This document shows, piece after piece, positions 1 to 64,000 of a stretch of 64,000 nucleotides of DNA. Source of the DNA: Hyaloperonospora brassicae (lineage: Eukaryota; Oomycota; Peronosporomycetes; Peronosporales; Peronosporaceae); the NCBI GenBank assembly GCA_947650285.1, contig CANTFL010001256.1, forward strand, positions 1-64,000, written 5' to 3'. The position numbers were made by a program, and so were the translations under genes. The notes under the pieces were generated by a model that was not told the origin of the DNA, searched no databases, and worked only from the letters and a program-made list of their open reading frames with translations. The stretch's first letter is position 1. Every line of letters starts with the position of its first letter.

Positions 1-171
1 TACTCCTGAGCACTCTGTGCTGTGATTCTTTTGAATCGTTTGGTCCCTTAGGAACGGGGACCGTAAGCTCTCTGAGCTTGTTGACTCTCTGAGTCGGGTT
101 CGTAGAACCAAAGTTGCTCGTAAGAGCGTTAAGTCTTCCTCTGACTTAAGGAGCTGTGTAGCTCCGCTACA
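1..171 (+). repeat. 3' end of an LTR (F family), cut by the window edge
   Basis: It matches the end of the LTRs of element F at 53115-54839 and 61510-62047 and stops at the same CGCTACA terminus. The next bases (ctcgag) are not the TGGTAGC primer site seen after a 5' LTR, so this is either a 3' LTR or a solo LTR. Unlike the decayed F copies, this copy keeps an almost continuous run of small perfect hairpins from 24 to 165, so it is probably younger. Confidence 0.75.
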
Positions 172-2777
172 CCTCGAGTGATGACGAAGCGGATATCAAC
201 GTCGACGAGCGGCAGATGTTAGCTTTGGCTATCTCTGGCAGCATTCTCGAAGCACCTACCCCAATGACTGGGGCTCGACGCGTCGGGCCGAACGCACGCT
301 ACTCGTTGGACTGCTACACGGCATAAAAAGTCGTACTTCCACCCTTCCTGCATCGAGCCGAAGCGACCAGCAGCAACAGACTCCTCTAGCCCAAGCCTCG
401 ATGGAATAAGCTCCGCCTCCGCAACAAAAACGCGCGTAGGTCAAATCGGATCTGCTTAATGTTCCAATTGGCGCGCCCGCAGCTCCACAAGGCCCAGTTG
501 CGCTCCAGCAGTCACTGCCGCCACTAGAGCATTACCAGCCGCAGACAATAGGACGCTACCGCAGCAATAGCAACAACAGCCAGTGATGAATGCAGAACCG
601 TATAGATTGGGCCCACCTCTTACACACGCGCGTATTCCCGAAGGCGTTCGGACAGCTGCTTCTGTCGATCCGTCGACATTGTTATGCCAGACTTAATTTA
701 GGCTGCAAAACAAGACGATTTAAAAAAGGCACGGTGGTATCTAGTAGCTATTTAGTAAGTAAACATTGGGCACAAAAGAGCCAAAGATGTATATTTTAAT
801 CTACTTGCTGCCTTTATTGCTGTCTCACTTGCTGACGTCTCGCCTCTCCTTAGCAATCAAGCAGCTTGTTATTCGATGTTGCAGATTCGTATAATGTGGT
901 TAATACTATTTAGTGTGATTTTATACTTAAGTTTAGTATAGTACTGGTTTTGAGACTTTTGCACATTTGTGGTACTGGTTTTGAGATTTGCTAAAAAAAC
1001 GTGATGCCAGGTGGCGCTAGAGAACGTTCTTGTGCTGCGCAGAGCAGGCAGGCGCAGGGCTGTGGAGACCAACTGATACGAGTCACAGCGTATCGTACAA
1101 GTGCTGCGATCGTTGCGCATAGCCTGGTATTCTGAGCCGCGAAGTTTGATCCGGTGCGCTCAAGTCGATCTCCAATGTCAACGCGAAGTTGCACGCTGAA
1201 GACGGTGCGTTCGACTTCCTCACGGAGACAAGTGTCGGGAGACCGATGACCCCTTCAGTTGATGGCTACAGATGGCCGGACGACGCCCTCGCAGCAACGT
1301 CTCGCCAAAGCCCGAGACATTGCTGCACAACGAACGTGCAGACGCTTTTGCACGTGTCGCGATCCCGCGGCACGCACGGGGACGAGACACACGACTTGTA
1401 ATGAACACTGCAACACACCCTGCAGCCATACGTGCGAAACCATAGCGACGATCGTTGAAGTCGACGTGGTAGCTGCGTGAACACACGTGTGATTCGTGTC
1501 AGTACGTACTGCATGCGCGGAGGAGAAGCGGATGCCTCCACTGAGTCCTTCGTCCGTGTGTGGCGACACCAGAGACTGTGCGCAAGCATCACTCTTACGT
1601 GGTCAGGTGGCTGTTGGGACCCGTCAGTGAACGAGCGAATACGGGCCGCACACCGATGACCGTGTGAGCGTCCCGTGCTGAAACTGTCTGTGCAACTCTC
1701 ACGTGTTGCACTGACAGTGTGGGAAGCTCCCAAAAAAGACAGAACACGCTCGCTTGACGTCAAAGAGTTCTACATGCACTGCTTAAAGTTAGCCTCCCTA
1801 GCTCTCGTTCATATACACGAATGATACGACTTCCGACCCGTCTACTTGAGAAACCGCAACCCACTGTGTGCATCTTTTTTTAAGTGGTGGATTGGCGAAT
1901 GGCGACGGCGTGTGTCCGGAATGACGTAAGCGCAACTCCATGCCGACGGGCGAGTTTGTTGTAAAAGTAGAGTGGAACCCCTCGAAGCTAATACAATCGG
2001 GCGGATGAAAACGAATAGGTAGTAGAGAACATTAGGTGGGAGGGAAGGGCTGAGTAATCACGTGATCTTCGTACAATTGTGCAGTATTAACGAGTGCATG
2101 GATGCCGCGTTGGGCCAGAAACTCTATATAAACTATACGAGGTTAGTAGCCTAATGGGAGTTGAATCATAGGGGTTCTACTGTTTTGCCTCCCGCCGCAC
2201 CAGCTGCTACTTCAGCAGCCTCGTCAGACCTTCTTCGCTATCTGCGATCTTGCAACGATTGAACGCATGAAACACATAACAGGATGACAGCCGCACAACG
2301 CTACTCTTTGCAATGCATTTTGAACTCAAAATTCGTATCGTCATCGCACAGCCCTTCCAGACAAGTGCCAGCTGGTGGGTTTGAAAGCACACGTGTACAC
2401 GTCCCGGTCTTTTGCTCCAGTCCTTGCACATACACCTTCCGCACTCCCGCACCATGCGTGGTTTGGCAGGCCCCAACCTGGGCGGGGCACCCTCTCCAGA
2501 CGGCGATCCCCCCGACATGCAGCCTGGGAATCGAGCTACGCTGCCTGCAGCGGCGCAGTCTCATACGCCTGACATGACTACGCGTCATCTCCACTTCAAA
2601 CTGGTCCGATTGGTTGTGTACTCATTGCAGATCATTACCAACCAGACCAGAATCAGTTAGTTTGAACCCACGCGCATGGGACGTAGTACACAGCGAGCGC
2701 TCGCGACACAAATAGTAGCAGTAGAGAGTATCTGTAGAGCGCCACGCGCTTTTGCTAGCATTCAATTCTATCTAATT
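172..2777. other. Left flank without a supportable gene
   Basis: All reading frames are short and none shows a recognisable domain. A small Gln/Pro-rich open stretch at 464-586 could be a remnant of a transposon or low-complexity gene, but it has no start and no homology I can name. A TATAAA-like stretch near 2127 has no gene behind it. Confidence 0.5.
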
Positions 2778-2782
2778 TTTAC
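2778..2782. repeat. Left target-site duplication of E3 (tttac)
   Basis: The 5-bp word tttac directly precedes the left LTR of E3 and recurs at 29767-29771 directly after the right LTR, 27 kb away. This proves that the two LTRs bound one original insertion and that everything between them is E3 plus later insertions. Confidence 0.9.
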
Positions 2783-3228
2783 TGTAACGGGGTACGCCTT
2801 GTGCCAATTCAACACAAGGTTGTGTGCACCCGTTGTCACGTACACATGGCGTGAGGAAGCGCAGCGAAGTAGGCATGACTCGAAAGCTCTGTCTAAGAGA
2901 AAAGTAGAACTGTATCTCATATAGCTTCGTTTCTTACTAAATCATCTTTTGTCTTAATCTAACTAAATTAAACTACAATCTCCTATGTGGGTTTCTTGCT
3001 CACCACCCATTGCGCGCGTCCAGCAGCGATTGGTGGTTAATGTGGTTGATGCACCGTGAACATCAACCATCAGGTGGAGCAACCCGTCAAAAAAATATGA
3101 CCTTCGGGGGTGAATTTCTTTAACCTAACTCCTTACGAGTAATGTCAATTGAACATTATCGAAATCGATAATGTTCAAAAATGAATACGAAAATATCAAT
3201 TATTATGTAACGGGGTCACCCAGTTACA
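2783..3228 (-). repeat. E3 3' LTR
   Basis: It starts TGTAACGGGG and ends GTTACA on the plus strand and is highly similar to 29320-29766. It contains a 12-bp perfect hairpin (TGAACATTATCG arms, near 3148-3175) and an 8-bp one (GGTTGATG arms). The purine tract expected next to it is mutated. Confidence 0.93.
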
Positions 3229-3418
3229 TAACGCCCCGCTTAAACATCAGTCACTACAGTGAGTGATTGGATTAGTTGGTGATAGAGTGACCACCGTTGG
3301 GTCGCTATGTGGGAAAGGATGCATTTGTTGGTTCTGCCCAACGCATTTAACCTTTCAGCGCATGACGAGTTCGTCCATGCGCTGCGAGAATAAGGCTGCC
3401 AGTGAAGCCGCTTAAATA

Positions 3419-5115
3419 ATGAGTGCAGCCGGAGAACAAGCTGTCCAAGACTCAGCAGCAGGTGTCAAGTCACCTGCTGCTGCCAGTATGCAGCCTGCAA
3501 CTCCCGTAGTTGCAGGAGCACGTGTTAATCCACGTGCTGCTCCTTCACCCGCAGCTTTATATGCGGAAGGTAGTCCCATGGACCAAGATTCCACGATATA
3601 GGTGGTCTATTCTACCGAGTCGGATTCTACATCCGACTTGAAGCCGTGCTCAGAGACCGACCGTATGGTTGCGGGATCAACGACTGATGCGCCTCGTGGC
3701 AGTCTCGATAAAGACTTGCGCCATAAGATGTTCGGTTCATCCAACGAGTCTGTATACTCGTCGCTGGGTCGAATCGATCGCGCTCGTATTTGTACGAGGC
3801 GAGTGCAAATTAGATGTAAGTCCTCATGAGAATGTCGATGACTTTTCGCGGAGTCATCGTAGCCATATCCGCAGCAATACTAGGTATTGCGGGGATCGTG
3901 GTGCCAGCTCTCATGCTGACACCTCAAAGGAGGAGCAGGATCGCAACTCGTTGCGATCTGGTTTTGAAAAGAAGCCATGGATGCCAACCTTCGGTGGTAT
4001 GAGACAGTGGTATGGTTATACCACTGGGATTGTCGAATCCCACTCTTTGACTCTTCATATATCCTTGGACTTGATCCCAGTGCAAAAATTATCACAATGA
4101 TCATGACTATTGCATCAATTTTCTTTAGGCATCAATGGTACCACGGTACTTGTAAACGAGACGAGATCTCATTGGTTCAGGCGTGGAACTTGGTTATCGG
4201 CAATATTGAAAGTGTTGGCCGTGAAACTTGGCTGGAAAAACTTACTGCAGCTCGCAATAAGTTTGAGTAGAAGTCCATACCCAGTGCTCGGTTTAAATTG
4301 CATCGATTGTCTCAAGAGGCAGGTTTACCTTGCCTCTCGTGGGGAAAGAAACGTCAGAGTTTTATTGACAACTCTATTCGAGCCTTAAGGAAGGTCTTTC
4401 TTCCAAAGCAACCCTACTGGAGGGCGCGCATCTCTTCCGAAATATACGAAAGGATTGAGACATTACAATTCTTTACAAAAGCGCCAGGCGTTGGTTCGAC
4501 GATGGTTCTCCTTTTAAGGGTGGGTCTCATCGTACTGATCGACGAGGTCGGGCACATCCATCATCAGCTGGGTGCCCCGCTTTTAGCTGCTCCACGAGGG
4601 TGGATACCCCCTCCACTTGACAAGGTGACTCATCCATGATCCTAAATCATCACGGTGATTCAAGACACGCTCCACAAGGAAGCTTTGACCACCGTGTGAG
4701 TCCACCAAAAGATGTGGAGGAGTAGGAAAACCCTCCTACAAGCCGCTCGGCTCACCATCTCGACCAATACGAGATGGATCGCGCAATCGACCAATTGACC
4801 GAGGATTTAAGCACTGACGGGACAGGCGGTACGCTATGACCGATTACGTGCGGAAGCACTGCAAGGATCGTAAGGATGATCGGGCAAAGGATCGTGCCGA
4901 TTACGCCCTCGCCCAACTTCAGGTTGAGCGTGATGTCCTCTCCCTTGTGAAAGAGCTGAGGAGAGCTCGCAGATAGATCTTTGAACTACGTGGAGAGGTC
5001 TCTTCGTTACGCGTCCAGACTGATCGTCTCGAGCGCGAGCGCAGGAACATAATGGTTTTTTATTTAACGTGGGGGTTATCTTCATCGTTTAAGAGGGCTC
5101 GTATTGACAGATCCT
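3419..5115 (+). pseudogene. E3 antisense accessory gene, broken
   Basis: This plus-strand reading matches the 535-aa accessory protein of E2 (37015-38622) piece by piece, across several frames. It has an Ala-rich start at 3419, the Arg-His-x-Trp-Tyr block near 4130, the Ser-x-Glu-Ala-Gly-x-Pro-Cys-Leu block near 4310, and the coiled-coil and basic tail near 4900-5110. Stops and frame shifts interrupt it throughout (for example at 3600 and 4268). It lies between the 3' LTR and the pol remnant and runs against pol, as in E2. The function of the family is unknown. Confidence 0.8.
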
Positions 5116-5116
5116 A

Positions 5117-5320
5117 ATGCGTAAGCGGGATATCCCGTTCACGGCAGTGAGTAACCCCAGCGGTATGCTGTGTGAGTGGCTAGTGATGTCACAGGGGCTG
5201 AGTAACGCCCCAGCAGCGATTTAATAGATGTGAAATAAATATCTTGAGACCGGTGCAGGATTTAGCACCGAGTTTCTTCGACGATATGTTCGTCCATAGT
5301 CGAGCTATGTACGAGCGGAG
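5117..5320 (+). pseudogene. Displaced, inverted RT fragment inside E3
   Basis: The plus strand encodes a decayed copy of the RT segment from the Met-Arg-x-Arg-Asp-Ile-Pro-Phe-Thr block through the region of the YFDD active site (decayed here). It matches the reverse complement of about 41010-41210 in E2. E3's own RT lies on the minus strand at 14.8-15.7 kb, so this is an extra piece in the opposite orientation, placed between the end of the accessory gene and the pol tail. E2 has nothing here. An RT template jump or a templated repair filler would explain it. Confidence 0.8.
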
Positions 5321-5325
5321 ACGTC

Positions 5326-6357
5326 CCACGTAAAATGTAGGATGCGCGCGCATCCTACGTAACAGTTCAATCGTGTATACCTTGACGTGTTGGCGCAGCA
5401 CACGAAATGGGCCAATGTACTTAAGCAGTAGTTTACTGCTGCCCACTTTGGGTACTACGTGTCTAGGTAGGTTTACCGTAGATAGTAGGACTAAGTCACC
5501 ATCTTCAAACGAATGTATATATGCTCTTCCATTCTTGTCAGCGTTCCATATCTGGCGGTCCACTGCGTAAGCGATGAAATCCTGTACGAAACGTAACACT
5601 GCTTCACGATCCAGCGGAAACCCTTCTGCTGACTCGGCATTGTTTTGTTCAGTTCGCCTTGTGCGAACTGAAGAAAGAGTTGTTCTTTCTTCATGTTCAT
5701 CGGCGAGGATATCGTAATCCTCGCTGGAATAGTAGTTGGAATTGCTAAAAAAACAAGCATCGTCGTCCTTATCGGTTTCAATAAAAGCATCATCGCTATT
5801 ATTGAGGTGACATTCTTCATCGATGTCGACTTGATCGACAGCGGCATCATACCTGACGAAGTTTGCGTCGGCACGCGATGATCAAGAGTCAGAACGGTTT
5901 TTGCTCGAGAGAGTCCCTCTGCTGCGTAGAAGCATGCACCAAATTATTGATGGAGAACAATACCATCGGTAGTAATCCGCTCCGATTCTAAAATGAGTGG
6001 ACGAATCCCTGAAGGATCTCATCGAGGACGCGGTTGGCACGTTATATCTGACTATCTGTTTCGTGACGGTAATATGTTGACATTTTCAATCGCGTTTCGA
6101 GTGATCGAAACACGGACTGCCAAAACTCCGCCGTGAATCTTGGGCCAAGGTCGGATACAAGTTCACGAGGTAACCCGTGAAGTCGAAACTCTGTGTCTAT
6201 AAAGACATGCGCACATCCTTGAACGTTGGTCGACTCAGGTACTGCAGCAAGACGAACCATCTTGCTGAAACGGTAGACAAACACAAGAATACCGTTATTT
6301 TTGTGAGCGTCTTCGGAAAAACCGAAGACGAAGTCTATTGAAACGGACTGCCAGCAC
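5326..6357 (-). pseudogene. pol: E3 pol, 3' part (integrase core to GPY/F), broken
   Basis: The minus strand reads integrase and GPY/F fragments: a Phe-Ser-Lys-Met block and Ser-Asp-x-Gly-Pro-Arg-Phe block near 6100-6250, then Tyr-Ile-Gly-Pro-Phe and His-Pro-Thr-Phe-Tyr-Val-Gly-Arg-Leu near 5350-5450. The sequence is interrupted by stops. It is contiguous with 14050 onward once E1 and its 5-bp duplication are removed. A stretch of about 75 bp present in E2 near 39215-39290 is missing at about 5925. No function is expected. Confidence 0.85.
6353..6357. repeat. Left target-site duplication of E1 (agcac)
   Basis: The word agcac precedes the 5' LTR of E1 and recurs at 14045-14049. E2 reads the uninterrupted site (ccagcactctgtcgg) at about 39721-39735, so the empty site is visible in the same window. 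Confidence 0.95.
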
Positions 6358-6685
6358 TGTAATGGGCCACCCCGTTACATAAGTAGTTTCGATTAAGTTT
6401 ACATGTTACTTAAGTGGGGGTGTTACTTTCGAAGTAGCGAAAGTAGCACGTCGTATATTTTAGCTGGTTTAATGGGCTCAGTACCATTATTAGCCAGTAA
6501 GATATAGACACGTAGATTGAGTGGTTCCCATGAGTCCAAGGGAACCATTCGTACTTAGGATGATTTTAAAAGACAAAATATAAACAGAGTTAAAAATACT
6601 TAACACCTAAGACTTGGGCTTTGAGCTTCCTCAAAGCGTTAAAAAATAGTGTACGCTGAGTACGGGTTATTCTAGCCCCGTTACA
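6358..6685 (+). repeat. E1 5' LTR
   Basis: It begins TGTAATGGGCCACCCCGTTACA, a near-palindrome, and ends CCCCGTTACA. It should hold the promoter and polyadenylation signal of the element; I cannot place either precisely. Perfect hairpins include CTTTCG arms near 6425 and TGGTTCCC arms near 6510. Confidence 0.95.
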
Positions 6686-6687
6686 CC

Positions 6688-6705
6688 TGGTAGCACTTAG
6701 TAGTC
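6688..6705 (+). promoter_or_regulatory. E1 primer-binding site
   Basis: TGGTAGCACTTAGTAGTC begins two bases after the LTR. The leading TGG is the complement of a tRNA CCA end. E2, E3 and F have TGGTAGC at the same offset, so these families probably use the same or a similar primer tRNA. Confidence 0.85.
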
Positions 6706-6711
6706 CTTCCC

Positions 6712-7761
6712 ATGCCCGAGTTTGGGATGAGCGATTCGTCGTACTTTGACGCTCCAGACGTGAGTCTGGAGCACGCGACTTTTCCCCATCTCACTGGTGT
6801 TGAGTGGGATGCCCTAAATCGCCTCGCGGCGATATCGGGAGAGGCATTTGTTGTGTCGCTGATGAGATCAGCGACTCCTGATGAACAGCGTCTCGCCATA
6901 CACGTCTACATGGCTCGCGAGCTCGCCGAATTCCATCGGCGAGGTTTAACTCCCTCGCGGACTTCACGGAACGATGCCGTGAAGATGGAGACCTCCGCCT
7001 ATTCTGGCGAAGGAAAAGAACGCTTGTCGTTGTCTCGTTGGTTTCGAGAGGTCGACATCGCTATCGCCTCGAGACTTCTCGAGGCTCCTCAAGCGAAGGT
7101 CAATTTCCTTCTTTCCCGTCTCACTGGGAAAGCCAAGGAGTGGGCCTTGGGAAAACTCGTTGTTGACGAGTTTGCGTTCCCCACTCTGGAAGCCATCCAG
7201 AGTGACCTTCGACTCGCCTTCGAGCCGCCCCAAGAAGAGAAGTTGGTGCGTTCAAGGTTCCTGTCCCTGCGACAGGGTAAGATGTCCATGCGCGACTACG
7301 TGCAGATGGCTCGACATCTGGCGTCTTGTATTGTCACGCATCCCATGGACATGTATACACAAGTGAACGTGTTTGTCGATGGCATGCGTGAAGGGCAGAC
7401 TCGCCTCTCGCTGGAACGAGCAGAGCCTGCCACGTTGGAGGAGGCTTTCGCTATCGCTCTCCGTGAGGATTTCAGAGTCACCAAGGCCTATACCAAGCCT
7501 TCAGTTGTTACCGCTGTCAGATCAGCGGGCCCGGGACCTATGGAGATCGATGCAATTGAGTCGTCGGGTGACCGACGACGCGCTACAGCCTACAAGGGCG
7601 ACGTCCGAGGCGGACGTCAGATGATCTGCTTTCGATGCCGAAAGCCGGGACATCGCGCGGCTGAATGCCGCGCGCCAGCACCGATGTCGGTGCATGCGTC
7701 GGACACCCATCATGAGGGAGGTGCTCCGATCAGTCGTCCAAAAAACGGACGAGACCAGTAG
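6712..7761 (+). CDS. gag: E1 Gag (capsid-nucleocapsid)
   Basis: This 349-aa Gag would assemble the cytoplasmic virus-like particle and bind the element's RNA. The central part (about residues 100-260) has the usual Ty3 Gag features: a Trp-Phe block followed by a Leu-Thr-Gly-Lys-Ala-x-x-Trp motif, a Phe-Glu-Pro-Pro motif, and an Arg-x-Gly-Lys turn. A CCHC zinc knuckle lies at C306, C309, H314 and C319. The start is the first ATG after the primer site, 26 bases beyond the LTR. The reading frame ends in a TAG that lies inside a hairpin downstream of a slippery heptamer, so a fraction of ribosomes should continue into pol in the -1 frame. Hairpins are dense in the coding sequence, for example 6751-6772, 6855-6875 and 7066-7085. 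Confidence 0.95.
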
Positions 7762-7781
7762 GTGCAGGGCGCCCTACTGGT
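7740..7781 (+). promoter_or_regulatory. E1 -1 ribosomal frameshift cassette
   Basis: The heptamer A AAA AAC occupies 7740-7746 with the gag frame reading cca-aaa-aac, the exact phase needed. A 7-nt spacer follows. Then a perfect 9-bp hairpin forms: ACCAGTAGG at 7754-7762 pairs with CCTACTGGT at 7773-7781. The gag TAG (7759-7761) lies in the 5' arm. The -1 frame is open from the heptamer into pol. Heptamer, spacer and stem all fit the well-studied retroviral type of signal. E2 and F have the same layout. Confidence 0.85.
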
Positions 7782-10700
7782 TTGAAGAGAGGTCCGGGTC
7801 CACCGGTGGCAGCCCGACCTCCCAGCCCATCTGTGCTGCGTGCACGGTCAAATGCCACCACTACGAGTGGTGATTCACGCCTGATTATTGTTAATCTACA
7901 TGTCGCCGGTATCCGGCGACCCCTACGAGCGCTCCTGGATTCAGGAGCGACAAACAATTTCTTCCGTGAATCTTGCGTGTCAATGCTGCCACCCAGCATC
8001 CAGGTCCACGAGGGACCTGGCCAAGTTGTTGTCAAGCTCGCTGACGGGAAACCACGCCGCGTATCGCGGCGCGAAGTGTCGTTGCCGTACACGTTTGACG
8101 GCTTTCGCAGTAACGACAACTTCTTGGTGATTGAAATGAATTATGCATTCGATTGCATCCTGGGCATGCCATGGTTGGCACGCTATAAGCCCCAGATCGA
8201 CTGGTTAGCCAGATCAGTGAGACGTCGAAGCAAGTTCGACGTCAGCGAAGTGTTCACCCATCTCTTGGTGTCTCCAAGTGATTGGCCGAACGTTACAGTC
8301 GTGGATCGTACATCCACGACACCGGCGGTACACAGAGTGAGCGATGGCCCTCTCTGTAGCGCTTGTTCCGTGCCCCTACGCACGAGTGATGATGCCTCCT
8401 CGCTTTGCAGCGAGGAGTCCAACGTGGACGAGCAGTGGCTCCCACGTAATGACGACGCGGACGAGCAGTGGCTCCCGCGCAACGACGACGCGGTCGAACA
8501 GCGGTTCCCGCACAAGAGAGCAGTGGTCGAACACGAACAGGTGTTCCCACCTGTACCCATTGTGGTCGAGCAGAGGCTCCCACAAGGGCAAGACGTGGCC
8601 GAGCAGGGGCTCGCCACCGAGTGTGACGTGGATGGACAAGAGTCCCCACGTGCGAATATGATGGTCGAACAGGGGTTCCCATCATCGCCTACTGTGGTCG
8701 AACAGAGTTTCCCACATGAGCAAGACGTGGTCGAGCAGGGGCTCCCACACGAGTTTGTGGCGGTAGAGCAGGGGCTCCCGCATCATGCGTCGACGGACGA
8801 GTATGGAATACTCCCGTCGCGCGATTTCGACGTCCTGGATGAGGACATCCAGCGTCTAGAGGGGGGTGCAGATTTAACACCTGACTGCGGTTCGCCAGCT
8901 TCGAGCATGGACTCGAGGCACGATGGGGACGCAAGCTACGAGAACTCAGCGTTGGAATGTGTTCACGCTATTGTGTACGTGGACGGGAGTCCACAAAGGC
9001 GCCAATACATTGAGGTCGCGAGTCCACCTCGCGACGCGTCATCTATTACGAGCCTTCCAGGACTCTCCTGGAAGCATTTTCTACGCGACCTCAAGGGAGG
9101 CACGGTGGAACAAGTATGTCTGGTCACCAACGAGGTGACTCATGAGCCGAATGAGGAGCTAATGACGCGCCCTCGAAGCGCTGAAAAGAAATCAGCGCGC
9201 GAAGAAAGATTTGCGTCGCAATCTTGGGAGGCTCTGCGCGAGTCTGGTAACCCTGTTTACGACATTGCACGAGAGTACGCCGACGTGTTCCCGGACAAGA
9301 TTCCGGCCGAACTCCCTGCCGATCGTGGCGTGCGGCACGAGATTGATCTCGTGCCAGGATCGAAATATTGTGTGACACGGCAGTGGCCGTTGCCTCGAGA
9401 CCAAGTCGAGGCTATTGATGCATTCTTCGAAGGTCGTCGCAAGGCCGGTCATGTGCGTGAGAGTGTCTCTCCCCATTCGAGTCCAACCTTCTGCGTGAAG
9501 AAGGCTACGGGAGGCTGGCGTATAGTGCATGCGTTTAACAAGCTCAACGATGCCACTATTCCTGCCCAAACGCCTATCCCCAGGAAAGACATGGTTCTAA
9601 ACTCCATGTCAGGTAGCGTCATCTTCAGCGCCATCGATCTGACCGATGGCTTCTACCAGATCTTGATGCGACAGAGTGACATACCACTCACTGCGGTGAG
9701 CACCCCGAGTGGTATGCTTTGGGAGTGGCTGGTGATGCCACAAGGATTGAAGAACGCACCAGCCACTTTCAATCGCATGGTATCTCAAGTGTTGAGACCG
9801 CTTCGAGACTTTGCTCCTAGCTACTTCGATGACATCTTTGTCCACAGTCGCGCTGAGGGCAATCTCAGTGCTGTCCAAGTTCACCTTCAACACCTGAAGC
9901 AGGTGTTTCAAGTCATGCGAGATAACAAGTTATATGCAAACTTGAAGAAGTGTGTATTCTGTGCACCGGAGATTCCGGTGCTGGGCTGCTACGTGAGTAA
10001 ATCGGGTGTTCGAGCCGATCCAGAGAAGGTGTCGTCAATCTGTTCTTGGCCCACACCCAAGAACCCTACGGAGTTACGTCAATGGCTCGGTCTAGCTAAT
10101 TACTTGCATAAGTACACAAAGGATTACGCCGGTTCTATACAGCCCCTGTCGTCACTTCTGAAGAAAGACGCCACGTGGTCGTGGCGTCCCGAACATCAAG
10201 CAGCCTTTGACGCAGTGAAGAAAAGCCTGGCGTCGGCGCCAGTGTTGATACTCCCTGACGACACCAAACCGTTTCACGTGGTGTGTGATGCAAGTGACTT
10301 TGCAATTGGTTGCGCCCTCATGCAGTTCGATCACGAGGGCCGTGAACGAGTCGTGAGCTATCAGTCACGACAGATGAAGCCGGCAGAGAAGAACTATCCG
10401 GTTCACGATAAGGAACTGCTAGCGATGCGCTACGCACTCATCAAGTTTCGTGTCCACCTACTGGGCGAACGCACGTTCGCCCTGTATACTGATCATGCAT
10501 CGCTGCGGACAGCAATGAAGAGCCCACACCTGTCACAGCGGATGGCACGGTGGCTCTCTTTCTTCTCCGAGTACAACTTCGTCGTGCACTACAAGCCAGG
10601 CAAGACCAACATTCTTGCTGACGCACTGTCACGACGCCCAGATTACGATCCTCGTATGGCACTGAGTCGTCAGGCAACTGACGACGACGATGAAGACGAT

Positions 10701-13103
10701 CGATGTGCGACGTGTGTGTCGTTGAATCTAACTCGGGTCACACCCGAGTTATGCCTTTTCGATGAAATTGTCGCGGCTTACGCGAACGATCCAGATTATG
10801 CGGACATTATTGCCTATCTGCGCGCTCCCAGCGATGCTGCACTGGGAGCTCTTTCGCGAACGAAGCGTGATCACATTCAACGATACAGTATGGACGGTGA
10901 TTTGCTGTTATATAGCATCGACAAATTCGATGCGCCTCGAACTGTGATTGCGAATGACTTGGATTTGCGTGCTCGTATCATCCACGAGTACCATGATGCC
11001 CCAATTGGCGGTCATCTGGGCCGCGAAAAGACATTCGCGGCTGTCTCGCGCGACTTCTTCTGGCCCCACATGTACAAGTGGGTTCGCAACTGGGTTCGCA
11101 CCTGCGAAGTATGTCAGCGCGTGAAGCCATCACCATCGTCGCAGGCACCCCTGCGACCCCTGCCAATTGCAGCTGAGGCTTGGAGCTCAGTCTCAATGGA
11201 TTTTATCTTCGGGCTTGCACCAGATGGCCAAGACCGATCGGGTATTCTGGTCTTTGTCGACAGATTCAGCAAGATGACACATCTGGTGCCTGTTCATGCA
11301 ACGATCACCGCGGCTGAGACCGCGGTGCACTTCATTGACACTGTGTTTCGCCATCACGGTCTTCCAGACAACATTGTCTCGGACCGTGATCCTCGTTTTA
11401 CATCTGCTTTTTGGACGTCATTGTTCGAGTTGCTTGGCACAAAGCTGCAAATGTCGACAGCAGCCCATCCGGAAACGGATGGGCAAACAGAGAGAGTTAA
11501 TCGGGTCCTCGAAGATGTTCTTCGAAGTTACGCAACGTCCTTTACAAGTTGGAGTGCGTTTTTGCCACTCGCGGAGTTTGCACTCAACAACGCGGTTCAC
11601 GCGTCAACGGGGTTGACGCCATTTTTTGCAAATTCGGCCCGTCATCCTCGTGTACCTACCCTTCTTGCCGTGGGTCAACCCACGGCTCTTCGTGGCTCCA
11701 CTCTGGCGGGGGGTGATAACGATAAACAACGATCGAGTGAAGCTCACGGTATTCTGAGCGCGAATGTTGTCAACCATTCCAAGGCGAAGTCTTCTGTTTC
11801 GACGCCACGTGACGTGGCGTCCCCGATAGCTCAATGGACTACACAGACGCTGATCGACCCTTCTTCGAGTATGCGAAACCCTAAAGCTAACTACGCGCCG
11901 ATTGAATCGGCGCGACCAATTGATGACATGGCTGTGTCAGAGTTTATACTCCAACGTCAAGCCATCACGAGGTTTGTACGCGATACTCTTCGATCTGCAG
12001 TGGATAAACAGAAAGCGAATGCAGACAAACGTGGAAGAAAGAACACGAGTACATTCAAGAAAGGTGATCGTGTATTGTTATCTACCGAAGGCCTACGAGA
12101 TTCAGCAGTAACCAATCTAGGCGCGAGCAAACTCGCGCCACGTTTCATCGGACCATTCACGGTACTCAAGGCAATCGGCGACGCATACACACTGGCCATC
12201 CCTTCGTCACTGCGACTTCACCCGACGTTTTACGTCGGGCGGCTCAAGGAGTACCGTCCAGCTACGCTTCACGGGTTGGCTCCGTCCTCGGAGTCAAAGG
12301 CTCATAGGTCGACCTTCCCTCTCGCCTTGCTCGACGCACCAGCGACATCGGACGCGGCTGCGTCCCAGCCTGCGCGTGCCCAAGAACCTGGCGTTCCAGG
12401 TTCCGCATCCGTTCAAGCAGCTCGCGGTTCGACTGTCGAATCTCGTTCGCTGTTCTCTCAGCCCGCGCAGCTCGGTCAAGGGCAGCTTCAGCCTCCAGCT
12501 GGGCATCGACAGCCTTGTTCACAGCCGCATCTACATCGTCCTGGGCAACCAGGACGCCAGCAGTACCATCGTGAGGGTCCACCACCGCTTGTGGACGCGG
12601 AAGGCCAGAAGCGCTGGATTGTGGAGCGTTTACTGGGTCACGAGGACCCTCGTCGTGAAACGACATCGTCGCGACACCATGAGCGCGCGGTTCCAACCGC
12701 GCGCAAGTATCGTGTACGTTGGCTCGGGTTTCCACCCGAGCAGGATACGTGGGAACCGCGCTCTTCGCTTCTTCGAGACGTTCCGGACCTCGTTCGGGCT
12801 TACGAGTCCCTGCACACGCTTGGTGTAGACTTGGTCGACGACCTGTGTGTTCTCGCGGTGAGCGAGAACGAGATGCACGACGACGGTGTCGTGGTGAAGT
12901 GTCACCACGACTACGAGACCGAGAGCGATTGCGAGAACGTCGTGGTGACGTTTCACCACGACGACAAGATGAAGAGCGACGACGAGAACGTTGCGAAGAG
13001 CGTGTATCGCGACGATCACGCGAACGAGAACGTCGTGGCGATTGCACGGCACCACGACCTCGAGAACGCGAGTGGTGTCGCCAGCGTGACGCGCCACGAT
13101 TAA
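7746..13103 (+). CDS. pol: E1 Pol polyprotein (PR-RT-RNase H-IN-chromodomain)
   Basis: Pol has no useful ATG at its start; the frame enters at the slippery site, and residues are numbered here from the TTG at 7782 (1773 aa). Protease Asp-Ser-Gly-Ala is at 53-56. Eleven degenerate Glu-Gln-x-x-Pro repeats fill about 215-337. RT has Tyr-Phe-Asp-Asp at 681-684. RNase H has its first Asp near 836, with Glu-Leu-Leu-Ala-Met and Thr-Asp-His-Ala-Ser following. Integrase has an HHCC finger ending Cys-Glu-Val-Cys, and the catalytic triad D1140, D1201, E1237 (exact D35E spacing). GPY/F motif, then a linker, then a chromodomain at about 1611-1675 (Trp-Glu-Pro near 1657). The last 70 residues are rich in Asp, Glu, His and Val and lie opposite the SR-rich part of the accessory gene. 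No stops or frame breaks were seen. Confidence 0.95.
8424..8790 (+). repeat. Degenerate 11-14-codon repeats in E1 pol
   Basis: About eleven units centred on Glu-Gln-(Trp/Gly/Arg/Ser)-(Leu/Phe)-Pro separate the protease from RT. Each unit holds a local gtcgaacag or gtcgagcag word. Most Ty3 pols have a short linker here; in E2 the corresponding linker shows no such array. The role is unknown; it could be a flexible spacer or a binding platform. Confidence 0.85.
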
Positions 13104-13641
13104 CCGCAGTCTTGCGCTCCACCAAGCTGCGCTCGTACCGTCCTATCCAGAGCTGTTCATAATCGCTGAGTGGATACTCAGCGACGTGTCGTTTCCAAGC
13201 TTCGCGAGTTGGACGAGGCACCGAGTCACAGGAGTAACAAGATTCGTGCACGTGAACGTAGCAGAGTCGATCTACGTTCCAGGCGTTTTCACAGATCTTC
13301 TCGCGCAGTACACCGATGGAATGATCGGCGTGGATATCTTCGCGATTGGCCAGCCACTGCTGAAAGTTCCTTCCGTCTTCATGCATCCGGTTCCACCGCC
13401 GGATGAACGCACACCATGACCGCTGGAGTGACTCGTATGAGATTCCATCAAGTCTCTTTCCGCGCAACCCACGGAAACGACGGAAGTAGTCCTGCATCGT
13501 TTCGAGAGAGTCCGGAGACCGAGCTCCGGACAAGTCATACAGCGCCCAAGGGATCAGGTGCTGATCCATCACGCGGTCGACCAAACTCCCGCTGATTGTG
13601 CGCGGGAGTGCTGTTTTGTTGGCGTCTGCGTCTTCAGTCAT
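12262..13641 (-). CDS. E1 antisense accessory protein (CxxC, SR-rich, coiled coil)
   Basis: This 459-aa frame runs opposite to gag-pol. Its ATG lies 77 bp from the 3' LTR and its stop lies beside the GPY/F coding region. Residues 1-179 are encoded outside pol, so that stretch serves only this gene. That half has a Trp-rich helical block (about 60-105) and a Cys pair at 135 and 138 (another Cys at 127). Residues about 186-266 are an Arg/Ser-repeat region like those of splicing factors. Residues about 368-422 are a heptad-rich coiled coil. No signal peptide or membrane segment is visible, so an envelope protein is unlikely. Genes in the same place and orientation occur in E2, E3 and F, which argues that it is real. 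I do not recognise the family; RNA binding in the nucleus is a guess from the SR tract. Confidence 0.75.
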
Positions 13642-13704
13642 CGTTCGGCTTGTGAGTCGTTAAAGTCTTGTGGTTGAGCACTCACGGTTGGTGAGTGCTG
13701 TCTT

Positions 13705-13717
13705 GAGAAGGGGGTGA
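13705..13717 (+). promoter_or_regulatory. E1 polypurine tract
   Basis: GAGAAGGGGGTGA, almost all purine, abuts the 3' LTR and would prime plus-strand DNA synthesis. E2 has AAGGGGGGTGA at the same place. Confidence 0.85.
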
Positions 13718-14044
13718 TGTAATGGGCCACCCCGTTACATAAGTAGTTTCGATTAAGTTTACATGTTACTTAAGTAGGGGTGTTACTTTCGAAGTAGCGA
13801 AAGTAGCACGTCGTATATTTTAGCTGGTTTAATGGGCTCAGTACCATTATTAGCCAGTAAGATATAGACACGTAGATTGAGTGGTTCCCATGAGTCCAAG
13901 GGAACCATTCGTACTTAGGATGATTTTAAAAGACAAAATATAAACAGAGTTAAAAATACTTAACACCTAAGACTTGGGCTTTGAGCTTCCTCAAAGCGTT
14001 AGAAATAGTGTACGCTGAGTACGGGTTATTCTAGCCCCGTTACA
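13718..14044 (+). repeat. E1 3' LTR
   Basis: It is 327 bp and almost identical to 6358-6685: differences are one G/A near 13775 and an A-run change (gttagaaatag versus gttaaaaaatag) near 14000. Its right end is followed by the agcac duplication at 14045-14049. Confidence 0.95.
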
Positions 14045-14049
14045 AGCAC
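14045..14049. repeat. Right target-site duplication of E1 (agcac)
   Basis: It is identical to 6353-6357; E3 integrase sequence resumes immediately. Confidence 0.95.
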
Positions 14050-17000
14050 TCTGTCGGAACAGGCAGAGGCTGTAATGGTGCAAGGGAAGAAGGACTAGGA
14101 TTCAATTGTTGACAAACCTCGCAATAAAGAATGAACTTGCGCACAAACTGATTCTTTGGGGTCAGTAAAATATACGACTTACAGTAAGGCAATTCTTTCT
14201 TTTCCACGATGCCCGCCTGTTGAGGCATCGTAGCGCTCATACATGATGCGTAAGCGAAAATCATTATGATCGGGGAGGACGACACGAGGTGTGTCACCGA
14301 CAACGACCGTATAGTACAGAAATTCGTTGCGAGTTGTGTGCCGATCTTCTTTGGAACGGTACAAATCCGGTAAATTTTCAAGGATTTACGAGATGAATTT
14401 TCCATATGATTTATTAAGCGCAGATGATCATTATACTTCATGTAGGCCTTTCTCACATCGTCAAGTAATGTTGACAATGACGCAACAGTGGGATTGTCCC
14501 AACTGTTGAATTGCGCGCCCGGCTCGAAATCGGGTAAGCGCGATGGGGCGTCAGCGACGACATTGAGTCGTCCTTGTTTATATTCGACGAAGAAGTTGTA
14601 CTTCGCATAGAAAGACTGTCCCCTCGCAATTTGTTGCGAGATGTGTGTACTGTGTGCGGCCGTACGTAGTAACGAATGGTCCATATAGACAATGAACGGT
14701 CTATCTCCTAAGAGATAGAGGCGAAACTTGTCCAGTGCGTACTTCATAGCTAGGCGTTCCTTGTCATGGACTCAATAATTACGCTCCGCTGCTTGAATCC
14801 GACGCGATTGATAACAGATGACGCGCTCCGCGCCATCTGCATCAAACTGCATTAACGCACAGTCGATTGCGAAATCGCTGGTGTCACAGACCACATAAAA
14901 TGACCTGTCCTGATCTTCAATCGCCAATATCGGCGACTGCATCAAGCTTCGATTGATACCTATAAAGTATAGCTGGCACTCAGCGTTCCATGACCACTTG
15001 ACATTTTTCTTGAGCAAGCAAGAAAGATGAACAGTCATCTCGGCGTAGTTGCGCGAGTACTTGTGCAAGTACGCCGCAAGACCAAGGAACTTCCTTAGTC
15101 CCTTGACATCGACTGGCACTGGCCAGTCGGTGATCGCCTTGATCTTTTCGGGATCAGGGCGTACGCCGTGTTTACCCACGATGCACCCAAGAAGTGGTAT
15201 TTCGCTAGCCGCGAATATACACTTCTTGAGGTTGGCGTACAACTTATGCTTGCGCATAAGTTGAAGAGCCTGACGAACGTGAGTTCTGTGAACTTCAACG
15301 TCCGTCTTTCCGTCCATAGCCCGGCTATGGACGAACACGTCGTCGAAGTAACTCGATGCGAAGTCTCGCACCGGTCTCAACAGATTTGTAACACATCTGT
15401 TGAATGTTGCAGGGGCATTCCTCAGCCCATGTGGCATCACTAGCCACTCCCACAGCATCCCGCTGGGGTACTCACTGCTGTGTACGGTATGTCCCGTTCA
15501 CGCATGAGGATCTGATAGAATCCGTCCATCAGATCCATGGACGAAAAGATGGTACTCTTTGACATACCATCGATGATTACGTCCTTCCTTGGTATCGGCG
15601 TCTGAGCCGGTACCGATGCAGCATTCAATTTGTTGAATGCGTGCACTATCCGCCACCCTCCTGTGGCCTTTCGCACACAGAAGGTCGGAGAGCTGTGAGG
15701 GGATGTTGATTACCTCACATGGCCTGCTGCTAAGCGATCGGCAAAGAACTTGTCGATCGCTAGTACTTGTTCACGAGGCAGTGGCCACTGCTTCATGACA
15801 CAGTACTTCGAGCCCGGTTTGAGAAAGATTTCGTGTCGAGTGCCTTTGTCCTTAGGCAACTCGCAAGGTACGGATTCAGGGAACACATCTTGAATTCGAT
15901 CAAATCCTTACACAAAGGATTTGCCTGAAGTGACTCCCAGGATTGAGACATGTATCGTTCAATCCGAGTCTTCTCATCGAGGACACTTTCGTTCATCGAT
16001 GAGCTGCTGAGAACCCGTTCGTTCTCAGCAGATACTGTCGCCGACCGAATGTCGGCCACATACTCATCCTCCGTGACGAGTGCAGATCTGCTTGACTTTG
16101 CCACTACGCAGATCACGCAAGAACCGTTTCGGTTCTAGCGTTGGCAACTGAGTTATCTCCGAAGTCAACTTCGGAGACACAATCAGATCAAGTGTATAAG
16201 CGCCTACACTTGATCCGTCATTAACCAAGACGTTCAACGTCTCGGTTTCTTCCTGGGAACTTGCTTCCACAGGTTGCTGAGGGCCTAATCCATCAGCAAG
16301 CGACTCTTGAGGAATTCCTTCCTCAAGTACGTGGGGACTTATTCCCTCGACGTCTTCCGACTGTGGCTGTGCAACCACAGTCAGGAACCGATCCTCTACG
16401 GTCGACTCTCCAGTTGACCTAGGATGTCCATGTTGCCCCTTGGAGGCAACAGGTTTCTTACTTCTAAGATGCTGTCCGCTAGGCATGCATCCATGGCCCG
16501 GCCCACTCGACTTCTTTGAGTGGTGGACCTTCGGCGCCGCCTGTACTTCTGTACAGACGCCGGGAGCTTGCGCCACAGTGTAGTGATCAACTACACTGTG
16601 TTCTTATACAGTCGTGCTAACGACCGTACCAAAAGTGAGGCCATCGCAATCACTCGTAGCACACCCACGTGAGTGTTGGCGTTTTATTGCATTCATCAGG
16701 TCGTCATCTGAGGAACAAGTAGCAGTTATCGTAACTGACCGATGCTGCCAGATCACCCTTGGCTCGTATTTTCTGAGCCAAGGTAATCCCAGGATGACAT
16801 CAAATTTGTCATCCAGATCCAGCACGAATAAATTGTCATCGATCTGTTCGCCTATAACGTGTAGTGGAATCCCACTACACGCTTCTCAACGGTTATCGAT
16901 GCGCCTGTAGCAAAGCGCACCGTCATCCTCGTTAGGGAAATATATCGCTCAACGAACTTGAGCTTACGAATATCTAGTGACTGGCGACGAGCAAAGTTAT

Positions 17001-17192
17001 TCGACGCCTCACATGAAAACTAGGGCGCGAATTGACAAAACTTTTGTTACTTCTAACTTAAATGTGATAAGTGATATCTCATCACCAGGTGTAGAGACAC
17101 ACATCGATTGTGTATCTGGAGCAACTTTCGTCAAGAGATTTGCAAATTCTTTTGAGTTTGCTGGATCAGTAGGACGCTCCGCCCCTGCTGAC
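14050..17192 (-). pseudogene. pol: E3 pol, 5' part (protease, RT, RNase H, integrase N-end), broken
   Basis: Read on the minus strand, protease remnants lie near 16,600-17,000 (a Leu-Asp-Leu-Asp-Asp-Lys-Phe-Asp-Val-Ile-Leu-Gly-Leu block). RT runs from about 15,700 to 14,950; its catalytic block now reads Tyr-Phe-Asp-Asp near 15,345. RNase H and the start of integrase fill 14,760-14,050. Stops and indels break it into pieces, for example at 15,440, 15,793 and 16,604. The RT and protease-linker part is nearly identical to E2 whereas RNase H/integrase is more diverged, so the copy looks like a mosaic. Confidence 0.9.
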
Positions 17193-17698
17193 CCCGACCA
17201 ATTCTCGATGGTCCGCTTATCTGTTGCGGGTTTGCAACAGCGTTGGACCTACTCCCATTGCCCTTTTTGGGAAACGGTCGTTTAATATGCTCAGTACTGA
17301 TTGGTACTGGGCGTGGGACACTAAATTCGTAAGCGTAGTGTCCCATCTTCTGACAACGATTGCACTTTTGCAATCGCTTGTTGTTTGAATAGCGAGATCT
17401 CTCGCATTTAACTTTACAGAGATCCATGGGTTCTGGACCTTCAGTCTCTTGTCGTCTCGGTGGACGATAAGAGATCGAGCTAGTATAAGCTGGTCAAATG
17501 CTTAAGGCTTCCTGTTCCGCAGCTGCGATTGATTGTTCAAGCGTATTCAGCTCTAGGCGAAACAGATGATTCCTGAGGGGAACATCTGCGAGCATTTGCA
17601 TGAGCACAGTAATAAACGAGTGTTCATGTACAGGGTTAGACGTTATAGTGCTCGCGATGAGTCGTGTATGCTGAGCATAAGCTTGCACATCATGCTTA
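17193..17698 (-). pseudogene. gag: E3 gag, C-terminal half, broken
   Basis: Minus-strand fragments match E2 Gag: the Cys-Asn-Arg-Cys...Gly-His...Tyr knuckle near 17,340 (last Cys lost) and the Leu-Glu-Leu-Asn-Thr-Leu-Glu block near 17,540. The slippery A-run of E2 is destroyed here (cga-gaa-ttg) and the gag TAG has become CAG. The gene stops at 17698, where the GATC-rich LTR inserted, and resumes at 28627. Confidence 0.85.
17695..17698. repeat. Left target-site duplication (ctta) of the GATC-rich LTR
   Basis: The word ctta recurs at 28627-28630. E2 reads the uninterrupted site (cacgcttaccctg) near 43,395. A 4-bp duplication fits an LTR element with TG...CA ends. Confidence 0.85.
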
Positions 17699-19624
17699 TG
17701 TGGTAAAGACACGGATCAAATGATGGGACGTGGATCGGTGACCACCTAGTTGGGGTGTCACTCACTGGTGGAATGATACCAAGGGACCTAGCGACCCAAT
17801 AAGAAGGTGGAAAGAGACCTCAACGGGGACCGGCGATCCACTCCAACTGTCGCCAGACTGATGTATATGGAACGACCGGGGACAGAGAGATCTGGGACAA
17901 GACGACAAATAAAACGATTTCCATGGATAGATCTGGGAAGAGGAAGTGAGACGAAGTCATACAATTTACCTGAATGTTGGTCAAGGAGAAGGATACTTAT
18001 AGAGCGATCTGGGACGAGGTAGTGGGACGAAGCCACACAATTTACCTGAATATTGGTTAAGGAGAAGGATACGTATAGCAACGGTCGTGGATATTGTGGC
18101 CAAGTCATTCTGGAAAGATGCATCTGGGACCAGGTGATGCGATATGACTCTGTGACGAAGGTGTAACATCCTGCAGATCAGTAACACTATTTACCAGTCT
18201 CCCAAAGGAAGCACTGATTTAGGTTAATTATGGCCCGATCTGAAAGTGTGGATACTCGTGGAAGTCCAGGGAACTGTTTCAAGACCTGTGGATGGTCTCG
18301 TTGATCCGATAAACACGGGAGGATGATATTGGAGCACGTACGGTAAACAGAAAGTTATTTACTGATGAATTATACCGTAACGATCCTCAAAAATCTCGAA
18401 TCGGGTATCAGATCGGTCATGTTCTCTGCTGATTATGGATATATAGATGATGGAGCGATTATATCGTCATAAACATGCTTGTTGAAGGTCCATGAGTGAT
18501 ATCCCAAAAGTTCAGATCGAAAGAGCCAGTGGAAGCCGGTTGAATTGACGTTGCAAAATGGATTTAGACACATTCGGCATTTGGATACTATTTTGGACTT
18601 TTCGGTACCAAAATTAGGTATTTGGTACCGTATTCGGAATTTGGTTCCTTTTTGGTGTCTAGGTACGATATCGGGAGTATTGGCACTATCTTTGGAGTAC
18701 AGGTCACGAAATTTCGACACGTGTTCACGGGGGAGGTCAAGCTAAACGGTGATATCGACTTGGAGAGTGACCTACAGTTTGGAATAGGCTTAAGTATAGG
18801 TTGTCTATTAATTTGGTTGGATAATAAAACAGTTACCGTTTTTACAAATAAAGCACGTCGCAGACTTCTCTCCCGGACAGGATATTTGGCCTCCCAGCGA
18901 TTAAGAGACTTCGCCGCGCCGTGATTTCGTGTACTTGCCATGGATTGTTTGGCCAAGGTGGGGTTAAGGTAACTCAACTCAACTTAAACTGCTAGGGTAG
19001 CAGCAAACAACGGTAAAGGAAAAGGATTTTGGTTACAAGATCGCGATGCGGCTCAAGTGGTCATAAGATCTGGAAAAGGAGTTCAAGACAAGACAGAGCG
19101 AGATCGAAGCGATCTGCAAGGCAGATCGGCACGTTTCATTTTGGCGAAACAAGAAACCGATCGTCCCGCATTGCGCACTTCCGGCAAGATCGACGCAAGA
19201 CTATTATTTGCTGAGTGAAGATTCCCGCACAGCAAAGACCCCGACTCCGAGAATAAACGAGATCGGTGTGATTTAAGATCGAGATCGCGACGCTTCCGGA
19301 TAGAGATCGCCGCGAATCAAGATCGAGATCGCGACGCTTCCAGATAGAGATCGCCGCGACTCAAGATCAAGATCGCAGAACCCCTGTTCGTAGTGTGAAG
19401 ATTTCCGCACCGGAAGCGAACTCTCAACCCAACCTCTCAGCGAGATAGACATCTCCCAAGGCCGTTACGAAGAGCTCGAGCCAGCCCAACCGCAGGTACA
19501 CAAGGTGAGCACAAGGTTAAACAAAAAGGCACGGATCAAAGTACCCCCTTCGTGAGTCGGGCAAGTCTGGGCAAGTGGAAGATTGACCTCACTCAAGCAA
19601 CTTTGTTAATTTGACTTCACCACC
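17699..19624 (+). repeat. GATC-rich LTR, plus orientation (host of E6)
   Basis: It starts TGTGGTAAAG and is the same family as the two inverted copies at 19625-21374 and 26544-28517. Its last 100 bp or so also appear at 28518-28626, where the outer element really ends (TTCGCTACA then ctta). This is best read as a solo LTR later invaded by E6 near its 3' end. It holds two copies of a 44-bp repeat near 19,270-19,370 and is very rich in the word GATC. Confidence 0.85.
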
Positions 19625-21374
19625 TGTATCCTCGTGCTCACTTTGTGTACCTGCGGTTGGGCTGGCTCGAGCTCTTCGTAACGGCCTTGGGAGATGTCTA
19701 TCTCGCTGAGAGGTTGGGTTGAGAGTTCGCTTCCGGTGCGGAAATCTTCACACTACGAACAGGGGTTCTGCGATCTTGATCTTGAGTCGCGGCGATCTCT
19801 ATCTGGAAGCGTCGCGATCTCGATCTTGAGTCGCGGCGATCTCTATCCGGAAGCGTCGCGATCTCGATCTTAAATCACACCGATCTCGTTTATTCTCGGA
19901 GTCGGGGTCTTTGCTGTGCGGGAATCTTCACTCAGCAAATAATAGTCTTGCGTCGATCTTGCCGGAAGTGCGCAATGCGGGACGATCGGTTTCTTGTTTC
20001 GCCAAAATGAAACGTGCCGATCTGCCTTGCAGATCGCTTCGATCTCGCTCTGTCTTGTCTTGAACTCCTTTTCCAGATCTTATGACCACTTGAGCCGCAT
20101 CGCGATCTTGTAACCAAAATCCTTTTCCTTTACCGTTGTTTGCTGCTACCCTAGCAGTTTAAGTTGAGTTGAGTTACCTTAACCCCACCTTGGCCAAACA
20201 ATCCAAGGCAAGTACACGAAACCATGGCGCGGCGAAGTCTCTTAATCGGTGGGAGGCCAAATATCCTGTCCGGGAGAGAAGTCTGCGACGTGCTTTATTT
20301 GTAAAAACGGTAACTGTTTTATTATCCAACCAAATTAATAGACAACCTATACTTAAGCCTATTCCAAACTGTAGGTCACTCTCCAAGTCGATATCACCGT
20401 TTAGCTTGACCTCCCCCGTGAACACGTGTCGAAATTTCGTGACCTGTACTCCAAAGATAGTGCCAATACTCCCGATATCGTACCTAGACACCAAAAAGGG
20501 ACCAAATTCCGAATACGGTACCAAATACCTAATTTTGGTACCGAAAAGTCCAAAATAGTATCCAAATGCCGAATGTGTCTAAATCCATTTTGCAACGTCA
20601 ATTCAACCGGCTTCCACTGGCTCTTTCGATCTGAACTTTTGGGATATCACTCATGGACCTTCAACAAGCATGTTTATGACGATATAATCGCTCCATCATC
20701 TATATATCCATAATCAGCAGAGAACATGACCGATCTGATACCCCATTCGAGATTTTTGAGGATCGTTACGGTATAATTCATCAGTAAATAACTTTCTGTT
20801 TACCGTACGTGCTCCAATATCATCCTCCCGTGTTTATCGGATCAACGAGACCATCCACAGGTCTTGAAACAGTTCCCTGGACTTCCACGAGTATCCACAC
20901 TTTCAGATCGGGCCATAATTAACCTAAATCAGTGCTTCCTTTGGGAGACTGGTAAATAGTGTTACTGATCTGCAGGATGTTACACCTTCGTCACAGAGTC
21001 ATATCGCATCACCTGATCCCAGATGCATCTTTCCAGAATGACTTGGCCACTATATCCACGACCGTTGCTATAGGTATCCTTCTCCTTAACCAATATTCAG
21101 GTAAATGGTGTGGCTTCGTCCCACTACCTCGTCCCAGGTCGCTCCATGAAAATCGTTCTATTTGTCGTCTTGTCCCAGATCGCTCCGTCTCAGGTCGATC
21201 CATATCCGCCAGTCTGGAGACAGTTTGATCCGATCGCCGATATCTGATGAGATCGCTTTCCATCTCCTTATTGTATCACTAGGTCTCTTGGCATCATTTC
21301 CCACCAGTAAGTGACGCCTTAATTGGGTGGTCACCGATCCACGTCTCAAAAATTCGATTAGTGACTTTGCCACA
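19625..21374 (-). repeat. E6 3' LTR, lacking about 100 bp at its end
   Basis: It is inverted and nearly identical to 17699-19515, forming a large palindrome with a short spacer centred near 19,570. In minus orientation it starts TGTGGCAAAG at 21374. Two 44-bp repeat units lie at 19,784-19,871, against three in the 5' LTR. Confidence 0.88.
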
Positions 21375-21384
21375 ACCTCCCCCT
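21375..21384 (-). promoter_or_regulatory. E6 polypurine tract
   Basis: In minus orientation the bases next to the 3' LTR read AGGGGGAGGT, the expected primer for plus-strand synthesis. Confidence 0.8.
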
Positions 21385-22301
21385 GTACTGAAGTCCTTTG
21401 TACATCAATTGAACTTAGTTCAGTCACTCATCAACTTCGATCCAAGCACTCAAGTCCGTCTCATGGCCTCTCCGTCATGCCTCCCTACCTCGCCGATCGC
21501 TTCAGAAGGTTCCACCGTACTTCTGTCTTCGGATCGCGACCCGTTACCCAGATCGCCAGATCACGAGGGGCATACTCCAACGGTTCCAGATCGGCCTGGG
21601 TCTCCAAGTTCTCTTGGTCCGGCCAGATCGCCATCAATCGTCACGGGATCGCCAGATCGACGACCAACCGGACCTTTATCTTCAGCCCGAGACCTGTCGT
21701 CCAGATCTCCAGATCACGGGAGGTATAATCTAATAGCCCAAGATCGACCCATATATCCACTTGTCCATACAGGGTGACTGGATCGACAGCCTGAGTTGAG
21801 CCCATCCCATTCTTCACCATATCGATATTTACTTGGGCTCCACTAATATCGCCAGTCAATCGACCTGGATCGCCAGAGCATCAGTCTCGGCTTAGATCGC
21901 TATTCGTTTGAGCAAGGTCGTTAGATCATTCTGCTTTTCCTGTATTGCCGGTCTTAATGAATTCTAAATGATAATACATCAGATTTCATTATCATCGTTC
22001 ATCACATCTTTTATCGTTGTATCACCATTCCAAATCAATCTCGCTTTCCATCAATTAGTTGATAATTCAGTTCCATACTCATATACGAACAACCCATTCC
22101 TATGGCATGTACTACCTCCAAGTAAACCCTTCAAACCCATTCCACCAGCATGTGCTACCTCCTAGCACACCCGTCAACCGATATCCTCCGCCACATACAT
22201 CCTCCCGGCATGTGCTTTCACCGCCTTACAGCCATATGCAACCTCCTTGCATACTTCAGCCATTACTAACCTCCAGATCGGTGTTAGACCCTTGATGCAG
22301 C
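21385..22301 (-). other. E6 3' untranslated interior
   Basis: No convincing frame is present. The stretch has many GATC words (21,490-21,910 especially) and a small cluster of gcatgtgct/acctcc repeats near 22,100-22,260. Confidence 0.6.
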
Positions 22302-22907
22302 TCAATCAAATTGCCATACCTTGAATCGATTCCAGATCGCTCGATCACGGTCACATTTCTGCGACAAATACACGCAATTTACATCTGCAGCATTTAAACA
22401 TGTCGGATCGCTAGAGCCTTTCCAATACTTCCCGACTGGACAGTGTACTCGTCCAACCCGTGGTTTTCGGCCAGATCGCACGTCTTCTGTTCTTTTCACT
22501 ACGAACTTATCATCCTCTTGATCTACTTCCCAGCTATCGTCCGGCCACAATACTTCATCAAAACCCACTCGATCAATCTCGTATACCGTCAAACATATGA
22601 TTGGCCGAACCTGAAACATCTTGACCTGCTTCAACTTCAAAACATGAACCATCGATAACAACCTGTATGGTTTACCATCAATACACAATCGTACGATATG
22701 ACCTCCACATTTGTCGGCCTCACGAAACGGTCCGTGCCACATATGGGCTAAACTTGGTGCATATTCATCCTTGAACCGATCGAGATAAAGCCGCAACTCC
22801 TCTCCACGACTTATCTCCAGTGGATCCGCATTATAGCGGCCGATTTCCACTGTATCAGTCTCTGCGGTCATTACGGACGACTGTCCATGCTCTTTACTGT
22901 ATCCCAT
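22302..22907 (-). pseudogene. pol: E6 pol C-terminus (GPY/F-like and chromodomain-like)
   Basis: The 201-aa frame shows the end of an oomycete-type Gypsy pol: an Ala-His-Met-Trp-His-Gly-Pro-Phe-Arg block (GPF motif) near residue 55, an Asp-Asp-Ser-Trp-Glu block near 125, and a degenerate Trp-Lys-Gly-x-x-Asp-Pro-Thr chromodomain end near 160-180. The rest of pol is absent upstream, so this is a leftover without catalytic function. It may be kept as packaging or processing sequence, or simply be decaying. Confidence 0.8.
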
Positions 22908-22932
22908 ATCGGTCTCGTTTTAATGGTGGTGA

Positions 22933-23421
22933 CTAAAAACATTTTCTGTCAGGATCAACATCACGAAAAATTCCCCATTCGATCACCTTTGCCCCCACCT
23001 CGATCTTCATGTTAGCGAATCGATAGGGTTCCACAGCGTCACAGCTCATAGCCTTGGTGGCATCCATCACAGCAGAAGACAGCATATCATCATTCACTCC
23101 AGGTAAGTCATTGTAAGTCCTCTTTATAGCTGATTCTTTATACTGTCGATCGTCTTGTCCTTGTAACACACCATCACGAGTCGACATCCCGCCTGACTGA
23201 CTTCTGGACTCTCCATGCACCGTATCACTATCGACAGGGTCTCCGTCTTTGGTCGCGCTATCTTCACATACCCATCTGTTCAATCCGATCGACGATTGAT
23301 TGGTCTCCACCTTGACCTGCGCCGGCAACCTCGCACCCTCGTTTCCCTTCGACAATCTCACGGTTGCAATCATTTCGAGTCCTTTATACCAGTTGGGAAT
23401 GCTCTTCTTGCGACTCACCAT
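22933..23421 (-). pseudogene. E6 internal frame of unknown origin
   Basis: A 162-aa open stretch, hydrophilic, with no motif that I recognise. It lies between the repeat region and the pol tail, where an intact Gypsy would carry protease to integrase. It may be a degraded or recombined junction of that region. Confidence 0.4.
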
Positions 23422-23689
23422 CCTTGATCCCGATCACTTCTGCCTGACAGCTGGACCGTTCTTGTAACAGATCATCTACCTCAGACTCGGTGTCTTCGTT
23501 CGTAATCTCCCTTGTGGCGTCGATCTCTTGCTTCGGTCGGTCTAGTATCCACTCGACGCTTTTAATATTCTTTGTAGTATCCATCGCTGAAGGTATCTTC
23601 ATACACAGTCGATATCCACTTGTAGGATGAATCGCCGCACTTGGAAGCGGCGCCCCCAGTCCCGATCAGCTAGCAAATCGAGATATAAT

Positions 23690-24560
23690 AACAGACCATT
23701 ACACTTGTCTTAATACCTTCGCGACCCTGACCCACGCAATCTTGATCCGCAATATACCTTCGATCACTAACTCGATCTTGATCGATAGAAAGCTCAAACG
23801 ATCCATCGTGTGAATGCAAGTCATTTTCACCACATCGATCTCCACTTGCAGAGTGATAACCGTAGAGAAATCCACGCCTCCTGTTCAGATCAGCTTCGAG
23901 ATCTTGATCCATACAATACGTTTGATGACTTTCTCGATATTGATCGATAGAAAACTCAAACGATCCACCGGGTAAATGCGAAATTACTCCGCGATCTTGA
24001 CAAGTCAAACACGGTGGTTCACCTTCGCGATCTTCTCAACCTTTATCGACAGATAGCTCAAACGATCCATCGAGTAAATACGAAATAACTTCGCGATCTT
24101 GACAAGTCAAACACGGTGGTTCACCTTCGCGATCTTGCTCGATATAACGTCGAACCGATTCATCGGGCAAGTGCGAAATAACTTCGCGGTCTTGACAAGT
24201 CAAACACGGTGGTTCACCTTCGCGATCTCGCTCGATATAACGTCGAACCGATCTACTGTGTGAAGGCTGATGCACGCCTCGATCTTGTTCCGTCAAATAC
24301 TGTGGTTCACCTTCGCGATCTTGCTCGATATAACGTCGAGCCGATCTACTGTGTGAAGGCTGATTCACGCCTCGATCTTGTTCCGTCAAATACTGTGATT
24401 CGTCTTCGCGATCTTGCTCGATATAACGTTGAACCGATCTATCGTGTGAAGGCTGATTTACGCCTCGATCTTGTTCCGTCAAATACTGTGGATCACCTTT
24501 GCAATCTTGATCAGCAAAACTCTGAAACGATCCATCATGTGAGAGTATATCGACTACGGC
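23690..24560 (-). repeat. E6 tandem array, 93-bp (31-codon) units
   Basis: Units starting at 24123, 24216, 24309, 24402 and 24495 are spaced exactly 93 bp apart; more diverged units continue to about 23,690. On the minus strand each unit encodes a charged block with Tyr-Ile-Glu-Gln-Asp-Arg and Glu-Gln-Asp-Arg-Gly-Val motifs. Spacing in whole codons suggests that it was once translated. Each unit holds several gatc words. Confidence 0.85.
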
Positions 24561-25459
24561 ATTCTATACTTCTGTCGCAGATTTGATACTTTCTCCTCCC
24601 GTTTAAGCTTTAGAAACCCGATGAGGAAATTACTGCCGCTTCTTTCGCCGTTTCCACCGGATCATCTCCTGGTCGTTCTATTGAGTTTATCGGTTTAAAA
24701 TAGTTAGAAGGATTTACCGGAGATTCGATCCATTCATTATCGGGCCATTTTCATTGTTCGTCTGTAGTATTTCCATATTACAAGGTTTGCCACTCCTTGT
24801 ATCGGCCACACCCATATAACACGTATCCGTAAGCTCGTGGTGTTGTCTCGCCTTTTATCCACATACCGAGTGTGATATGTGTTGGTAACACGATCTTCGG
24901 ATCACAAATATTCGTCACACTGCAGATATAATAACTTACCAGGGCCGTATCTTACTGTTGGCACCCAATCAAGTCCTCGTGTGATCTACAACCTTGAGAA
25001 CGCTCGACTAATCCCGACCTTCACCTCTGTAGATTCTCCAACCGAGATCTCGATGGGTTGATCAGTGGCTTTTATATATTTCACCTTAAATTTATACGGT
25101 GAACCGGCGTCCTGAGAAGCGAATCGAATTATCATCCGGTTGTTTTCGTGAAAGGTAGTATTGCTGATTCGACCGATTCTTCGTGCCCACAACACTTAAA
25201 CAAGAACTCTTCCACCAGCGCCTTCCGATTAAATTGTATCGACACGTTAAGTTGAAGATACCAATATCGGGCTGAAACGGTGAGCAAGTCACCGAGCACC
25301 GAAATTTTTTCTTCATCGGAAATTTGTTCTCGAGCAAAAGCCGATCAGACCTTGCCGATCCAGCTCCGAGCCCAATCTTCGTCTCGACGGCTTTTCCTGA
25401 AAACCCTTCCAGATGTGAGATCACGGTGGCCCAGTATTCCTAAGTGGAAATCTCGATAT
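24561..25459 (-). other. E6 interior, undetermined
   Basis: Short overlapping minus-strand frames at 25092-25424 and 24986-25195 continue one another across frame breaks and may be a decayed part of the same polyprotein. I recognise no domain. Confidence 0.4.
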
Positions 25460-26543
25460 TCATGTGGTTCCTGTAGTGGCTATATATGTCCGCCCATGTT
25501 TTACAAGCCATGATTGGTCAGATTTACTTTCGCTCGGACGACGAGGCTTCGATACCACCGATTCCAATTTGATGTCCGTGATAATAGATTCATGGCAAGA
25601 CGATCTCATGTGATTCTGCTTGGACGTAATAGAATTCAGGGCGATCTTGTCTTCAGTCAACGCGACTTTGTACACTAGACGAATAATAATCTCGACAAGA
25701 GCGTCCACTGCAATCTCGATCTGATCTATATTGCATGGTCTCAAGTCCTTCGCATATAGATCGCTCAAGCTAAAACCGGTTTCTATCAGCAGCCAGCAAA
25801 TTGGTGCGACCGCGTCGATCTGAATGGCGGATCTTTTGAGTATTGACACCGGCCTATTCAACGATCCAATTATTTTCGGCTGTAAAATTTTGAAGACAGG
25901 ATCTGTCTTGAACAGTTCCCTCAGAAATAACCAATAACATTCTAACTGCGCGCGATCCCACATTTGAGTCACCGACTCGATCTTTGGCGCATCAATCTCT
26001 ACCAGCTCGCGCGTCGATCTTTGGTACCGCGATCTTGGGCATCTCACGATCATATTCGTCCATAACTGCGATCTTCGATCCGATGGTTTTTCCGACCCGG
26101 TGATCTTCTCCATCCGATCTTGGCACTTTCTTCCTCTTTCGTGCCGATCCGGCGGGTTTCTTGGCCGTCTTCCTCGTCTTAATTTCTGGTGACCTGCTGA
26201 CGAGGGTATAGGGTTTGGCTTTCGCCGGTATGTTTTTCACCATTGGATTTTCATCCAGCAGATCGCTCTTTTCAGAGAGATCTGCGGTGGCCCCCGAAAG
26301 GACCCTAAGAGGGAATTGAGGTTTACCTTCCAGATCGGTCTCTCGATCTTCCTCTTTGATTATCATTTCATCAGAGCCCCTCCCAAAACTCTGATGATCT
26401 GGGGATCTTGTTCTTCTGCGTGTCTACATCGATCCCTCTGTCGCTGACACTTCAATCCCAGGTTCTTGCTTAAACTTGGCATCTTCTCCAGTGGACTCAC
26501 GGTCAAAACTAGAGGCCTCAGAAGATCCGGGCACGCGCACCAT
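25460..26543 (-). pseudogene. gag: E6 gag region, broken
   Basis: The first ATG (26543-26541) overlaps the primer site, as in some oomycete Gypsy elements, and reads Met-Val-Arg-Val-Pro-Gly, then hits a stop after about 48 codons. Downstream minus-strand frames at 25992-26366 (Lys/Arg-rich) and 25460-26113 continue it in other frames. No zinc knuckle is visible. The assignment rests on position just after the primer site. Confidence 0.55.
26527..26542 (-). promoter_or_regulatory. E6 primer-binding site
   Basis: In minus orientation the LTR ends CGCCACA, followed by one A and TGGTGCGCGTGCCCGG. The TGG start fits a tRNA 3' end; it differs from the TGGTAGC of E1, E2, E3 and F. Confidence 0.75.
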
Positions 26544-28517
26544 TGTGGCGAAGTCGATCTCACAAAATTGCTTGAGTGAGGGTCGATCTTTAACTTTCCT
26601 AGACTTGCCGAATCACGGACGGGGATACTCCGTCCGTGCCTTGATCTATAGCCTTGTGCTCACGTTGTGTACCCGTCGGTTGGGCTGGCTCGAGCTCTTC
26701 GTAACGGCCTTGGGAGATGTCGATCACGCTGAGAGATTGAGTTGAGAGTTCGCTTCCGGTGCGTAAATCTTCACACCACGAACAGGGCGTTCTGCGATCT
26801 TGATCTTGAGTCGCGGCAATCTCTATCTGGAAGCGTCGCGATCTCGATCTTGAGTCGCGGCGATCTCTATCTGGAAGCGTCGCGACCTCGATCTTGAGTC
26901 GCGGCGATCTCTATCCGGAAGCGTCGCGATCTCGATCTTAAATCACACCGATCTCGTTTATTCTCGGAGTCGGGGTCTTTGCTGTGCGGGAATCTTCACT
27001 CAGCAAATAATAGTCTTGCGTCGATCTTGCCGGAAGTGCGCAATGCGGGACGATCGGTTTCTTGTTTCGCCAAAATGAAACGTGCCGATCTGCCTTGCAG
27101 ATCGCTTCGATCTCGCTCTGTCTTGTCTTGAACTCCTTTTCCAGATCTTATGACCACTTGAGCCGCATCGCGATCTTGTAACCAAAATCCTTTTCCTTTA
27201 CCGTTGTTTGCTGCTACCCTAGCAGTTTAAGTTGAGTTGAGTTACCTTAACCCCACCTTGGCCAAACAATCCAAGGCAAGTACACGAAATCACGGCGCGG
27301 CAAAGTCTCTTAATCGCTGGGAGGCCAAATATCCTGTCCGGGAGAGAAGTCTGCGACGTGCTTTATTTGTAAAAACGGTAACTGTTTTATTATCCAACCA
27401 AATTAATAGACAACCTATACTTAAGCCTATTCCAAACTGTAGGTAACTCTCCAAGTCGATATCACCGTTTAGCTTGACCTCCCCCGTGAACACGTGTCGA
27501 AATTTCGTGACCTGTACTCCAAAGATAGCGCCAATACTCCCGATATCGTACCTAGACACCAAAAAGGGACCAAATTCCGAATACGGTACCAAATACCTAA
27601 TTTTGGTACCGAAAAGTCCAAAATAGTATCCAAATGCCGAATGTGTCTAAATCCATTTTGCAACGTCAATTCAACCGGCTTCCACTGGCTCTTTCGATCT
27701 GAACTTTTGGGATATCACTCATGGACCTTCAACAAGCATGTTTATCACGATATAATCGCTCCATCATCGACATATCCATAATCAGCAGAGAACATGACCG
27801 ATCTGATACCCGATTCGAGATTTTTGAGGATCGGTACGGTATAATTCATCAGTAAATAACTTTCTGTTTACCGTACGTGCTCCAATATCATCCTCCCGTG
27901 TTTATCGGATCAACGAGACCATCCACAGGTCTTGAAACAGCTCCCTGGACTTCCACGAGTATCCACACTTTCAGATCGGGCCATAATTAACCTAAATCAG
28001 TGCTTCCTTTGGGAGACTGGTAAATAGTGTTACCGATCTGCAGGATGTTACACCTTCGTCACAGAGTCATATCGCATCACCTGATCCCAGATGCATCTTT
28101 CCAGAATGACTTGGCCACAATATCCACGACCGTTGCTATAGGTATCCTTCTCCTTAACCAATATTCAGGTAAATTGTGTGGCTTCGTCCCACTACCTCGT
28201 CCCAGATCGCTCTATAAGTATCCTTCTCCTTGACCAACATTCAGGTAAATTGTATGACTTCGTCTCACTTCCTCTTCCCAGATCTATCCATGGAAATCGT
28301 TTTATTTGTCGTCTTGTCCCAGATCTCTCTGTCCCCGGTCGTTCCATATACATCAGTCTGGCGACAGTTGGAGCGGATCGCCGGTCCCCGTTGAGGTCTC
28401 TTTCCACCTTCTTATTGGGTCGCTAGGTCCCTTGGTATCATTTCCACCAGTGAGTGACACCCCAACTGGGTGGTCACCGATCCACGTCCCGAAAATTCGA
28501 TTAGTGACTTTGCGACA
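26544..28517 (-). repeat. E6 5' LTR (1974 bp)
   Basis: It runs TGTCGCAAAG...CGCCACA in minus orientation. It matches the other two copies throughout and carries three 44-bp repeat units (starting 26808, 26852 and 26896). It is the only complete LTR of this family in the window. Confidence 0.88.
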
Positions 28518-28626
28518 TATACAACAAGGCACAAAATCGGATTACCCCACACGTGAGTCGGCAAGGCTGGGCAAGTGGAAAATCAAACCTCACACAAGCG
28601 ATTTTGTTAGTTCGACTTCGCTACAC
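28518..28626 (+). repeat. Displaced 3' end of the GATC-rich host LTR
   Basis: These bases match the last 100 bp of the copy at 17699-19624 and end TTCGCTACA just before the ctta duplication (28627-28630). They complete the outer LTR on the far side of E6. Confidence 0.85.
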
Positions 28627-29269
28627 TTACCCTGTTTGAATCTCAGGAGCTCAGATTAAGCTCTGAACTCATCCTGAGGCCGTTCAAACGCTTGTTTGAG
28701 CCGGGTCTTGAAGGCTTTTAGTGAACCGAAAGCATATGGGTCACGCATCTCGATCCCTAAGGCCCAAATCTTGGCACGTCCTGTCAAGTAGGCTTGAGCT
28801 AATGTGAGTTTTGTTTGCTCATTTTAGATACGACGTTCAGTTATGGCTCTGTCTACTTCGACAAACCATAACAACAGGAAATCTTCCTCGACTCCTCTGT
28901 ATTTGAAGATATCAATTTTCAAGATTTCGGGACGACGCGTGTGTGTCGTCCCGCTCACAGCTACATTGAATTGCTGCTGTCTCAATATCTCTGACTGTTG
29001 AGCACCGAATTCTCTCGATCGCTTGGTCTTTTGAGAGCCTTGCTGGTAAAGCAAGGCTACCTTTTCTCTTCGGCGACAAGTTCATTTTGAATTAACCTGT
29101 CTATAGCGGCATGTTGTTGATCTCTTTTAATAAACTTCAACATGGCGCTAACGGCGATTTCTCGGATGGTAGAACTCATTCGTTCTACCGACCTCCATTT
29201 AATGTCACTTAAATAATTAAAGACTTCACGCGTGGCGTGAAAGCTTTCCTCCCCATCTAATTTGTTCAT
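28627..29269 (-). pseudogene. gag: E3 gag, N-terminal half, broken
   Basis: Minus-strand fragments match E2 Gag residues 1-210: the Ala-Thr-Arg-Glu and Asp-Ile-Lys-Trp block near 29,200, Gln-rich heptads near 29,000 and the Leu-Leu-Leu-Trp-Phe-Val-Glu block near 28,870. Frame breaks occur at about 29,055 and 28,820. It joins 17698 once the nest is removed. Confidence 0.87.
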
Positions 29270-29319
29270 CTCGGATGTGGTGGTTGTGGTCGCTGGACGG
29301 ACTACAAAGTGCTACCAGG

Positions 29320-29766
29320 TGTAATGGACCATGTTCTTATGTCAATTTAACACAGGGTTGTGTGCACCCGTTGTCACGTACACATGGCGTAAGGAAGCGC
29401 AGCGAAGTAGGCATGAAGTAAAAGCTCTGTCTAAGAGAAAAGTAGAACTGTATTTCATATAGTTTCTTTTCTTACTAAATCATCTTTTGTCTTAATCTAA
29501 CTAAATTAAACTACAATCTCCTATGTGGGTTTCTTGCTCACCACCCATTGCGCGCGTCCAGCAGCGATTGGTGGTTAATATGGTTGATGCACCGTGAACA
29601 TCAACCATCAGGTGGAGCAACCCGTCAAAGAAATATGACCTTCGGGGGTGAATTTCTTTAACCTAACTCCTTACGAGTAATGTCAATTGAACATTATCGT
29701 AATCGATAATGTTCAAAAATGAATACGAAAATATCAATTATTATGTAACGGGGTCACCCCGTTACA
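29320..29766 (-). repeat. E3 5' LTR and adjoining primer site
   Basis: This 447-bp LTR closely matches 2783-3228. It ends in the palindrome TGTAACGGGGTCACCCCGTTAC plus A. The primer site, TGGTAGCAC in minus orientation, lies at 29309-29317. The right duplication tttac is at 29767-29771. Confidence 0.93.
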
Positions 29767-29889
29767 TTTACCACATTTCACAGAGGTGCCTAGTAACAAG
29801 CTCGTTTGACCGATCGGTCCGTCTGCCAGACAAGGGTTTGCCACGCTTGCTACCTTGACACGCATTGACGGTTTTAGTGATGAGCCGCC

Positions 29890-32800
29890 TTGTCTTCCTT
29901 ATCACGGGCCGGCGGGATGCTGCCGACTGACTCAGTTCAGCATGAAAGCAATGCCTCACCCAATTTTCTCCCTCTGGAGGGTAGCAGCGTTCTAAACCCG
30001 CCGCAGATCGATCCTCATGTGCGCGTAGCGACGCAAGACCAGCATATTCCGGCTATTAGTCCTCAGGAAATGTATACAGCGGTGGTGGCGGCTCGGCGTG
30101 CTACTCCGTGTGAACCTCCGCGAGAGGCTAATTTAGCTACTGTAGCCGAGCTATTTTTTATCCACAACACTGTCGATATTGACGATAAGCTCGAGCAGCA
30201 AGGAAAGAAGCGCTAACCCAAACTTATCGGCGTCGAACAAGTGGGTTTGTTTCAGTTTTTTGAGGAAGCGTGTGTGGGAAGCAATACTCTTTGCGAGACA
30301 TGGGTGGACCATACCAGAAAGGCTACCCAAACTTTGTATGACACTAATTGGTCTTTTAAGCCCATTCTGCAGAATATGATCAGCAAGGTCAAGTGGGCCA
30401 AGTTGACGCCGCTTAATCAGAGGACGAAAACTTCAAAACATGTTCCAGAGTGTGGGGACAGGGAGATTTGACTTCGCGACCACAGCTTCAGCTGCAAACC
30501 GTTCACGTTAAACTCGGCGGTGTACTCGGCGGAGGAGATTGACACTTTGCGGGCTCTATGCACTCAGACGGCGGCGTCTTCTTGTGGTAGCCGAATAAGA
30601 ACGGTACGCCAGATGAATGGCGAATTATCAGAAGGATCGCAGAAGGGAGCATTGTGTGCTGACGCCAACCTGTGTTACTGAATAGCGTCCTCAACTTCAA
30701 GGAGCGCGTTCATCTCTACCGGATTAGTCAGGTCCAAGGTGAAGGTGAACTAGTCTTTTGATTGCGCAGTGGAAGTAATATTCGGGTACGTCGTCAAAGC
30801 ACAAAGGATATTTATTAGGACATATCGCTGACGGCGGAGAGGGTACGAGTGAATCAAGAGGAGCTACGCCGCTACCTCAATGTTGCCAAGACGATTAGCT
30901 ACGATCCAGTTCAACGATGTATTTACTTTTATTTATTTGATCGGGCGACCGCCCGTGATTTTATTTGTTAGCGGTTCCGTTCAGGAACGTTGTACAAAGA
31001 GTAATTGACATGCACCTGCGAGCCAAGGGATCCGTCTAGGCTCGGCAGCTTGAAAGAGATGGAGTCCGTGTAATACAGCCAGGGAATATGAAGAGGATTT
31101 ACATAACGTCACCCGATTTACTGGCATTGGGAGGAATACCGCGTATCTTCAAGCCCATATCACGGCAAATTTAGATCTTGATGATATCGATATCTGTACC
31201 CCCGACTCTCGGACATCTACCGTGTGGAGGTTAACAGTAAAATTGGCGGATTATTCGGGCTTCTTGCGCGGAGTAGTGCGTCTTGTTTGGCTAGGAAAGC
31301 TGATCGTCTTAAAGCACTCTGACGTTGGACGTCGTCTTCAGTGCCTAAAAAGCGAGACGCTCGGCCATCCCACGGCGCGGTGTCGTCACACGGAGGATCA
31401 GTTGCTTGGCCCAGGCAGAAGAGTTGCTAGCGAACGCGAAGTAACGAGGCTGGAGGATTTGGCCACGCTATATGGCAGCTTAGAGGAGATTACAAAAAAG
31501 CGGCAGCTATCAGGCTGCAGCTACAGCACGACCAGGATAAGAAGTCCCAAGAGGCGGTGGCTCCATCCTCGACAGTCGGGGGGACGTCGAACGAACCTTA
31601 GACACAACTCCTGAGGGATAGCGGTCCCGAATCTCCCATAGAGACCCAGAAGACTGAACTAGCACCTAATAAATGGTGGATAACTGTTTCGCTCCGACGA
31701 AAGAACCCCGTCAAATTTCGGTCAAAGGCTAAATCAATTCGGTCTCAGACAATTGCTTCGTTTTATGCGCACTTGGATACTTGGCCATTAGATACGAGCG
31801 CGGATGACGCAATGCAGCTTCATCCTCTCACTTTGGATGGATTAGCGGATTTACCGGGTAACAATGAAACCGCTAATCTCGAGTCGGCGGCCAACACGGA
31901 CGCATGCAAGCTAAATGTACATCTTTGTTCAGAAAAACCACCTAAGCGGCAATACACATCCCAGTTGCTGATGTTGACCAAGAGGGAACGCGATGCATTA
32001 CGAACGGCCTCAGCGCCTATACCTTCTAGTTCGAGACCTTAGTTTTTCCGGAGGGTATGACAATCGCTGCCGAGCCGGATTTACCCACTATTGAATATGG
32101 AATTGGACCAACGCAGGTAATTACTCCAGCTTCGAGTGATTGCCTGTCAATGGCTTTAGCTCAGGCTGTGGCTGATCACGATCTGGTTGGGCACGATAAC
32201 AATTTGGAAGCGATAACGAAAAGTATAAAACGGGGTGTTCAGTGAGCGGGCCTTCAAAATTTTGACGAGCAATTTTCTCACTTTGTTCGTTATGCTCCAC
32301 TGATAATTATGCATCTTAGGTGGGAAGGTATGACTGCACGGGAGTCCGCCAAACAATTTTGTTTGTCCTTACATGAATTTGCTACCTCTCCTTTCAAACG
32401 CCTCTCTGTCATCGAGCGGCACAAATGGAGTTGCAGTGAATTTCTGTTCATAATGGCCAATTCTCTTCGATGCAAGGTCTTTATTTTCTTTCGCAATACG
32501 TACGGTCCAGCTTCGTGGGCTTGCTCACTGTTTCTCCCGAGCACCACGACGAAAGGGGCGAAACTTTACGAGACTGATCAGAAAATTCCTCTACAAATTC
32601 AATAATTCTATAAATCTATCACGTTAGCAAAAACTTAAGCCAACGAACTTGCGTTGGTGCTTTGATGCTGGAAGGACCATTACTCCGCAAATGTGCACAA
32701 ACGCTTGCGAGCAGCTGGTCAGCCTGCCCCCTCTAGGCGATACCAACCCCCTCGAAGCATACTGATAGAAAGTGAACATTATGTAAAAGAAATGATCTAC

Positions 32801-33440
32801 ATTAAAACGCGCGCCAGACGCGTTTCGGCCCCCCGCTAGTGGCCACGTTAGTGGCTTGTCAAAATACAAGTGAGAACTACCCAACCGATATCGTTGTAGT
32901 GCCTAATATATATAACACAAGAACCCTAGAGAGCATTCCATATATGCCCTAGTGTAGGTTGAATCTCTGGGTTCGATCCAAGTTCAACTTGCAGTTGCAA
33001 CACAAACGGTAGTGCAGACACTATTGGACGTCACTCCGCCGCCGTTACAAATCCATCTTTACAAAAATGATCACTTATCATCCTCTTTGTTGTATTGCAT
33101 CGAAGACGGCACCATGGACAAGGAGCTTGTCTTAGTCCCCACGCCTTGCGACCCGAGTGATCAGAGTAAATCTCAAAAACGAGCGCATTCGACTACTCCA
33201 GTAGACGAAGAACAGATTAGGCGACACTTGCGCGTAAAAGCAAACGTACATGCCAACGATGGGCTAGCGCTGATGCAGGACTCTATTCACCAATCATTGT
33301 CTCGGTATAATGATCCAGCCCGCGAGTCTTGGCCACACCTATGGCTCAAACATGGCGAGTCCTGGCCGTCGTTAGCTTCAGTTGCGTTTCCACTCGTGAA
33401 CAGCAGCATCGAGGAATGGAGTACGGTTGCACAGCGTTAG
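29890..33440 (+). pseudogene. LINE-A ORF1-like region, broken
   Basis: Open pieces at 29890-30216, 30241-30471, 31222-31614, 31773-32042, 32309-32605 and 33012-33440 lie on one strand and look like parts of one long degraded gene. Only one motif is diagnostic: Cys-Leu-Lys-Ser...Gly-His-Pro-Thr-Ala-Arg-Cys near 31,340, a zinc knuckle whose second Cys is now Ser. The rest I cannot assign. Confidence 0.45.
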
Positions 33441-34189
33441 TAAAGGCGGCTCTTGTCCATGATCCAGAGCTTCCCGTATCCGGATGAGCTCTTTTACGCC
33501 TATATAACTAGTATTTGAAAAGCTGGACAGCGGCTTGGCGCCGTGGCTGTTTGCACGCGCGAATAAAAGCATGTCGCACAAGAACAGCCAATTCATTAAC
33601 AAAACACTAGTTAAATCGTTGATGCTAAATTTTCACGGCCGGCCCCTCAAAATTTACCAGCGCACCGACAGCCGCGATGACTGGACACGGCTGCGGAGTA
33701 ACGCTTACGAAGATCCTATTTTAAAATTGTGCGATGTGAGATTAATTATCGGTTGGCAAAACACATTATCTGCGCAGATGTACACGACCGCGATAACAAA
33801 GTGCTGATTGGTCTGGAAGATAGTACGAAGGACGGTACTTTACACCGTCTTGGCCAGCACCTCGCTGCGCTCGAACCCGTGGCTCGATATCGTGCAGCCT
33901 ATAATGCACCAGCCGACACTCTATGTGGATATTGATTGCGCACTTTTTCTATCGCATTTGCGCACGAGGCATCAGAGGGCGCTCACTGTTACTAAAGGCT
34001 TCTCCGTTCCTACGATTAGAGTACCCCATAACACATTGTCCCTTGGTCTATCAGACGCTCACAGACGTCTCAAGTTTTTCCAGAGCGCGGACACCGTGGA
34101 GCGGCGACATGTGGATACATAGAAACTTAATGGGGTTAACAGATAGAAACTCAAAAAGTCTGGGGCTTTCGTGACAACTTTTTAAACAC

Positions 34190-34790
34190 GTGGTTCTCCT
34201 TGGCGGCAAATCATGTCCACGAGCGCCCGCTTTCCTGGATGTTAAAAAAAATTTATGCCCGCAGCCAGAAAGAGGCCCACCAACTAACATCTTCTCATTC
34301 ACGTCTCTGGGATTGGACGAATCGGCATTATGGACCGCCATTATCGTTTTGTAGCATTTTAACTAAAAGAAAGGGTGGAGTGGCGATTTTACTAAACACA
34401 GGTGTGGATTCTTCGACATCACCATTCACCACTTCATGCTGGTCGAACCGGGTCATCGCTGTTGACATGGGCGAGTTCTTTTTAGTTGTACTTTATGCGC
34501 GTAACGACTCTGGTGGTCGTGACCGTTTTTTACTTCATTAAATGGGTGGCCGTGAACGCAGAGCCCGACTATAGTATCTGGGGACTTCAATAATGTCCAG
34601 AGCCCCCCACTAGATTTACTAGGTGGTCAACTGGGCGGGCGTCCGGAAAGCAAGGCACTCCAGGCCCTACTTGATGATAACCTTCTGCATGATGCCCGTA
34701 TTTGCAGCGACATTGTGGAAGACGATCGAAGTGGGCCGGAACCTATTACATTTTCTCACGTATTGAGGTCCAGAGGTAGTGAGCCGTATT
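34190..34790 (+). pseudogene. LINE-A endonuclease domain, broken
   Basis: The frame at 34200-34541 has the Gly-Gly-Val-Ala-Ile-Leu-Leu-Asn block typical of LINE AP-endonucleases, followed in another frame by Ser-Gly-Asp-Phe-Asn-Asn-Val-Gln near 34,580 and Gly-Gly-Arg-Pro-Glu-Ser near 34,645. Such enzymes nick the target for primed reverse transcription. Frame breaks abolish function. Confidence 0.8.
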
Positions 34791-35479
34791 GATCGCTTTA
34801 ACGTACCACATTTGTGGTCTTAGGTGGTGCAATGGGTGTCTATGGATGAGCCTCGCGTTCGATCGGACCGACAGCGGGTGCGAACATATTTTATTATTAA
34901 AGTGTCTCTATAGGTCGCCGCAGGAAGTGTCGAAGCATTACCTAGTCTATCCGCTCATCTCACCTCTATCGACTCATTACGCAGATTTTGAACATTCAAA
35001 CGGACGCGGGCGTCGGCCACAACACTACCGGTTCTACTTAAAATGCTACAGCTCGGCAATGCGCTACTTGTGTAAATTGTCTGCGGAAGAGAACAGGACA
35101 AAGGCGTCGCGCTGTCATTCGTCGGATTCACTCCCAAAGCAGAACGCATCTAGTCTCCCGCACAGACCGACTCGCAGTCACTGGCGAGGCGGAACGGATA
35201 AGGTATTTAATTCAATTGGGCAACCGGCTGAAACGAACGATGGACCAATTACGTTGGAATTGTAGGCGTGTGTCTATCTTAAACGGGATCGAACAATCAC
35301 CAATATTCGTCGCCTCAATGGCGCTGCGTTTATGCGTGAAATGACGGTTGCGTACCGATTTGCTTTGGAATGGGAGCCTATATTAAAAGCAGCTTATAAC
35401 ACAACGTCTACTTCGCTATCGGCTGCCGATTTCGACTCATTTGTCTAGATTCAAGCTTCCCGACGTGCCTCGAAGCTGG

Positions 35480-36490
35480 ATTATGAATGCTTGATGAGCG
35501 AGATCAGTTTTAATAAGGTCATCGGCGCCATTGCTGCGCTCAACCCACACAAAGCATTAGGCACTGATGATCTCAATAACGATTTCTATAAGGACCCTCA
35601 ACTGTGCTGACCCCTGCGCTCGTGGCGATTGGCGACGAGCTTCTTCACGGGGGCAACCCCCTTCATAACTTTTGAAGAGGTTGTTTTAGCCACTGCGCGA
35701 GCAAGGAGACCTAGAAGACGCTATGGATTACCGACCAATCAATCTGCTTTAAAATAATTAAAAGATCTTCGCCAAGGTATTCGCTACGCGGCTACAGCGC
35801 TTCTTAGGTACCTGAATTACGGACTCACAACAAGGCTTCGTGCATGGCCGGCAGATGAGAAGGACCGTCATGATGATGCTGGACATACTTCAAACAAGCA
35901 CTGCCAATCCTGCGGATTCAGCCATGCTTAGTGAAACGGTACTATTTCTCGACTTCCGCAAAGCAAATGACACCGTTGCCCATGATATTCTGCTCTTGGC
36001 GCTACCTGTTTTTGGATCCTCGCCGCGGTTTGTTGAGATGATCAACAAGCGCCATGAGGGTACCAAAGCCACCTTTTACGTCAACAGGAAACCTTTGTTA
36101 CCACAGCCGGTGCAATCAAGAATGTGCCAAGGGTGCCCGCTTGCTCCTCTCCTCCCAATTATCGCTGCTGAGGTACTAGCGCTGACAATTTAATCTGATT
36201 TTGCGGACACTGGTATCGGGGTGCCTCACGGTGGCGGTGCCCGCACACATTTTCGGCGTTTGAAGACGATTGTACAATCTTTTTGCGCAAAACTCGACAT
36301 CTTCCAGACGTCTCAAAGACAGTGGAGCTATATGGCCGATTTTCGTGACTACGAGTTCAACCACGAAAGAGCGGGCGTATTTTTCTCAACTTATACGTCC
36401 ACGAAGTCGAGTACGAGGATTCCAGTGCTCTGGCATGGGAAACTACACGTTACTTGGTGTAATCAATTGGGACAGGTGGGCTCATGGACG
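35480..36490 (+). pseudogene. LINE-A reverse transcriptase, broken and truncated
   Basis: The frame at 35840-36193 reads LINE RT blocks: Gln-Gly-Phe-Val-His-Gly-Arg-Gln just upstream, Phe-Leu-Asp-Phe-Arg-Lys-Ala near 35,950 and Gln-Gly-Cys-Pro-Leu-Ala-Pro-Leu-Leu near 36,130. The catalytic block, expected as (Phe/Tyr)-Val-Asp-Asp, reads Phe-Glu-Asp-Asp near 36,260. The RT stops at the E2 LTR. Confidence 0.85.
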
Positions 36491-36493
36491 TGA

Positions 36494-36884
36494 TGTAACG
36501 GGGCACACCCTTGCGTAACTTAACGCAAGGGTTTTGAGTGCCCCGACAGACGTACACGTGGCAAGCGAGGAAGCGTAGGTAGGGTAAAAGTAGAACTGTT
36601 ATATTAATAAATTAAGTCTTTAAACTACTGTCTCTTCGTTTGACTTAATTCAATTATACTAATATAACTGCATGTATGGTGACGTCTCGTCACCACTCAT
36701 TGCGCGCGTCTTGCGGCGATTGGTGGGTTGATATCATCACGATATCAACCAATGAACAGACCCTTTGGTCGACCCTTCAATATCACCACTTTGGTGATAT
36801 TGTTTTAAAGAATATCCATCTTTATATTCTTTATTGTCACTTTCCTTAAAGTGACAATTTCATGTAACGGGCTGCCCCGTTACA
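36494..36884 (-). repeat. E2 3' LTR
   Basis: It has perfect 12-bp terminal inverted repeats (TGTAACGGGGCA / TGCCCCGTTACA). It is full of hairpins: 36508-36531 (9 bp), 36726-36750 (10 bp), 36778-36802 (10 bp), 36836-36855 (8 bp) and the terminal near-palindrome 36863-36884. Confidence 0.95.
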
Positions 36885-36898
36885 TCACCCCCCTTAAC
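36885..36898 (-). promoter_or_regulatory. E2 polypurine tract
   Basis: In minus orientation the bases before the 3' LTR are AAGGGGGGTGA, matching the E1 tract in place and composition. Confidence 0.85.
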
Positions 36899-37014
36899 TG
36901 ATAGTCACCGTGTGACTATCGAAAACATGGAGGCCACCCGTTGGCCACCATTGGGACAGGGAGCACTTGTTGGGTCCGTTCCATTCACTTTCCGCTTGAC
37001 CTCGCATAGTTAAC

Positions 37015-38622
37015 ATGTCTATGCGAGGTGACTCAAGACCCACACAGCCTGGTGCTGTGCAAGCCTCTGCGGCAGACGCTTCGTCGTCTGCCGCCCCTTC
37101 TTCGCCTGCAGCAACAGGTGCTGCAGGTGCACGCGGTATCACACCGCGTGCGCACGATGACCCTGATGTAGAGGTCATCTACTCTGGCGAGTCAGACGTG
37201 TCTGACTCGGGCAATGCTCCAGAGGCGTCTCGCTCACCGGCGACGCCTCAGTATTCGCCAAGACCACTGCCGAACGAACGGACTCGTGATTTGCATCACA
37301 GTCTGTTCGGCAGTGATGATGATGATGATCAGGGTGGTGAGTTCTATTCTTCACCACCGCCGGCTCGTGCGTCTTCGCACGAGCGTGATGACGATGGCGC
37401 GAGCCGTCGTCAATCTGGGAGCCGTGGTACCGACAAGGGTACCACTGTGAAGCGTGATGAGTTGAAGCCGTGGCGTTTGCCCGAACAACTCATCAATAGC
37501 CTGTCTCACGAGACAGGCCAACACCATCGAATACCCTTATTCGATGCAACCGAGCTTCACGGCTTGAGTCCCAGCGCGAAGAACTTTCGCGCTGAAGAAG
37601 ATTTTTATCTCGATGTCTTTCTTAGACATCGATGGTACAACAGCAACCAAAAGCGTGACAAAACATCGCTTTTGGCTGCGTGGAACGCGTTCGTCCAAAA
37701 CGTAAAGAATTTTGGACGAGAAGGGTGGCTCAAGAAACTTGAGGCAACACGCCTCAGGTTCGAACGGCGAACGCCAACCGGTGCTAGGTACCGGTTGCAT
37801 TGTTTATCGAGTGAGGCAGGCATTCCTTGCCTCACATGGGGAGACCCTTGTGCGAGTTGTGTTGACAACTCGCAGCGTGCACATAGGGATGTGTACTCCC
37901 TAAATTCGCCCTGGGGAAGGGCACACATCTCGGCTGAGATGCGTGACGCGATTGCAAACTTGCAATCCGTCTACAAGCGCCTAGGGCGCGTGTTTACCGA
38001 TGGGCCACAGGACTCATCGGATGGGTCTCGTCATACTGGCGGACGAGACCTTCAACATCCATCAACAGCTGAGAGCGGGGCTCCCAGCTGTTCCAAGAGG
38101 GTGGATACCCCCGCCACTGGACGAGGTAGCTCGTCCTTGATCCTGAATCGTCACGGTGATTCAAGATACGCTCCACTAGAAAGCGTTGATCACCGTGAGC
38201 ATCCACCAAAGGATGTGGTGGAGGAGGAAAGACCTCCTCCAGATGATTCTGTTCACCATCTCGACCCTTACGAGATGGATCGCGCAATCGATGAATTGCG
38301 CGATGACTTGAAGCACGAGCGCGATCGGCGCTACGCTTTGACCGATACCGTGCGGAAGAACCGCAAGGGTCACGAGGCTGATCGGGCGAGGGATCGCGCC
38401 GATTATGCCACGGCGCAGCTTCAGGTCGAGCGGGATGTCCGCTCCCTATTCGGCGAGCTGGCGACAGCTCGCGGGGAGATATCTCGGTTGAATACCGAGG
38501 TATCATATCTGCGCGACCAGACGGATCGTCTGGAGCGCGAACGCAAGAACTTGATGGATGTTCTTGAACGTGGGGGCTATCTTCATCGGAAGAAGAAGGC
38601 TCGTACTGACAGTACGACCTAA
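37015..38622 (+). CDS. E2 antisense accessory protein (Cys-rich core, coiled coil)
   Basis: This intact 535-aa frame runs against gag-pol. The ATG lies 131 bp from the 3' LTR and the stop lies beside the GPY/F coding part of pol. Residues 1-150 are Ala/Ser/Asp-rich and probably disordered. Residues about 150-320 form the likely domain: Arg-His-Arg-Trp-Tyr near 204, an Ala-Trp-Asn-Ala-Phe block near 221, and Cys at 263, 272, 279 and 282 (the last two a CxxC). Residues about 418-517 are a long charged coiled coil, then a basic Lys/Arg tail near 524-530 that could be a nuclear signal. The first 326 codons lie outside pol. E3 keeps a broken copy, and E1 and F have genes in the same place. The family is unknown to me; its conservation in position and plan makes chance openness unlikely. 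Confidence 0.78.
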
Positions 38623-39226
38623 GCCTCCCCACGTAAAACGTAGGATGCGTGCGCATCCTACGTGGCAATTCGAGTGTGTATGCATTGCCCTTGCGATGCA
38701 ACACTCGAAATGGCCCAATGTATTTCGGCAGTAGTTTACTACTGCCGACACTAGTGACTGCATGTCCAGGTAGGTTTACCGTTGACAGTAGTACTAGGTC
38801 GTTAACCTTAAATGAAAGAACATTTGCTCTTCCATTCTTGTCTGCGTTCCGTTTCTGACGGTCCACCGCATTTGCGATGGAGTCCTGAACGAAACGGACT
38901 ACCGCTTCTCGAGTCAGCAGGAAGTTCTCTGCTGACTCTTTGTTTTGTCTGGCAGTGCGCTTCGTGCGCACTGCTAAGAGATTGCTCTCTTCTTCAGCGA
39001 GGTTGTCTTCTTCCTCGCTGACATAATCGTTGGCGATGCTGAATATACCAGCATCGTCATCATCATCCGAATCAATAATAGCGTCTTCGCTATTATTGAG
39101 ATGATCTTCTTCATCGATGTCGACTTGATCGACATCGGCATCATACGTGACGACGTTTGCGTCGACACGTGATGAGCAAGAGCCAAAACGGTTTTTGCTC
39201 GAGCGAGTCCCTCCCCCCTTATCCAA
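37994..39226 (-). CDS. pol: E2 Pol, 3' part after a frame break (GPY/F, chromodomain)
   Basis: This frame continues pol after the break near 39,220. It holds an acidic stretch, the block leading to Asp-Arg-Gln-Lys-Arg-Asn-Ala-Asp, the Tyr-Ile-Gly-Pro-Phe GPY/F motif, His-Pro-Thr-Phe-Tyr-Val-Gly-Arg-Leu, an Arg/Pro/Ser-rich linker of about 150 residues, and a chromodomain ([11 protein letters not shown]) near its end. The linker lies exactly opposite the coiled coil of the accessory gene. It has no separate start signal; it should be read as one protein with the upstream part in an intact sister copy. Confidence 0.9.
38638..38663. repeat. 11-bp perfect hairpin where the E2 genes converge
   Basis: ACGTAGGATGC and GCATCCTACGT flank a 4-nt loop, 16 bp past the stop of the accessory gene and inside the pol coding sequence. 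E3 keeps it near 5334-5360 with one arm mismatch. E1 has an 8-bp hairpin (CCCGACGT arms, 12221-12239) at the matching place. It might mark the 3' end of the accessory transcript. Confidence 0.7.
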
Positions 39227-42200
39227 GAGTTACACTCTATAAGGGTGGGCACTCGTGGATGGCGTAGGCCATTCACGTAAAACGGTGTGTGCTGTGTTGA
39301 AGCATGCACCGAATTATTGATGGCGAATTCCACCATGGGTAGGAATTCGCTCCAACTCGGAAACGAGTGGACATATCCTCGAAGAATCTCTTCGAGGACA
39401 CGGTTCGCACGTTCCGTCTGACCATCTGTTTCTGGATGGTCAGAAGTGGACATCTTCAATCGTGTTCCGAGAGTACGGAACACGGTTTGCCAAAATTCCG
39501 CCGTGAACCGAGGGTCACGGTCGGATACGAGTTCACGGGGTAACCCGTGGAGTCTAAAGACCGTGTCTAGAAAGACACGAGCACAACCTTGAGCCTTGAT
39601 TGACTCAGGGACAGCAGCAAGATGGACCATCTTGCTGAATCGGTCTACAAACACAAGAATACCATTATTCTTGTGAGCGTCTTCAGGAAACCCGAAGACG
39701 AAGTCCATTGAAACGGACTGCCAGCACTCTGTCGGAACAGGCAGAGGCTGCAATGGCGCACGGGATGAAGGACTAGGCTTCACCCGTTGACAAACTTCGC
39801 AAGCACGTATGTACTTGCGAACAAACTGATACTGGCGGGGCCAGTAAAAGTCACGACTTACCGTGAGGTAAGTCTTTTCCCTTCCACGATGGCCGCTTGT
39901 TGGGGCATCGTGACACTCATACATGATGCGCAACCGCAAATCATGATGAGCGGGTACGACGACACGAGGCGTGTCGTCGGCAACAGCTGTATAGTACAGC
40001 AATCCGTTGCGTGTACTATACCGATCCGATGAGGATCGGTACAAAGCCGGTAAATCCCTCATGGATTTACTGGATGGATTCACCAGATGATCCATCAATC
40101 GCAGAAGATCCTTATCTTCCGCGTATGCCTTTCGTACGTCGTCAAGTAAACTTGACGACGGGACACTGACTGACAGTGTCGCAACAGTGGGCTTATCCTC
40201 ACTGTTGGATTGTGCGTCCGGCTCGAAATCGGGCCGGCGCGAAAGAGCATCCGCGACGACATTGAGTCGTCCCGGTTTATACTCCACGGAGAAGTTATAC
40301 TCCGCGAAGAAAGACAGCCACCTCGCCATTCTTTGCGAGAGGTGTGGGCTGTTTACGGCCGTGCGTAATGACGCATGGTCCGTGTAGACAACAAACGGTC
40401 TATCTCCCAAGAGATAGACGCGAAACTTAGCCAGTGCGTATTTCATGGCAAGGAGTTCCTTGTCATGCACTGGGTAATTACGCTCAGCTGCTTGCAGCTG
40501 ACGCGACTGATAACAGATGACGCGCTCCGCGCCATCTGCATCGAACTGCATTAACGCACAGCCGATTGCGAAATCGCTGGCGTCACAGACCACATGAAAT
40601 GGTCTGTCCTGATCTGCAATCGCCAAGATCGGCGATTGCATCAAGCTCCGCTTGATACCTTCAAAGGAACGCTGGCACTCAGCGTTCCATGACCACTTGA
40701 CATTTTTCTTGAGCAAGCAAGAAAGATGAACAGTCATCTCGGCGTAGTTGCGCGAGTACTTGTGCAAGTACGCCGCAAGACCAAGGAACTTCCTTAGTCC
40801 CTTGACATCGACTGGCACTGGCCAGTCGGTGATCGCCTTGATCTTTTCGGGATCAGGGCGTACGCCGTGTTTACCCACGATGCACCCAAGAAGTGGTATT
40901 TCGCTAGCCGCGAATATACACTTCTTGAGGTTGGCGTACAACTTATGCTTGCGCATAAGTTGAAGAACCTGACGAACGTGAGTTCTGTGAACTTCAACGT
41001 CCGTCTTTCCGTCCATAGCCCGGCTATGGACGAACACATCGTCGAAGTAACTCGGTGCGAAGTCTCGCACCGGTCTCAACAGATTTGTTACACATCTGTT
41101 GAATGTTGCAGGGGCATTACTCAGCCCCTGTGGCATCACTAGCCACTCCCACAGCATCCCGCTGGGGGTACTCACTGCCGTGAACGGGACGTCCCGTTCA
41201 CGCATCAGGATCTGATAGAATCCATCCATCAGATCCATGGACGAAAAGATGGTACTCTTTGACATACCATCTATGATTACGTCCTTCCTCGGTATCGGCG
41301 TCTGAGCCGGTACCGTTGCAGCATTCAACTTGTTGAATGCGTGCACTATCCGCCACCCTCCTGTGGCCTTTCGCACACAGAAGGTCGGAGAGCTGTGAGG
41401 GGATGTTGATTCCCTCACATGGCCCGCTGCTAAGCGATCGGCAAAGAACTTGTCGATCGCTATCACTTGTTCACGAGGCAGTGGCCACTGCTTCATGACA
41501 CAGTATTTCGAGCCCGGTTTGAGCTCGATCTCGTGTCGAGTGCCTTTGTCCTTAGGCAACTCGCAAGGTACGGATTCAGGGAACACATCCCTGAATTCGA
41601 TCAAATCCTTATACAAAGGATTTGCCTGAAGTGACTCCCAGGATTGGGACGCGTATCGCTCAATCCGAGTCTTCTCATCGAGGACACTTTCGTCCATCGA
41701 TGAGCTGCTGAGAACCCGTTCGTTCTCAGCAAATACTGTTGCCGACCGAATGTCGGTCACATACTCGTCCTCTGTGACGAGTATGCAGATCTGCTTGACT
41801 TTGCCACTACGCAGATCACGCAAGAACCGTTTCGGTTCTAGCGTTGGCAACTGAGTTATCTCCGAAGTCAACTTCGGAGGCACAATCAGATCAAGCGTAT
41901 AAGCGCCTACGCTTGATCCGTCATTAACCAAGACGTTCAACGTCTCGGTTTCTTCCTGGGAACTTGCTTCCACAGGTTGCTGAGGGCCTAATCCCTCAGC
42001 AAGCGACTCTTGAGGAATTCCTTCCTCAAGTACGTGGGGACTTATTCCCTCGACGTCTTCCGACTGTGGCTGTGCAACCACAGTCAGGAACCGATCCTCT
42101 ACGGTCGACTCTCCAGTCGACCTAGGATTTTCATGTTGCCCCTTGGGGGCAACAGACTTCTTTCTTCTAAGATGCTGCCCGCTAGGCATGCATCCATGTC

Positions 42201-42909
42201 CCGGTCCACTCGACTTATTCGAGTGGTGGACCTTCGGCGCAGCCTGTACTTCTGTACAGCCGCCGGGAGCTTGCTCCACAGTGTAGTGATCAACTACACT
42301 GTGATCTTGTGCAGTCGTGCTAACGACCGTACCGCAAGTGAGGCCATCGCACTCACTCGCAGAACATCCACACGCTTGTGGACGCTCCAAGATGTTCATC
42401 AGATGGCCATCTGATGAACAAGCAGCAGGCATCTTCACGGATCGATGCTGCCAGCTCACCCTTGGCTCGTACTTTCTGAGCCAAGGTAATCCCAGGATGA
42501 CATCAAATTTGTCATCCAGATCTAGTACGATGAAGTCATCATCGTACTGTTCGCCCTCTAACGTGTAGTGGATTCCTACTACACGTTTCTCAACGGTTAT
42601 CGATGCGCCTGTTGCAAGGCGCACCGTCATCCTTGTGAGGGGAATGTCGCGCTCAACGAACTTGAGCCTACGACCCTCTAGTGACTGGCGACGAACAAAG
42701 TTGTTCGACGCCCCACAGTCTACTAGGGCACGAAGCGACAAATCATTTGTCGCTTCCAACTTCAAGGTGATGAGCGAAACGTCATCACCAGGTGCAGAGA
42801 CACACAATGATTGTGTATCTGGAGCAACTTTCGTCAAGAGATTTGCAAATTCTCTTGAGGTTGCTGGATCAGTAGGGCGCTCCGCCCCTACTGACCCCGA
42901 CCATTTTTT
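38974..42909 (-). CDS. pol: E2 Pol, 5' part (PR-RT-RNase H-integrase)
   Basis: The frame enters by -1 frameshifting at the heptamer ending at 42903; residues are counted from the TTG at 42837. The protease motif is Asp-Cys-Gly-Ala at 40-43 (Cys where Ser or Thr is usual). RT Tyr-Phe-Asp-Asp is at 597-600. RNase H has Val-Cys-Asp-Ala-Ser, Glu-Leu-Leu-Ala-Met and Thr-Asp-His-Ala-Ser. Integrase has His-Asp-Ala...His, Cys-Glu-Val-Cys, and Asp, Asp and Glu with D35E spacing, ending His-Pro-Glu-Thr-Asp-Gly-Gln-Thr-Glu. After the His-Pro-Arg-Val-Pro-Thr-Leu block the frame leaves the pol sequence at the G run near 39,220 and ends in nonsense at 38974. Confidence 0.93.
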   Translation of the reverse strand, partial: KKWSGSVGAERPTDPATSREFANLLTKVAPDTQSLCVSAPGDDVSLITLKLEATNDLSLRALVDCGASNNFVRRQSLEGRRLKFVERDIPLTRMTVRLATGASITVEKRVVGIHYTLEGEQYDDDFIVLDLDDKFDVILGLPWLRKYEPRVSWQHRSVKMPAACSSDGHLMNILERPQACGCSASECDGLTCGTVVSTTAQDHSVVDHYTVEQAPGGCTEVQAAPKVHHSNKSSGPGHGCMPSGQHLRRKKSVAPKGQHENPRSTGESTVEDRFLTVVAQPQSEDVEGISPHVLEEGIPQESLAEGLGPQQPVEASSQEETETLNVLVNDGSSVGAYTLDLIVPPKLTSEITQLPTLEPKRFLRDLRSGKVKQICILVTEDEYVTDIRSATVFAENERVLSSSSMDESVLDEKTRIERYASQSWESLQANPLYKDLIEFRDVFPESVPCELPKDKGTRHEIELKPGSKYCVMKQWPLPREQVIAIDKFFADRLAAGHVRESTSPHSSPTFCVRKATGGWRIVHAFNKLNAATVPAQTPIPRKDVIIDGMSKSTIFSSMDLMDGFYQILMRERDVPFTAVSTPSGMLWEWLVMPQGLSNAPATFNRCVTNLLRPVRDFAPSYFDDVFVHSRAMDGKTDVEVHRTHVRQVLQLMRKHKLYANLKKCIFAASEIPLLGCIVGKHGVRPDPEKIKAITDWPVPVDVKGLRKFLGLAAYLHKYSRNYAEMTVHLSCLLKKNVKWSWNAECQRSFEGIKRSLMQSPILAIADQDRPFHVVCDASDFAIGCALMQFDADGAERVICYQSRQLQAAERNYPVHDKELLAMKYALAKFRVYLLGDRPFVVYTDHASLRTAVNSPHLSQRMARWLSFFAEYNFSVEYKPGRLNVVADALSRRPDFEPDAQSNSEDKPTVATLSVSVPSSSLLDDVRKAYAEDKDLLRLMDHLVNPSSKSMRDLPALYRSSSDRYSTRNGLLYYTAVADDTPRVVVPAHHDLRLRIMYECHDAPTSGHRGREKTYLTVSRDFYWPRQYQFVRKYIRACEVCQRVKPSPSSRAPLQPLPVPTECWQSVSMDFVFGFPEDAHKNNGILVFVDRFSKMVHLAAVPESIKAQGCARVFLDTVFRLHGLPRELVSDRDPRFTAEFWQTVFRTLGTRLKMSTSDHPETDGQTERANRVLEEILRGYVHSFPSWSEFLPMVEFAINNSVHASTQHTPFYVNGLRHPRVPTLIECNSWIRGEGLARAKTVLALAHHVSTQTSSRMMPMSIKSTSMKKIISIIAKTLLLIRMMMTMLVYSASPTIMSARKKTTSLKKRAIS
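42869..42909 (-). promoter_or_regulatory. E2 -1 ribosomal frameshift cassette
   Basis: On the minus strand A AAA AAT occupies 42909-42903 with gag reading tca-aaa-aat. An 8-nt spacer follows. TCAGTAGGG (42894-42886) pairs with CCCTACTGA (42877-42869) around an 8-nt loop. The gag TAG (42890-42888) is in the 5' arm. The -1 frame is open into pol and encodes the same Val-Gly-x-x-Arg-Pro-Thr peptide as E1. Confidence 0.83.
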
Positions 42910-44042
42910 GATGGTCCGTCTCGCTGTTGCGGCTTCGCAACAGCGCTGGACCCACGCCCATTGCCCTTTCTGGCAAAAGGTCGTCCATTTCGCTCAGTAC
43001 TGTTTGGTACTGGGCGTGGAGCACTACACTCGTATGCGTAGTGCCCTAACTTCTGACAGCGATTGCACCTCTGCAATCGCTTGTTGTTTGTAGAGCGAGG
43101 TCTCTCGCTCTCAACATAGCAGAGGTCCATTGGTTCTGGACCTCCGATCTCTTGTCGTCTCGGTGGACGGTAAGAGTTTGAGCTAGCATGAGCCTGTCTC
43201 ATGCTAAAGTCTTCCTGTTCCGCGGCTGATATCGCTTCTTCAAGCGTATTCAGCTCAAGGCGGAACAGGTGGCTCCTGACGGGCCCTTCTGCGAGCCCTT
43301 GCATGAACACCGTAATCAACGTGTGTTCATGTACTGGGTTGGCAGTTATACTACTCGCAAGGAGTCGTATATGTTGTGCGTAAGCGTGCACATCACGCTT
43401 ACCCTGCTTGAGTTTCAGGAGCTCTGAGCGAGCCCTGAACTCAGCACGTGGCGGCTCAAACGTTTGTCTGAGCCGGGACTTGAAGTCATCTAGCGACCTA
43501 AACACATTTGGGTCGCTACTCTCGAGTCCCAGGGACCAAGTTTTGGCACGCCCTGCCAAGTGGGTCTGAGCAAATGTGAGTTTCATTTGCTCATCTTCGA
43601 CGCGACGAGCCCTTAGGGCTCTGTCGAGTTCGACAAACCATAGTAACAGGGAGTCCTCCGGGACTCCACTGTACTTGGAGATGTCGACTTTCATGACTTC
43701 GGGACGACGCGCATGCGCCGTCCCGCCCACAGCAGCATGGAATTGCTGCTGTCTCAACAGCTCCGTCTGTTGAGCACCGAGTTCTCTCAACTGCTCGGCC
43801 TGTTGAGAGCCTTGCTGGTGAAGCAAGGCTACTTTCTCCCTCTCGAGAGCAAGTTCATTCTGAATGAACTTGGCGATAGCGGCATGTTGTTGGTCTCTGT
43901 CTAGAGACTCCAACATGGTGCTGACGACGAGTTCGCCTACGGTAGAACTCATTCGTTCTACCGCACCCCATTCGATGTCACTCAAATGGGTAAACCCTTC
44001 ACGCGTGGCGTGAAAGGTGTCTTCTTCATCCAACATGTTCAT
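42888..44042 (-). CDS. gag: E2 Gag (capsid-nucleocapsid)
   Basis: This 384-aa Gag has a Gln/Glu-rich N-terminal coiled coil (about 55-100), the capsid core (about 115-270) with Leu-Leu-Leu-Trp-Phe-Val-Glu, Leu-Ala-Gly-Arg-Ala-x-x-Trp, Phe-Glu-Pro-Pro and Lys-x-Gly-Lys-Arg landmarks, and a CCHC knuckle at C326, C329, H334 and C339. The basic tail ends at a TAG in the frameshift hairpin. The ATG (44042-44040) lies within a perfect 11-bp inverted repeat (44027-44050, 2-nt loop), which might damp initiation; a second in-frame ATG is two codons on. The frame is fully open, unlike the E3 copy. Confidence 0.95.
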   Translation of the reverse strand: MNMLDEEDTFHATREGFTHLSDIEWGAVERMSSTVGELVVSTMLESLDRDQQHAAIAKFIQNELALEREKVALLHQQGSQQAEQLRELGAQQTELLRQQQFHAAVGGTAHARRPEVMKVDISKYSGVPEDSLLLWFVELDRALRARRVEDEQMKLTFAQTHLAGRAKTWSLGLESSDPNVFRSLDDFKSRLRQTFEPPRAEFRARSELLKLKQGKRDVHAYAQHIRLLASSITANPVHEHTLITVFMQGLAEGPVRSHLFRLELNTLEEAISAAEQEDFSMRQAHASSNSYRPPRRQEIGGPEPMDLCYVESERPRSTNNKRLQRCNRCQKLGHYAYECSAPRPVPNSTERNGRPFARKGNGRGSSAVAKPQQRDGPSKNGRGQ

Positions 44043-44066
44043 GTTGGATGATGTGGTCCTTGGAAG

Positions 44067-44084
44067 GACTACAAAGTGCTACCA
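44067..44084 (-). promoter_or_regulatory. E2 primer-binding site
   Basis: TGGTAGCACTTTGTAGTC in minus orientation starts two bases after the 5' LTR, identical over the first nine bases to the E1 site. Confidence 0.85.
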
Positions 44085-44086
44085 GG

Positions 44087-44477
44087 TGTAACGGGGCACA
44101 CCCTTGCGTAACTTAACGCAAGGGTTTTGAGTGCCCCGACAGACGTACACGTGGCAAGCGAGGAAGCGTAGGTAGGGTAAAAGTAGAACTGTTATATTAA
44201 TAAATTAAGTCTTTAAACTACTGTCTCTTCGTTTGACTTAATTCAATTATACTAATATAACTGCATGTATGGTGACGTCTCGTCACCACTCATTGCGCGC
44301 GTCTTGCGGCGATTGGTGGGTTGATATCATCACGATATCAACCAATGAACAGACCCTTTGGTCGACCCTTCAATATCACCACTTTGGTGATATTGTTTTA
44401 AAGAATATCCATCTTTATATTCTTTATTGTCACTTTCCTTAAAGTGACAATTTCATGTAACGGGCTGCCCCGTTACA
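44087..44477 (-). repeat. E2 5' LTR
   Basis: It appears identical to 36494-36884 over all 391 bp, so the insertion, or a recent recombination between copies, is young. Confidence 0.95.
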
Positions 44478-44532
44478 ATCCTATAGTCTACGTCGCGAAA
44501 TGAAAGCAAACGAATACACATGTGGGGTGCCC

Positions 44533-45227
44533 CTAGGCACCACGTGAAAGCCGACACTGGTGACGCTTGTACCTAACACGGAAGGATGCAGGAGTGGATA
44601 AACCGCGGCCCACGTCGTAGTCCGCATAGTGTGACATCTCGCTCCAGTGATTAAGGTCGAGATTCGAGCTAATCTGTAGCGAGCGGACAAGCAGACTGGA
44701 TTGTGGACAGATAACACCTGTGGAGTACGCTGTGTCGAGGGCAACGTTGGCCGCTAAAGTAGCCATGCGATTATACTCGAAAGCGTGGTGCACCCAGCTG
44801 ACGACTGCAATATCTTCAGCGATATTTCGAGCCTCATGATACAGCGCTAAAAGATAGGACTTGAGTGGAGGCCGGCGCATCCGAAGCTGTGTCAGAACCT
44901 TCTTATAGTCTCAAGGATGGGAAGTGACGCGAGATTTCTACTTCGTGCTTGTTGAAATCCATGGACGAGATCTTTGTATGCTGCAGCGGTGTCCGTCATA
45001 TACACCCCAGTCAATGCCACGCTGTTAACCCACACAATTGCTGCCGCATGAGTCATGACGTGTAATTCGATTATAGTCGATCCGGCTCCGCCAGGTCCCG
45101 GATCTCCGCGAGATGGTCCGGCAAAGAAGGGAAAGTACTGGAAATCTGAATCCATATCGTCAGGTAGAGACCGCAGAGGCGCTGGTGCAAAGTGGTGAAG
45201 CACCGTCTCTGCCAGCGCCGATCTCAC
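44533..45227 (-). pseudogene. LINE-B RNase H domain, broken
   Basis: Two minus-strand frames (44892-45227 and 44533-44880) join to an RNase H of the kind attached to oomycete LINE RTs. They show Gly-Asp-Pro-Gly-Pro-Gly-Gly-Ala-Gly near 45,100, a Tyr-Lys-Asp-Leu-Val-His-Gly block, then Val-Ser-Trp-Val...Ala-Thr-Leu-Ala-Ala-Asn-Val-Ala near 44,760. The acidic residue expected at the start (Phe-Phe-Asp-Gly-Gly) reads Phe-Phe-Ala-Gly-Pro. A frame break lies between the pieces. Confidence 0.75.
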
Positions 45228-45249
45228 GAGAGCCTGAGCCCACCCACAA

Positions 45250-47050
45250 ACCCAAAGACCCGGCTGATACGTCGAGCCGCGAAAACGCGCTAGGGCGCGC
45301 AGTAATCCAATCTGGGCTAGTTAATGGTGAACGTCTATCGGCAAGGTCGGGTCCGTCAAACGACGAAGCCGTTCCGTCCAGATTGTGTGGGCTGTCGTCG
45401 CAACTATAAAGGAACAAAGCTCGTTTGTTGCCGCAAAAAAGACTCTCGCGTGCCTCATGTGTCACTTCTCTTGCCGCAAGCGACACCGTAGCCGCTTTCC
45501 ACGATTTGGGCGGTCAAGTTGACAAAGCTTAAGCAAACACCCAAACATTGGCGTCAAGGTCATCCTCAAAACCACCGTGGTGTCCCCAATCGGAAAACAG
45601 ATATTGTTAGTGACGTTGCGTCGCCGGGCACGTCCAAAAGTCATGACTGGCTGGGGCAGAAATAGTAGGTGAACAGATAGGGTTAATGCACGAGCGATTC
45701 CCGGCAGCCCAATTTAAAGAGGGAAACTGTTGCTGTTTAGATGGTACAATGTCCACATGAACTGCGGTAAGGTAACACGAATACGGCGTAAGTCCGTCCA
45801 GTCAATCATATTGGAGCCACGTGAAACAACACGACGGTCTGTGGAAGTGATACGTAGGTCACGACAAAGTTCGCCTTCCCTAGTAATTCGGCGTGCACTT
45901 ATCGTCTTCAGGGTCCTGCGACAGGATATACATAGCTGCTTGCCATCCCATGGTTGTACGATGCGTGTGAAAGCAGGATGTGCCTCAAAGCGAACTGGAA
46001 AGCCGCAGTTTCTAGTCGCCACCATGTCACAATCCACCATAACTGCAACATGAACGACACCCCGTAAAGACCAGCGTCCCAATGCGAGATCTCTGTGCCA
46101 CCTCTATTTAAAAGTCCAATGATGGTTTCTTGGAACCTTTGCCGTAGAAGAAAATATTGAACGTACCAGGGACGGTATGCAACCTAAGGATGGAAATTGA
46201 AGACCAGCGCGAGGCAGAATTGTCCAAAATGCCTTCTTTTTCCCATATGCATCGAAAAAATTGTCAGTGGGAGTAAACCGCACCTCTCCATATCCAAGTT
46301 AATTAAAAGTGAAAGTTTCTCATAGCGTCTGTTGGTCATGGGTAAATTGTCGCCACCAAGCTTGTAGCACTGGCCTTGACGGTCTCTAACTCACGGCAGG
46401 TTCTTCATGGATGCGTGCTGTAGCCGGGTTTCGTCTACACGACCATGGACGGAAGCATCCCTGATAATACCAGTATGAGTTGTGGCAATCATTGCAGACC
46501 GGGCGTTGCCTGCTACGCTTCCGCCAACATTGTATATGACTAAAGAGATAGGCACAAATCGCTCCGCCCGTTTCTGCAGTATTCGGACATCTTGGCCCCC
46601 GGAATCTTTCGCAGCAGTGATGACCATAGCGTTGGCACCTGTCTTCCATAAAGTAGCATATTAGTGTTGTTTTTCATCAGTACCCCATCGATAGGTTTTG
46701 TACTGTGGTTGAGTGACTTCATCTTCCCAAAATATGTCGCCAACAAGAATGTCTCGGGACAAAGCCCTCGTGGCCCACTTTCCAACATTCATGGCAGCAA
46801 GCGTGATAAGCTCTGCACACACACGCGTTATGGACATACCTCCATCTTTAATCGGCAGTGCGCCGTGCTCCTCTCGAACCCACGGTCGCGACCGCCGGCC
46901 ATTGTGCTGTTCTCATACAAAATCCTACAGAAACCCGTGCAGCGTACGGATGATAGCGAGCGAGGGTCAGCAATGGCGTACGACGTAGATGATCTTGGGT
47001 ATAGCGATTGCTCGGGCAAGGAAAGCACGCTGTTCCGCGGTATGAGTCTT
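45250..47050 (-). other. LINE-B region between RT and RNase H
   Basis: Minus-strand open pieces (45714-46082, 46386-46649, 46540-46788) sit where LINE polyproteins have a long weakly conserved stretch. I see no motif strong enough to name. Confidence 0.5.
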
Positions 47051-47059
47051 TTCACGTGC

Positions 47060-48150
47060 TTAAGCGAGACGGGACCGAATAGAACGCAAGCAGAGGTCCC
47101 AAATATGAGTCTGCCACATACCTTGGATCTCCTGGATACCGAGATACCTGAATAGCTCATGGGGGCCGAGCAAAGCAAAGCCGTACGAATGAACTGTTCT
47201 TGCAGAATCGTAGTTACCCATCACCGATACGATGGATTTGGACCGGTTGATGGCGAGGCCTGACACTCTTGCAAACAGACTTAATAGCTCGAGCACCTGT
47301 GGAATAGCGTCGTTACCTCGCAAGTACACCGCCGTGTCATCCACGTAGCTTGGTACAGTTGTTGTGTCCGAACGATCACCTACGAGAAGAATTGTACCAG
47401 TACTGTCAGCGCGGGCACGTATAACATTATATAGGCTATCGCGCGCGAGAATGAATAGAAGGGGTTCCGTGGGGTACCCTTGCCGTATACCGCGTCGAAC
47501 ATTACGCCTCGATAAAAAAAACGTTCACGATAATCGACACGTTGTGTCTTTGTGAAGCACCTCAACCATGGTTATACATTGCTGTGAGAACCCGATCCAC
47601 TTGAGCACATATGATAGAATTGGGAGTTGAAGAGAGTCATAGGCTTTTGCTAAATCGAGTAACAGCACTAGAGAACAATCCAATGAAGCACCGGTCGTTG
47701 CTGCTTTCGTGGCAGCCGCATTGGCCTTAAAAGCTGTTTTGATGGATAGGCCCCGCACAATCCCTACTTAAGCGCTGTCAATTATCGTCGGTAGAAGAAC
47801 ATGGAGCCTCCCTGCAAGAATCTTGGTAAACAGCTTGTAGTCGCTGTTAAGGAGGTCTATGGGCCTAGAATCAAGCAACAATGCGGTGACAGCCAATTTA
47901 TAAGGCACTGGGTGTTGGTATCGCCAAACGAGACCGGTGCCACACCACACTTCAACCTATTCGAGAAAAGTGGTGCTAGAATTAGTGCTAGCGACGTTGG
48001 AAAGTCCTGATAGAATGTGTTTCCATGTTCATGCAGACCGTGTTCCTTGCAGCGCTTGAGCTTCTTTAGAGCAGCAGAGATATCATCAGACGCTATAGTC
48101 GTGATTAAAGCTGTGTCATCCAGGCCTGTGGGGCGTGGAGACTTTCTCAA
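47060..48150 (-). pseudogene. LINE-B reverse transcriptase, broken but active site kept
   Basis: Pieces at 47857-48150, 47768-47950, 47525-47758 and 47060-47344 read RT blocks in order: Leu-Lys-Lys-Leu-Lys-Arg, Pro-Ile-Asp-Leu-Leu-Asn-Ser-Asp-Tyr-Lys, Leu-Leu-Asp-Leu-Ala-Lys-Ala-Tyr-Asp, Ile-Arg-Gln-Gly-Tyr-Pro and the catalytic Tyr-Val-Asp-Asp near 47,340. Several frame breaks separate them. Confidence 0.85.
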
Positions 48151-48940
48151 AAGGCCGCTGTTTGGAGAGGCTTTATAAAATGACGTTGCATAATGCCTGC
48201 CCAGCCGTCAGCCATTTCGTTTGCGAGCCCTCGCGATCGATTGGGTCGATAAGATGCTACCTCAACCAACGACACAATCGTGTCGTTCTAAAATTTCGTG
48301 GAACCACGAGCAAAGAAACGACGCGAGGTTTAATTCGGACATTACATGTGCTGTCGAAGTAAGCGCTCCTTTTTTTGAGCGCTGCCAATAAAGACTACAC
48401 TTAAAAACACACCTTCGAATCACCTGTGGCGTGTCTGCTCCAGGATCAGTATCTTTAGGGATCATGTCTTCAGCAGTGATCTCAATGACGGGAGCAGATA
48501 ACTCCGTCGGCTGCGGACGTGTTCTCTAATAATGTAGTAGTGATGCATGTAGCCGAAGTTAAAGACGTCATAACCGTTGTCGATAGCTCCGATTCACGCT
48601 TCGTTAAACGCGCGTGGTCTCAGACATCATGGATTTGCGGAGCTTTTTTGTACTGATCCCACCACGACGCTCGCCTCTGTGCAGTCGCTTCATCAACAGT
48701 ATCAATATCGTTAAGTGCTGCAACAACTCGCTGCAAATTCATCGAGAGCTTGTTCTACAATTAGAACCACCGATTTTTCTGCACACACAGTAACGAAATT
48801 AACCTGACGAGGCTTTCGCACCGGGACATTTTAAGACGGCACACCTAGACGTAGCGCACCCCGTTATGGTCCGCCGATGGACCTAGGATGGATAATAGTT
48901 AAATGTCTTTGATCCATGCATCATGCGTGGCACTGATGTA

Positions 48941-49674
48941 CTAGCGATCGAGACGCCAACTTGCTTGAACCCCATGGGGAAGTTGGTAGAAATAGGTGTG
49001 CTCCCTTGCGTAGAAAGTGCGGCAATCACGATCGTTCTCTGTCTGGTCCATTTCATCATCCGGGACGTCTTCTAACCTGTTTTGGTCCAGTAAATGTCGT
49101 AGGGCAGTCAAATCATGACGAATGCCATGCACGAAGTACGATAGATCGAGCTGTGTGTATAGGGTGCAATTAAATTCTCCACAGATATTAATTGGACCAT
49201 CATGAACGAGTATGACAGAACTAGCTCCTCGCGAGCAGATTGGTCTGTTGGCGCAATACTTTAACCAAGAAAAAAGCAGCACCATAATGTTGAAATCGGA
49301 CTTTCATCTAATTTCCCGTCCAAAGCTCTTTCTTCCACGCAACAATCTCAGAGACATATGAAAATGGGTTAAGTATGATGGCTGCTCCTCCGCGAAATTC
49401 CTCCGGCTCAGTCCATAGCATCATCCCGCGCTTCTTCTCATACTAGAAACTGCAGGCTTTTCTGCACAGCATGTCCATCGATTGAGCTACTCCATCCACA
49501 ACTCGAGCCCATTGCAGCATCACTAAATCCTGTGCCCACGCTCTTCGCGTTGGCAAACATAAGGATTCCCAAATCTACGCATTTGGTTATTTTTTTATAG
49601 CCCGCTACGTTCTGTGTTCGTACTCCAATGGTGTTATAAACTCGGTTAAACTTGTGCAAACGAAATCCCCTCAA
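48941..49674 (-). pseudogene. LINE-B endonuclease, broken
   Basis: The N-terminal piece (49438-49674) has Val-Arg-Thr-Gln-Asn-Val-Ala-Gly-Tyr, the usual start of such ORF2s. Near 49,390 a Gly-Gly-Ala-Ala-Ile-Ile-Leu-Asn-Pro-Phe block follows in another frame. The C-terminal piece (48941-49285) has Ile-Cys-Gly-Glu-Phe-Asn-Cys-Thr, where Gly-Asp-Phe-Asn is expected, and ends Ser-Trp-Arg-Leu-Asp-Arg. Confidence 0.78.
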
Positions 49675-49699
49675 CGCTGCCTTCTTGCCCGCACTGACG

Positions 49700-52600
49700 C
49701 TGCCATCGTGTCGGTCAGCTGTAGTTCTTGCTCCAGTAGATCAAGTGGGCAGCCATCGAGGTCTCTTCTCACTATGCTCCAGTAAAAGGGTTGGCAAAGC
49801 AAGTATAACAGCTGAGGTACGCTCAGTACCGAAGCTATTGATCCGTTCCCTCCGTCTTTACCATATTAAGAAAAGGCTACCAGATTAGAAGGCTGGCGAA
49901 GGGTACTTGTAACAGCCTCACGCACTGCGGTAGACGAGAAGTTCATAGATGCCTTGGTGTGTGGCATGACCACGTCAGTTGCCGGGTCAAGCATCGACAG
50001 TGTGGGAAGTAGCAAGCAAATAACATTGAGGGCCTCCCATGCAGCAGTATCTACCCGCAAGGTTATATTCGAGCAGTGTAAATTCTTATAGATTTGTGCC
50101 ACTCGACTCCATTTCTGAATCAAGTATGTTGTTCTGCACTCAATAATAGATTTCTGAGCCGATGCCACTGTATTTCACCGTGTGCAGAGAGCCCAAACCC
50201 GCTTAGAAATGCTGCTGTCTTTAGTGAACCTCCGAATAACTGAAAGCTGGGTTCTTTAAGTGATCGCATGGCCAAATTTTAGAAACGATTCCAACGTCAT
50301 AGATTGAAAAAACTCACATGGATGTGGTTAGGATGTAAGAAGATTCGCTAGTTCAGTAGCACAGCTCATGATCCACTCCTCAAGACCCTTCTTCGTAGCC
50401 CGTATTGAGTCGGGAGCTGGGCATGTCTTTTACGTGACGCAACCCAGTATTTAATAGCGGCCAGATTTTAATGTCGCGGTTCAAGCTTAGATGTTTTGTG
50501 GAAAACTGCCCAAGCCATCGATTTTTGCTTTGGGGCGCGGTGAAGTACCTGAGGTGGCCGATTCCGATGAGGGTGCGGGTGACTTTCGTTTTCGAGGCGC
50601 GTTTATTGTGCACTTGTGGGTGTTTGCACTGCGCTGTGCACTTTGTGCCTTATCGGACTCAAAATACTTTCTCATTGATCAGTATGTTCTTCGGTGGGAC
50701 TTTAAACGAAGATTTTAGCCAAATTGTCATCAAGCCTATCTACAAAGACGAATTTTAGAATGCGAGGGAAGTCGACGAGGTCATAATATACAACTGCTGT
50801 TTAATCGTCACAGTCTAAGTCATCTGAATGGTCCACAACTTTGGCGAGGTCCACAATACGTAAGGTGTCATTCATGACTAAAACTGACTCCATCAGCGTG
50901 TCTTCATGTCTCTCATTGCAAGCAACTTTCGCGCATGTTTGGTAATCAACACCCGAGGTCATGGTCCCGTCTATGTCTGCGGGGGTGCCTGTTTCATCTC
51001 TAATTGAGGACCTGCTACTGTCATTATAGGACGTGAAAATGTCGTCTTCGTCTTCCACCTCCAATGACTCGGCACCTTTGTCGGCCGCAAATTTAGGAGC
51101 TAGTGCTGCCGAAGACGGTGATGTAAGAGAGGTTCTCTGGGCGACTGGCTTTGAGCCTAACCGCAAAGATCTTATTTATTTATTTATGAATGCCTTCGGC
51201 TTAGCCTCGACCTGAGCGTTTTGCTGTCGTTTCAGCTCGCCGGCCGTAATATTTAGGTTATATTCGGTATTGCGAAGGCGTGCTGAGGTAACCGCAGATC
51301 TGGTGACTTCCCTGGCCGTACGCTGCGCCTCCCCCCGTTACTTTGATTTCCTCCCAAAGTTTAAAACGTCGATGCACCTTAGACGCATGTCGCTCGCGGG
51401 GGGCGATCATAATTTGTACATCAATAATCGGGGCTACAAGTAGATTCGGTATTTTAGCATCAAATATCATTACTTTTCGAGTGAAGACGCCTCGGATGCT
51501 GCTAGTATAATGGAATTACAGTCCTTACGGTAATGCCTGGAGCATCAAACACGATAACATTGTTGCCAACATTGCCAGTAAGGATACCTTCAGCCATCTG
51601 GTGAATTACGAACTACGACAGGCTTCTTCTTGATACTGCGTAGCGTCAGCCTAACTTGTTACCTCTTTCTCGCATACCCACATACCAACGGGTGTCAATT
51701 ATAAGTACGCCGGTCGCACGTAATAATGCGTGTATCCGGTACTGCGTAACACAAGACGGCATGGTACCTCTTCATGTTGTCCTTTATCTAAAGCGCGTCG
51801 TTAGTTAGACTTGATCTCCGGCTTCGTTTTCTCCGAGGAAGTATCGTTTACTAGCGTCGATCATTTATAATTTGCCGTCGCTTCCGTTGGCATGCTCCAA
51901 GTATGAGTTGCGGAACACGCTTGGCGGCAGCAGTGCTTTCGAGCTGCTCTGCATCCTTCCTTAGCACTAAGTGTAGACGTAAGTGGACATGCTGTGTCTG
52001 TTCCTGCCGCTCCTGATAGATTATAGCCGTCAGACATCGCCTTACGGCATCTGGATTGATTTATACGCGCACCACCATACAGCGTGGTTTTGTCGTATAT
52101 TTCGCCCATCGTCACCTGCATCCTGAGTCGTTATCCTACCAACGACACTTTCTTTGAGTTGCTTTAGCGTAGCACCATCACCTCATTAGCCGCAATGTAC
52201 GTTGAGGGCACTTTTCCACGTTCATCGTAAGCAGTTATCTCAAACAGCAGCGACATTGAATTGGCGATGGTCATTGCCATCTTCGTTTTTTTCAAGTTCA
52301 AAATCAGTACACCAAAATCTGGATGATCATTTCGTGAATTCACGAATGCACGAGCTGAAAATAAAATCTGCAGCTGCCACTTGGACTACCCGGCGCACGT
52401 GTCTTCTGTTTCCTGCAAGTCTACATCTCCACATGGTAGTAGCGCTGCAGCATATGGAGCGTCACGTCAAGTCTTTGATTACAAACAGACCTTCAGCGAA
52501 AAAAGCGGTCGTCGACAGCCATGAAATCGAAAGCATTTATCACGCTCTTGGCTTCGATTTATACGACGCAACGCACGAGACCAAGAGGCGTCGGCCACGT

Positions 52601-53109
52601 CTCGAGCAAATTGACATGTACGTCTGCAGCTGCATCAGCAGGTACCTGGTGACGTCGAAGAAACCTGCGGGTTTAGACCCAAATTATACACACGACAAGG
52701 AGAAGCATCAGCAGGGAGTATTTTTTAAAGGATGCGCAGTGGAGTAGGAAACGAACCTACATCGAGTGGTGTCCGAGGAAGCATCTTGCCTGAGCTTAAC
52801 ACACAAGCGGCAAATCAATATAGTGCCGCCATTTTGTCGCGACCTTGACGGACAAAGTTATGCTGACAGTTGCTTAGGAGCCGACGAGGAATTGCTTGAT
52901 GGTCACAGGAGATCGTAAGGTAGTCGGTACGATAGAGTTTTGCGGAGGACCACTTGTCAATGCGTGTATTTTAATTTATATTGGCTGCAGTAAACATCCG
53001 ACCAGTTCGACTTCCGAAGAAGATACGTATCAGGCAACAGTGTGAACACGGTGGAAGCCGCGGAACCTGTACAGATGCAAATGATCGGGTTTAGCGAGGG
53101 ACGGACATG
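49700..53109. other. Anonymous stretch between LINE-B and element F
   Basis: Many short frames, none with a recognisable domain. Minus-strand pieces at 49866-50168 and 50801-51166 (acidic) could be a decayed LINE-B ORF1, but no zinc knuckle or other landmark supports it. Confidence 0.4.
52202..52747 (+). CDS. Hypothetical protein, 181 aa
   Basis: The longest frame of this stretch. It has no secretion signal, membrane segment or motif that I recognise; the second half is charged and lysine-rich. It is not in an element that I can delimit and has no visible promoter. It may be a chance frame or the end of a degraded gene. Confidence 0.25.
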   Translation: MRALFHVHRKQLSQTAATLNWRWSLPSSFFSSSKSVHQNLDDHFVNSRMHELKIKSAAATWTTRRTCLLFPASLHLHMVVALQHMERHVKSLITNRPSAKKAVVDSHEIESIYHALGFDLYDATHETKRRRPRLEQIDMYVCSCISRYLVTSKKPAGLDPNYTHDKEKHQQGVFFKGCAVE

Positions 53110-53114
53110 CCTAC

Positions 53115-54839
53115 TGTAACGGGGTTACACGTCGACAAATAGTCGACATTAGGTGTGGTGCACACAAGGGATGGAATCTCCTTTAAAGTGATATAAGAAC
53201 ACAGTGTCATTTGTTGAAAACTGATGTCTGTCAACCATTGATTACGAGATTAATTTGTGAAGTTTTGTTCAGGACATTAGCGAGTAGGTTAATTACGTTG
53301 TTCTAAGGTGTTCCTTTACGTTAAAAGAAGAAATAAAATTCAGTTCCCATTTTAAGCCGAAAGACACATCCCACTCTGAGGCATCTTGTGATCGTTTGAG
53401 GAGGTATCAACGCCTAGTAAAGGCAGATACTCCTCGTGCACTCTGTGCGTTGATTCTCTGAATTGTTTGGTCCCCATGGAACAGAGACCGTAATCTCTCT
53501 GATCTTGTTGACTCTTTGGGTCGGGCTCTCCGAACCAAACCTTAGCTCTTGTGGTGGAGTGGTGATAGCTCTTTTGAGGAGTCGATCCTAACTCTCCATT
53601 GGCGCCCGGAAGATCGACTATTGGAGGGGGTACTCCGATTCCGTGTTCCTGATTGCCTTTCTCACCTTGTGTACCCGTCGGTGGGGCGGGTTGCACAAGG
53701 GGACTCGTGTTAATGGAAAATTTGACCGTGTTTGCGATGGGGTCGAGGATCGATCACGGTGTGGATATCTTCACACCACGATCGGGGTTGGTGTGATCAC
53801 GTGGAATTCTTCACGCTATCACTTGTATGCTTGTGGGGTGCTCGATATGAGTCACCCTGATCTGTGAGAGATCGTCTTGTCCAAAATTAGACCTTGATTC
53901 GCGAGCCTTCTGACCACTTGAGCTGTCTCGCGATCTTGGGTCCTCGACCACAAAGAGTTTTCTGCGTCCAGTCGCAGTTGGGGTGTTGTTTGAGAGATCT
54001 TGATCCCTGGCCAAACAATCCAAGCGTATCACTTGAATTTAAGTATGTAAACCTTTTCTTGACGTCGGGTGGCCAATGATCCACCCGTAGGAGAATTCGA
54101 CACGTATACTTTAAAGCAAATTGAAATCTGTTTATTGTTAACCAATCAAACCCAACAGCCCTATCCCTATCCCCAGGTCTTGGATCGTTTGCCACATGTC
54201 GCTCTCTCTAAACGGTAGCGATCTTGTACTTGCATGGCTCACACCTAAGATACTTGTCTGATCGCGATCACATACCTGGTCACTGATCACGATCCCGATC
54301 GCCTCCTGATCGCGATCGCCTTGCTGATCGCGGATCACATGGTGTGCTCCACACCAACTTGATCTCGATCACACACCTGATCTCGAATCATATACCTGAT
54401 CTCGATCACATACCTGATCACTGATCACGATCTCGGTCACTAATCACGATCTCGGTCACTAATCACGATCTCGATCGTCTCCTTGATCGCGATTGCCTTG
54501 ATGATCGCAATTCCCTTCTTGATCGAGTGATCGCCAACGATTACCTTTCACCTCATACCTTGATATAAAATCGCATGTCCCAACCTGCCCGATCTAACAT
54601 CCATTTTAGTCTGACTGTCCAATAGACGCGATCTGACCAGATGTGGAACCGGGCAGCCAACCGTTAACTGGCTCCGACATAACGTGAATGCGATTAGGTT
54701 CTCTACAGAGAATGTCCATAGTCGCTTTATCACATTCTCTGAGCTGTTTGACTCTCTGAGTCGGGTTCATAAAACCATAACTTGCTCGTTGAGCGTTAAA
54801 GTCTTCCCCCTGACTTAGGGGCTGTGTAGATCCGCTACA
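53115..54839 (+). repeat. F 5' LTR, split by a solo LTR
   Basis: The two parts, 53115-53549 and 54735-54839, together match the 538-bp 3' LTR at 61510-62047. Insertion point and orientation are clear by comparison. Confidence 0.88.
53550..54734 (-). repeat. Solo LTR of a GATC-rich family inside the F LTR
   Basis: A 1185-bp block with TGTGATAAAG at its minus-strand start and TCCACCACA at its end, matching the start and end pattern of the E6 LTR family, and sharing words such as tgaccacttgagc near 53,907. No interior is attached. The flanking bases (gctct / ttctc) give no exact duplication. About 26 GATC words crowd 54,180-54,540. Confidence 0.75.
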
Positions 54840-54841
54840 CT

Positions 54842-54859
54842 TGGTAGCTCTTTTGTTAA
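54842..54859 (+). promoter_or_regulatory. F primer-binding site
   Basis: TGGTAGCTCTTTTGTTAA begins two bases after the LTR end, as in E1 and E2, with TGGTAGC shared. Confidence 0.75.
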
Positions 54860-54898
54860 ATCTGAAACTGAGTCATTACGTCTGATCATCTGTGATGT

Positions 54899-55934
54899 AT
54901 GGAGCAATATACACCATTTACGGAGGCTCAGAAGGTCGCGCTTGATAAGCTGACCGTAGCCATAGGCCCTGAGTATGTGGAGTTTCTAGCTGCACAAAGT
55001 CCCGATGTGCTCAATGCACGAGTCGAGACCTTCATGCAGTATGAAACGGCCCTGTCTAGGCCAGGTTCAAAACCAAGTAGCTTCGGCTATGCCGACACGC
55101 TATGTGGCTATGCCACCAGAACAGTCTAATGCCTTGTCTCCATCGGGTGGAAGTCAAACATTTTCCGGGAAGGAGGGGGAAATCTGACCCTCTGGATCCG
55201 TGAGATTGAGATGGCCATGAGCTCTGGTCCTATCTCACTGGACTATCAGCAAGTTTCGCTGGCTATCTCCGAGCTCGATGGAAAAGCGAGAGAGTGGGCT
55301 ATGACGTGCAGCACGTCGGTCGACTTTGCGTTTTCCAAGTGGAATTCGCTCAAGTTAGAATTTTTGCGATTTTTCTCGCCGCGAAACCAGGTTCTATTGC
55401 GTGCGCTCACGCTTCTTGTCTACCCGTCAGGGTAAGAATGATCTAACGGACAATGTCCAGGAGTTGAGTACTCTGATGGCTGCTATGTAGTCCGACCCTC
55501 TCCCTGAGACCGTCTATGTGACTGTATTCATGGAAGGTCTTCGTAATGGCGTTGCCAGGACCGACGTGTCTCGGGTCCATCCCTTTTCTTTTAAGGAAGC
55601 TGTTAGCATCGCTCACAATGCTGAGCACAACTTTAAGTCAGCAAGACTTGGTTGGAATGGGTGTAACCCAAACTTTGCGAGGGCGACCTCTGCGAGCACT
55701 TCGGCTTCCTGTAAGCCAGAACCGATGGATCTCAGCAACGCTGAAGATGAAGGAACGTGGAGCTTCATGTTGCCGAGCAACGAAAGGAGGTGAGACGCTG
55801 TTATATGTGCGGAAGCACCAAACATCTACGTTCCCACTTGTCCTTTGCGTAAGCAACGACCGACTCCTACGGGTCGAAACCCCAGCCTCAACCAGAAACT
55901 TGGTATGTCACGGGGAAACTTCGGTACTCAGTAG
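54899..55934 (+). pseudogene. gag: F gag, broken
   Basis: The ATG at 54899 opens a Gag-like N-terminus (Phe-Thr-Glu-Ala-Gln-Lys-x-Ala-Leu-Asp-Lys-Leu). The capsid core follows in other frames (Gly-Lys-Ala-Arg-Glu-Trp near 55,290). A knuckle reads Cys-Tyr-Met-Cys-Gly-Ser-Thr-Lys-His near 55,800 with its last Cys shifted by a frame break. The last frame ends Gly-Thr-Gln then TAG at 55932-55934, like the Asp-Gln/Gly-Gln ends of E1 and E2. Confidence 0.85.
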
Positions 55935-55951
55935 GCTCGGGGCGCCCTACT
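55913..55951 (+). promoter_or_regulatory. F -1 frameshift cassette (relic)
   Basis: G GGA AAC at 55913-55919 is in phase with the final gag frame (cgg-gga-aac). A 9-nt spacer follows. AGTAGG (55930-55935) pairs with CCTACT (55946-55951); the gag TAG is in the arm. The heptamer differs from those of E1 and E2 but is another standard slippery sequence. Confidence 0.7.
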
Positions 55952-58900
55952 AGGGTACATCTGAGTTCTGGTACTTCTCTACGAGGTAGAGGAAAACACG
56001 GCTTAGCCCCACAGAGCTCCGTGCCAGCAAGCACAGAGCGTGGATACAAGCCTGGCTTGTTAGTCCCATGAGGCGATTGATAAAGGCTTTGAGAAGCATT
56101 GGTCGATCCTATTCGACTCCAGAGCATCATGCAATTATGCTCGACCGTCTTTCCCTTGAGGGAAGTCAGCGATATGCTGAAGCGCTCAAAGCGCATGAAG
56201 GTAATTCGATCACCGTTCGTATAGCGACTGGAAGTCGTTTCACAGTTGCCTATAAATCCATAGAACTTAGGTGTGACGTTTTTAGACTTTGACAGCGTTA
56301 AACGATGCCTTGTACTCGATTTGGAATTCAAGATATGATCTCATCCTTGGTAAGACCTGGCTTGAACTCCGCGAGCCATGAATTGATTGGAAGTCTAAGG
56401 CCTTAATCAAAACACGCAATGTTCTTCGCGAAGCTTTGGAGAGTCATGAACCCACCTTTGCTAGGCAACAAAATCACTTTTGGTGCTGGCCATTGATAGG
56501 GTATGTCAAAGTGCTAGACGTTAATATGTACAAGTAAGTTATTTATAATGTCCATGAGATGACATGAAATTTGAGCGAAGCTCCTTCACCGAATGTGAAA
56601 CAGTCAGTGTCCGTTGAGTGATAATCGTTATAATAATGAGTCACTGCTCTCGGCAGGCATGGTTGGCCTAGGGCCGAGACATCAAGAATGTAATTTCTCT
56701 AATGTGGGGTGGGTGGCACGTAAAATTCCACCGAGTGAGGGCGACCGAGATGGCACCTCACTGAATGTCGGTTTTTGACATTGTTGGCGAGAAGCTAGAG
56801 TATCCAGGTCTAATGCTGTACGTGATAGTGATACGTGGAAATTCACTGGGTGGAGTGTTCGAGTTACGTAAGACTTTACCAGATGTCGTTTAAGACATGC
56901 GCTCTCGTATAGAGCGTACTGAGATGAATAGCAACCACAGGGACGATACTATATCCGGCCTCAGAGAGGCGTAAGGTTTCTTTGAGGAAACAATATCGGC
57001 GTCGGGTTGAAAATGCTGATCGCCCAACGTTTAAGAATTCACAAAGTGATAATAGTAATAATACACTATATACACTTGTCAATGGAGTGACTGGCCATGA
57101 TTGATGGCAATATTAGTCTTGAGACTCTTCCATCCTTGGATACTCTCTTTGAAATAGACGAATGTGTCTGACAGCGATTTAGCCAAGCCTTACAGGCAGG
57201 AAAATTATTTGAGTTAGTGGTCATTCGACCAGTTATTGAGTCAAACACATCCTCGTTATTGGAAGAGTCAGTCCTTGAGAACACGAAAGTCGAAAGTTGA
57301 ACGCGCGTAGTGGATCTACGATCCTTAAGGATCCTCTGAATCCGTTTTATCCTTTGGTAAAGGAGTTTCAGGACGTGGTGTGTCACAACTCACCGTCCGT
57401 CTTTCCTCCTGAGAGAGGTGTACGTCATGAGATTGACTAAGTTCCTGGGACTAAATACTGTGTAACACGGCAGTAGCCTTTACCAAAGGAACAGTTGGAC
57501 TTCATTGACGACTTCTTTCGTGCAAAGCACGCGGCTGGTATGGTTCGTTAGAGCAAATCTCTCCATTCCACACCAACCTTCTGTGTCAGAACGTCCAACG
57601 GAGAATTGGCGTATTGTTCATGCTTACAGTAAGCTGTAATGCTGCTACCATCCCGGCTCAGACACCAATCTCTAGGATAAATGTTCTTTATAACAACATG
57701 GTTGGATGTACGATGTACAGCGCGCTCGATGTAGTCGACAGCTATTACCAGTTGATCATGCGTGAGAGTGATATCCCGCTGACAGCAGTCAGTAATCCGA
57801 GAATTATGCTCTAGGAGTGGCTTGTGATGCCACAAAGAAATTTTAAATACCCCGGCTACATTCAATCGTCTTGTGACACAATTGTTCAGACCTCATTGAG
57901 GATATGCACATACGTAGTTTAATGCCATCATTTTCCATAGTCGTGCTTTGAACGGTCGGTCGAATTTGGGCAATCGACATTGACCATTTACGAGCGGTTA
58001 TTGATCGCATGCGCACGTCTAAATCGTACACCAACGCATCTTTATTGCAAAAGACATCTCATTTTAAAGTGATTTATTGGTAAGCGAGGCCTTAGCGCGG
58101 ATCCCGCTAAAGTAAAAGCCATAGTTGATTGGCCGGTTTCTAAGAACCTAAAAGACTGACGTAAGTGGCTTGATCTTGAAAATTACTTACACAATCACAT
58201 TGCGAATTACGCATACATGGCTCGGCCATTATCCAATATCCTTAAAAAAGGATGTAGAATGGTTCTGGAATAGCACCAATCATAATGCTTTTGAAGCAGG
58301 AAAGGATAGTCTTCTTAGTGCGCCAATCTTGGCTTTGCTTGATCCTGATCCATATTATAGTGTCGTCTGTGACGCATCTGACTTTGACATAGGCAGCGCT
58401 CTGTTACCAACAGCTTTTGATGGCCTGGAACGCGTCATTGCGTTTGAGACCTGACAGCTGAAGGCTGCAGAAAAGAAGTATCCAGTTCATGACAAAGAGC
58501 TACTTGCAATGAAGTATGCTTTAGTTTAATTCAGAGTTCATCTGCTTGGCTCTAAGCCTTTTGTGATCTTTACAGATCATGCGTCACTGCTCACTGCAAC
58601 CCAGTCGCCTCACCTCTCTCAGAGAATAGCTCGTTGGCTTTCGTTCATTGCCGAATACAACTTTGAGATGAAGTATAAGCCGTGCAAGCAGAATGCTTTG
58701 GCTGATGCGTTGTCACGCAGGCCTGACTATGGGCTTGCTCATGTTACGACTCTGTCGTCGTCTGTCACTGACCTAATCTGACGTCATATGCCAAGGATGA
58801 ACACTGTGTAGCTCTGCTACGTGCTCTAAAGAGCTAGGATGTAAAATTTCAGACATAGAACTGTCGGCACGATTACATGAAAGTCTGCATCGATATTCGA

Positions 58901-60130
58901 TCGATTAAGGCCTGTTGTGAAATAGCACGGATGTTGAGGATACCCCTCTAATCGTAACCCCTCATATTGAGACGTTGAAGTATCGCATCCTTTATGAGGC
59001 ACATGATGCTAAGTTTAGTGGTCATCTCGGTCGTGAGAAGACCTATGGCTCAGTTAGCCAATGCTATGAGTGAACAAACTATACAAATGGGTGAGCACAT
59101 ATGTGCGTACGTGTGAAACGTGTCAATAGGTGAAATCCCTACCTCACGCGGCCGCGCTACTGGCTAGTTTGCCTATACCCAAAGGGGATTGGGATTACAA
59201 TGGTATAAATTTCCTGTTCGGATTACCGAAGGATTCGTATGGAAATACGGTTACTGTGGTATTTGTTGACCGTTTGAGCAAGAATGGCTCATTTAGCGGC
59301 GGTTCCAGATACCGTTGATGGTGAAAATACAGCGACGATGTTTATCGATCGCGTGTTTAGACAACACGGTTTGCTGTTGGCAATTGTCTCGAAACGAGAC
59401 CCCGCTTCATTGGGGTGTTTTGGAAGTCCAAATTTAAGGTGCTCGCCACACGATCGTAAATATACACAGCGTATCATCCGCAGACTGATGGCCAAACCGA
59501 GCTAGTGAATCGCATCATCGGCGATATCTTGCGCAGTATTTGCGATTAAATGCCGAAACAATGGAGTTCGATGATCCCTGTTGTTGAGTTTGCGTTGAAC
59601 AACGCCGTGCATGCTTTTACCGGCTACACACCGTCTATGTGAATGTTCTTACACACCCTCGCGTTCCGTAAACGCCACCACTACGTGGTTCAGGGCATCG
59701 TGGGGAAGGAGTTGTCGATTTGGTAGATGATTTCAGCCCTGATACTGTTTAAAAACAGGTAAGCTAGTATCTAGCAACGCGATTGAATGTCGTAAAACAT
59801 GTGCGTGACACACTGACTAATACCAAGACAATAAGAAGGATCAAGCGGATGCGAAGGGCAGACGTTAATTTGAACCTTATGATGTCGGAGACAAAGCTCT
59901 ACTCAATGCTAAAGAACTAACCTGCAAATGTAGTGTCTGCTGTCTCAAGACTAAGTTGCATCCGCGCTTCTTTGGACCAACCACGGTCGTCACCAAGTAG
60001 GGACTTGCTTACACGATCAACTTTCCGCGCAATCTTCGCACACAACCTGTACTCTACGTTGGCTTGCTTAAGCCGTATCGGGATCCGTCCCACGTGAACT
60101 TAGAGGCGCTAGTGCCGCGTAATTTAGTAT
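55935..60130 (+). pseudogene. pol: F pol, broken
   Basis: Domains appear in order across many frames. Protease is near 56,110 (active block Asp-Ser-Arg-Ala, where Asp-Ser-Gly-Ala is expected) and 56,200. About 1 kb of unassignable linker (56,400-57,380) follows. RT starts near 57,415 with Val-Arg-His-Glu-Ile-Asp and continues with Ala-Leu-Asp-Val-Val-Asp-Ser-Tyr-Tyr-Gln near 57,720. RNase H is at 58,270-58,780 (Val-Cys-Asp-Ala-Ser, Thr-Asp-His-Ala-Ser, Ala-Asp-Ala-Leu-Ser-Arg). Integrase is near 58,970-59,640 and GPY/F near 59,970-60,080. More than a dozen stops and frame breaks exclude function. Confidence 0.88.
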
Positions 60131-60230
60131 TGCCATCGTTTGCTATATCCGTATCAGGCGGTCAAGCTGAGCCTACATCCGAGCTTGGCATAAACTCCAA
60201 TAACTGGACACGGGCTTGGCCCAACTACAA

Positions 60231-61402
60231 CTACTGAATACGGGCTCGCATCGCGTCAAGCGCACTCTGGGTCTTATCCAATATCTCAAGGAGACCACTC
60301 AGCTCGTGACGCACCTTCTCATGCTCCTCTTTTGGTATACCGACGACCTGCGACGCTGCTCGATGGGCAAGGGCACGGCCAGTGATCTGTGGAGTGACTC
60401 CTGAAACGATCGTCGTCGCCAGAGTCAAAACTAGCTTCTAGTAAAGTGGAGAGGGTACCCGGAGTCGGATAAAATCATAAGAGTATGAGATATCCCTTTG
60501 GCCGGATTGCGCATACGCCTTGGACGTTTTCAAACATCGCGGCAAGGGTCCTCTTGTGTAAAAAAGACGCTTCTCACCAATAGTGGTGGAAGAAGGTGGG
60601 TAGTTGGGCCCCGCTTGACCAACACTTAAATCGGCCGGCACAGCCGGAGCATAGCGTGTGCGAGTTCGCAACTGGCCTCTGGCCTTATTCTTGGCTTAAT
60701 CATACCGAAGGTTTTGTTCTAGACGAACGTCTGGCACATCGGCACCTGCTCTGAGATCTAACACGCTGCTGAAGTGTCGTGTTAAATGCACTCCAGCGAA
60801 CAAACGCGTTGTCTTCTTTGTCCGAGATTTGCCAGCAAATAGAAGGATGAGTATACCTTTTATCAGTGGAAACGGTGCACCCCGAGCTTGTGTGTCAAGT
60901 TGCAACTTGTATTGACTTTTAGTCGTCAAGTGAGGCTGCAGGTACCTCTCGCAAAGTACCTGTCGAATCGCCACCTCATCATAAAATGTTAGCTCAGCGC
61001 CAATGGCCCGCGTTGCCAAAGAACGACCTGTCGTTTGGCGTATACGCTCTTCCCCACCGAGTGGGGTAAAAGATAGCCATGGCGACCCTCAAGAGATGCA
61101 ACAAGCTGCGTATGGCGCCGAGCGCTCTCCTCTCGTTGGATAGCCATCTGTTGTTGCTCATCGAGCGGATTGGTGATGGTTGCATCGCCCACGATGGGTA
61201 TTTGATGGGACGCTGGTGGCGCGTTGGTTTCGCCACACTCGGCAAATGGGTTCGGTGCAGCCTGAGGCCATGCCTATTGCATTGGTGAGTCGGACATTGG
61301 CCTTCCTTCACCATAGACATTGGTATCGCTATCATAGTGCAACGCCATACCCATAACGAAGTAGAAAGAGAGAGTCGAGGACTCGTCGGGTGGCGATTCC
61401 AT
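60231..61402 (-). pseudogene. F antisense accessory gene, broken
   Basis: The minus-strand ATG at 61402 lies 108 bp from the 3' LTR, the same place as in E1 (77 bp) and E2 (131 bp). Fragments read an acidic start, an Asn-Pro-Leu-Asp-Glu-Gln-Gln block near 61,150, a Phe-Tyr-Asp-Glu-Val-Ala-Ile-Arg block near 60,980 (compare Phe-Tyr-Leu-Asp-Val in E2), and a coiled-coil-like end near 60,240-60,340 (Val-Arg-His-Glu-Leu-Ser-Gly-Leu-Leu). Stops and frame breaks are frequent. Position supports the assignment more than sequence does. Confidence 0.6.
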
Positions 61403-61497
61403 GGTGTTTCGTATTTGAAAACCTTGAGGTTAAAGCGCACCCACACCGTCCTTTTAATGGAAATATATTGATTGATTATTTGTTGTAACGTCAGTCT

Positions 61498-61509
61498 GGG
61501 GAAAGAGGA
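61498..61509 (+). promoter_or_regulatory. F polypurine tract
   Basis: GGGGAAAGAGGA, all purine, directly precedes the 3' LTR. Confidence 0.8.
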
Positions 61510-62047
61510 TGTAACGGGGTTACACGTCGACAAATAGTCGACATTAGATGTGGTGCACACAAGGGATGGGATCCCATTTAAAGTGATATAAGAACACAGT
61601 GTCATTTGTTGAAAACTGATGTCTGTCAACCATTGATTACGAGATCTAATTTGTGAAGTTTTGTTCAGGACATTAGCGAGTAGGTTAATTACGTTGTTCT
61701 AAGGTGTTCCTTTACGTTAAAAGAAGAAATAAAATTCAGTTCCCATTTTAAGCCGAAAGACACATCCCACTCTGAGGCATCTTGTGATCGTTTGAGGAGG
61801 TATCAACGCCTTGTAAAGGCAGATACCCCTCGTGCACTCTGTGCGTTGATTCTCTGAATCGTTTGGTCCCCATGGAACAGAGACCGTAATCTCTCTGATC
61901 TTGTTGACTCTTTGGGTCGGGCTCTCCGAGCTAAACCTTAGCTCTTTGTCATATTTGACTCTCTGATTCGGGTTCATCAAACGAAAACTTGCTCGTTGAG
62001 CATTTAAGTCCTCCCTTGACCTAAGGATCTATGTACTTTCGCTACAG
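61510..62047 (+). repeat. F 3' LTR
   Basis: 538 bp, TGTAACGGGGTTACA at the start and CGCTACA at the end, matching the rejoined 5' LTR and the window-edge fragment at 1-171. Confidence 0.9.
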
Positions 62048-62052
62048 CTACA

Positions 62053-64000
62053 TAACATAGCGGTTTGTCTTCGTCCACCGGGCTGTATCGCGGCTACCAT
62101 GGGTTGCATTTTGATATTAATTTTTTTATGTGGTGGAGGTTGAGTACAGCCAAGGGTGTCGTGAGCTACGGTGGCTAGAAATCGGTGAAATATACTGAAT
62201 GTAATGTTGGGTCGTCCCATAGCTCTATGTTTCGAATTTCTCAAAGCCCATCAATATCGATATTACGGTGCTACCATCCAACGCCAAGTACACACCCATC
62301 GTTACAAACATTTCCATTAATTATTCTTTGCCATGTGATACAAAAACGTCGACTTATTGTATTAAGACTAATATAAAGGATGCGAGCACGTTGTGTTCGG
62401 CTTTTTACCCTACCCTTTCCGATTTGAGATCTATATTCTCATTCACGGACTACCAAACATGAAAAATGCACCGTGAGAAGACTGAATTGTCAGTAGCTAA
62501 GTGTCTTTTAATAGTTCTACCAATTCAACTTGCTCTACACATACAACGAACCTTCTAGCATATATCTTACAAATAAAACCATACCAAATATTGACTTCGC
62601 CGCTAGTTCTCGCACAAAAGTTATTTATTTTAACGCTCAAAATAGTGCACTTTTGGTAATTTCACGCTTTACGTACACTAAACCCTAAACGATGCATGCA
62701 CGTGGTGTGCTGCATCTGCATTTGAACTACAGACTGGTTGGTAAAAAAAGGATTGAACCATCGCAACTGTCAAGACTTTGTTTTCGGATGTGAAAAAGCC
62801 TGAACGGATTATTGATTTGTATACGCAGCGACAGATGCTCAAGCGTAGTGGGTGAGTGGAGGCAGTTTCACGCAGCGAAAATGATCAAAAAATAACGATT
62901 TAGCCGCGACAGGGTGCATGCGAAGACAGTGTCGATTGCGTTAGCATCGCAATTTGGAAAGAAACCATGAGAAAAGCACAACAGCTGTATTTATTGGTAG
63001 TGCGCCACAGAATAGCTCAGGAGCGCAGGTTTTGAAATATTTCAGATGTTAAAACACGCTCTTGTGTTCACATCTATCAATTTGAACAAAAATATGAGGA
63101 AAAGACATGTAAATTACTTTACGAACACGATGGGAAAGCAGAATCATACGGATGGAGAGCCCTGGTGGGGTGGGACAGGTACAAAAAGGTTTTACAAGCT
63201 GGTTGCACAATGTATTTTAGATGAGAAGAAGATGATCGACCTTATTGCCTATAGAAACGACAAATTGAAGCTTGTGACGGCGAAAGACCAAGAATCATAC
63301 AGCCAACTTCAGCTTCGGGCAAAGCACTCCATCCAGACAAGCTTGTCGCGAAATATGTTTCATTAGGTTCGCGATCACAATACAGCAGTAGCACTGTGAA
63401 AAACGCTGGCAGCTATCTATGGGGACAATTCCGACTCCAATTTTCTTGAAAATTGTGTTAAAAAAGTCGTTCACGAGCTCTGGAGTAAAACGATGGAGGA
63501 AGGAGAAAGCTTGAATGCTCATCCATCGAAGGATTGAACCTTAGGACGGAACTGACTGGCCTCCAATACACCTTCAGCAAACTAGATGTGTGCGAAGCTC
63601 TCCCAGTTAGTTTTCCAACATACAACCTAGTTCAAACAACTTTGGACGACCGTTTGATTTGCGGGTGGCGGGGCAGTATAGACTTAAAATCGTTTTAGCG
63701 AGATTATTCCACAGCTGCAGATCTGCAAGAGAAAACTAAACGAAGAATTAGCATTTACGATTTGATGAGCACAAAGCGCAAGAGAGTGAACAGTCAGCGC
63801 GACAAGAAGATCTAAGGCCAGGCTGATGAAAGTACAGCATGTAATGCTGTTGACAAATAAAGATGCGACAAGTTAACTATCAAGCAAATAAAGGTTGTTC
63901 GTGAAGCATTTCAATCGGTATTGAACGTTATTGTATGACTTGCAATCGGTATGACTTTGCTTCGAACCCATCTGCGGCAAAAATAATAAGGGTGGTATAG
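62053..64000. other. Right flank without a recognised gene
   Basis: AT-richer sequence with short frames. I recognise no transposon domain, RNA gene or repeat here apart from the small hypothetical frame at 63046-63366. Confidence 0.45.
63046..63366 (+). CDS. Hypothetical protein, 106 aa
   Basis: A Lys/Arg-rich frame with a Trp-Trp-Gly-Gly motif near its middle and predicted helical second half. Upstream bases in the same frame contain stops, so it may be the end of a decayed gene. No family recognised. Confidence 0.2.
   Translation: MLKHALVFTSINLNKNMRKRHVNYFTNTMGKQNHTDGEPWWGGTGTKRFYKLVAQCILDEKKMIDLIAYRNDKLKLVTAKDQESYSQLQLRAKHSIQTSLSRNMFH

What the first reader, a model, noticed from the sequence alone, without database searches (positions are those of the whole stretch)
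12262..13641. An accessory gene runs against pol in E1, with equivalents in E2, E3 and F
Seen: in E1 (12262-13641), E2 (37015-38622), E3 (3419-5115, broken) and F (60231-61402, broken) a gene on the strand opposite gag-pol starts 75-190 bp inside the 3' LTR and ends beside the GPY/F coding region. Its first 180-330 codons lie outside pol, in DNA with no other use. Shared plan: helical domain with Trp and a CxxC pair, disordered middle, C-terminal coiled coil. Known: antisense extra ORFs are described in some plant LTR elements, but I know of no named family with this plan. Inference: a transcript from the 3' LTR region makes a regulatory or nucleic-acid-binding protein and an RNA complementary to the 3' end of the pol mRNA.
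Basis: partly seen in the sequence, partly recalled or inferred. Interest (0 to 1): 0.88.

Follow-up and report, generated by a model that had tools for sequence, protein, structure and literature searches.

The report
Antisense accessory gene in oomycete retrotransposons
Recently active jumping genes in an oomycete (water mould) genome carry an extra protein gene on the opposite strand, partly written on the reverse side of another gene; selection has kept the protein in two of these families, but what it does is still unknown.

Summary
Both are Ty3/Gypsy chromodomain LTR elements with a gene running against pol (459 and 535 codons). It starts 76 or 130 bp inside the 3' LTR edge and stops within about 10 nt of the GPY/F-coding edge. 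E3 is a broken E2-like copy. F is broken too, but relatives L062 and L063 carry it open, as a third protein family with the same layout and no CxxC.

It is a real protein gene. Outside pol, dN/dS is 0.21 (E1, one relative) and 0.15-0.47 (E2, 11 relatives), all intervals below 1. Named homologues occur in Phytophthora, Peronospora and Hyaloperonospora, without Pfam domains. In the 70 loci fetched, best aORF and pol matches are antiparallel in 70. F's selection test is not decisive.

E1-E2 protein homology is suggestive only. Best mechanism (inferred): an antisense mRNA from near the 3' LTR encodes a nuclear, nucleic-acid-binding regulator that works like HTLV HBZ or plant Grande gene23. No transcript could be tested.

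Antisense genes at this position are known in plants and a fungus; this is a new variant. Separately, E1 and E2 are packed with perfect short hairpins.

The parts
12262..13641 (-). E1 antisense accessory gene (459 aa); codons 1-179 outside pol
13072..13584 (-). E1 N-terminal helical domain with C117, C127, C135, C138
   Evidence: alignments A3 and A5; AlphaFold2 pLDDT 78.7; no usable Pfam, PDB-sequence or fold match
12832..13089 (-). E1 arginine/serine-rich stretch, opposite the pol C-terminal tail
   Evidence: sequence; identity to L022 42% here and 25% in the pol tail opposite, but to L021 80% and 81%
12412..12546 (-). E1 C-terminal zipper-like stretch, opposite the GPY/F-chromodomain linker of pol
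   Evidence: sub-threshold Pfam Alanine_zipper match, residues 366-410
6712..7761 (+). E1 gag
   Evidence: Pfam Retrotrans_gag, zf-CCHC
7782..13103 (+). E1 pol (PR-RT-RH-IN-GPY/F-chromodomain)
   Evidence: Pfam
6358..6685 (+). E1 5' LTR
   Evidence: self-BLAST 99.1% to the 3' LTR
13718..14044 (+). E1 3' LTR
13677..13699 (.). perfect inverted repeat (arms 9) between aORF start and 3' LTR
37015..38622 (+). E2 antisense accessory gene (535 aa); codons 1-326 outside pol
37447..38019 (+). E2 conserved domain with H262, C272, C279, C282
   Evidence: alignments A4, A6 and A7; AlphaFold2 pLDDT 63.8
38269..38520 (+). E2 C-terminal zipper-like stretch, opposite the GPY/F-chromodomain linker
   Evidence: sub-threshold Pfam Lzipper-MIP1 match, residues 419-502
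38974..42837 (-). E2 pol, main frame
   Evidence: Pfam
37994..39226 (-). E2 pol, second frame with GPY/F and chromodomain
   Evidence: Pfam
42888..44042 (-). E2 gag
   Evidence: Pfam
36494..36884 (-). E2 3' LTR
   Evidence: 100% identical to 44087-44477
44087..44477 (-). E2 5' LTR
36900..36920 (.). perfect inverted repeat (arms 9) between 3' LTR and aORF start of E2
4034..5114 (+). E3: broken remnant of an E2-type antisense gene
   Evidence: tblastn pieces; profile matches E 7.5e-24 and 1.3e-23
60071..61400 (-). F: broken remnant of a third antisense gene family, open in L062 and L063 (limits placed by homology)
61510..61946 (+). F 3' LTR
   Evidence: 97.7% to 53115-53550

Best explanation
Shown: in E1 and E2 the ORF is a genuine accessory gene of oomycete chromodomain Ty3/Gypsy elements, under purifying selection, encoded against pol between the GPY/F edge and the 3' LTR. 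Its N-terminal domain lies in DNA that pol does not use; its zipper-like C-terminus lies opposite the pol linker between GPY/F and the chromodomain. Inferred: an antisense mRNA starting in or just inside the 3' LTR is translated into a nuclear, self-associating, probably zinc-binding protein that binds the element's own nucleic acid (LTR DNA or genomic RNA; in E1 helped by an RS-rich arm) and tunes transcription or RNA fate, as HBZ does for HTLV-1 and as has been proposed for the plant Grande and Retand antisense proteins.
For: dN/dS outside pol: E1 vs L021 0.21 (0.12-0.36); E2 vs 11 relatives 0.15-0.47, all upper limits 0.75 or less; other frames, tested for L021, L042 and L045, gave 0.91-3.58 in four frames of five. 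Homologues: 28 for E1, 25 of the 28 with a named source, all oomycetes; 9, then 47, for E2. Conserved Trp, Arg and Cys positions. No stop inside 65 of 81 scored E2 matches (the most similar of 3756 candidates) and 32 of 102 listed F rows covering at least 421 codons. Best aORF and pol matches antiparallel in 70 of 70 fetched loci. Against L022 the chromodomain is 51% identical and the aORF opposite 26%, the pol tail 25% and the RS stretch opposite 42%. Spacing [C/H]x9-C-x6/7-C-x2-C in both families.
Against: No transcript, localisation or binding data. dN/dS of the part over pol is 1.11 (0.67-2.05) for E1 vs L021 and 0.29-1.52 for E2 pairs. The frame that shares wobble positions also gave low values, 0.27-0.56. 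Against L021 the RS stretch (80%) is no better kept than the pol tail opposite (81%). F selection is not separable from control frames. No usable fold match for the E1 domain; the E2 model was not searched. Zinc binding rests on residue pattern; C117 is Tyr in L021 and C135 is Tyr in P0026, and F lacks the CxxC. E1-E2 homology is not established.
Confidence: 0.55

Rival explanations
1. The antisense RNA itself is the effector: convergent transcription makes dsRNA over the 3' end of pol and feeds or buffers small-RNA silencing; the protein is secondary.
For: In P. infestans small RNAs map along two abundant Gypsy elements in both orientations (PMC3522703, passages); a review of plant elements proposes dsRNA regulation (PMC7264820).
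Against: An RNA role does not explain dN/dS of 0.15-0.47 outside pol, nor protein homologues across genera.
Confidence: 0.12
2. The protein helps particles or integration (nuclear import of the pre-integration complex, RNA chaperoning, integrase targeting) rather than regulation.
For: Basic, zipper-ended, Cys-containing protein; the review discusses nuclear import of the pre-integration complex next to these antisense proteins (PMC7264820).
Against: A separate antisense mRNA rather than a gag-pol product is an odd route for a stoichiometric particle part (inference).
Confidence: 0.18
3. The protein counters host silencing of the element.
For: Oomycete LTR elements are small-RNA targets (PMC3522703); the protein varies fast outside its conserved core.
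Against: No feature specific to this role was found.
Confidence: 0.12
4. Spurious antisense ORF produced by pol codon usage.
For: 280 of 459 codons in E1 and 209 of 535 in E2 lie opposite pol; overlap dN/dS near 1 in E1.
Against: 179 and 326 codons lie outside pol under purifying selection, and the N-domain is the best kept part of the aORF between E1 and L022 (46%).
Confidence: 0.02

Closest known systems
[quoted passage not shown]
   Same: Position, orientation, conservation across species, function unknown; Retand antisense ORFs also give Smc and Mis12 annotations, and E2 here gives a sub-threshold Mis12 match.
   Different: Retand is a non-chromovirus lineage with a pol-3' LTR region of 2.9-6.6 kb. 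Here the carrier is a chromodomain element, the gene overlaps pol up to GPY/F, and no PF04195 match was found.
HTLV-1 HBZ (PMC10186651, passages)
   Same: Antisense gene expressed from the 3' LTR side, C-terminal zipper, nuclear; the proposed role is alike.
   Different: No bZIP match; HBZ is a 31-kDa protein, these are larger; overlap with pol rather than with the env-side genes (recalled for HBZ); promoter not tested here.
Botrytis Boty antisense gene brtn (named in the review PMC7264820; its paper seen only as a title in the references of PMC8365987)
   Different: Sequence not compared here.
Oomycete Chronos elements (PMC5348765, passages)
   Same: Oomycete Ty3/Gypsy with a chromodomain after integrase.
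   Different: Chronos has a second, archaeal-type RNase H, not seen in E1 or E2 pol. The main text has 0 occurrences of 'antisense'.

Membership tests
[quoted passage not shown]
   here it also runs into pol
Retand/TRP28 antisense proteins | Pfam PF04195 domain | tested here: not met
   not among matches up to E 1 for the E1, E2, L062 and L063 proteins or the A3 and A4 members; very weak relatives could be filtered out
Retand/TRP28 antisense proteins | carried by a non-chromodomain (non-chromovirus) element | tested here: not met
   E1, E2 and L062 pol have a chromodomain; no RT tree was made
[quoted passage not shown]
   no expression data
HBZ | bZIP domain | tested here: not met
   only sub-threshold zipper or coiled-coil matches, no bZIP family up to E 1
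HBZ | antisense transcript starting in the 3' LTR | not testable with these tools
   ATG is 76-130 bp internal to the LTR; transcript start unknown
SR proteins | RS-rich region | tested here: met
   E1 residues about 185-270 and several homologues, by inspection; not in E2
SR proteins | RRM domain | tested here: not met
   no RRM match up to E 1
Chronos | additional archaeal-type RNase H plus chromodomain | tested here: not met
   only Gypsy-type RNase H models match E1 and E2 pol
One common protein family for E1 and E2 aORFs | significant profile similarity | tested here: inconclusive
   hhalign P 0.036-0.041; 5 of 100 column-shuffled profiles reach the score; W-AF and Cys positions align in order
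Known fold of the E1 domain | match in the PDB | tested here: inconclusive

The most novel reading that the evidence does not exclude
Three lineages of chromodomain elements in one oomycete genome have placed an antisense regulator in the same slot: its zipper is written on the reverse strand of pol's GPY/F-chromodomain linker and its stop codon is held at the GPY/F edge. The dimeric protein reads palindromes of the LTR and the aORF leader (a perfect inverted repeat lies between LTR and start codon in 11 of 18 loci scanned, from all four element types), so that antisense gene, operator and hairpin-laden element form one autoregulatory system.
Probability: 0.15. Interest if true: 0.82.

Novelty: new variant of a known kind. 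Interest (0 to 1): 0.62.

Why it matters
In the papers I saw, antisense genes of LTR elements are described for flowering plants, one fungal element and retroviruses, with functional data mainly for HTLV. An oomycete family with recent insertions, high copy number and measurable purifying selection gives another setting in which to ask what such genes do, and a clear case of two genes sharing one stretch of DNA on opposite strands. It also says what some 'hypothetical proteins' of Phytophthora and downy mildews are; one E2 relative is listed as an RxLR effector candidate, so effector counts may be touched.

Tried and rejected
Chance ORF: rejected for E1 and E2 by selection outside pol. Host gene without a retrotransposon: in all 70 loci fetched the pol match lies opposite, but these are a sample (28 E1-type, 32 E2-type, 10 F-type loci), picked by aORF match for E1 and E2 and by DNA match for F. 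Known domain: Pfam, PDB sequences and, for the E1 domain only, PDB folds gave nothing usable; the E2 model was not fold-searched and the viral library was not used. One protein family for E1 and E2: tried, not established. F in the window: no domain match; settled through relatives. F selection: dN/dS 0.33-0.92 outside pol over nine pairs, five with intervals below 1 (L065-L069), but control frames, run for three pairs, gave 0.36-2.13, several as low, so it is not used as proof. Leader palindrome as a special operator: weakened, because such repeats occur all over E1 and E2 and 6 of 18 loci lack a perfect one (L021, L042, L046, L049, L051, L052; L044 not placed). Selection on an RNA fold as cause of the hairpins: weakened, because G.U and A.C changes are equally common. 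Pairs not used: near-identical copies L001-L020 and L038, and L043, L044, L050, L057, L059. Uninformative pairs: L022 vs L024 (nine differences) and E1 vs L022 (synonymous sites saturated). One search stopped with an error before its E2 pol comparison; its L021 rows for GPY/F and linker are mostly gaps. Papers: titles and abstract starts listed (of which 79, 85 and 86 listed only 12 of 48, 10 of 35 and 10 of 26) showed none on antisense ORFs in oomycete elements; only open-licence PMC papers are held, so this is weak.
Full report
What is there. The window holds several nested LTR elements. E1 (6358-14044) and E2 (36494-44477, on the minus strand) are Ty3/Gypsy elements with gag, pol, GPY/F (Pfam SH3_Tf2-1) and a chromodomain. 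Their LTR pairs are 99.1% and 100% identical, so both look like recent insertions (inference). On the strand opposite gag-pol each has a long ORF whose ATG lies 76 bp (E1) or 130 bp (E2) from the inner edge of the 3' LTR and which runs back into pol. 'Inside the 3' LTR' in the finding must be read as 'on the internal side of it'.

Geometry. In E1 the ORF ends at 12262 and the GPY/F match at 12257. In E2 the ORF ends at 38622 and the GPY/F match begins at 38612. The chromodomain lies opposite aORF codons about 278-343 (E1) and 338-389 (E2). The zipper-like C-terminus (sub-threshold Pfam matches) lies opposite the linker between GPY/F and the chromodomain. In the F relative L062 the antisense frame ends at 1491 and the GPY/F match at 1501.

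E3 and F. E3 keeps three broken pieces of an E2-type gene at 4034-5114. In F (LTRs 53115-53550 and 61510-61946) no domain profile matched. A DNA search listed F copies at 79-83% identity (40 scored of 724 candidates). Of nine fetched besides the window's own, L062 and L063 have a 433-codon antisense ORF, and L070 a 372-codon open frame that covers part of it. The L062 protein gave 102 matching rows in the genome; 32 have no stop over at least 421 codons, two of them 97-100% and the other thirty 85-90% identical to L062. It has no Pfam match and no CxxC.

Is it a gene. In the part outside pol, pairwise dN/dS (Nei-Gojobori) was 0.21 (0.12-0.36) for E1 against L021. For E2 it lay between 0.15 and 0.47 against 11 of the 16 diverged open relatives held (L042, L045-L049, L051, L052, L055, L058, L060), every interval below 1. 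The same DNA read in the other five frames, done for L021, L042 and L045, carried 3 to 33 stop positions per frame and gave 0.91-3.58 in four frames. The fifth, antisense and sharing wobble positions, gave 0.27, 0.54 and 0.56. Two comparisons were uninformative: L022 vs L024 (nine differences) and E1 vs L022 (synonymous changes saturated). In the part over pol, dN/dS was 1.11 for E1 vs L021 and 0.29-1.52 for E2 pairs. For F it was 0.33-0.92 outside pol over nine pairs, while control frames run for three pairs gave 0.36-2.13; for F the open frames, not dN/dS, carry the argument.

Spread. The protein database gave 28 relatives of the E1 protein, 25 of them named: Phytophthora capsici, P. infestans, P. 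cactorum, P. idaei, P. fragariae, P. rubi, P. megakarya, P. nicotianae, Peronospora matthiolae, Peronospora destructor and Hyaloperonospora arabidopsidis. For E2 it gave 9, then 47 with an alignment query; the named ones are Hyaloperonospora arabidopsidis, H. brassicae and Peronospora matthiolae. In each search only about 8000 candidates were scored. In the window's own genome the E1 protein has 110 matching stretches, 22 of them without a stop over residues 1-458 or 1-459. For E2, 65 of 81 scored matches have no stop; these are the most similar of 3756 candidates, so the share is not that of all copies. In the 70 fetched loci the best aORF and pol matches were found in all and lay on opposite strands in 70. 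The genome carries no name here. The partial Peronospora matthiolae relative is 82% identical to the E1 protein in the alignment (the search's own BLAST column says 52%), which points to a downy mildew (inference).

Protein. The E1 N-domain alignment (10 members) has many invariant Trp, Arg and Cys positions. AlphaFold2 gives an all-helical model, pLDDT 78.7. E2 (7 members) has invariant H262, C272, C279 and C282; its model is weak, pLDDT 63.8. The spacing [C/H]x9-C-x6/7-C-x2-C is common to both, and the profile alignment places these cysteines and the SLxxxWxAF motif in the same order. Its score, 19.1, was however reached by 5 of 100 column shuffles; reversing the profile gave 12.9. The first Cys is Tyr in L021 and the third is Tyr in P0026. 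I rate E1-E2 homology likely but unproven, and zinc binding as inferred. No Pfam, PDB-sequence or (E1 only) PDB-fold match was usable. E1 has an RS-rich stretch and ends in a basic segment; E2 ends in a lysine/arginine cluster kept in several relatives. Both read as nuclear-type signals (inference).

Two genes in one stretch. Between E1 and L022, aORF identity is 46% in the N-domain, 42% in the RS stretch, 26% opposite the chromodomain and 36% over the C-terminus; pol identity is 72% in GPY/F, 32% in the linker, 51% in the chromodomain and 25% in the tail. So, against L022, the chromodomain wins its stretch, the RS arm wins the pol tail, and the linker is shared. Against the closer L021 the chromodomain again wins (97% over 80% opposite), but the RS stretch (80%) and the pol tail (81%) are equal.

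How it most likely works. Shown: gene, selection (E1, E2), geometry. Inferred: an antisense mRNA from the 3' LTR or leader, translation, nuclear entry, self-association, nucleic-acid binding and control of the element. The closest functional model is HBZ of HTLV-1, expressed from the 3' LTR and acting in the nucleus on LTR transcription (PMC10186651, passages). The closest positional class is the plant antisense aORFs, one of which, Grande gene23, is nuclear and has its own promoter (PMC7264820, parts 1 and 2 of 3 of the text; PMC11963269, passages). Rivals are an RNA-based role (small RNAs on both strands of P. infestans Gypsy elements: PMC3522703, passages), a particle or integration role, and anti-silencing.

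Novelty. The positional class is known, including a fungal case. The protein families, the oomycete chromodomain carrier and the overlap with pol up to the GPY/F edge were not in the paper lists I could search (titles and abstract starts, open-licence papers only). New variant of a known kind.

A second, unexpected feature. E1 and E2 are crowded with perfect inverted repeats (arms of 8 or more, loop up to 12): 56 in E1 (7.3 per kb) and 111 in E2 (13.9 per kb, 34% of its bases), with 4.8-5.5 per kb in the E3 parts and 0-0.83 per kb in the rest of the window. Dinucleotide shuffles of six stretches gave about 0.13-0.32 per kb. Loop length peaks at 4-5. Three false-complement controls gave 18, 11 and 18 in the whole window against 223. 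In E2 stems compared with 11 relatives, 55 of 81 two-sided changes restore Watson-Crick pairing, against 10-18 of 53-67 for slid partners (cells, not independent events). One-sided changes give G.U and A.C about equally (77 and 80 distinct types), so selection on an RNA fold is not the obvious cause; copying of one arm from the other during reverse transcription would fit (inference). The ten F loci have 0-1.1 per kb.

Noticed in passing
6358-14044 and 36494-44477; L021-L060: Extreme density of perfect short hairpins through LTRs, gag and pol of E1 and E2 (7.3 and 13.9 per kb; shuffles 0.13-0.32), with compensatory changes but no G.U preference; 0-1.1 per kb in ten F loci.
   Followed up: partly
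6358-6379, 13718-13739, 36863-36884, 44456-44477: LTRs of E1 and E2 share a terminal palindrome TGTAAYGGG-N4-CCCGTTACA (8 matches counting both strands, 0 expected); L062 has a shorter version.
   Followed up: partly
37994-42837: E2 pol is split over two frames in the window; of 41 E2-type rows, 36 show an open frame of 1339 aa or less and 5 one of 1601-1666 aa: a shared frame break or a programmed shift.
   Followed up: no
P0041 and P0037: Relatives of the E2 antisense protein in Hyaloperonospora arabidopsidis are named 'RxLR effector candidate protein' and 'Core-binding (CB) domain-containing protein': probably retrotransposon genes counted as host genes.
   Followed up: no
23732-24507: Direct-repeat family of 7 copies, mostly 93 bp apart, 62-79% identical to the reference copy.
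   Followed up: no
17699-28519: Nested, partly inverted repeats of 1.5-3 kb at about 95-99% identity, lying between the two E3 LTR copies.
   Followed up: no
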